NCBI GenBank assembly: GCA_913058395.1
Contig: CAJXQI010000030.1
Span: 1-32,976 of the forward strand
DNA length: 32,976 bases
Source: an uncultured Colwellia sp.
Lineage (GTDB): Bacteria; Pseudomonadota; Gammaproteobacteria; Enterobacterales; Alteromonadaceae
Direction: 5' to 3'
Part shown: positions 1 to 32,976 of the stretch, in pieces
Position numbering within the stretch: the stretch's first letter is position 1
Layout: every line of letters begins with the position of its first letter
Position numbers and translations under genes: made by a program
The notes under the pieces: model-generated
Database searches by the model: none
Told to the model about the DNA's origin: nothing
Seen by the model: the letters and a program-made list of their open reading frames with translations, nothing else

Positions 1-639
1 AGAAACAATAGCGTTTGCTTTGAATTGGTTAATATCCTCAACATAATCCATCATATTATCTTTATTCATAGCAAAAGAATTAAGCATTTTTCTATTGTAG
101 AAACCATGATAAAGCCTATTTTTTAATGACTTTGCTTGACTAGGGTTCCCTAAGTCAGCACCCCAAAGGTATAAGGTTTTTACGCCTAAGCCTGCACCTA
201 ACCAACCATAGCCTCGCCACATTATCGCTTCTCTTCGGGTATTACTTTCAAGGTCTAACTCAAACGTAAAGGGTTGACCCGTTGAACCGCCAGTCGATTT
301 TTTTACATTATTAGCATCAGTTTGGCTAATAAACTCTTGATAATGATTACGAATATCAGTTTTTGTGGTGATGGGTAATTGGTAAAAGTCAGCCATGGAT
401 TGAATATCATGGTAAGAGCTTATACCCACGTTTTTCCATGCCTTTTGATAGTAAGAGGTATTGTTAAAAGCATGTTTTAACACCCCTTGTAATGCTTGCC
501 ATTGGCAATTAGCTAATTGCTCTGGAGACCAAGCTAAGTGCTTCTGATAGTCGTTTAAGTATGGAATAAGGCCTTTACCCTTAATTTTGTCATATAAAGG
601 CATTATCGCGTGTTGAAATAAAGAAGGGTAAATATCCAT
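1..639 (-). CDS. CapK/phenylacetate-CoA ligase-like adenylate-forming protein (3' part missing)
   Basis: This is an open frame from ATG at 639 to the window edge: 213 codons with no stop, so the C-terminal half lies outside. The visible part begins MDIYPSLFQH and carries the AMP-binding P-loop STGGSTGQP at about residues 115-123, then a TRREAIMWRGYGWLG-type region. This is typical of the phenylacetate-CoA ligase/CapK family found in capsule and exopolysaccharide loci. Family members activate a carboxylic acid as an acyl-adenylate. In polysaccharide clusters the substrate is usually unknown, and acyl or amide decoration of sugars is the usual guess. The start lies 9 bases after the stop of the flippase gene, so it is the last visible gene of a minus-strand operon (acyltransferase, ligase, flippase, CapK). 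Function in the glycan pathway is inferred; family assignment is fairly sure. Confidence 0.82.
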   Translation of the reverse strand, partial: MDIYPSLFQHAIMPLYDKIKGKGLIPYLNDYQKHLAWSPEQLANCQWQALQGVLKHAFNNTSYYQKAWKNVGISSYHDIQSMADFYQLPITTKTDIRNHYQEFISQTDANNVKKSTGGSTGQPFTFELDLESNTRREAIMWRGYGWLGAGLGVKTLYLWGADLGNPSQAKSLKNRLYHGFYNRKMLNSFAMNKDNMMDYVEDINQFKANAIVS

Positions 640-648
640 ACTGTTCAC

Positions 649-2154
649 TTAAGTTGTTTTTAAAAAGGGAATTTTTTTACTAATGATTGCAAGCGATTTT
701 TGTTTTAAGTGTTTATCAAGCAAAATAAACCAATTAATTAATATAATAAATGGAAACATTATTGCAGCACTCACTATCAACATTAACCAACTTTTTTCAA
801 TGTAATGCATGATAAATTGCTGACCAAAATAGCCTATGGTATAGGTTAATATTACAGACAACATAAAACCTTTGATAACCGGGGCAATACTAAAGTTATT
901 GTAGCGCTTTAATAAAACTAAATTTAATAGCACGTCTGTTATAAAAAAGCCAATCGCAGTGCCTACGGCAATACCAATAATACCGATATAACTAGAAAGA
1001 ATAATTGAGCAAGTAATGTTAACCACTGCACCGAATAAGTTGGTTAAGGCTAACAGCTTGTGATTTGCTTGAGCGATCAATACGCCTTTGACTGACCAGT
1101 TCAATGCTCGACATAAAAAAGAGAACACCAGTAAATTCATCAGTAATATAGAATCAAAAAAGCTATCGCCAACCCATAATAAAACAAATAAGCCACCAAA
1201 AATAAAGAGTGATTGGTAGAGCACACTGTATACCAATATATTAATGGCAGTTATTTCATGAAACATACTTTCCATGTTTTCACCTCGTGCCACCATACGA
1301 GTGAAAACAGGTTGAAAAATGCCACTGATTGATGAGGCAAATCCTTCAACTAAAGCACTTAGTCGGTTTGCAATGCTATAAATTGGCACCAATGTTAATT
1401 CGAATAACTTAGTGACCAAAATAGGATCTGATTTAGTGCTTATCACTCGTGCGACACCACCAGCAATTACATGCTTTGAAAAATTAAATAAAGCTTTCAG
1501 TTCTGAAAAGCTCACTAGTGAAAGTTTGAAAGATAAAGGCGAAAATAGTTTTTTTGCATAATAGACTTTCATAACATTGCTACAGAAGTCGGCCGTAAGA
1601 GTGGCGGCAACAGCCCCTAAAATATGCATTTCTGGAATAAGGAGAAAGACTAAAGTGGCTTTGAATATGGTATTAAAACTTGAAATGTTTGCATCGATAT
1701 CGTAGCGCAACATACCAGAAAAGAAGCCATTAAAGGCATTCATTAAGAAGTCCCAAACAACCTTCAGTGCTAGCATCATTAAAGCGCTGGTAAATGTTAT
1801 TGAGCTTGCTTCATTAACCCCCATAATACTAGGATACTGAGCAAGTAATAATAAACCTAAAGCAGATAATAACCCTAAGCTACCAAACAGTACTAAACTG
1901 GTTGAAAAAACGGTATTAATCTGATGATTGTCTTTTTGCTCTAATGCTATGGTGATGTGCCGTTGAACCGCTGCAGGGAAGCCTAGATCAATTACATTGA
2001 ACCAACCTAATATTGAGAGGGTCAGCAGCCACAAACCATAATCATTATTCCCTAAGGTATTAATGAAAAAAGGCGTTAATAGTAGTGATATAGCTACCAT
2101 TATTATGTTTTCTAATAGCCGAAAAGCGGAACTGGCAAATAATTGCTTCTTCAT
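649..2154 (-). CDS. Wzx-type oligosaccharide flippase (MATE/MOP superfamily)
   Basis: This 501-residue, almost wholly hydrophobic protein has about 12-14 predicted membrane segments. Its N-terminal pattern (membrane helix, then NTLGNNDYGLWLL, then IDLGFPAAVQRHI) is characteristic of polysaccharide-biosynthesis flippases (Wzx/RfbX). These proteins move undecaprenyl-linked repeat units, or similar lipid-linked glycans, across the inner membrane. The ATG at 2154 has only a weak upstream AGAG. The gene sits 21 bases downstream of the O-antigen-ligase-type gene and 9 bases upstream of the CapK-like gene, which supports a single transcript and a shared role in export and assembly of one glycan. The substrate cannot be told from sequence. 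A teichoic- or O-unit-like flippase is the main alternative within the same superfamily. Confidence 0.88.
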   Translation of the reverse strand: MKKQLFASSAFRLLENIIMVAISLLLTPFFINTLGNNDYGLWLLTLSILGWFNVIDLGFPAAVQRHITIALEQKDNHQINTVFSTSLVLFGSLGLLSALGLLLLAQYPSIMGVNEASSITFTSALMMLALKVVWDFLMNAFNGFFSGMLRYDIDANISSFNTIFKATLVFLLIPEMHILGAVAATLTADFCSNVMKVYYAKKLFSPLSFKLSLVSFSELKALFNFSKHVIAGGVARVISTKSDPILVTKLFELTLVPIYSIANRLSALVEGFASSISGIFQPVFTRMVARGENMESMFHEITAINILVYSVLYQSLFIFGGLFVLLWVGDSFFDSILLMNLLVFSFLCRALNWSVKGVLIAQANHKLLALTNLFGAVVNITCSIILSSYIGIIGIAVGTAIGFFITDVLLNLVLLKRYNNFSIAPVIKGFMLSVILTYTIGYFGQQFIMHYIEKSWLMLIVSAAIMFPFIILINWFILLDKHLKQKSLAIISKKIPFLKTT

Positions 2155-2175
2155 TTTATACTCTAATTTTTATTG

Positions 2176-3516
2176 TTATAAGCCTACTTTCATCGCTATA
2201 AATACGGTAAAAATAATCAACCAAGAATACCACATACATTTATAAATCATTTTTGCTGAAAATAAGGATTTCAATGCCGGTTGAATTTTAAAAACTCTAA
2301 TAAAACTTGCTGTTTGTAGCCCTAAAAAAACAAACAATAAAAGGCTATAGCTTCTACTTAAAAAGAAGGCAGTAATCATAAAGCCCACCATAGAAAAAAA
2401 TAACATTTTGTTTATACGCAGTTCATTCAAATAATCTGTTTTAGTTTTTTCTGAGTATTCATCACCCTCTAATGTTGGATGTTTTTTGATGAGTAAAAAA
2501 CCTGAGAGCATAGATACTATTAAAACTCCGCCCCAAATAGAATAGCCAGCTATGCCAAGTTCAGCGGCGATGTGGATATAGGAATTATGGGCCACCAAAT
2601 TATGCTCTTCTATAAAATTTCCCATACCAATACCGAAAAGTGGGTGAGTCATCAGCATATGAATACCTACATACCATGCATCTAGTCGCCCATTTGCTGA
2701 CGACTCTGACGAAGACATTCCGCCAAAGGAAGCCAATAGTGTTGCAACTAGCGGAGCCATAATAATGGTAAATAAAATCAGCTTTGAGCCTGCTTTAGTT
2801 ATTAGGTAGTAAACACTAACTGTTCCTACTACCCCTAAAAGCGTCCCGCGAGATCCTGTCATGTAAACACCATAAAGTAGGCATGCGATAACTCCTAGCA
2901 TAATGATTTTTTTTATAAAATTACCCGTTGCATAAAAGTACGCTGCAATGGGAAAGTTCATCACTAAAAACATTCCAAGGTCATTAGGGTCACTGAAAAA
3001 ACCGAAATAAGTGATACGTATTTCCTGTCTTCTCACACTACCAACACTCTGACTGTTTCCAATTCCTGTGCCGTATTCACCATTATAAGAAGAGTATTGC
3101 AAGTGACCGTTGTAAACCATAATGAGAGCAGCAGCAAGGCAGACATACATCATGATGTGCTGGCGATTTATGTTGGTAATACAATTACTAAAAAGAAAGA
3201 AAGGGATAGCCGCGCTGACTATCATTATATTCGCTTGGTAGAGCCCACCGCTAAACCAACCATTAAAAATAGCTGAAATCATTATTATTGGAATTAGACT
3301 AAATACTAAATAATGTTGTGGCAGTAAAGTAATTGGCCGAAGGGTAAATAAAGTTAATACGATAGTTAGTATCGCAAGAACCTTAATAATTATCATTTGC
3401 TCGGTGCTAGGAGAAAACTCATGAGGTCTTATTAAAATAAAAATAGCGTAAAGTAACAGGAAAAAAAAAGCTAATGCAGCGTCTTTTTCTTTTACTATCG
3501 GGGTATATTTCGCCAC
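2176..3516 (-). CDS. O-antigen ligase/polymerase family membrane protein, exosortase-associated type
   Basis: This 446-residue polytopic membrane protein has the Wzy_C-family signature: SRGTLLGVV at about 222-230 and a periplasmic loop with HNSYIHIAAELGIAG at about 310-324. The stretch GFFSDPNDLG at about 172-181 resembles the DPNDL motif of the putative O-glycosylation ligases that accompany exosortase A systems. Members either ligate lipid-linked glycan to lipid A or protein, or polymerise it. Which applies here is unknown, and no other Wzy polymerase is visible. The start is GTG at 3516; the nearest internal in-frame ATG is about residue 41, within the first membrane region, and AAAGG-like sequence lies upstream. 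It is 35 bases downstream of the acyltransferase gene and 21 bases upstream of the flippase gene, in the same minus-strand operon. Confidence 0.85.
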   Translation of the reverse strand: MAKYTPIVKEKDAALAFFFLLLYAIFILIRPHEFSPSTEQMIIIKVLAILTIVLTLFTLRPITLLPQHYLVFSLIPIIMISAIFNGWFSGGLYQANIMIVSAAIPFFLFSNCITNINRQHIMMYVCLAAALIMVYNGHLQYSSYNGEYGTGIGNSQSVGSVRRQEIRITYFGFFSDPNDLGMFLVMNFPIAAYFYATGNFIKKIIMLGVIACLLYGVYMTGSRGTLLGVVGTVSVYYLITKAGSKLILFTIIMAPLVATLLASFGGMSSSESSANGRLDAWYVGIHMLMTHPLFGIGMGNFIEEHNLVAHNSYIHIAAELGIAGYSIWGGVLIVSMLSGFLLIKKHPTLEGDEYSEKTKTDYLNELRINKMLFFSMVGFMITAFFLSRSYSLLLFVFLGLQTASFIRVFKIQPALKSLFSAKMIYKCMWYSWLIIFTVFIAMKVGL

Positions 3517-3551
3517 TGGCCTTTTGTCCTTTAATGAAGCATAACGTAATA

Positions 3552-4607
3552 TTATACGTTACTTAAAAATATCTTCTGAATAACTTTTAAAAATAAGTGT
3601 TTGAAAGGCTTATTAATCATTGATATATCATAAAGTTCTTTTTTTTCAGAATTGAATGACGATTTATAGCTATTATTTACACTACCCATCATAAAGTCAT
3701 ATACATAGGTGCTGCAATTTTCAATAGACCAAACGTGTAAATTGAAGCCAGGAGATAGGTGCTTGCACTCTTCTTCATCCCATCCTCCTTGGTAATAATA
3801 CAGATTGTTTTGATCTTTTAAATAGTAATGAATAGCTATCACGCCACCTTCAATTAAAATGGCACTCATTGCCGATTGCTCATGTTGTTGGCTTTGTCGC
3901 AGCCGTGTATGAAACTTATTAAATCGATGGTCTGAGAATGCACCTTTTTGGCCTAATTTAATCCAACGCTTTTGATGCAGATCTGCCATTAGATTCCAGT
4001 ACTTTTCTTGTTCTCGGGCTGCAACCCAGGTGAACTCAGCTTTACTAGACGTTAGCCTATTTTTAGAACGACGTAATTTGCTTTTTGTATTTTTGCTTAA
4101 ACAGTTTTCTTGCCAATTATTAGGCTTCACATAATACTGTGAGCCATTTTGAACTAATGCATTTTGAGGAGCTATTTTTAATATATTAGCGTCTTTCTTA
4201 ATTGCCCTTGCGTTGAAAGTATCAAAGCTACTATCGGTTATGAGATCAGCACAAAATTTATTTACAGGGGCGGTATACTTTGGATTAAACAAAATATCTA
4301 AATACTCGGAAGCGACCTCTGTACATTCTTCTTCCCCTTGGCCTAAAAAAAACAGATGGTTTTGTGACCAATACGTATTAAGTTTTTGATAATAGAAAGG
4401 CAATAAGGCGATTAGTTCATTGTCTTTATATGCTGCAAATGTATATAAATGCCAATTATCTTGCCAAAATATTTCATGCCAGTTTAAAACCCAATACGGA
4501 GAAGTAAACAGGCAATCATCATTAAACTCACCGTTTAAGCGAGTCCACTGCTCAGTGAGTGACGAAAGTTGCTTAATATCTTCGATTTTTTTCCAAAGAA
4601 TAGTCAT
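3552..4607 (-). CDS. FemAB/BioF2-type GNAT acyltransferase
   Basis: This 351-residue soluble protein contains the GNAT_6 (BioF2/CelD-like) layout. It has an N-terminal region with LFTSPYWVLNWHEIFW and ELIALLPFYY, and a C-terminal GNAT core with GGVIAIHYYLKDQNNLYYYQ, then SPGFNLHVWSIENC and YVYDFMMGSVNNSYKSSF, the last being a typical family tail. Such proteins are common in exopolysaccharide and exosortase loci (annotated FemAB-like or cellulose-biosynthesis CelD-like). They are presumed to acylate or aminoacylate a sugar or lipid-linked intermediate in the cytoplasm. It is the first gene of the minus-strand polysaccharide operon and is divergent from the GT4 gene, with about 120 bases between them that hold an inverted repeat at 4635-4650. 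The exact acyl donor and acceptor are unknown. Confidence 0.8.
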   Translation of the reverse strand: MTILWKKIEDIKQLSSLTEQWTRLNGEFNDDCLFTSPYWVLNWHEIFWQDNWHLYTFAAYKDNELIALLPFYYQKLNTYWSQNHLFFLGQGEEECTEVASEYLDILFNPKYTAPVNKFCADLITDSSFDTFNARAIKKDANILKIAPQNALVQNGSQYYVKPNNWQENCLSKNTKSKLRRSKNRLTSSKAEFTWVAAREQEKYWNLMADLHQKRWIKLGQKGAFSDHRFNKFHTRLRQSQQHEQSAMSAILIEGGVIAIHYYLKDQNNLYYYQGGWDEEECKHLSPGFNLHVWSIENCSTYVYDFMMGSVNNSYKSSFNSEKKELYDISMINKPFKHLFLKVIQKIFLSNV

Positions 4608-4634
4608 TTTATTTTTATAATTACACCAATCGAG

Positions 4635-4650
4635 ATTTAAGTTCTTAAAT
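4635..4650. promoter_or_regulatory. Inverted repeat in the divergent promoter region of the two polysaccharide operons
   Basis: ATTTAAG-TT-CTTAAAT is a perfect 7-base inverted repeat with a 2-base spacer. It lies between the oppositely transcribed acyltransferase (start 4607) and GT4 (start 4727) genes. The position fits an operator for a dimeric regulator. The region is AT-rich, so chance occurrence is possible. Confidence 0.35.
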
Positions 4651-4726
4651 TAATGAAAACAATAATACTGGTAGTGAGTGCTATGTTACCGCATAATTGT
4701 TAAAAATTAGATACATAATATTAACA

Positions 4727-5800
4727 ATGCCAGATAAATTTACTTCTAAGTCAATTATACATGTTGTTTCTAGCCTCGAAGTAGGGGGGGCAGAAAGGTT
4801 TGTTATTGATTTATGTCGATTGCAAATTGGCCAAAAAATGACAGTGGCAATTTTATCTTTTGGGTTAGAAGATGACACCCTAGTTTCAGAGTGTGAGAAG
4901 GCTGGAATTAATGTCTTTTTTACTGCGAAAAACAAAATGGGCAAATGGCGAGATGCATATCTTAGTGTAAACGCTTTCAATATTATTCATTTTCATTCGC
5001 CTTATCCATTAAAGTTTATGTTGCCGATAATGCCGCTGTGTATACGAAAAAAAATTATATATACGCGCCATGGCGCTGATCCATTATCAGGTCGGTCTTG
5101 GGACTATATGCATAAAATAGCGCGTCTATTTGTTAATGAGGTTAGCTTTGTATCACAAGAGGGTGCTGACGTATTTGCACGTACTCACGGATGGCTAAGA
5201 AAATCGAAGCATGTCATTGATAATGGCGTTAATTTAGATGAAGTTGTTATTACTAGAACTCAAAGTGATAAAACCCGTATTGGCTCAGTAGGCCGAATGA
5301 TCCCATTGAAAAATCAGATCTGCTTACTAAAAGCAATAACGCTATTACCTGAGGTAAAGAGAAAAGCTGTTGAAATACACTTTTTTGGAGATGGCCCTGA
5401 TTTAGCACTTTTAAAAGATTTTGTTGATAAAAACTTATTGCAAGAGTTCGTTATATTTCACGGAATGGTAAGTAATCGTAGTGACATTTATAATAGTTTT
5501 GATATTTTAACGGTAACGTCTGAAACTGAGGGTTTATCTTTGGCTATTATGGAAGCTATGGCTTATTACTGCCCAGTGCTAGCTAGCAATGTGGGCGGTA
5601 ATTCAAAGCTAGTCGTAGATGAAAGTAACGGCTATTTATTTGACTATGATGACGCGCAAAAATTATCTGATAAAATTGCTATATTTATTGCAAATCCTGA
5701 ATTAGTAAAGGCGTTTGCACTCAAAGGACGAAGCCGAATTGAGGAGCAATTCTCTCTTGAAGCGAGTGTCGAAAAATATCAAAAATTGTATCTTTCATAA
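4727..5800 (+). CDS. GT4-family glycosyltransferase (GT-B fold)
   Basis: I choose ATG at 4727 (357 residues), because the frame's upstream extension begins only at a TTG without a ribosome binding site and adds ten unconserved residues. Numbering from this ATG, the N-terminal donor-fold entry VVSSLEVGGAERF lies at about 13-25, GRMIPLKNQ with the family Arg/Lys pair at about 189-197, and the E-x7-E motif at about 268-276 (EGLSLAIME). These are hallmarks of retaining GT4 transferases using nucleotide-sugar donors on the cytoplasmic side. It is the first gene of a plus-strand operon and is followed after 9 bases by an exported unknown protein. It most likely adds one sugar to the lipid-linked repeat unit. 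Donor and linkage cannot be read from sequence. Confidence 0.88.
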   Translation: MPDKFTSKSIIHVVSSLEVGGAERFVIDLCRLQIGQKMTVAILSFGLEDDTLVSECEKAGINVFFTAKNKMGKWRDAYLSVNAFNIIHFHSPYPLKFMLPIMPLCIRKKIIYTRHGADPLSGRSWDYMHKIARLFVNEVSFVSQEGADVFARTHGWLRKSKHVIDNGVNLDEVVITRTQSDKTRIGSVGRMIPLKNQICLLKAITLLPEVKRKAVEIHFFGDGPDLALLKDFVDKNLLQEFVIFHGMVSNRSDIYNSFDILTVTSETEGLSLAIMEAMAYYCPVLASNVGGNSKLVVDESNGYLFDYDDAQKLSDKIAIFIANPELVKAFALKGRSRIEEQFSLEASVEKYQKLYLS

Positions 5801-5809
5801 GAGGATAGT

Positions 5810-7342
5810 ATGCCTATAGCCATTCGATCATTTTTCAGATATACGGTTTTGTTGATTTCTGTCCTCTCCAATTTTTCCTTCGCAGAAAGTCACCAACTTG
5901 ATATTAATGTTCCAAGAGGGGTTAAGGTTATTTCATTACCTTTTCCTCAAGAGGAGCTCATGTTAGATAGCAAAGTCTCGGTCAGTCTTGATGCTCACAT
6001 ACTTCCCGCTAATATTTCTTACTCATTGCTATGGCCACAAAAAATTGAGGCTCCTCGTAGTATAAGAGTACTTAATATTGAATTTGACGAAATACCCGTA
6101 AATTCATCGTTAGTTTCATTGAGGTGGCAGGTATCAGATCGCTTGTTGAAAAAAAGCCAGCTAAGTACAATGTTGAATGCACAAATGGTATACCCAGATT
6201 TAAATTGGCTTAGAAGGGCATTATTACTAACCAATAATAATGGTGTTGAAGAAGGTTGGTACCGAGATATACAAAAACTGACAGCGATTTATCTTGCCGA
6301 TGAAACACTACTAGCTAAAAAGGGTTACCCTAAGTCAGTGGCAAGCCAATGGCTGTATGACAAACCGCAGGCATTTTATCAATTGTTTCTTACTGATGGC
6401 GATCAAAAATTCAAACGACAAGCTGACCGTTACGTAGCGTTTTATAAAAATCAAATTGATGCTAAAGGCTATTTTAAGTTATCTAAACCAAAAGATATAA
6501 AATATTTGATGGGTAGATCCTTAGTGTATAGCTTTCTATTAAATCAAAACTACTCTTCTTTAGAAACTCTTGAAAGAATGTTCAACGCATCTCTAGATTG
6601 GCCATCGACATATTCTGGTAAGGGTTTTTGGACTGAACGTCATCATGCGGCAGCTATGAATATAGCGATAAGCTTTTGGGAGGTTTCAGGACGAGAGGAT
6701 GCTAAAAAGCGTGTTGATGAATTAGTGGAAGGGATTTTTCAGATGACGTTTTCTCCTCATGCCGATTGGCCTGTAAGAGGTTGTCCGCAGCATACTTTTA
6801 ATTCACATGAAGGCTGGGGGGATAATACTCCGGCTTGTTCGCCATGGATGATGGCACTTATTGCGGATAACTTATGGAGATACTATTTGTTAACCTCAGA
6901 TAAAAAGTCGTCATTGTTGTTGTCATCATTTGTAGATTTTCTGCTTGTTGAAGGTACTTATATAGCGAATGAAGGGAAAATAAAAGGGCACCTTGTACCT
7001 AAGTATTTAGTTTCTTTGGATAACTCAAAACAAGAAGAGTTAGACCCTTGGTCTGATCGAGAGCATACATGTGATGTAGCTGCAATGGTAGGAAAGGGGC
7101 TCTTTATAAAAAGGCAACTCGGCAAGGATTACCTGCGTCATAAAAAGCTGTTCAACCAATTGTCAGGTCTTTGTAAATTGAAGCACCTAGCAATTGTAGA
7201 AAAATACAAATATGTCAAATTGACCCAAATAAGCAGTAAGCCACCAAGGAAGTTCAATTGGCAGTATTCGTCAACAGATGATTTGCCGTGGCTAATGCAA
7301 GTATTAAATGCACCAAGTAACACATCAGTAGTAGAGGAATAA
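5810..7342 (+). CDS. Exported protein of unknown function in polysaccharide operon
   Basis: This 510-residue protein has a clear N-terminal signal peptide (positive start, hydrophobic core LLISVLSNFSFA, probable cleavage before ESHQ), so it acts in the periplasm or outside. I do not recognise the family with confidence. Residues about 20-110 look like a beta-rich domain. The rest is helical, with conserved-looking clusters WTERHHAAAMN (about 278-288), a Cys-containing stretch GCPQHTFNSHEGWG (about 324-337) and PWSDREHTCDVAAMVGKG. That pattern would suit an alpha/alpha-toroid glycan lyase or hydrolase; this is only an inference. The ATG at 5810 has GAGGA just upstream and lies 9 bases after the GT4 stop. 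Its last codons hold the ribosome binding site of the next gene, so it is firmly part of the operon. A role in trimming or modifying the exported glycan is plausible. Confidence 0.75.
   Translation: MPIAIRSFFRYTVLLISVLSNFSFAESHQLDINVPRGVKVISLPFPQEELMLDSKVSVSLDAHILPANISYSLLWPQKIEAPRSIRVLNIEFDEIPVNSSLVSLRWQVSDRLLKKSQLSTMLNAQMVYPDLNWLRRALLLTNNNGVEEGWYRDIQKLTAIYLADETLLAKKGYPKSVASQWLYDKPQAFYQLFLTDGDQKFKRQADRYVAFYKNQIDAKGYFKLSKPKDIKYLMGRSLVYSFLLNQNYSSLETLERMFNASLDWPSTYSGKGFWTERHHAAAMNIAISFWEVSGREDAKKRVDELVEGIFQMTFSPHADWPVRGCPQHTFNSHEGWGDNTPACSPWMMALIADNLWRYYLLTSDKKSSLLLSSFVDFLLVEGTYIANEGKIKGHLVPKYLVSLDNSKQEELDPWSDREHTCDVAAMVGKGLFIKRQLGKDYLRHKKLFNQLSGLCKLKHLAIVEKYKYVKLTQISSKPPRKFNWQYSSTDDLPWLMQVLNAPSNTSVVEE
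7334..7338 (+). promoter_or_regulatory. Ribosome binding site that fixes the TTG start of the acyltransferase
   Basis: GAGGA overlaps the last sense codons of the upstream gene and sits 6 bases before TTG at 7345. The TTG-initiated protein begins with the family-typical NYRSDIDGLRTIAV sequence. No ATG start is available at this position, so a TTG start is well supported. Confidence 0.7.
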
Positions 7343-7344
7343 TT

Positions 7345-9294
7345 TTGAATTATCGTAGTGATATAGATGGCTTGAGAACAATTGCAGTTTTTGTTGTTAT
7401 TCTCAATCACGCTGGGTTTAGTTTTTTTTCAGGTGGCTTTGTCGGTGTTGATGTATTCTTTGTAATATCTGGATTCTTAATTACTTCTATTATTTACCCT
7501 AGCATTGTTGAAGGGAACTTCAGCCTCACTAGGTTTTTCTCTCGTCGAATCAAGCGGCTTATGCCTGTTTTATTTTGTGTTATCGCCATTACAGCAATTG
7601 TTTTTAGTTTAATTATGTTGCCGCAAGATTTGATGCAATTCTACCGCAGTATTATTTGGGTATTAATGTATGCAGGTAACTTCTTTATGTGGCTTAATCA
7701 TGGCGGTTATTTCGATGGTAACTCTCAAGAAGCTCCACTACTACATACATGGTCATTAGCTGTTGAAGAACAATACTATTTTGTTTGGCCTATTATGCTA
7801 ATTGTCGCGGTGAGGTTTTTTGGTGCAAAAGTAACCGCTTGGCTTTCAGTTATACTATTTATTGCCTTGACAGTTTTTTCACAATGGGGCGTAGATGTTA
7901 CTGTTGGCGCAGCATATTATCTTTTACCTACACGCTTTTTCGAGCTACTGATTGGCTCATGCCTTGCGATTTTTTGGGTCAAACTGCCTGAATTAGGTCG
8001 TACTTCACAGCATGGACTATCCATTATTGGTTTATGTATGGTAATGATTAGCTCAATTATGCTTACTGAGCACTCTTCATTCCCCGGTTATAATGCGTTG
8101 TACCCAATAATAGGCACCGCGCTTATAATATATTCTCAAAAAGGGATCGTTAATAAATTTTTATCAACTAAAGCTATGGTCTATAGCGGCAACATTTCAT
8201 ATTCACTGTATTTGTGGCATTGGCCTATTTTTACTTTGATGCGCTATATGTCGATTGAACTGACTCTTACAGTACAAGTTTTTTGTATCGCTTTAACTTA
8301 TGCCCTTTCGATGCTTTCTTATCATTATATTGAGCAGCCGTTCAGGCATCTCAAACTTAATGATTTCAAATCTATTACGCTAAAGTTATATGTACTTCCA
8401 GCAAGTGTTTTGATTATTGTTTCTTGCCTTGGGATATACTTTAAGGGTTATGAAGGACGACTTCCTGAAAATGTTGTTGCTATGGAAAAGTCGCTTAATA
8501 CCCATTCAAGTAAATCTCGCCAATCTTGTCATTCAGCTTTTAGGGACAATAATAAGCTGCCGGCTGAAGATTGTATTTTAGGCACAAAAAGGGCCACAAA
8601 TGAAGGCAGTGGTGTATTTATTTTTGGCGATTCCCATGCGAACCATATAGTACCATTTATGGAAATATTAATTGATGATGTTGATGGGTGGGGTCAAGAC
8701 TATACATTAGATCGCTGTTTACCCATTGCAGGTTTAAACTGGGGTGGAGATCTATACAAATCAAAACGCTGCAAATCGAGAAATGACAAGGCCATAGAGC
8801 ACATAAAAAATAACAATTTTAAATACGTTGTGCTTGCAGCATCATGGCCTGGTATTGAAACCAGACGTATATTTGATGATTCAAAGCGTATTTTAGATGC
8901 TAAAGAAAAAGAGCAATTATTTCAAAATTCATTAATTGCTACATTACAGCTGGTGGTTAAGTCTGGAGCAACTCCTATCCTAGTAGAAGATACACCTACC
9001 TTGGCTGGAAAAAGTCCTAAGTGTACTATTAAAAAAATAGTTTTTGATTCAGAGATTAACTGTGATGTATTTATTGAAGAAAACCCTTTTATAGTAAAAG
9101 CTTTCCAGCAAGCCCAAGCGGTTATTCCAGAAAGCATAATTATCAAACCGAGTGAGCTATTTTGCCATGAAGGAGTGTGTCAGATGCAAGTAAATGGCAC
9201 GCCATTATTTAGAGATAATGACCACTTAAATATCGATGGAGCAAAGGAGCTTGCAAAGCGTCACTTAGAAATTCATGGCAACTTTATTAATTAA
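7345..9294 (+). CDS. OafA/YrhL-type acyltransferase-3 with C-terminal SGNH domain
   Basis: This 649-residue, two-domain membrane enzyme has an acyltransferase-3 domain at about 1-360. That domain opens NYRSDIDGLRTIAV, has the catalytic-type His22 in NHAGF, and HTWSLAVEEQYYFVWP at about 134-149, with around ten membrane helices. A periplasmic SGNH esterase/transferase domain covers about 400-649, with GDSH (Ser430) and the C-terminal DxxH pair Asp624/His627. Such fusions transfer acetyl or similar groups from cytoplasmic acyl-CoA through the membrane to glycans (O-antigen, capsule, peptidoglycan). Here the target is presumably the polysaccharide made by this locus. It starts at TTG 7345, two bases after the upstream stop, with a good GAGGA site. 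It is the last gene of the plus-strand operon, before a hairpin and the convergent GT2 gene. Confidence 0.93.
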   Translation: MNYRSDIDGLRTIAVFVVILNHAGFSFFSGGFVGVDVFFVISGFLITSIIYPSIVEGNFSLTRFFSRRIKRLMPVLFCVIAITAIVFSLIMLPQDLMQFYRSIIWVLMYAGNFFMWLNHGGYFDGNSQEAPLLHTWSLAVEEQYYFVWPIMLIVAVRFFGAKVTAWLSVILFIALTVFSQWGVDVTVGAAYYLLPTRFFELLIGSCLAIFWVKLPELGRTSQHGLSIIGLCMVMISSIMLTEHSSFPGYNALYPIIGTALIIYSQKGIVNKFLSTKAMVYSGNISYSLYLWHWPIFTLMRYMSIELTLTVQVFCIALTYALSMLSYHYIEQPFRHLKLNDFKSITLKLYVLPASVLIIVSCLGIYFKGYEGRLPENVVAMEKSLNTHSSKSRQSCHSAFRDNNKLPAEDCILGTKRATNEGSGVFIFGDSHANHIVPFMEILIDDVDGWGQDYTLDRCLPIAGLNWGGDLYKSKRCKSRNDKAIEHIKNNNFKYVVLAASWPGIETRRIFDDSKRILDAKEKEQLFQNSLIATLQLVVKSGATPILVEDTPTLAGKSPKCTIKKIVFDSEINCDVFIEENPFIVKAFQQAQAVIPESIIIKPSELFCHEGVCQMQVNGTPLFRDNDHLNIDGAKELAKRHLEIHGNFIN

Positions 9295-9312
9295 CCAAAA
9301 AGGGCTTAAATC

Positions 9313-9351
9313 GAGTAGGTGTATAAGTGCAAAACTTGACACCTATAGCTC
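9313..9351. terminator. Hairpin between convergent genes
   Basis: TAGGTGT at 9316-9322 pairs with ACACCTA at 9339-9345, with an inner AAGT/ACTT pairing and outer GAG/CTC. It lies between the stops of the convergent acyltransferase and GT2 genes. No strong T-run follows on either strand, so it is a terminator-like or mRNA 3'-end structure rather than a textbook intrinsic terminator. Confidence 0.45.
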
Positions 9352-10465
9352 AATGCTTCTTCCACAACGACGTAATATCTTTAACAGTAAAGTATTTCCA
9401 AGCGGCAACTAAGGCTGCTAAGTTTAGGCTGCAAAAACTAATGCAAGTATTGATAAAAGGGAGTTTAGACTGATTGTATTTATAGCCGATAAATGTGTAG
9501 CTATAAAAGAAAATTTGGCTCCAAAATAAAACACCAATTGCAGTGAATGCCAAAAATGAGCTAGATATGAATAGCGATATTAACGCAAAAGGCATAATTA
9601 AACGGGCGACCTTGTGAGATATGAATTGAAAAAATAAAGGGTTGCTTTTAATTGATAGTAACCAAGGAAGCTGCTTAATTAATTGATAATTACCCGCCAG
9701 TGTTCTTACTTTTCGATAAAATTCTTCGGTTACTGTATTTGAACCAGTATCATAGGCTACTGCGCTCTCACAAAACTTAACTTTATAGCCTTGCTTTACA
9801 ATGCTGAGGGGGATGTACATATCGTCAAGTAAAGAGTCTTCAGGAACATCGGGGATTAAGCTTGAACGTGCCATGTAAATAGCACCAGTGACACCAAGTA
9901 CTGAATGCAATTCGCTTTCCTTAATACGAATCGACTTTTCATACTTCCAATACAGTCCCTGCTCGCTAGTACCTCCTAATGAGCGTATTTTTAAATTGCC
10001 ACTTACTGCCCCAATATTTTTATCAGCTAGTACAAAGGCTAAATGCTTTAGGGCTTGGTTATCAAAAGATTGCCTGATATCTGCGAAAGCGACCATTTCG
10101 GTTCTTACATGTTGTTTTGCATGTGATAATGCGAAAGATTTCCCTCTATTTTGAGAGTAATGTAGCAATTGAATACGACTATCGTTTAGCAGCTCAATCA
10201 CTTCTGATGGGTTGTCTGTAGAACCGTCGGAGACGACGAGTATTTTTACTTTGTCAGATGGGTAATCACTTTTGAATATATTCTCAATTCTTTTTGTTAG
10301 TTCGTTTCGGCTATTATATATGCACAAAACCACTGTAAGCTCAGGTAGTTCACTATGCGAAGTGACAGGCATTGTTTTTTCATTCTTTACAATTCTTAGT
10401 AATAACGGGTAGCCAATAAAGGTATAAAATAGAAAGAAAATACTCGTAAAAAAGATTGTTGTCAT
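9350..10465 (-). CDS. GT2-family glycosyltransferase, membrane-anchored
   Basis: This 371-residue protein has an N-terminal membrane helix (about 1-23) and a GT-A domain at about 40-230. The domain shows LTVVLCIYNSRNE, the nucleotide-binding VVSDGSTDNP (Asp80, Asp84), an ADIRQ metal-site equivalent at about 128-132 and the catalytic-base region LLDDMYIPL (Asp214/215). Two or three C-terminal helices follow, around 285-350. This layout is that of processive or semi-processive GT2 enzymes of the IcaA/hyaluronan-synthase type, though the QxxRW motif is not obvious. It is therefore more likely a single-sugar transferase. The ATG at 10465 has no Shine-Dalgarno sequence. A terminator separates it from the PEP-CTERM gene upstream, so it probably has its own promoter. 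It probably serves the same glycan as the genes to its left. Confidence 0.85.
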   Translation of the reverse strand: MTTIFFTSIFFLFYTFIGYPLLLRIVKNEKTMPVTSHSELPELTVVLCIYNSRNELTKRIENIFKSDYPSDKVKILVVSDGSTDNPSEVIELLNDSRIQLLHYSQNRGKSFALSHAKQHVRTEMVAFADIRQSFDNQALKHLAFVLADKNIGAVSGNLKIRSLGGTSEQGLYWKYEKSIRIKESELHSVLGVTGAIYMARSSLIPDVPEDSLLDDMYIPLSIVKQGYKVKFCESAVAYDTGSNTVTEEFYRKVRTLAGNYQLIKQLPWLLSIKSNPLFFQFISHKVARLIMPFALISLFISSSFLAFTAIGVLFWSQIFFYSYTFIGYKYNQSKLPFINTCISFCSLNLAALVAAWKYFTVKDITSLWKKH

Positions 10466-10536
10466 AGTAAAGGAGGGAAAGAAATTAAGATTGTTCTATC
10501 ATAAGGGAAAAGTGTTGTAATGTTGCAATTTTATTT

Positions 10537-10565
10537 AAAAAAAAACCGACTTTCGTCGGTTTTTT
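10537..10565. terminator. Intrinsic terminator, bidirectional form, after the PEP-CTERM gene
   Basis: Stem CCGAC/GTCGG with a TTTC loop is flanked by a 9-base A-run on the left and a 6-base T-run on the right, so it can act on either strand. It lies 15 bases after the PEP-CTERM stop at 10580, on that gene's reading direction. Confidence 0.85.
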
Positions 10566-10579
10566 CATAAGTGTACTAA

Positions 10580-11578
10580 TTAAAGCTTTTTGCGGCCAAA
10601 TAAGCCAAAACCAATAAGACCTAAGCCAAATATTGCTAATGTAGAAGGCTCTGGAACAGCTCTAACTTTAAATTGTGCTAGTAAGTTGTTTTGTTGCTCT
10701 TCAATAGTAACAAAGCCAAAACATGCTGGTTGGTTATTCGAACATTCGTAACCATCAGAAAGTACTGTTAATCCAGAAAGGCGAGTCGTTACTAAGTATA
10801 CAGTATCTCCCCAACCAGGAATTGGTTGGTTTAATGAATCTACTAATACAAATGGTACTGTGAATTCTATGAAGTCAGGTCCAACAACAGGCTGAAAAGG
10901 TAACGCTTCTAAGCCAGTAATTTCGAATATATCTCCACAGCCGTTAATATTGTCACCAGTAAGGTGAGGGTTTCCATCAGGACAAGTGCCTGTAGGTGAA
11001 CCATTTACAGTTTCAAAGAAGTTAATACCAAATTGAAGTTGAGGTGCAAAATAAGGAGCATTGCTCGTTAGTGCGTTTACATCGTCGCCGTATGCTTCCC
11101 ATGCAGTAGGAGTTAATGATAAAGCATCGAATACAGTAGCCGTTTCTAAAGAATCACCTACAATAACCCAGTTTTCATGAGTAATATCTGTACCATTAGC
11201 CCAGCTTGCTCCATTAGTTGTAATTGAACCAACTACAGGGCTAGAAATGTCAAGGCTACTTTGTGGGTCTGAACTTACACCAGCTGGTGTTCCCCAAGTT
11301 AAACTCGTATGTAACGCATTATCTGCGCCATCAACAACGAAATCACCATTAGAGTCGATAATATTGCCAGTGTTTACTGTTAATGCACTATTGTCGCCAG
11401 TTGCAGAGTTACCTGAGGCTTCTACTTCATCATTTGCATAAGTAGTAGTTGATTGACCTGTATAGTCCTTAAAGCCAGCCTGGTTGTTGTAAGTCCATTC
11501 TGTAACAAGGCCTGCATTCGCTGCGCTTGTTAGAGTCGCTGTTAGCACAGCAGCAGCTAGTTTAAATTTAGTATTCAT
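10580..11578 (-). CDS. PEP-CTERM sorting-signal protein, THxN type
   Basis: This 332-residue exported protein has a signal peptide at 1-22 ending SAANA. Its C-terminal PEP-CTERM tripartite signal covers 308-332: VPEP, a hydrophobic Gly-rich helix and the basic end GRKKL. Thr133-His134-Glu135-Asn136 supplies the THxN motif of a known PEP-CTERM subfamily. The exosortase encoded by the next gene upstream is expected to cleave at the PEP motif and pass the protein to the outer surface or matrix. The mature region is rich in Thr, Asn, Ser and Gly and contains four cysteines in two close pairs (CPDGNPHLTGDNINGC and CSNNQPAC), which could form disulfides. The start ATG at 11578 has AAGGGAAG upstream. 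A sigma-54-type promoter lies about 50 bases upstream and an intrinsic terminator follows, so it is a single-gene unit. Its molecular role is unknown; matrix structure or adhesion is typical. Confidence 0.93.
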   Translation of the reverse strand: MNTKFKLAAAVLTATLTSAANAGLVTEWTYNNQAGFKDYTGQSTTTYANDEVEASGNSATGDNSALTVNTGNIIDSNGDFVVDGADNALHTSLTWGTPAGVSSDPQSSLDISSPVVGSITTNGASWANGTDITHENWVIVGDSLETATVFDALSLTPTAWEAYGDDVNALTSNAPYFAPQLQFGINFFETVNGSPTGTCPDGNPHLTGDNINGCGDIFEITGLEALPFQPVVGPDFIEFTVPFVLVDSLNQPIPGWGDTVYLVTTRLSGLTVLSDGYECSNNQPACFGFVTIEEQQNNLLAQFKVRAVPEPSTLAIFGLGLIGFGLFGRKKL

Positions 11579-11629
11579 GAGCTTCCCTTTAATATATGTA
11601 AACTAATTTTTTGCAATTTGCATATACAA

Positions 11630-11645
11630 AGCATCATGTGTGCCA
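11630..11645 (-). promoter_or_regulatory. Sigma-54 (RpoN) promoter of the PEP-CTERM gene
   Basis: Read on the minus strand the sequence is TGGCAC-ACATG-ATGCT, against the consensus TGGCAC-N5-TTGCW. The -24 GG and -12 GC are exactly 10 bases apart. It ends about 50 bases before the ATG at 11578, giving a leader of roughly 40 bases. PEP-CTERM genes in exosortase systems are known to be under RpoN and the PrsK/PrsR pair, which agrees. Confidence 0.75.
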
Positions 11646-11786
11646 ATGTTGTTTTTTGTAACTATTTCAGTGGATTGACTTTGCTCTTACTGTTAATGCT
11701 TAACCTTCTGTAAAGTTTTTTGACAATAACTATATGCTGGTTTTTATGGTCGATTGGTATTGGTATCTATAATTAAACTGGTAAGC

Positions 11787-13109
11787 TCATTCTATTTTAT
11801 GTATCTTCCAAATAAGTGCCGTGCCCCTCACGCCATTAAAAGCATTAAGTATTTTTAATATCTTAAGTTGTCTCAATGAAAAGGTTTCATCTTGCCCACT
11901 TTTGAAAATATAGTTAATTCTAAAACTACCTTTAGTGTGCTCAACGGTTAGTTCATTCCAGCCGTCTGAAATGAATGGCTGATGAGTTGTTAGGTTCACA
12001 GGAGTAAATTTATTAGCAAAATAATCTACAGAATCGCCTAACTCCTCTCCTTTAAATAAATACCGCGCTGTAAACCCTTCTTCATCTGCTTGTACACATA
12101 GGCTATGTGGTGATGATATTTGTGGTAACGGTAATAATGGAACATTATTTAAACAGTTAACTGTGTCATAACTTTTTGATACAGAGCCTATCGACTTCAC
12201 CATTGTTGGACTTGTTATTATTAATATTGCGAATGCGAATATTAAGGTGCTCAAAAGTGGTGTGCTAGGTTGTAAAGGTGTTGCTGTCTGGTGACTTGAA
12301 GTTGTGCTAAATTTTTGACCAACGTAAAAAAGAAAGAATAAAAAAGGAATATAAAGATACCAGCCAAAAGTATTATGGTCGGTCATTAAACTGCTTTCCA
12401 TATTTGTGTTGTGACCAATCATAATGAGCATTGCAATTCGCACCCAGTTAGTGATTAAAGCTCCTAAAACTGCAATCGTTATGAAAATTAAACCATGCTT
12501 CATATTTCTCACATTAAGGAATATGAATAAACTAGAGACTGATAAAGACACTAATAAGTAACGCAGGCCGCTGCAGCCTCCTGCAATTTCAAAAATCCCT
12601 GCAGGTATTGTAATGAAGTTACCTTCAACATACGTAGGGATTCCCGTTAGGCCCATAAAGTAAGTTACAGTATAGGTTGAAAGGGTTTGCAAATAGGGAG
12701 TTAATATTCCCCAAATAGGAAGTAAAAACACTAGGAATAAGGCAGGGAATAATACCCTAAATTTATTCTCAAAGATTAGCGCTATAATTGATGTATAGAA
12801 TAGAATGAAAAATATTCTATAGCCTGTTGTGAATTGCGCAATGGTAAAAATAACTAACGAAAAAGCAAATACCAATGTAACTGAAAGTGAAAAGTAATTT
12901 AACTTTCTGCTAAATTTTAGGCTCCCTTCTTGATATAACTCGTAGTATAGATAGCCCGTAATTACGGGGACAAGGTATGCATGTGAATAGGTGCCATCAT
13001 CAAAACTATATTGCCAAATATTCATTGCAATATCTAATTGCAATAGAATAAATATAAATGAAAAAAACAGCACCATAATTAAAGGAGCATATTGTTTAAA
13101 GAAAGTCAC
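11787..13109 (-). CDS. xrtA: Exosortase (XrtA-like) transpeptidase with EpsI-like C-terminal region
   Basis: This 440-residue inner-membrane protein has about eight helices and the exosortase catalytic triad: Cys179 in EIAGGCSGLRYL, Arg224 in NWVRIAM and His245 in DHNTFGW. Exosortases recognise PEP-CTERM tails, cut them and probably transfer the protein to another carrier. After the last helix (about 285-305) comes a soluble, periplasmic region of about 135 residues ending LNAFNGVRGTALIWKI. It is probably a short EpsI/DUF3485-type domain, as in exosortase A fusions. GTG at 13109 is the start, with AAAGGTGG four bases upstream. It follows prsT by about 60 bases that contain a strong hairpin, and precedes the PEP-CTERM gene. 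The exosortase call is very secure; subtype A is inferred from the neighbours PrsT and the acyltransferase. Confidence 0.93.
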   Translation of the reverse strand: MTFFKQYAPLIMVLFFSFIFILLQLDIAMNIWQYSFDDGTYSHAYLVPVITGYLYYELYQEGSLKFSRKLNYFSLSVTLVFAFSLVIFTIAQFTTGYRIFFILFYTSIIALIFENKFRVLFPALFLVFLLPIWGILTPYLQTLSTYTVTYFMGLTGIPTYVEGNFITIPAGIFEIAGGCSGLRYLLVSLSVSSLFIFLNVRNMKHGLIFITIAVLGALITNWVRIAMLIMIGHNTNMESSLMTDHNTFGWYLYIPFLFFLFYVGQKFSTTSSHQTATPLQPSTPLLSTLIFAFAILIITSPTMVKSIGSVSKSYDTVNCLNNVPLLPLPQISSPHSLCVQADEEGFTARYLFKGEELGDSVDYFANKFTPVNLTTHQPFISDGWNELTVEHTKGSFRINYIFKSGQDETFSLRQLKILKILNAFNGVRGTALIWKIHKIE

Positions 13110-13132
13110 ACTACCACCTTTGAAAATAAAGG

Positions 13133-13156
13133 CATGAGAACAGATCTGCTCTCATG
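13133..13156 (-). terminator. Hairpin with T-rich tail between prsT and xrtA (attenuator or partial terminator)
   Basis: CATGAGA and TCTCATG form 7-base arms around CAGATCTG, a near-perfect 24-base inverted repeat. Read in the gene direction (minus), it is followed by CCTTTATTTTC and then the xrtA ribosome binding site. It could trim transcription from prsT into xrtA or protect the prsT mRNA end. Confidence 0.55.
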
Positions 13157-13169
13157 TCCAATATCATGA

Positions 13170-15863
13170 TTACTTATTTAATAATTGCTCGGCAAGCTCA
13201 TTTTGATTATTTGCTTTATATGCTTGCGCCAAATGCAAAGTAATATCATCATTTTTAGGCGCTAGTTTTTTTGCTAACTTTAGTGTTTGAATTGCTTTTT
13301 CGAGTTCATTTCTTTTAGTGAGTATAATGCCCAAAGTATCAAGGATTTGGGGGTGTTCAGGTATTATTTTGATAGCCTCATTGACGTATTTTAAGGCCTG
13401 CTGATAATTCTCTTGCTGGTAGTATACCCATGCCAAATTATTATATGCAATTGCATTGTTAGGCTCATTTTCTAATAGCTCTTTATATTTATTGATCGCT
13501 TTGTTCGGAGATTTATTTATATAAAGTTCCGCTAAGAGAGATGTGAATGTTGTATTTTGAGGGGAGTTATCTACAAGTTGCTCCAGTAGGTTGATAGCAT
13601 CATCTGCTTTGCCTGATAACTTATATGAATTAACAAGGAATATTGCTGTATTATCCTTAGCATTTTTCTTATAAGACTCCTCTAAGAAGTTAATGGCTTC
13701 GTTATATTGAGAACGAGCCATAGCAACTTGCCCTTGCAAGCGCAGCACAAAAGCATGTGTAGGGTCTATTTCTACAAGGTTATTTATTTTCTGTGATGCT
13801 AATTCAAATTGTTTAGTCGCCAGCAAATAATAAGCCTGTAGTGATAACAATTGAAAATGAGATTTAAAGTGGCTTAAATTCAGGGCATTATTAGTAACCA
13901 TTAATGCATCTTGATAATTTTTCTGTCTATCAAGGAAGTCAATGTGGCTTAAAAAAGCTTTATCATTTTCTGGTTGTGCTGTTTGCCATTTTTGATACAT
14001 GTTCACCAAGTTAACCTTTTGCCCACTAAGTACTAGTGTGTTGGCTAATGCTTGAAAGTAAACTGTTGGTAAGTTTTGATATTCATTTAGCTCATTAAGA
14101 GTTTCGATGCTTTTGCTGAATTCTCCTTTCGCTGTGTAACGTCGCGATAGAATAATTCTTGGCCAAACGGCACTTGAATGCTCATTGATAATTTGGATGA
14201 ATCTTTGTTCTAGTTTTGAGTCTTTTCCTTCCGCTACTGCATTACTGATTGCCAGAGGGTATGTATAAGGATACTCAATATCAATAGATAATATTTTATT
14301 TAATAGTTCATTTGAATGAGCGTAGTTTTTATTCTCTGATGCAATGATAGCTAGGTTAAATAAGGGGACTACGTTACTACTGTCTATCTTAAAAGCAGTA
14401 TTAAAAAACTCTTTGGCCTTTTCAGTTTTTTTAGCTTTTAAAGCAATGTTGCCATTTAATATGAGTGCAGAAATGCTTTCTGGGTTTTCTTTTAGCCATA
14501 ACTGAGCTATTTTTTCTGCTTTATCAATTTCTCCTTTTTTTACATGGCTCATCGCTAGAATGATATTAGCAGATTTGAATTGGGGGTCGAGAGCTAAGGC
14601 TTGTTCTAGCTCCTTAAGCCCTGAATTATCATCTTTGGAAAGTTTTAACATGCCAAGTTGCGCTTTAATTTGAGCGTTATCTGGCGCTAGAGTAGCTGCT
14701 TTATTGAGCATCTCTTGTGCGCTTTGGGTATCACCTTTTTTTACATACTCTTGCCCTAAGTTTGCATAGAGTAAGGCATCTACGTTTGTTAATTCACTAA
14801 GAGTTTCGGATAAACCGTCTGTGTATCCAAGCTTTACTTGTAATAAGGCTAATATACTATGAACTTGATGACTTTTGGGCAGGTGATCTGCAATAGCATT
14901 TAATTGGTAATATGCTTGTTCATGTTCTTTTAAGTAAAAACTACTCAAGCCAGAAATCATCTGTGCTAAACCATTATTAGTTGCATTAACAACTTCATTT
15001 GACAGTTCTTTTGCATCATCATAATTTTTTTCTGAAAATGCTAGTTGGGCTGCTAACAAATTTACGGTAGGGTGTTTGTCATTTATTTTTACTAACTTTT
15101 CAATATGTGGCTTTGCTAAATCAAACTTGCCAGCTTTTATATAGTTGTGCGCAACAAGTGTTTGAATAGCAAAGTTATGAGGTTTCAGTTCAAAATATTT
15201 AAGGTATGATTCTGCAGCTTGGCTGTATTGCTTTATGTTCGAATGTATACTTCCTTTTAGAAGCCAAGCATCAGGTAGTTTGCTATTTGAAACGGTTAAA
15301 GCTGTTAATATTTCCAACGCTTTTTCTTGCTTTTCATCATAAGCAAAAATTAAGGCTTGACCTAATAAGCTATATTGGGATTGTTCATTAATTTGTATTG
15401 CTTGCTGTATAAGGTTTCTAGCCGGTTCAATTTTTTTTAGGCTTAGATTTGCTTTTGCACCAATTAATAATGCATGCATTCTTTCATCGTCATCGCTAAA
15501 TGATACGTTTTGTAATGTCTTCAACGCTTCTGAAGTTTGATTTAATAAAAGTTGTGTTTTAGCTAATAAAAGAATGGCGCCTTCATTCTCGGCATCATCT
15601 TTTAATACTCTTCTAAACTCCTTTTCGGCACCAAGAAAATTATCATTAAATAGATATATCTTCCCTAGCATAAATCGTGCACTAAGGTGTTGAGGATCTT
15701 TTTGTAATATATTTTTCAAGTTAATAGTCGCGGTAGATAACTGTCCTTGTTGAAATAAGCTCTCGGCTTCCTTAAAAAGTACCGTATTATCTTTAGGGCT
15801 AGTGCATGCAGTTATACACAAAACTAACATTATGGTAGTAACATGAAAAAATTTATTTTTCAT
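13170..15863 (-). CDS. prsT: PEP-CTERM system TPR-repeat lipoprotein PrsT
   Basis: This large exported lipoprotein (897 residues from ATG 15863) starts MKNKFFHVTTIML and has a lipobox CITAC with the lipidated Cys at about residue 20. The frame extends seven codons further up to an ATG at 15884, but AAAAGGA lies six bases before 15863 and nothing suitable precedes 15884, so I take the shorter form. The whole mature part is tandem TPR helices (many copies of the A-x-Y-P/LG-x-A pattern, for example NNAIAYNNLAWVYYQQENYQQALKYV near the C-terminus). Length and architecture match the PEP-CTERM/exosortase-A TPR lipoprotein family. Its role is not proven; it may be an outer-membrane scaffold for polysaccharide export or PEP-CTERM protein assembly. 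It lies directly upstream of the exosortase and about 64 bases after the ThiF-like gene. Confidence 0.9.
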   Translation of the reverse strand: MKNKFFHVTTIMLVLCITACTSPKDNTVLFKEAESLFQQGQLSTATINLKNILQKDPQHLSARFMLGKIYLFNDNFLGAEKEFRRVLKDDAENEGAILLLAKTQLLLNQTSEALKTLQNVSFSDDDERMHALLIGAKANLSLKKIEPARNLIQQAIQINEQSQYSLLGQALIFAYDEKQEKALEILTALTVSNSKLPDAWLLKGSIHSNIKQYSQAAESYLKYFELKPHNFAIQTLVAHNYIKAGKFDLAKPHIEKLVKINDKHPTVNLLAAQLAFSEKNYDDAKELSNEVVNATNNGLAQMISGLSSFYLKEHEQAYYQLNAIADHLPKSHQVHSILALLQVKLGYTDGLSETLSELTNVDALLYANLGQEYVKKGDTQSAQEMLNKAATLAPDNAQIKAQLGMLKLSKDDNSGLKELEQALALDPQFKSANIILAMSHVKKGEIDKAEKIAQLWLKENPESISALILNGNIALKAKKTEKAKEFFNTAFKIDSSNVVPLFNLAIIASENKNYAHSNELLNKILSIDIEYPYTYPLAISNAVAEGKDSKLEQRFIQIINEHSSAVWPRIILSRRYTAKGEFSKSIETLNELNEYQNLPTVYFQALANTLVLSGQKVNLVNMYQKWQTAQPENDKAFLSHIDFLDRQKNYQDALMVTNNALNLSHFKSHFQLLSLQAYYLLATKQFELASQKINNLVEIDPTHAFVLRLQGQVAMARSQYNEAINFLEESYKKNAKDNTAIFLVNSYKLSGKADDAINLLEQLVDNSPQNTTFTSLLAELYINKSPNKAINKYKELLENEPNNAIAYNNLAWVYYQQENYQQALKYVNEAIKIIPEHPQILDTLGIILTKRNELEKAIQTLKLAKKLAPKNDDITLHLAQAYKANNQNELAEQLLNK

Positions 15864-15927
15864 CAGAAGTCCTTTTGAATGCATGATGACTAAGTATCAT
15901 TAAAAATTATTTTTATAATTAGATAGT

Positions 15928-16779
15928 CTACTTGGATACTATATGCTTAGCAATTTTAAACATTATTCTTGGTAGGAGCCCTGCATTACCAAATGGTCGC
16001 CAGGTTTTGGTAAATTTATTTCGGTAAGCATCAAAGTGTAGGCCGTGCGGCGCGCACACTATATCTCCGCGATTCAGTAATATTTTTAATGCGTATGTTC
16101 CGGCAATGCCGGCACACATATTTACGGCCATTGGCGTTGAAGGGCCACGTTTTTCGGTAAAATTGACACGTGAATCATCAACTAAGTATGGTCTTTGCAA
16201 CATCGCAGGAGAAAGACCAATTAAAAATTGTATCAATTGATCTTCTTCTGACTTCCCGGCAAAGCGAAAATAGTTTTCGTAAGACATTTTTCCGGGCATA
16301 AAGCATAGAAATGCGCAGCCCATACCTAAAGGTGCAGCAGTAATTACGGGAATATTTTTTTCATGGCACTTTTGAAAAACTACTTTTCTTGCTTCCAAAG
16401 CAAAAAAATCTAGGGCATCGACATAAATGTCTACATCGACGAGGAACTCATCAACATTGTGAGAAAATATACCTTCTGGAAAAGTGGTTATATTCGCTTC
16501 TGGGTTAATATCTTTAGCAATATTCTCCATTACATCGACTTTTTGTTGACCCAAAGTTGACATAAAAGCACCAGACTGACGATTGAAGTTGTGTACCTCA
16601 AAATCGTCAAAATCTGAAATATTAAAATTGCTGATCCCCAAGCGAGCTAATGTCACCAAATGAATACCACCAACGCCGCCAGCGCCAGCTATTGCCACTT
16701 TTTTATTTTTGAGTTGTTGTTGCTCTTCTTCCGTGACCCAGCCAATGTTTCTGGAAAATGCTTTTTGATAATCAAACAT
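15928..16779 (-). CDS. ThiF/MoeB/E1-like adenylyltransferase of exosortase locus
   Basis: This 283-residue protein has the E1-type Rossmann nucleotide loop GAGGVGG at 32-38, the acidic pair in SDFDDFEVHNFNRQ with the invariant-type Asn66-Arg67-Gln68, a conserved Lys (QQKVDVM, about 79) and a DALDFF segment equivalent to the ThiF/MoeB D-x-x-D region. These bind ATP and adenylate a C-terminal carboxylate. I see no CxxC zinc pairs, unlike MoeB and ThiF, and no ubiquitin-like or ThiS/MoaD partner gene is visible. The substrate is therefore open. The C-terminal 40 residues are basic and amphipathic and might touch the membrane. It lies 66 bases after the LuxI-like acyltransferase gene and 64 bases before prsT on one strand. 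I infer that it works with the acyltransferase in making a small molecule or a modification. The ATG at 16779 has AGGGA upstream. Confidence 0.85.
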   Translation of the reverse strand: MFDYQKAFSRNIGWVTEEEQQQLKNKKVAIAGAGGVGGIHLVTLARLGISNFNISDFDDFEVHNFNRQSGAFMSTLGQQKVDVMENIAKDINPEANITTFPEGIFSHNVDEFLVDVDIYVDALDFFALEARKVVFQKCHEKNIPVITAAPLGMGCAFLCFMPGKMSYENYFRFAGKSEEDQLIQFLIGLSPAMLQRPYLVDDSRVNFTEKRGPSTPMAVNMCAGIAGTYALKILLNRGDIVCAPHGLHFDAYRNKFTKTWRPFGNAGLLPRIMFKIAKHIVSK

Positions 16780-16845
16780 TTTTTTCCCTATTTATGGTTA
16801 CTTGATATACTAAATACAGTTTAAGCCAGCGGATGAAAAAAGTAC

Positions 16846-17664
16846 TTATTCAACTAGAGATAAGTGCTTACAAATGTCCTTTGCAATAGAGTCATAAAGA
16901 GATTTAAAGCCTGGAGTTAGGTTTTCCATAAATATGGTTGGACTTATGTAGTAGGGTGCACGCATGCCGTGATAATCGATGGCGTCACCTAATTGGATAA
17001 AATTGATACCAACGAACTTCATACTACGCGCTAACCTTGGCTCCATCATCACATAAACATGCTTAACACCGGTTTCTATACTCATTGTTGCTGCAGCCAT
17101 ATATAAGCCTATAGCAATAAAAGGAAAGCAGCGCAGTTCAGTCTCAGAGTAATTTGTCTCGCTTATAGCACCTACTGCTGAACCTTTAAACTTATCGGCT
17201 TTACGTCGTCTGAAGTCCGACTTCACCGCTAAACGAGATATCTCTGCTATTTCATGGCGTGGAAAATTAGAGGGATGTAATTTATTATTATGAATGGCAT
17301 TAATACAATACTTTTCTATAGGTAATAGCTCGCTCTCATTTGCAGATCTAACTACTCTAACGCAACTGGTGTAGGTATCAGAAGGTTTATGCTTAATCAT
17401 GGAAAATATTGATTGTGCATCAAACTCATCTTGTTCCATGCCCTCTTCTTTTACCTTTTCAAAGGCGAGCTCTTCACAATAAACATTATGACGTATACGA
17501 AAAACCTCATTTCGTAGTATCTCATTTATTGCAACTTCAGGTTTTAAGAATTGGGTGAAATGCTCAGCAATATTCATTGCATCATGATTTACTTTCATTG
17601 ATGCAATTTTTTTTGTAATGTTCCCAAAGACAGGCGCGTTTAGCAATTTCTTGCTCCAATTCAT
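16846..17664 (-). CDS. PEP-CTERM/exosortase system-associated acyltransferase (LuxI-like GNAT)
   Basis: This 272-residue protein aligns by eye with the exosortase-associated acyltransferase family, related to LuxI autoinducer synthases and N-acyl amino acid synthases. The N-terminal signature R-x-R-H-x-V-Y-C-E-E-L-x-F-E is at 56-69, the core strand TSCVRVVRS is at about 99-107, and the LuxI-type EISRLAV is at about 143-149. The family is presumed to move a fatty acyl group from acyl-ACP or acyl-CoA to an amine; product and purpose are unknown. Start ATG 17664 has GGAG upstream. The intergenic region to the patatin gene is 142 bases and holds two TATAAT boxes on the minus strand, so this may be the first gene of the acyltransferase-ThiF-prsT-xrtA run. 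A true LuxI quorum-sensing role is possible but no LuxR is nearby. Confidence 0.87.
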   Translation of the reverse strand: MNWSKKLLNAPVFGNITKKIASMKVNHDAMNIAEHFTQFLKPEVAINEILRNEVFRIRHNVYCEELAFEKVKEEGMEQDEFDAQSIFSMIKHKPSDTYTSCVRVVRSANESELLPIEKYCINAIHNNKLHPSNFPRHEIAEISRLAVKSDFRRRKADKFKGSAVGAISETNYSETELRCFPFIAIGLYMAAATMSIETGVKHVYVMMEPRLARSMKFVGINFIQLGDAIDYHGMRAPYYISPTIFMENLTPGFKSLYDSIAKDICKHLSLVE

Positions 17665-17765
17665 TATTACTCCAGCTTCCTAGCAATTTTATATGTTAAG
17701 CGTTATCACTATTATTACTTGTTTTCAGTATACTTGCATAACTAATTTTACACTTTTATGAGCAG

Positions 17766-17783
17766 ATTATAGGATATATTATA
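17766..17783 (-). promoter_or_regulatory. Possible promoter of the acyltransferase-ThiF-prsT-xrtA run
   Basis: Two TATAAT boxes on the minus strand, at 17771-17766 and 17783-17778, lie 100-120 bases before the acyltransferase ATG. Neither has a good -35 element at standard spacing, so this is a weak call in AT-rich DNA. Confidence 0.28.
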
Positions 17784-17806
17784 CTTTCTTGTAGATGTCT
17801 AAAGTA

Positions 17807-18637
17807 TTACTTTAGTTTAAGTTCCCCCTTAGTTTTAAAAGGTACTATTTCCATTGCAGTGCTATAACCAACATTAAATAAACGCGCTTTTTCTTCCTTG
17901 CTCATGGCAAAATCGACAGCTGAAGTTAATCCGGTATTGATAATAATAGTGTTATGCCAAAAAGCGTCATTTATGTATTCACGTGATATTGTCGTCATAA
18001 AAGTTCTAATGAGTAATGTAACGTAATTAACGATGGGAAATAGCCCATTGGTTTTTAGCTCATCATATTCATATTCTCCTCTCAAACGAAAGCATAACAC
18101 TGGTGTACCATCCATAGCCCAATCCCGATGCAAAGCGTCCTCTGATAAGATACTACCGTCCACCATTAAATGCTTACCAAAGCTTTTAAAGCTGAAGATG
18201 AGTGGGATGGACATTGAGAACCTTACCGCCAAAGATATTTTCATTCCCGGTGTTCTTTGTCTATTGAAAATTACTGGTCGGCCTGTTTTCACGTCTGTGG
18301 CAACTATATGTAAATTGTAGTTTAAATCTGCAAAGGTTTTTCCATTTAAGTGTTGATCGATCCATTGCTCGAATATGTCACCGGAACTTAACCCACCATT
18401 TCGTATTAACCCTAACAATGAAAAACCTCTGAACTGGCTATAATTGGTATTCATTGCAATATGTTTTATTTCTTCTAATGATAGTTCTGAAGCGTACAAG
18501 CTAGCAATAATACTACCTCCTGATACACCAACAATATGAGAAAAATCAATTGGTAGTTCTTTTAGTGCTTGTAGAACTCCAATATGTGCGGGTAGACGAG
18601 TGCCACCACCAGCTAAAATAGGTACTATTTCCGCCAC
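17807..18637 (-). CDS. Patatin-like phospholipase
   Basis: This 276-residue protein has the patatin/RssA lipase elements. The oxyanion-hole glycine loop AGGGTR is at 9-14, the nucleophile elbow GVSGGS has Ser39, and the catalytic-dyad Asp160 is in VDGS. The glycine loop continues TRLPAH instead of the more usual GxRG, a small deviation that some proteobacterial branches share. No signal peptide is visible, so it is cytoplasmic or peripheral, hydrolysing acyl esters of phospholipids or lipids. It precedes the acyltransferase gene on the same strand with 142 bases between. Its association with a LuxI-like acyltransferase hints at supply or turnover of acyl groups; that is inference. It is divergent from the S1C protease gene. 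Confidence 0.88.
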   Translation of the reverse strand: MAEIVPILAGGGTRLPAHIGVLQALKELPIDFSHIVGVSGGSIIASLYASELSLEEIKHIAMNTNYSQFRGFSLLGLIRNGGLSSGDIFEQWIDQHLNGKTFADLNYNLHIVATDVKTGRPVIFNRQRTPGMKISLAVRFSMSIPLIFSFKSFGKHLMVDGSILSEDALHRDWAMDGTPVLCFRLRGEYEYDELKTNGLFPIVNYVTLLIRTFMTTISREYINDAFWHNTIIINTGLTSAVDFAMSKEEKARLFNVGYSTAMEIVPFKTKGELKLK

Positions 18638-18759
18638 TCAAGTCTCCTCACATACTTTAATCTTTTATGTGATTTAATTATGAGCCATAATATTAAATTC
18701 GCTAACTTAACGTATGCTAAGTTGAGGTAAATTTTGAAACTAGTTAAAAGAGTTCATTT

Positions 18760-19524
18760 ATGATTCGTATTATTCAAATATTTATACTTCTGCAGCTAAC
18801 ATATAGTGTCGCTGCCTATAGTAATTTAGTTGAAACTGTTAAATTGATTAAACCGTCGGTAGTCGGAATTGGTGTTTACACGCCTACGGGTCAGCCTAAA
18901 AATAGGCTTTATGGCAGTGGTTTTGTTATCGGGAACGGCACTTATATTGTTACTAATCATCATGTGATTGATAAAGAACTAGATGATAGTTTATTGCAAA
19001 AACTTGCGATCTTCAGTGGTAAAGGTACTGAAACTAAAGTGAGAATTGCATCTCTTATTGCCAATGACAAAGAACATGATATTGCGATTCTAAAAATCGA
19101 TGGGCAGCCATTGCCAGCAATGCAGCTATCGAATAATGATTTTCGCCTTGAAGGCAGTGATGTTGCATTTACCGGTTTCCCGATTGGTGCTGTACTAGGG
19201 CTTTATCCGGTAACACATAAAGGCATGATTGCCGCAGTAACGCCAACTATTATCCCGCTTGATGATTCAAGACAAATTAGTATCGCAATGTTAAAACGGC
19301 TGCGTGATCCTTACTTAGTCTATCAGTTGGATGCAACTGCATATCCAGGCAATAGCGGTAGTGCGATGTATGATGTTAAAACAGGAGCAGTGATAGGCAT
19401 TATTAATAAAGTGTTTGTGCAGCAGAGCAAAGAGACGGTTATCAGTAAACCTAGCGGTATTACCTACGCAATACCTGTGAAATATTTACATCAACTGTTA
19501 AAGAAGCATAAGATTAAAATCTAA
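18760..19524 (+). CDS. Exported S1C (DegP/HtrA-type) serine protease without PDZ domain
   Basis: This 254-residue protein has a signal peptide at about 1-19 (IIQIFILLQLTYSVAA). The trypsin-like domain shows the full catalytic triad: His68 in TNHHVID, Asp107 in EHDIAIL and Ser199 in YPGNSGSAM. The chain ends about 35 residues after the protease core, so no PDZ domain is present, in contrast to DegP/DegS. It is expected in the periplasm. The substrate is unknown, and quality control or processing of exported PEP-CTERM or matrix proteins is one possibility suggested by position. The start ATG 18760 follows AAAGAG. The gene is divergent from the patatin gene and convergent with yibQ (44 bases between stops), so it marks the junction between the exosortase locus and the housekeeping block. 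Confidence 0.88.
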   Translation: MIRIIQIFILLQLTYSVAAYSNLVETVKLIKPSVVGIGVYTPTGQPKNRLYGSGFVIGNGTYIVTNHHVIDKELDDSLLQKLAIFSGKGTETKVRIASLIANDKEHDIAILKIDGQPLPAMQLSNNDFRLEGSDVAFTGFPIGAVLGLYPVTHKGMIAAVTPTIIPLDDSRQISIAMLKRLRDPYLVYQLDATAYPGNSGSAMYDVKTGAVIGIINKVFVQQSKETVISKPSGITYAIPVKYLHQLLKKHKIKI

Positions 19525-19568
19525 AAATCGATGAAAACTGCCTGGCAACGTATTAAGCGGTTGAAGCT

Positions 19569-20324
19569 TTATTCGTCAGCACTAATTTGTTGTTGCAGCT
19601 CTGCATTTTGAGTGGCTAATAGCGTAGATATTGCTACTAATTCAATGTTATTTTCAGCAAGTTGCGGTAAAAGTTTGAGTAGAGAGCTGACTGTTTCTGG
19701 ATGCGGGTGAGCGATAGCAACTACTGTCTCATATTGCTTCGCAGCACGAATTAACTTGGCAAATTGAGCACTGATATAAGAATGCTCCAATTTATTATCA
19801 AGAAATATATGGCGATGCATACTTGGTACGCCAAAACTTCTTGCTACTTTTTCGGCTTGGCTAGCGCTGCTGGTCATACTATCAACAAAAATTAAATTCC
19901 GTTCTTTTAGAAATTGCATCGTCCAAGCCATAGGTTTATATAGCTCAGTGAGTTTACTACCCATATGATTATTTATGCCTAAAGCGAAAGGGACTTCTGC
20001 AAAAGCTTTTGATAATTGTTGTCGAATTCCGGCTTCATTCATTTGACTGGTGAGCGCACCAGGGCCTAACTTTTTACCATTTTGAGCTTCCATAGGAATA
20101 TGGAGAATCACGTCATTACTTTTCGCCTTGGCTTGTAGTGCTAAAGCACGACCGTAAGGCGTTTGAGGTAGAATTGCGTAGCTAATATTTCCCGGTAAAT
20201 ATAACGCTTGAAGATCACTTTTTCGATAGCCAATGTCATCAATAATAATGGCTACTTGCAATGATTTTGCTGATATAAAAGGTGAAATTAATAAAATGCA
20301 AAGTGCAAAAAATATTCGTGACAC
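19569..20324 (-). CDS. yibQ: Divergent polysaccharide deacetylase YibQ
   Basis: This 251-residue exported protein (signal peptide MSRIFFALCILLISPFISA) belongs to the YibQ/divergent polysaccharide deacetylase family. Characteristic motifs are AIIIDDIGY at about 25-33, ILHIPMEA at about 73-80, and INNHMGS at about 116-122, followed by IFVDSMT and IAHPHPET. It has the NodB-like fold and may act on peptidoglycan or related glycans in the periplasm, but activity is not established in the family. The start is GTG at 20324. It follows envC, and the order gpmI-envC-yibQ is the same as in E. coli, which secures the assignment. There is a gap of about 90 bases to envC. Confidence 0.92.
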   Translation of the reverse strand: MSRIFFALCILLISPFISAKSLQVAIIIDDIGYRKSDLQALYLPGNISYAILPQTPYGRALALQAKAKSNDVILHIPMEAQNGKKLGPGALTSQMNEAGIRQQLSKAFAEVPFALGINNHMGSKLTELYKPMAWTMQFLKERNLIFVDSMTSSASQAEKVARSFGVPSMHRHIFLDNKLEHSYISAQFAKLIRAAKQYETVVAIAHPHPETVSSLLKLLPQLAENNIELVAISTLLATQNAELQQQISADE

Positions 20325-20415
20325 AGACAGTCTTTTTATTATGATAAGTGTTTAGTTAGCGTAACAGTTAACACCGATGAAATCGACGATGTTTTACTAA
20401 TAATAGTGATTGGTA

Positions 20416-21597
20416 TTATTTGCACCAAAGCTTTGGATTCATTGCTTTTCCAGCATGACGAATTTCAAAGTAAAGCCCTGATTGAGTTTGGCCACCACTT
20501 TGACCTATTAATGCAATAGGCTCACCCGCTTCTACGCGATCACCAACTGATTTAAGTAATGCTTGATTATGGCCATATAAACTCATGTAACCGTCACCGT
20601 GATCAACCACAGAAACTAGCCCGTAACCCTTAAGCCAATCTGAAAATAGAATGGTACCACTATGAACAGTTTTTACTTGGCGACCAATTGGCGCAGATAA
20701 GAAAACCCCTTTCCATTTTAAATAGCCTTGCTTTTTAGTACCAAAACTATGTTGTATTCTACCGTGAACAGGCCAATTGAGTTTTCGCTTTAGTTTACTT
20801 AAACCGACTAAGTTTTCAGCGGCACGAGCGGCTTCAGCTATTCTTTTAAGTAACGCAACAATCGAAGCTTCCTCTTGTTCTAGCTTAGTTAATTTTTGTT
20901 GGCCATTAAGCTGTTTGCTATTAAGTGCTTTTAAGGTTTGTTTTTGTTTGGTTTTAGATAGCTCAAGAATTTGTTTCTGCTGGTTTTGTGCTTGGGTTAA
21001 TTGCTGTAATTGCGCCACTTGTGCTTGATGCTGCGTTGTTATTTTATTGAGCTGAACAATGGTTTCTTTAAAGGCTTCAATCTCATTAATTCTGGCTTTG
21101 TTTAAGTACTGATAATGGGTGATGGTACGCTGCACACTGGCAGGATTTTCTTGGTTTAGTATTAATTTTAAGTAATCATGATGCCCGGTTGAATAGGCCG
21201 CTCGTAGTTGTTTTGCTAAAATTTGCTCTTGTTGTTTTTTTTCTGATTCGAGTTGTTGCTTTTCTACGCTGAGCTGGCTTAATTTTTTTTGTGTATCGTT
21301 TAGGTTATTACTGGTTGTCGATAGTGTTTTTGCTATTTGTCCAATCGCAATATCATCAGTTTTTAATTGCTGCTCTAAATCGCTAATTTTAACTTTTGTG
21401 TTGTTGAGTGCACGTTTTTGCTGAGTAATAGCTTGCTGAATATCATTAAGTTTTTGGTTGGTTTTATCGGTGTTTTTAACTGCTTTATCTTGACTTAATG
21501 CTTGAAAAGAAAATATAAAAAGCAATAAACCTACAGCCACAATAGTATTGATGACAAAAGAATTATTGCTTTTATGCTGCAATGTTAAAAACACCAT
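20416..21597 (-). CDS. envC: Murein hydrolase activator EnvC
   Basis: This 393-residue protein has an N-terminal hydrophobic export segment (about 16-31), a long coiled coil at about 40-265 rich in Gln, Lys and Leu, and a C-terminal LytM/M23 domain at about 275-393. The metal ligands of active LytM are missing: the usual HxxxD is replaced near KWKGVFLSAP, and the HxH is replaced by LYFEIRH. It is therefore a degenerate, activator-type domain as in EnvC. In E. coli EnvC is recruited by FtsEX and switches on amidases AmiA and AmiB at the septum. The ATG at 21597 lies 6 bases after the gpmI stop, so the two are co-transcribed, with yibQ following. Confidence 0.94.
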   Translation of the reverse strand: MVFLTLQHKSNNSFVINTIVAVGLLLFIFSFQALSQDKAVKNTDKTNQKLNDIQQAITQQKRALNNTKVKISDLEQQLKTDDIAIGQIAKTLSTTSNNLNDTQKKLSQLSVEKQQLESEKKQQEQILAKQLRAAYSTGHHDYLKLILNQENPASVQRTITHYQYLNKARINEIEAFKETIVQLNKITTQHQAQVAQLQQLTQAQNQQKQILELSKTKQKQTLKALNSKQLNGQQKLTKLEQEEASIVALLKRIAEAARAAENLVGLSKLKRKLNWPVHGRIQHSFGTKKQGYLKWKGVFLSAPIGRQVKTVHSGTILFSDWLKGYGLVSVVDHGDGYMSLYGHNQALLKSVGDRVEAGEPIALIGQSGGQTQSGLYFEIRHAGKAMNPKLWCK

Positions 21598-21603
21598 AAC
21601 GAC

Positions 21604-23145
21604 CTAGCTTAATTTCATTAAATTGCTACCGGTCATTTCTTGTGGTTGTGGTAATTCCATTAAGGATAAAATGGTTGGGGCTAAATCACTTAACGCACCA
21701 TTTTCTGCAGCTTGGGCATTTCTACCGACATAAATGAGCGGCACAGGTTCACAGGTATGCGCTGTATGAGCTTGTCCTGAAACATTATCAAGCATTTGTT
21801 CTGCGTTACCATGATCGGCAGTTATTAAACATTCACTTCCTGTTTCTTCAAGTGCGGTTAACACTCTGGCAATACTGGTATCGACAGCTTCACAGGCTTT
21901 TACGGCAGCATCAAAATCACCGGTATGACCAACCATGTCGCCATTTGGATAATTACAAACAATAAAGTCATGTTCACCACTTTTTATCGCCGCAACAAGT
22001 TTATCGGTCAGTAATGTTGAGTTCATTTCTGGTTGTAAATCATAAGTAGCCACTTGCGGAGAAGGTATAAGAATACGTTCTTCGCCTTTAAATAACGCTT
22101 CTTTACCGCCACTAAAGAAAAATGTCACATGAGCATATTTCTCTGTTTCTGATATACGAAGTTGAGTTTTATTATGTTTCTCTAGCCATTCGCCTAATAC
22201 ATTATCGAGTTTTACCGTCGGAAAGGCACATGGTGCGTTAATGTCAGCCGCATATTCAGTCAACATAACAAAACTGCTTATCTTAGGTTGCTGTTTGCGA
22301 ACAAAGCCAGAGAAATCAGCTTGAGTGAAACAACGACTAAATTGACGGGCTCTATCGGCTCTAAAATTCATAAATATCATGGCATCGCCATCATTTACTT
22401 TTATTGTTTCGCCTTTACTATCAGTGATAGCAGACGCTTTAACAAACTCATCATTTTCATCGCGTTCATAAGCGGCACTTAAGGCATCCGTTGCTGAACT
22501 ATATTGATATTCTGCTTCGCCGGATACCATTAAGTTGTACGCTAATTCAACACGATCCCAACGTTGATCTCTGTCCATGGCGTAATAACGACCAATAACG
22601 GAAGCAACTTGACCACAACCAAGTTCAGCAAATTTTTCTTGTGCTTTAAGTAGTGAAGCTTCTGCGCTGCGTGGCGGAGTATCTCGGCCATCTAAAAATG
22701 CGTGTAAGTAAACCTCTTTTGCACCTTTACTTGCTGCCATTTCTAGCATGGCAAATATATGTTCTTCATGACTGTGCACGCCGCCTGGAGATAATAAGCC
22801 GAAAACATGTATCGCTTTATTATTTTCTACTGCCATTTCTACTGCGTTTGATAGCGTAAGGTTGGCTTGGAACTCTTTATCTTCAATAGCTTTAGTAATG
22901 CGGGTAAAATCTTGATAAACAATACGCCCAGCACCTAAATTTACATGGCCAACTTCTGAATTACCCATTTGTCCTTCAGGTAAACCTACCGCCATGCCAG
23001 ATGTTTGAATCAGCATGTTAGGTTTGTTCGCCATTAAGTTATCGAGTACAGGTGTGCTGGCATGATAAATAGCATTGGACTCAGGATCTTCTCTGTATCC
23101 CCAACCATCTAAAATAATAAGAACTGTCGACTTCTTGTTTGGCAT
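21604..23145 (-). CDS. gpmI: 2,3-bisphosphoglycerate-independent phosphoglycerate mutase
   Basis: This 513-residue protein of standard family length catalyses 3-phosphoglycerate to 2-phosphoglycerate conversion in glycolysis and gluconeogenesis, using Mn ions and a phosphoserine intermediate. The alkaline-phosphatase-like core opens [11 protein letters not shown] with the metal Asp13. Ser63 in MGNSEVGH is the phosphorylated nucleophile. [25 protein letters not shown] and AHTCEPVP supply the other substrate and metal ligands. The start ATG 23145 has AAGGAAG at good spacing. It heads the gpmI-envC-yibQ operon and is divergent from yibN across 279 bases. Confidence 0.98.
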
Positions 23146-23394
23146 TATGGCTTCCTTTAATCATTCAATGAGTGATAAAACGTCAATTAATGGGACAATA
23201 TGTAAATTTCGCCGCCAGTATATCAAGAGACGAGCCTAATATCTTCTGAACATCGCGAGAAAATGTTTCAGTTTTACCTGCAGTTTTGCCTTAAAAGTTG
23301 TTGTTTATTCGATCAGCCTCATCTTATAAACATTAAAAGCCCAATTCCATGAAAAGTTCAGTTTGGGTTTATTTTATTAGCCTGTATACTGTTG

Positions 23395-23400
23395 CCAATT
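23395..23400 (+). promoter_or_regulatory. Possible -10 box of the yibN-grxC-secB-gpsA operon
   Basis: TATACT with a weak TTTGGG at 23372-23377 at 17-base spacing lies 25 bases before the yibN ATG at 23425. The rest of the 279-base divergent region (23146-23424) shows no clear conserved element; it is AT-rich and holds only a small CCCAA/TTGGG pairing. Confidence 0.4.
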
Positions 23401-23424
23401 TTAGTTAATTAGAATGTAGAATTT

Positions 23425-23853
23425 ATGGACCAACTTATTACGTTTGCAATGAGCCAGCCTTTACTAAGTGCGGCTTGGCTTGCCATTGTTTCAATGATTG
23501 TCGTGTTAACGATTAGAATTCAAATGTCGCCGATCAAACAATTGAGTACGCAACAAATGACTTTCTTAGTGAATAGAGAGTCAGGTGTTGTTGTCGATAC
23601 TCGTAGCGATAAAGACTTTAAAGCAGGTCATATTGTCGATGCAATTCACCTTAATAGTGAAAAAGTTAGTAAAAATGATTTCGCAAGTCTTGAAAAACAT
23701 AAAGACGATCCCATCATTATTGTATGTACGGCAGGTATCAGTGCCGGTAAAGTTGCTAGCCAAATGGCTAAAGCAGGCTTTACTCGTGTGAATTTGCTTA
23801 AAGGTGGTATGAATGCTTGGCAAAGTGCTGGCTTACCAGTTGCGAAAAAGTAA
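23425..23853 (+). CDS. yibN: Membrane-anchored rhodanese-like sulfurtransferase YibN
   Basis: This 142-residue protein has an N-terminal membrane helix (about 12-31), then a single rhodanese domain at about 38-140 containing VVDTRSDKDFKAGHI and the active-site loop VCTAGISAGK with Cys101. It would accept and pass on sulfane sulfur at the inner membrane; the physiological partner is unclear. It is the first gene of the yibN-grxC-secB-gpsA operon, an order conserved in enterobacteria and most gammaproteobacteria. There are 18 bases to grxC. Confidence 0.93.
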   Translation: MDQLITFAMSQPLLSAAWLAIVSMIVVLTIRIQMSPIKQLSTQQMTFLVNRESGVVVDTRSDKDFKAGHIVDAIHLNSEKVSKNDFASLEKHKDDPIIIVCTAGISAGKVASQMAKAGFTRVNLLKGGMNAWQSAGLPVAKK

Positions 23854-23871
23854 CAAACACAACGAGATATC

Positions 23872-24129
23872 ATGATGGCAGTTGAAATATACACTAAAGT
23901 AACTTGTTTTTATTGCATGCGAGCGAAAGCTTTACTTGATGATATGCAGGTTGCCTACCACGAAATTAAAATCGACGGTGATGCAGCGTTGCGTGAGAAA
24001 ATGATCACACGTAGCCAAGGGGCTTCAACAGTTCCGCAAATATTTATAAATAACCAACATATTGGTGGTTGTGATGATTTATTTGCTTTGCATGCCCAAG
24101 GAAAATTAACCACACTTATTGCGGGCTAA
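23872..24129 (+). CDS. grxC: Glutaredoxin 3
   Basis: This 85-residue glutaredoxin has its active-site pair Cys12 and Cys15 in TCFYCMRAK, then STVPQIFINNQHIGGCDDL, which carries the cis-Pro and the glutathione-binding GGCDD. The usual CPYC of glutaredoxin 3 is CFYC here, a Pro-to-Phe change that can shift the redox potential and thiol pKa in thioredoxin-fold proteins. The start could be either of two adjacent ATG codons (23872 or 23875). It sits between yibN and secB as in E. coli, with about 70 bases to secB. Confidence 0.96.
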   Translation: MMAVEIYTKVTCFYCMRAKALLDDMQVAYHEIKIDGDAALREKMITRSQGASTVPQIFINNQHIGGCDDLFALHAQGKLTTLIAG

Positions 24130-24199
24130 ATAGAGCAGGCGTAAGTGAAAATTAGAATTTAATTCGTCAATAAATGACGAAAACATAGGAAGTAAGAAA

Positions 24200-24703
24200 A
24201 TGGCTGACGAAAACCAAAACGGCGCAGAAGCAACAAACGAGCAACAAGCACCACAATTTGCGATTCAACGTGTTTACACGAAAGATATTTCTTTTGAAAC
24301 GCCAAATTCTCCGGCTATTTTTCAAAAAGAATGGAAGCCAGAAATTCAATTAGACATTGATACCAAATCAAATAAATTGGCTGACGATACTTATGAAGTG
24401 ACTTTGTCATTAACAGTAACCGCTAAAATTGAAGAGCAAACAGCATTTTTAGCTGAAGTACAGCAAGCGGGTATTTTCACTATTGGTAACTTACCTGAAG
24501 CGCAATTAGCACATACTATTGGTGCATTCTGTCCAACTACATTATTCCCATATGCGCGTGAATCAGTTGCTAACCTAGTAAGCCGTGGCTCATTCCCACA
24601 AATCAACTTAGCACCAGTTAACTTTGAAGCTTTATTTGCTAATTATGTACAACAACGTGCAGCACAAGCAGAACAAGCACCAGCTAGTACAGAAACGCAT
24701 TAA
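24200..24703 (+). CDS. secB: Protein-export chaperone SecB
   Basis: This 167-residue SecB is a cytoplasmic tetrameric chaperone. It holds Sec substrates unfolded and hands them to Sec[20 protein letters not shown], the conserved tract [11 protein letters not shown] and [17 protein letters not shown] are all present in the expected order. Its Gln/Ala/Glu-rich acidic ends are typical. The ATG at 24200 has GGAAG upstream, and the stop is 3 bases before the gpsA start, so translation is probably coupled. Confidence 0.98.
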
Positions 24704-24706
24704 TTT

Positions 24707-25714
24707 ATGACTGATAAATCTGCAGCTATAGCTGTCATCGGTGCCGGTTCATACGGCACTGCATTAGCTATTTGTTTAGCCCGTAATGGCCATCAAACTT
24801 TGCTTTGGGGCCGTGATGCTAATCATGTCGCAGAAATGGCCAGTAGCCGTGCAAATGAAAAGTATTTGCCTGGTAGTAAGTTTCCAGACTCGTTAGCTGT
24901 TAGTGCTGACTTAGCCATGGTAGCTAGTGCAAGCAAAAATGTTTTATTAGTTGTGCCTAGTCATGCTTTTGGTGAAGTACTTGGTCAAATAAAGCCGCAT
25001 ATGCGTCAAGATGCTCGTTTGGTTTGGGCGACTAAAGGTTTAGAGCATGATTCTGGTCGACTACTACAAGATGTTGCCATAGAAGCGCTTGGGGAAGATA
25101 TTTCTCTTGCGGTGCTTTCAGGGCCTACGTTTGCAAAAGAAATGGCCGCAGGTTTACCAACGGCAATTTCTTTATCATCAAGCGATGAAGACTTTGTGAG
25201 CGATATTTCAAATCTGTTGCATTGTGAAAGAACATTTAGAGTTTATAGCAATAATGACTTTATTGGTGTTCAACTTGGTGGTGCGGTGAAAAACGTTGTT
25301 GCTATTGGCGCCGGCATGGCTGATGGCATTGGCTTTGGTGCGAATGCTCGCACCGCGTTAATTACCCGTGGTTTAGCTGAAATGACGCGTTTAGGTTGTG
25401 CTTTGAATGCACAAGCGTCAACCTTTATGGGGATGGCTGGCTTAGGCGATTTAGTATTAACCTGTACTGACAATCAATCGCGTAATCGTCGTTTTGGTTT
25501 GGCATTAGGTCATGGTGAAACGGTAGAAAAAGCGATGGCGGATATTGGTCAAGTGGTTGAAGGTTATCGCAATACTAAAGAAGTTCATATGCTGGCTGAA
25601 CGCATGGGCGTGGAAATGCCGATTGTTGAGCAAGTTTATCAAGTACTTTATTGTGGTAAAGATGCAAAACTTGCAGCAGCAGATTTATTGTCTCGCGAAC
25701 GAAAATTTGAATGA
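24707..25714 (+). CDS. gpsA: NAD(P)-dependent glycerol-3-phosphate dehydrogenase
   Basis: This 335-residue enzyme reduces dihydroxyacetone phosphate to sn-glycerol-3-phosphate for phospholipid synthesis. The N-terminal NAD(P) motif [10 protein letters not shown] is at 12-21. The substrate and catalytic lysines are Lys110 in WATKGLE and Lys195 in [33 protein letters not shown] and the C-terminal [20 protein letters not shown] are also present. It is the last gene of the yibN operon; cysE, which follows in E. coli, is absent here and a terminator comes instead. Confidence 0.98.
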
Positions 25715-25748
25715 TTTTCTCATTAGAAGTAGAAAATTAGCTTAAATT

Positions 25749-25787
25749 AAAAAAAGCGCATTAACTTAACGTAATGCGCTTTTTTTG
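25749..25787. terminator. Bidirectional intrinsic terminator between gpsA and trmL
   Basis: AGCGCATTA at 25755-25763 pairs with TAATGCGCT at 25772-25780 (9 bases, 8-base loop). An A-run precedes and a T-run of eight follows. It serves gpsA on the plus strand and the convergent trmL on the minus strand. Confidence 0.9.
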
Positions 25788-25826
25788 TGCTCGTAATATT
25801 GATGGTTACTTACGTTTGCTTAGTAG

Positions 25827-26291
25827 CTAAATTGAATTTGCAAAGCCTAATTGACGCCATGCTTCGTAAACAATAACGGCGGTCGCGTTAGATAAGTTCA
25901 TACTGCGGCTGTCTTTTAACATTGGGATCCTGATTTTATCTTGGTCAGGAATTTGTTGTCTAACATCTTCTGGTAAACCGCCGGTTTCTGAACCGAATAA
26001 TAAATAATCACCAGCTTTAAAATCTACATCGCCATAATAGCCAGTTGATTTAGTCGTTACGGCAAGAATTCGTTCAGGTTGTTCGCTTTCTACAAAGCTT
26101 TGAAAGTTTGCATGGCGTTTCAACGCTGCAAATTCATGGTAGTCTAATCCTGCTCTTCTTAGCTTTTTATCTTCTAGATCAAAACCTAATGGCTCAATAA
26201 GATGTAACCTAAAACCCGTATTAGCACACAAGCGAATAATATTACCCGTGTTAGGTGGAATTTGAGGTTGGAATAAAACGACGTCTAACAT
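25827..26291 (-). CDS. trmL: tRNA (cytidine/uridine-2'-O-)-methyltransferase TrmL
   Basis: This SPOUT-fold RNA methyltransferase has 154 residues from the ATG at 26291. The frame extends three codons to a GTG at 26300, but [18 protein letters not shown] matches the E. coli TrmL start, so the ATG is preferred. Knot motifs include [14 protein letters not shown] (about 13-26), [14 protein letters not shown], and the C-terminal [22 protein letters not shown] that binds S-adenosylmethionine. It methylates the wobble ribose at position 34 of leucine tRNAs. It is next to the secB-gpsA block as in E. coli (yibK) and convergent with gpsA. Confidence 0.97.
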
Positions 26292-26448
26292 ATCAAGCAC
26301 TTAATAAATTCTATAATGAATATTATTATAACCTGCTTTAATTATAATTATGCTAAATAATTAATGACGTTGTTGGTAAAGTTAAGCAATTAAAGTAGCT
26401 AAAAACGTTATCTGTGAATTGGCATTTGTTTTATTAATTGAGGGCAAC

Positions 26449-27375
26449 ATGGAAACCAATAACTTACCGTCAGAACGCTATGCTGCACTGGTTAAACTAG
26501 CGGCATTTACTGCCACTGCTACGGCGTTATTGCTCGTCGTACTCAAAATTTATGCTTGGTTTGCGACTGATGCCAGCGCTATGCTTGCCTCAGCAACAGA
26601 CTCCATTCTAGATTTATTTGCCTCAGTGATGAACGTGGTTATATTACGCTTTGCACTTGCCCCCGCTGATGATGAACATAAATTTGGCCATGGTAAAGCT
26701 GAAAGCCTTGCTGGACTTGTACAAGCCGCATTTGTACTTGGCTCTGCATTGTTGCTCGTTTTTAATGGTGTCGACCGAGTAATAAACCCACAAGAAATTG
26801 TCAGAACTGAGGTCGGTATTTGGGTATCAATTATTGCTATTGTCATGACGTTGTTATTGGTGCTAGTGCAAAAATACGTAATTGCGAAAACCCGCTCTGT
26901 TGCGATAAGTGCTGACGCTCTGCATTATCAATCTGATCTTTTGCTCAATTTTGGCGTATTATTGGCGTTATTTTTAAGCCAAGGTTATTGGCTACAAGCC
27001 GATGGTGTGTTTACTATTGGTGTGGGTGTATTTTTGTTATTAGGTGCTAGTAAAATTATTTGGATGAGTGTGCACCAACTAATGGATCATGAACTTACAG
27101 AAGACGAATTAGATAAAATTAAGCAGATTGTCCATGCCCATAAAGGAGCATTAGGCTTACATGAGCTAAGAACACGTCAAGCAGGTCAAAATCGCTTTAT
27201 TCAATTTCACTTAGAGTTAGATGATGGCTTATCTCTTTTAGCAGCCCATAGCATCGGTGAAGCGATTGAAGCGGAAATTATTCAGGCGTTAGCCCCATGT
27301 GAGGTTTTAATTCACCATGATCCTTCATCAGTTGTCAGCAGTGAGCTAGCCAACAATGAAAAGCCTGTAGATTAA
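26449..27375 (+). CDS. fieF: Cation-efflux (CDF) transporter FieF/YiiP
   Basis: This 308-residue inner-membrane proton antiporter exports Fe(II)/Zn(II). I use ATG 26449, preceded by GAGGG; the frame runs ten codons further to a TTG at 26419 with no binding site. Six helices are followed by a cytoplasmic metal-binding domain from about 205. The transport-site pair is in TDSILDLFAS (two Asp) and ADALHYQSD (His and Asp), and the family signature KFGHGKAESLAGL is present. The C-terminal region includes VHQLMDHEL and HLELDD. It is divergent from trmL and ends 15 bases before the convergent pldB stop. Confidence 0.95.
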   Translation: METNNLPSERYAALVKLAAFTATATALLLVVLKIYAWFATDASAMLASATDSILDLFASVMNVVILRFALAPADDEHKFGHGKAESLAGLVQAAFVLGSALLLVFNGVDRVINPQEIVRTEVGIWVSIIAIVMTLLLVLVQKYVIAKTRSVAISADALHYQSDLLLNFGVLLALFLSQGYWLQADGVFTIGVGVFLLLGASKIIWMSVHQLMDHELTEDELDKIKQIVHAHKGALGLHELRTRQAGQNRFIQFHLELDDGLSLLAAHSIGEAIEAEIIQALAPCEVLIHHDPSSVVSSELANNEKPVD

Positions 27376-27390
27376 TATTATTGCTTTACG

Positions 27391-28401
27391 CTATGACTTG
27401 CATGAAAACCAGTTAATTACAGAGTCTAACGCAATGTCTCGATATTCATCAATTTCAAAAAATAGCTCGTGATAAGCACCTGAAATCACCTTGGGTTTTC
27501 CACCAATACATGCGGTATGATTAATTTCATATAACTGCTGGCAGAAGCTGTTTTGCGCTGCATTATCTACAATATGCTCTTCACTTGCCTGCATCATTAA
27601 CACTGGCTGAGTTATGTTAGCAAGGTCATTAAATATGCTTTTGTTGGTGGCTAATGCTTGGCTAAGCCAATGAAATGTTACACCACCCAATTTCAGTTCC
27701 GGCTGTGCTTCGTATAGCGTTCGAAAGCGCTGAAACCGTGTTTTTGAGTGCATGAGTTTATTATCGGCAAAAGATGTTTTATTAATGTCATTTTGCCCCA
27801 AGAAATACCAAGGTGTGTTTGAAAGCCATTGATTTATTTTTGTCCCCGTATTTACTATAAATTCAGCTATTGCACTTGGTGTACCACCACTTGATATGGC
27901 TATCATTGGTGAACTAAGAACTAATGACTGCACTTTATTTTGGTGTTTTTGTAGGTATCGTAAGGCAATTGCTCCGCCCATGGAATGAGCTAACATAAAA
28001 GGGCTATGTGACTTTTCTGGGTGTAAACTAGGCAGCACCTGACTAAGGAGTTGGTGCAGGTCGTCAGCATAATCATCAAATTTTGCCACATAACCTTTAA
28101 ATCGGTTTGCTAGAAGGCGTTGTGACAACCCTTGTCCACGGTGATCAATAATGACGCTATCGTATCCTTGCTGATCTAGATCATAAGCTAGTTCCTGGTA
28201 TTTTAAATAGCTTTCAGAGCGCCCAGGTATAACGACGACATAAGATTTTTTAGCACGTTTAAAGTTTGTCACGTAAGCAATTTTAATCTTGTCAGTGCTG
28301 ATAAATGTTGTTTGGTTTACATTTTGCCAAAAGGCATCGATAGCGATAATTTTTTCAGGCGTTAGTGTTCGCTCCGCAATTATGCTTACCGCATCGGCCA
28401 T
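27391..28401 (-). CDS. pldB: Lysophospholipase L2 (alpha/beta hydrolase)
   Basis: This 336-residue alpha/beta hydrolase has the PldB layout: VVIPGRSESYLKYQELAYDL and IIDHRGQGLSQR near residues 56-96, the nucleophile elbow LAHSMGG with Ser140, and a late His in GAYHELFFEID. It hydrolyses lysophospholipids, or monoacylglycerol-like lipids, at the inner membrane. No signal peptide is visible. It lies about 60 bases after the cpxA-like histidine kinase on the same strand, so it may be read from the cpxRA transcript, linking membrane-lipid turnover to envelope stress. The link is inferred from position. Confidence 0.92.
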   Translation of the reverse strand: MADAVSIIAERTLTPEKIIAIDAFWQNVNQTTFISTDKIKIAYVTNFKRAKKSYVVVIPGRSESYLKYQELAYDLDQQGYDSVIIDHRGQGLSQRLLANRFKGYVAKFDDYADDLHQLLSQVLPSLHPEKSHSPFMLAHSMGGAIALRYLQKHQNKVQSLVLSSPMIAISSGGTPSAIAEFIVNTGTKINQWLSNTPWYFLGQNDINKTSFADNKLMHSKTRFQRFRTLYEAQPELKLGGVTFHWLSQALATNKSIFNDLANITQPVLMMQASEEHIVDNAAQNSFCQQLYEINHTACIGGKPKVISGAYHELFFEIDEYRDIALDSVINWFSCKS

Positions 28402-28461
28402 TTAGAATATTCCCATAAGTTATAAATATATAAGCTATTTTTACATAGTTTAGTTTGATTC

Positions 28462-29859
28462 TTATAAGCTATCTTTACTGATAATGACAGGTAATTCAAT
28501 GGTGACGGTAAGACCGTTACCTTGATTGTTGCTCGCATAAATATGGCCGTTGTGTGCAACTATAGCCTGCTTAGCTATTGCCATACCTAAACCTGTACCG
28601 CCAGTTGCTCGGTCGCGTGCTTGTGCAACACGGTAAAAGGGTTCGAATAATTTGTCTAAATCTTCTGCTGGCACGCCAGTTCCACTATCAACAATGTCTA
28701 TAGTAAAGCTGTTACCATTTTGTGTTAAGTAAACTATAAGTGTGTCATTTGGGGGGCTATACTTAACAGCATTAATCAAAATATTATTAAAAGCGCTGGA
28801 AAGTAAATTAGGATCTGCCTGAGTTAAACAGGTGCTTGCACCCTTAAGTGTAATCGCAATTGATTTCTCATTGGCAATGTACTGAGCGTCTTCGATACAA
28901 AGTTCTAATAATTGCTTAAGGTCAACAGACATCAGTTCCATTTGGCTGATGGTGTTTTCCATGCGAGAAAGTGATAAAACGCTTGAAATCATTTCATCTA
29001 AACGTGCAACTTCTAACTCGCAGCGTTGTAAGTGTTTTTGTAGTAGTTCTGGGGCAATATTTTCTTGCTGTGCAAGCCCTAAAGCAATTTGTAAGCGTGT
29101 CATTGGAGAGCGCAATTCATGAGAAACATCAGCCATCAATCGTTGATGAGAGCCAATGTTTTGTTCCAATTTTTCGGCCATTAAATTAAAGCTGCTTGCA
29201 CAAGCACCAATTTCATCATTACGTTGTGCTGCTAACGGCACTCGTGCGGTAAATTCGCCATCACCAAAGCGGGCGGCTGTTTTTTGCATTGCTACCAGCG
29301 GCTTAGTTAACGAGCGAGTCAACAGCCAAAGAAAGATTGAGCTAATAATAATGGGGATGCTAATACGAATCCAAGTTGGCAGTCGTAACATAAAAGCACC
29401 CAAACGAGATTTTCTATCGCGACTCGCGAGAAAAACTTGATAAGGAGTGTTATTTATCTCTATTGCAATAGGGCCGGTCATGCGGAAAAATTCAAACTTC
29501 ACTGTAGTTAATCTATCTAAATTATTTTCACTTAGAAAGCTTGCCAAATGTGAAATATGCCAAGATTTTGATGATATAACTTCTTGACTCAGCATGTTTT
29601 TTACTAATAATTCTTTGTCCATCCGCTTGGGTAATATTGTCAACAAAGCTTGCGGGTTCATCGGTGCCTGACGAGAAATTAAATTTTTGATGCGCTCAAG
29701 CTTACTTATATCTGAGTGATGGGTAGGGACAATAAAGCTTTTTGGACGAAACTGCTCAGAAACAAGGCGAGTGATACCTATAGTTAATACGACGATTAAC
29801 CAGAAGCAAATAAACAGCTTTGCCCCTATTGAGGAAAATCGACTGTGAAGCTTTATCAT
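28462..29859 (-). CDS. cpxA: CpxA-like sensor histidine kinase
   Basis: This 465-residue sensor has a first membrane helix at about 12-32, a periplasmic domain at about 33-160, a second helix at about 163-182, HAMP at about 182-235, and the dimerisation/phosphoacceptor site LMADVSHELRSPMTRL with His247. The ATPase boxes are NILINAVKYSPP (N), DSGTGVPAED (G1) and GGTGLGMAIA (G2). It would autophosphorylate and pass phosphate to the response regulator. The start ATG 29859 overlaps the regulator stop as TAATG. The strong CpxA resemblance (order, length, SHELR-x-PMTRLQ core) and the CpxP-like neighbour support a misfolded-envelope-protein sensor. Confidence 0.93.
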   Translation of the reverse strand: MIKLHSRFSSIGAKLFICFWLIVVLTIGITRLVSEQFRPKSFIVPTHHSDISKLERIKNLISRQAPMNPQALLTILPKRMDKELLVKNMLSQEVISSKSWHISHLASFLSENNLDRLTTVKFEFFRMTGPIAIEINNTPYQVFLASRDRKSRLGAFMLRLPTWIRISIPIIISSIFLWLLTRSLTKPLVAMQKTAARFGDGEFTARVPLAAQRNDEIGACASSFNLMAEKLEQNIGSHQRLMADVSHELRSPMTRLQIALGLAQQENIAPELLQKHLQRCELEVARLDEMISSVLSLSRMENTISQMELMSVDLKQLLELCIEDAQYIANEKSIAITLKGASTCLTQADPNLLSSAFNNILINAVKYSPPNDTLIVYLTQNGNSFTIDIVDSGTGVPAEDLDKLFEPFYRVAQARDRATGGTGLGMAIAKQAIVAHNGHIYASNNQGNGLTVTIELPVIISKDSL

Positions 29860-30560
29860 TAGCTAAGCTCACCGGCTAGAAAAATATAACCAGCGCCACG
29901 AATAGTCTTGAGTTTATCACTTGGGCTAAATGGCAGAAGCTTTCGTCTTATATTACTTACATGCATATCAATACTGCGGTCGAAAGCGCTTAACTTTCGT
30001 TTAAGAACTCGCTCAGAAATTTCATTTTTGCTGACAATTTCACCGGGTTTAGACATTAAGTATTCAGTGATTTGATATTCAGTGCCAGTCAGTTCTATAT
30101 ATTCGTTATGGCAGCTGACTTGGCGGGTTGCATGATTGAGTATGACACTATTAACTTCTAATGCACTACTTTGTTCTTTGCTGGTTTGTACAATATCGAT
30201 TCGTCGAAGAATAGCATTGATACGTGCTAGCAATTCACGATGCTGAAAGGGCTTCGGTAAGTAATCATCAGCCCCCAATTCCAAGCCAAGAATACGATCA
30301 GCATTATCACCTTTAGCGGTTAGCATTAAAATCGGGGTTTTATGGTTACCGCCAAGGGCTTTTAATACTTCAAAACCGGTTAAGCCGGGCATCATAACAT
30401 CTAATAAAATGAGAGAAATACTATCATCGAATGCTTTTTCTAAGCCTGATACGCCGTCATAGCAACAAACTAATTCAAAACCTTCGGTAGCGAGGTAATC
30501 AGATAATAACTCAGCAAGCTCTTTGTCATCATCTATTAATAAAAGTTTATGTTTTTTCAT
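29859..30560 (-). CDS. cpxR: CpxR-like OmpR-family response regulator
   Basis: This 233-residue regulator runs from ATG 30560. The frame runs back nine codons to a TTG at 30587, but the 233-residue form (MKKHKLLLIDDD) has the CpxR length. The receiver has the acidic pocket Asp10-12, phosphoacceptor Asp54 in LLDVMMPG and the Lys in MLTAKGDN. The C-terminal winged helix has TGTEYQITEYLMSKPGEIVS and the recognition part DRSIDMHVSNIRRKL. It ends GAGYIFLA. It is divergent from the cpxP-like gene across about 150 bases that contain a tandem GTAAA box, so it probably controls both directions. Confidence 0.95.
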   Translation of the reverse strand: MKKHKLLLIDDDKELAELLSDYLATEGFELVCCYDGVSGLEKAFDDSISLILLDVMMPGLTGFEVLKALGGNHKTPILMLTAKGDNADRILGLELGADDYLPKPFQHRELLARINAILRRIDIVQTSKEQSSALEVNSVILNHATRQVSCHNEYIELTGTEYQITEYLMSKPGEIVSKNEISERVLKRKLSAFDRSIDMHVSNIRRKLLPFSPSDKLKTIRGAGYIFLAGELS

Positions 30561-30629
30561 ATTTACCACAAGGCCTTGGCCATTCAATTGTCACTATCAT
30601 AGCGTATTACTTTTGCTGTGCTTAGGATA

Positions 30630-30645
30630 TTTACATAACATTTAC
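30630..30645 (-). promoter_or_regulatory. CpxR box (GTAAA-N6-GTAAA)
   Basis: Read on the minus strand, two GTAAA pentamers are separated by six bases, the known CpxR recognition pattern. The box lies between the divergent cpxR and cpxP genes, about 70 bases before the cpxP ATG and 70 bases before the cpxR ATG. Autoregulation and activation of cpxP are the likely roles. Confidence 0.75.
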
Positions 30646-30676
30646 GTTGCTTTGCGTTTCTTTTCGTTGCAGGTTT

Positions 30677-30703
30677 TATACTTTGCTTACATTAATTGAG
30701 GAG
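30677..30703 (+). promoter_or_regulatory. cpxP promoter -10 box and ribosome binding site
   Basis: TATACT at 30677-30682 is a good -10 box with no strong -35, as expected for an activator-dependent promoter. It lies about 32 bases downstream of the CpxR box. GAGGAG at 30698-30703 is the ribosome binding site, 8 bases before ATG 30712. Confidence 0.5.
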
Positions 30704-30711
30704 TATCACTG

Positions 30712-31212
30712 ATGAAAACACATAAACTATATTGCGCAATAAAGCCTTATTTGGCTATAGGTGTTACCGCACTGTGCTTAACAACTTTTAATGCCAGTGC
30801 CGTAGGTCATAATCACGACGGTAATGGCAAATCTCATACTGGCCAACATCACAGTAGTGAGCAAGAAGGCCATAAAAGACAAATGAAGAAACGCTTTAAA
30901 ATGCTGGCACATAAGTTAGACCTTACCAAAGCGCAGCGTCAAGAGATTCGAACAATTTTTACTGAGATGAAAGCTGATAAGAAAGAACATCGGGCAACAA
31001 TGTCAGGGTTTAAAGAGCAAGTTGGAATTTTGGCACAAGCAGATGAGTTTGATGAAAGTAAATTCAAAACATTGTATGTAGAATTTCAGGATGAATTTCA
31101 AGTTTTGGCGATGGAAAAAGCTAAAATGCGCCATGCAATAATGCAAATACTGACACCAGAACAGCAAGATAAATTTTCGTCAATGCGTAAACAACGTGGG
31201 CCTTTATTTTAA
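30712..31212 (+). CDS. cpxP: CpxP/Spy-family periplasmic protein
   Basis: This 166-residue protein has a signal peptide of about 30 residues (hydrophobic core AIGVTALCLTTF, ending NASA) and a His/Gly-rich linker (VGHNHDGNGKSHTGQHHSS). A helical domain follows with two LTxxQ motifs: LDLTKAQRQEIRTIF and QILTPEQQDKF. These motifs define the CpxP/Spy group of chaperones and inhibitors, in which CpxP binds and restrains CpxA until misfolded proteins titrate it. The His-rich linker could bind metal, which is inference. The gene is divergent from cpxR, and its last 9 bases overlap the end of the M56 gene on the other strand. Confidence 0.88.
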   Translation: MKTHKLYCAIKPYLAIGVTALCLTTFNASAVGHNHDGNGKSHTGQHHSSEQEGHKRQMKKRFKMLAHKLDLTKAQRQEIRTIFTEMKADKKEHRATMSGFKEQVGILAQADEFDESKFKTLYVEFQDEFQVLAMEKAKMRHAIMQILTPEQQDKFSSMRKQRGPLF

Positions 31213-32976
31213 TAGACTAAAAGAGAATATTTTTGACATTTTGCTTTCTACCGCAGTGCCATTTTCTTCGGCAGGTAGAAAGCGCCACTTCTCCATAGCA
31301 TTTCGAATAGCATTACGGAAATAGCTTACTTTACTTTTTGACTCAAATTGAATGTCTTTAACTAAGCCATTCTTATCAATACTAAATTCAACCATGACCT
31401 CTAGCTCAATACCTTTTCTTTTGGCTGAAGAAGGATATCTAGGCTCTATTGACGTAATCAATTTAGCTAGGCTGCTTGTTGGAAGGATTTCAGCGTTCGT
31501 TGCATAGATATCATTAAATTTATTACTGATACGGCTATCAATATCACGATAAACATTGTTTGCTAATTTTGATGAATCAAACTCTGGTTGTGACTGATAT
31601 TTTACGCCAAGTTGTGTATTAGCCGCTTTAGGGGCGTCTAATAATGAAGCTACTTGTTGTGAGTATGGATTAGCTAAAGTTGCGGCGTTATTTCTTGAAT
31701 CAGTGCGTTCAAAAGCTATATCCGACATAGACTTATTTGCACTAGCTTTAAGTACTTGCTTACTGGCTAATATAGGCTCTTCTATCAATTTATTTTGATT
31801 CTGCTTGTTACTCTGTTTTGCTATTGAACCTTGTACTATAGGTAGTTCATTAACATACATAGTGTCGGTGCTTGGGGCCGAACTTTTAACTTGTTCATTT
31901 AATGTTGATGTTTTTTTTGTAAACTTATTTTTTGGGTTAATGCCAGCTAAATAATTATTTTCATCAATAGATTGAGTTGCTGCTACCTTTTTATTTTTAA
32001 CACTAGCTTTGTTGTTAATCGCGATCAATTGGTTTGCAAGTGAAGCATTCGTGTTTAAGCTTTCAATTGCTAAAGGGGCATAAGCTACAGAACTTTTATT
32101 TAATTCAATAGGTGAATGACTAAGTGAAATACTGCCAGACTGCAAATCTATGATCGGTAGTGTTAGCGAATTCTGCGAAAAACCAAAAATAATAGCGAGC
32201 AAAATGGTAAATGAAGCTAACCACTTTCCTGAATCTGTTGTCTGACTACAATGCGGTTGATTTTCTAATAATCTCACGACTCTTTGCTTTAAATCTCCGC
32301 CTGATGCTGCCATCGCCATACTTGGAATAGCATGATGTCTATGTTTTTGACATAAAGAAGCGGTGTCTGCCAATGTGTGCGCGTAGGCAATTGCGCTACT
32401 GCCATGTTGTACGGCAATATCATCACTGCAATATTCTCTTTCGTTACGCATTTGTTTTGATACCCAACGAACCGTTGGGTGAAAAAACAATAGTGTTTCT
32501 ACCAGTGTTTGTAAGAAATTCACCAAATAGTCATGACGACGTATATGTGCTAATTCGTGTAGTAACAGCATATCTAATTGTTGAGGGGTTAAACCTGAAA
32601 CCATACTAAATGGAATAAGTACTACGGGTTTTAACCAACCAATCGCCATTGGCACATCTGTTTTGCTAGATAGTAAAAGCGTTACTTTTTTCGTTAGACC
32701 AATTTTATTGACTAAACCTTCAAAACGAATTTGCAGCGCTGGGCTAACTGGCATTGTACCTTGCACAGGTAATTTATTGACGTTATATAGTTCAATTAAT
32801 AGCTTAACGGAGAGCAGGGTAACAACACTTAACCAAAAAATAGAAATAGCAGGTAAATATTCAAGCCATTCAACATACCAAGCGTTTACTTGTATTTTTT
32901 CAAGGTAGAAGCCTTGATCAAGCAAAGGTATCGATTGTACAAAGTTAGTGGTCTGACGATAACTATTATCATAAAC
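31204..32976 (-). CDS. BlaR1-like M56 metallopeptidase fused to a TonB C-terminal domain (5' end beyond window)
   Basis: The frame stays open to the right edge, so the N-terminus is missing; a TTG at 32925 is only the first possible start inside the window and is probably not the true one. From that point, a membrane helix at about 24-44 precedes the M56 peptidase domain with the zinc motif HELAHIRRHD at 123-132 and the downstream acidic ligand region NEREYCSDD at about 161-169. A second helix follows at about 229-248, then a long Ser/Asn/Lys-rich periplasmic linker. The last about 90 residues form a TonB_C domain (IEPRYPSSAKRKGIELEV, then KWRFLPAEENG). M56-TonB fusions are frequent in marine gammaproteobacteria and may sense periplasmic signals by proteolysis, usually with a BlaI-type repressor upstream, which would lie outside. 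The stop overlaps cpxP by 9 bases. Confidence 0.9.
   Translation of the reverse strand, partial: VYDNSYRQTTNFVQSIPLLDQGFYLEKIQVNAWYVEWLEYLPAISIFWLSVVTLLSVKLLIELYNVNKLPVQGTMPVSPALQIRFEGLVNKIGLTKKVTLLLSSKTDVPMAIGWLKPVVLIPFSMVSGLTPQQLDMLLLHELAHIRRHDYLVNFLQTLVETLLFFHPTVRWVSKQMRNEREYCSDDIAVQHGSSAIAYAHTLADTASLCQKHRHHAIPSMAMAASGGDLKQRVVRLLENQPHCSQTTDSGKWLASFTILLAIIFGFSQNSLTLPIIDLQSGSISLSHSPIELNKSSVAYAPLAIESLNTNASLANQLIAINNKASVKNKKVAATQSIDENNYLAGINPKNKFTKKTSTLNEQVKSSAPSTDTMYVNELPIVQGSIAKQSNKQNQNKLIEEPILASKQVLKASANKSMSDIAFERTDSRNNAATLANPYSQQVASLLDAPKAANTQLGVKYQSQPEFDSSKLANNVYRDIDSRISNKFNDIYATNAEILPTSSLAKLITSIEPRYPSSAKRKGIELEVMVEFSIDKNGLVKDIQFESKSKVSYFRNAIRNAMEKWRFLPAEENGTAVESKMSKIFSFSLLK

What the first reader, a model, noticed from the sequence alone, without database searches (positions are those of the whole stretch)
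15928..17664. LuxI-like acyltransferase paired with a ThiF/E1-like adenylyltransferase inside an exosortase locus
Seen: two adjacent genes with intact core motifs (R-x-R-H..YCEEL, EISRLAV; GAGGVGG, NFNRQ) on one strand with prsT and the exosortase. Known: LuxI-like exosortase acyltransferases and E1-like enzymes each activate or transfer acyl groups, but their product in PEP-CTERM systems is not established. Inference: they may jointly make an acylated small molecule, a lipid anchor or a carrier to which exosortase transfers cleaved PEP-CTERM proteins. No ubiquitin-like or sulfur-carrier partner is visible, so the E1 would act on an unusual carboxylate.
Basis: partly seen in the sequence, partly recalled or inferred. 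Interest (0 to 1): 0.72.

Follow-up and report, generated by a model that had tools for sequence, protein, structure and literature searches.

The report
Exosortase-locus lipid synthase and cyclase pair
Two neighbouring genes in a marine bacterium's surface-protein sorting operon look like the first two enzymes of a lipid pathway that joins a fatty acid to an amino acid and then closes the product into a reactive ring; the chemistry is known elsewhere, but here the usual third enzyme is missing, and the ring-closing enzyme was found almost only in bacteria that own this protein-sorting system.

Summary
[quoted passage not shown] Best reading: NAS makes an N-acyl amino acid; the E1 adenylates its carboxylate and closes an oxazolone (azlactone), as ThiF partners do in the published tyz and trz pathways. 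On a Nitratidesulfovibrio plasmid synthase, E1 and desaturase are one 989-residue protein among XrtA/PEP-CTERM-associated genes. The third enzyme, a nitroreductase-type desaturase, was not found in the window's genome nor, as a strong match, in 69 of 92 E1-bearing genomes of its family, so the predicted product is a saturated, reactive azlactone or what it turns into. All 92 have an exosortase match, against 57 of 104 without E1; class-wide 25 of 26 against 53 of 248. Apparently new: the cyclase's exosortase dependence and the widespread desaturase-less form.

The parts
16846..17664 (-). [quoted passage not shown]
   Evidence: TIGR03694 266 bits vs cut-off 111.95; Acetyltransf_5, FeeM and Autoind_synth in Pfam; R58, E77, D82, R103, E141, S143, R144 invariant in 40 of 40 rows (window residues checked)
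15928..16779 (-). ThiF/E1-like adenylyltransferase, predicted N-acyl amino acid cyclase, 283 aa
   Evidence: NF006077 410 bits vs cut-off 266; nearest solved relative of the family profile is TcdA 4d7a, E 2.8e-25; R10, GxGGxG, D58, N64, N66-R67-Q68, K80, D121, D124 invariant in 26 of 26 rows; no CxxC
13170..15884 (-). prsT, TPR protein of the XrtA/PEP-CTERM system, 43 bp after the E1
   Evidence: TIGR02917 606 bits vs cut-off 312; gap
11787..13109 (-). exosortase, 440 aa
   Evidence: TIGR02602 185 bits vs cut-off 105.55; XrtA 164 bits, below its 208 cut-off; candidate Cys (GGCSG), Arg (NWVRI) and His (DHNTFGW) visible in the translation (assignment recalled)
10580..11578 (-). THxN-family PEP-CTERM protein, presumed exosortase substrate
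   Evidence: NF038125 148 bits vs cut-off 85; C-terminus VPEPSTLAIFGLGLIGFGLFGRKKL
17807..18637 (-). patatin-like lipase upstream of the synthase; recurrent neighbour in this bacterial family
   Evidence: Pfam Patatin 109 bits; GVSGG and DGS motifs; patatin in 18 of 21 family loci examined, next to the synthase in 15
9350..10465 (-). GT2 glycosyltransferase at the end of the run (exopolysaccharide side of the locus)
   Evidence: Pfam Glycos_transf_2; same order in L133, L134, L138

Best explanation
The two genes are the first two steps of an acyl-oxazolone (azlactone) lipid pathway that serves the exosortase/exopolysaccharide system. Step 1: the LuxI/FeeM-type synthase moves a fatty acyl group from a carrier to the amino group of an amino acid. 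Step 2: the E1-like enzyme adenylates the free carboxylate of that N-acyl amino acid with ATP, and the amide oxygen displaces AMP to give a 2-alkyl-oxazol-5-one. In many relatives a nitroreductase-type flavin oxidase then desaturates the amino-acid side; here no such enzyme was found in the genome, so the route should stop at the saturated azlactone, which is electrophilic and would be hydrolysed, kept as a lipid, or react with an amine or hydroxyl. SHOWN here by computation: family membership, conserved adenylation residues, operon-like order, near-exclusive co-occurrence of the E1 with exosortase in the genomes sampled, synthase-E1-desaturase fusion among XrtA-associated genes, no hit for the desaturase profile. 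SHOWN by others in related systems: N-acylation, ATP-dependent cyclisation, and that the cyclised saturated intermediate accumulates when the oxidase is crippled. INFERRED: that this E1 uses this synthase's product, the amino acid and chain length, the final product, and its role in exosortase or exopolysaccharide function.
For: Family scores; invariant adenylation residues. E1 beside synthase: lower ends of the two matches within 1.2 kb in 72, 5 kb in 88, 10 kb in 90 of 92 family genomes. E1 and TIGR03694 co-occur class-wide: 20 of 26 E1 genomes against 13 of 248 others. Three-domain fusion FeeM-ThiF-nitroreductase, 989 aa, between XrtA-associated polysaccharide genes and two THxN PEP-CTERM genes on pDVUL01. 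Exosortase in 92 of 92 and 25 of 26 E1 genomes. Closest solved relative is TcdA, which also activates and cyclises a small N-substituted amino-acid carboxylate (recalled). Desaturase profile silent in G000; it finds strong matches in 22 family genomes that were not in the profile, down to 160 bits. Published: TyzA/B/C and TrzA/S chemistry, TrzS D217A loses cyclisation, R540A or low O2 leaves the cyclised saturated compound (PMC10404671, PMC12856293); ThiF + nitroreductase + NAS genes in thalassotalic acid, kyonggic acid and stieleriacine producers (PMC12479983); an exosortase-linked NAS of Methylomonas LW13 is needed for normal polysaccharide band formation, restored by complementation (PMC11072679).
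Against: No product has been measured from any exosortase-linked desaturase-less pair in what I read. Of 80 named E1 loci, 44 show no synthase within the fetched stretch by my local profile, 36 of these 44 beta-proteobacterial by record title (taxonomy recalled), so adjacency is strong in the window's family but loose elsewhere; the synthase may lie further off or escape my profile. Three of 26 class loci show no synthase in the fetched stretch. In the class survey 13 of 33 TIGR03694 genomes have no E1 and 10 of 33 no exosortase, so the synthase also occurs without either. Sauer et al. state that no acyl-oxazolones were observed for thalassotalic acids, kyonggic acids or stieleriacines. The LW13 phenotype is not specific: disruptions of two unrelated genes gave the same band defect, and none of the three mutants increased in viable count in the gradient; whether LW13 has the E1 was not checked. 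Genome-level tests are not corrected for common descent.
Confidence: 0.6

Rival explanations
1. The full dehydro-amino-acid pathway: the end product is an N-acyl dehydro-amino acid or dehydro-oxazolone as in thalassotalic acids, with the desaturation done here by an unrelated or unlinked oxidoreductase.
For: Thalassotalea sp. PP2-459, a gamma-proteobacterium, has NAS, ThiF and nitroreductase genes in operon-like order and makes thalassotalic acids, N-acyl dehydrotyrosines (PMC12479983). A genome of the window's family, G139, has NAS-E1-nitroreductase in that order. Loss of a desaturase could be compensated.
Against: No match of the desaturase profile in G000 nor in the other 7 sampled genomes of its genus. 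Members of 17 further gene clusters around E1 in family loci were scanned, one each and two for c4; none is a flavin oxidase, though UDP-sugar dehydrogenases are present and five gave no Pfam match. A desaturase elsewhere in the genome, of another family, is not excluded.
Confidence: 0.15
2. The E1 activates the N-acyl amino acid so that it is joined to an amine (a lipid, sugar or protein N-terminus) rather than cyclised: an amide-forming lipid conjugation step that feeds the exosortase system, for example by making the acceptor for cleaved PEP-CTERM proteins.
For: E1 enzymes make acyl-adenylates; the exosortase association is very strong. For archaeosortase, genes for making an amine-bearing lipid, in some species beside artA, are required for lipid anchoring (PMC7157517, passages).
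Against: No conserved transferase gene beside the pair was recognised; the characterised ThiF partners of NAS enzymes that I read about cyclise (PMC10404671, PMC12856293). An N-acyl amino acid without a second amine cannot itself be the nucleophile.
Confidence: 0.12
3. The E1 acts on a ubiquitin-like or sulphur-carrier protein (ThiS/MoaD type) and its position is incidental.
For: Same superfamily as ThiF and MoeB; the genome has two further ThiF-family genes.
Against: No Gly-Gly-ending small ORF in the window by the test; no CxxC and no cysteine invariant in the 26-row alignment; scores far under ThiF, MoeB and TcdA cut-offs; [quoted passage not shown] exosortase association.
Confidence: 0.04
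4. The association with exosortase is only shared ancestry: EPS/exosortase islands are inherited as blocks and the lipid pathway has no functional tie to protein sorting.
For: Fisher values ignore phylogeny; E1 and exosortase lie within 50 kb of each other in only 63 of 92 genomes; 57 exosortase genomes of the family lack E1.
Against: E1 genomes of the class sample carry 19 family codes, 18 of them with exosortase (counted by eye); 34 of 34 E1 genera are among the 43 exosortase genera of 52 (p 1.3e-5 by random draw, not tree-corrected); in one genus (g254) the genome without exosortase also lacks E1 though it keeps a synthase, but that genome is 84% complete.
Confidence: 0.2

Closest known systems
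Acyl-oxazolone pathways TyzABC and TrzAS of mycobacteria (PMC10404671, PMC12856293) and OxzAB of Pseudoalteromonas rubra (as described in those papers)
   Same: N-acyltransferase (FeeM/AHL-synthase fold for TyzA) next to a ThiF-type cyclase; conserved adenylation Asp; ThiF-nitroreductase fusions also occur in the E1 family here, sharing one frame in 7 of the 23 family genomes with the desaturase; MMPL gene beside tyz and in 11 of 26 class loci
   Different: No oxidase found in the window's genome; located in an exosortase/PEP-CTERM operon, which the two mycobacterial papers do not mention (0 occurrences)
N-acyl dehydrotyrosine clusters (thalassotalic acids, kyonggic acids, stieleriacines; PMC12479983, PMC7293339)
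   Same: NAS + ThiF cluster; a PEP-CTERM gene in the Stieleria maiorica cluster
   Different: Those have the nitroreductase; the 2025 paper does not mention exosortase or PEP-CTERM (0 occurrences)
PEP-CTERM/exosortase-linked N-acyl amino acid synthases (Craig, Cherry and Brady 2011; not held, known through citing papers)
   Same: NAS genes beside PEP-CTERM/exosortase genes (as cited in PMC7293339)
   Different: I could not read whether that paper mentions the ThiF partner
TcdA (CsdL), tRNA threonylcarbamoyladenosine dehydratase
   Same: Nearest solved structures to the E1 profile (4d7a, 4yed, E about 3e-25); small carboxylate activation and ring closure (recalled)
   Different: 68.5 bits against a cut-off of 304; tRNA-bound substrate (recalled)

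Membership tests
TIGR03694 exosortase-associated acyltransferase / N-acyl amino acid synthase | score over the curated cut-off | tested here: met
   266 bits vs 111.95
TIGR03694 exosortase-associated acyltransferase / N-acyl amino acid synthase | LuxI/FeeM-type invariant Arg, Asp, Glu residues including the Glu of E-x-S-R | tested here: met
   R58, E77, D82, R103, E141, S143, R144 in 40 of 40 rows; that E141 equals the catalytic Glu95 of FeeM (named in PMC4897644, passages) is inferred
TIGR03694 exosortase-associated acyltransferase / N-acyl amino acid synthase | makes N-acyl amino acids | not testable with these tools
   needs expression and mass spectrometry
Acyl-oxazolone synthase system (Oxz/Tyz/Trz) | N-acyltransferase gene beside or fused to the ThiF gene | tested here: met
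   66 bp apart; fused in the pDVUL01 relative
Acyl-oxazolone synthase system (Oxz/Tyz/Trz) | ThiF domain with intact ATP/adenylation residues | tested here: met
   GxGGxG, D58, N66-R67-Q68, K80, D124 aligned with TcdA and ThiF; equivalence of D124 to TrzS D217 is inferred, no Tyz/Trz/Oxz sequence was compared
Acyl-oxazolone synthase system (Oxz/Tyz/Trz) | nitroreductase-type flavin-dependent oxidase | tested here: not met
   profile A2 finds none in G000 at E 0.001 (10 of the 13 genomes that ring there gave rows to the profile, the other three ring weakly) and none at 1e-10 in the family search, where 22 genomes outside the profile give strong matches. Not filed as a full member; it works like the first two steps
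Acyl-oxazolone synthase system (Oxz/Tyz/Trz) | makes an oxazolone | not testable with these tools
ThiF/MoeB-type activators of sulphur carriers | carrier protein with C-terminal Gly-Gly nearby | tested here: not met
   none in the window by the test; the rest of the genome was not searched for carriers
ThiF/MoeB-type activators of sulphur carriers | CxxC zinc motif or conserved catalytic cysteine | tested here: not met
   no CxxC in the E1; no cysteine among invariant columns of A1; Cys138 is invariant in the closer set A3
TcdA | score over the curated cut-off of PRK15116 | tested here: not met
   68.5 vs 304 bits
Exosortase (TIGR02602) | score over the curated cut-off | tested here: met
   184.8 vs 105.55 bits
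XrtA (TIGR03109) | score over the curated cut-off | tested here: not met
   164.3 bits and 165.9 vs 208

The most novel reading that the evidence does not exclude
The desaturase-less pair makes a saturated lipid azlactone that is used as a pre-activated acyl donor outside the cytoplasm, where there is no ATP: the activated N-acyl amino acid acylates an amine or hydroxyl of the exopolysaccharide, a lipid or a PEP-CTERM protein, giving the lipid anchor or acceptor that exosortase needs. This would explain why the cyclase is found almost only with exosortase and why lipid-traffic genes flank it in other lineages.
Probability: 0.1. Interest if true: 0.88.

Novelty: new variant of a known kind. Interest (0 to 1): 0.55.

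Why it matters
What exosortases attach their cleaved substrates to, and why they travel with exopolysaccharide genes, is open as far as I know (recalled, not searched). [quoted passage not shown] Here the two questions meet: among 468 different genomes sampled (274 in the class, 196 in the family, G000 and G139 in both) the putative oxazolone cyclase was found over its cut-off in only one without any exosortase match, G098, and in the window's family 69 of 92 carriers have no strong desaturase match. That makes a cheap, decisive experiment possible: delete the cyclase and look at both lipids and PEP-CTERM anchoring.

Tried and rejected
Rejected: E1 as a sulphur-carrier or ubiquitin-like activator. 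Rejected: counting all TIGR03694 hits. Of 82 of 274 genomes with a hit at E 0.001 only 33 pass the cut-off; the one weak hit I examined, G146, is an ornithine N-acyltransferase (OlsB-like), so only hits over the cut-off were used in the statistics. Rejected: reading very long frames such as G061's 1379-aa and G146's 996-aa frames as fusions; in the parts scanned (901 and 996 aa) the acyltransferase is the only recognised domain. Led nowhere: inverted repeats, promoter and terminator scans of the operon (promoters 28 against 32.7 expected, terminators 7 against 5.3). A first search for the desaturase with one protein had no positive control and was replaced by profile searches. Papers not held: Craig 2011 and Burroughs 2009 on the E1-like superfamily; I recall that the latter discusses E1 domains fused to nitroreductases, so the fusions may already be in print. 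Literature searches, in a library of openly licensed PubMed Central papers only, for exosortase with ThiF and with oxazolone each gave one paper; the second was checked by passages and is unrelated, the first, on Geobacter IHF, was judged from its listing only.

Selection effects: the 20 family loci were chosen by me because those genomes lack the desaturase, so counts in the tree (64 with it nearby, 59 without, 3 unclear) are not frequencies; frequencies come. The 80 named loci are the best 80 of 452. Family-level synthase matches were cut at the tail of the listing. Three of the 69 'desaturase-less' E1 genomes (G286, G366, G395) have weak remote hits of 58-97 bits, which I did not count as the desaturase; of the 10 class genomes without it near the E1, G223, G124 and G247 have weak remote hits of 24-87 bits and the other seven none.
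Full report
WHAT IS THERE. Window ORFs 16846-17664(-) and 15928-16779(-) are a TIGR03694 acyltransferase (266 bits, cut-off 111.95) and an NF006077/PRK08223 ThiF-like protein (410 bits, cut-off 266). They stand in a same-strand run patatin [142] NAS [66] E1 [43] prsT [60] exosortase [208] THxN PEP-CTERM protein, gaps in bp. The exosortase passes the general model but not the XrtA model. Further along are polysaccharide genes: flippase-like, O-antigen-ligase-like, glycosyltransferases, AT3-SGNH acyltransferase. The genome (G000, 4.39 Mb, 99.96% complete) has one TIGR03694 match and three ThiF-family matches.

ACTIVE SITES. In 26 E1 sequences the adenylation apparatus is invariant: Arg10, the GxGGxG loop, Asp58, Asn64, Asn66-Arg67-Gln68, Lys80, Asp121, Asp124. 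From the glycine loop on, these fall on like residues of TcdA and ThiF in the printed alignments; TcdA, ThiF and MoeB are the nearest solved families. There is no CxxC in the window's E1, and no cysteine is invariant in the 26-row alignment. Cys138 is invariant in the 47-row alignment A3, a set closer to the window. The synthase keeps its Arg, Asp and Glu residues in 40 of 40 rows, and its profile matches AHL synthases in the PDB (best E 3e-9).

WHO ELSE HAS IT. In 274 genomes drawn evenly from the class, 26 carry the E1, 33 the synthase and 78 an exosortase over cut-off. E1 and exosortase: 25 of 26 against 53 of 248, Fisher p 1.9e-14. E1 and synthase: 20 of 26 against 13 of 248, p 8.5e-17. 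Synthase and exosortase: 23 of 33 against 55 of 241, p 1.7e-7. E1 and XrtA over cut-off: 23 of 26 against 27 of 248. In 196 genomes of the window's own family, 92 carry the E1, 149 an exosortase at E 1e-10, 147 over cut-off, and 137 the synthase. All 92 E1 genomes have an exosortase match against 57 of 104 without E1, p 1.9e-16; for two of them, G391 and G422, it is under the cut-off. At genus level the 34 E1 genera are all among the 43 exosortase genera of 52, probability 1.3e-5 by random draw. The two samples share G000 and G139. None of these tests is corrected for relatedness.

HOW CLOSE. In the family sample the E1 match lies within 1.2 kb of a synthase match (lower end to lower end) in 72, within 5 kb in 88 and within 10 kb in 90 of 92 genomes. 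E1 and exosortase share a contig in 73 of 92 and lie within 50 kb in 63. G299 (L133) has the window's order patatin, synthase, E1, prsT, exosortase, PEP-CTERM, GT2; G311 (L134) and G351 (L138) have it with two genes, of a UDP-sugar-dehydrogenase and an epimerase cluster, between patatin and synthase. Against a simple picture: my local profile finds a synthase within 5 kb in 19 of 26 class loci (23 of 26 in the whole fetched stretches, counting FeeM-cNMP fusions), in 20 of 20 chosen family loci, but in only 31 of 80 named loci; 44 of those 80 show none in the fetched stretch.

THE THIRD ENZYME. In 16 of 26 class loci a nitroreductase-type protein is fused to the E1 or lies near it. In 7 of the 23 family genomes with a strong match the two share one frame of 653-683 aa. 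A profile of 16 of these proteins finds nothing in G000 at E 0.001; it rings in 13 of 20 genomes of that search, but 10 of the 13 gave rows to the profile and the other three ring weakly, so that control is by construction. The better control is the family sample: 23 genomes have a strong match (150 bits or more), 22 of them not in the profile; all 23 are E1 genomes. The other 69 of 92 E1 genomes have no strong match (three have weak remote ones), including 8 of 8 of the window's genus. On a tree of 126 E1 sequences the presence of the desaturase nearby needs 16 changes, at least 11 if only well-supported branches count; the window lies in a mostly desaturase-less set (23 without, 3 with, of 26). 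The tree is a quick one, three long branches in it are unsure, and 20 of its rows were chosen as desaturase-less.

THE TELLING FUSION. On plasmid pDVUL01 of Nitratidesulfovibrio vulgaris DP4 one 989-residue protein carries a FeeM-type synthase (residues 43-198, Pfam 150 bits), the E1 (313-585) and the nitroreductase (from about 609), between a TPR protein with genes annotated as XrtA-associated polysaccharide genes on one side and two genes annotated as THxN PEP-CTERM proteins on the other. The exosortase gene itself is not in the stretch shown. The window's PEP-CTERM protein is of the same THxN family. Fusion implies one pathway, and its site suggests a tie to protein sorting. The other plasmid hit followed up, in Bdellovibrio (45% identity), has no annotated exosortase or synthase in the 11.5 kb shown, though most genes there are unnamed, so relatives of the E1 may occur in other company.

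EXPORT. In the fetched class stretches the E1 often sits with lipid-traffic genes: LolA-like protein and an outer-membrane-type protein in 15 of 26 each, MMPL transporter in 11, FtsX/MacB-type permeases in 6 ('outer-membrane' for cluster c5 is my inference, Pfam shows only LysM in the member scanned). The window has none of these that I recognised; its family instead keeps a patatin gene, in 18 of 21 loci examined, next to the synthase in 15. The mycobacterial tyz genes are likewise flanked by mmpL9 (PMC10404671, section 5).

MECHANISM. In PMC10404671 (abstract, sections 5, 8, 9 and passages) TyzA N-acylates tyrosine, TyzB, a ThiF homologue, carries out the ATP-dependent cyclisation to an acyl-oxazolone, and TyzC the desaturation. 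In PMC12856293 (abstract, sections 7, 8 and passages) the ThiF-oxidase fusion TrzS cyclises first; loss of the conserved Asp stops everything, crippling the oxidase or limiting oxygen leaves the cyclised saturated compound. [quoted passage not shown] PMC7293339 (sections 8 and 9, passages) proposed a cyclic intermediate and noted a PEP-CTERM gene in the Stieleria maiorica cluster. So the best account of the window pair is N-acylation followed by carboxylate activation and ring closure, stopping at the saturated azlactone. PMC11072679 (section 20, passages) shows that an exosortase-linked synthase in Methylomonas LW13 is needed for a normal polysaccharide band; two unrelated mutants had the same defect and none of the three grew in the gradient, so this is a weak pointer.

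WHAT IS NEW. Known: synthase near exosortase (2011 paper, through citations), synthase plus ThiF plus nitroreductase as an oxazolone or dehydrotyrosine route. Not found in print in my searches of openly licensed papers (and zero occurrences of exosortase in the papers): that the ThiF partner itself depends on the exosortase system, and that a widespread branch lacks the desaturase. I therefore call it a new variant of a known kind. The bold reading, an activated lipid for exosortase-linked anchoring, is open, has no direct support and is put at 0.1.

Noticed in passing
L012:9381-10613, L015:4339-5583, L026:118-1314, L030 about 5914-7098: Beside the E1 (in G247, L026/L027, on the same contig but over 20 kb away) four genomes carry a FeeM-type synthase followed by a cyclic-nucleotide-binding domain (Pfam shown for L012 only, where a weak winged-helix-like match follows), as if lipid synthesis were tied to cyclic nucleotide sensing.
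   Followed up: partly
L026:1363-3600: Next to such a synthase lies a 745-residue neuropathy-target-esterase-like protein: cyclic-nucleotide-binding domains plus patatin; the window has a simple patatin next to its synthase.
   Followed up: partly
window 31204-32925: A 573-residue protein joins a BlaR1-type M56 peptidase domain to a TonB C-terminal domain.
   Followed up: no
window 18760-19524: A divergently transcribed trypsin-like (HtrA-type) protease recurs beside the patatin gene in many of the family loci examined, often with polysaccharide deacetylase, EnvC and phosphoglycerate mutase genes beyond it.
   Followed up: no
window 7345-9294: AT3 acyltransferase fused to an SGNH domain, in the polysaccharide part of the locus.
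   Followed up: no
window 5810-7342: 510-residue protein without any Pfam or NCBIfam match at E 0.001; relatives lie in similar loci, for example L138.
   Followed up: no
L136 around 8481-9266 and L053: Beside the E1 are genes of one cluster (c14), four in a row in L136 and one in L053; the member scanned is a PEP-CTERM protein.
   Followed up: no
L031:9483-12473: TIGR03694 gives a weak hit to an ornithine-lipid acyltransferase (OlsB-like), a trap for surveys that ignore the cut-off.
   Followed up: yes
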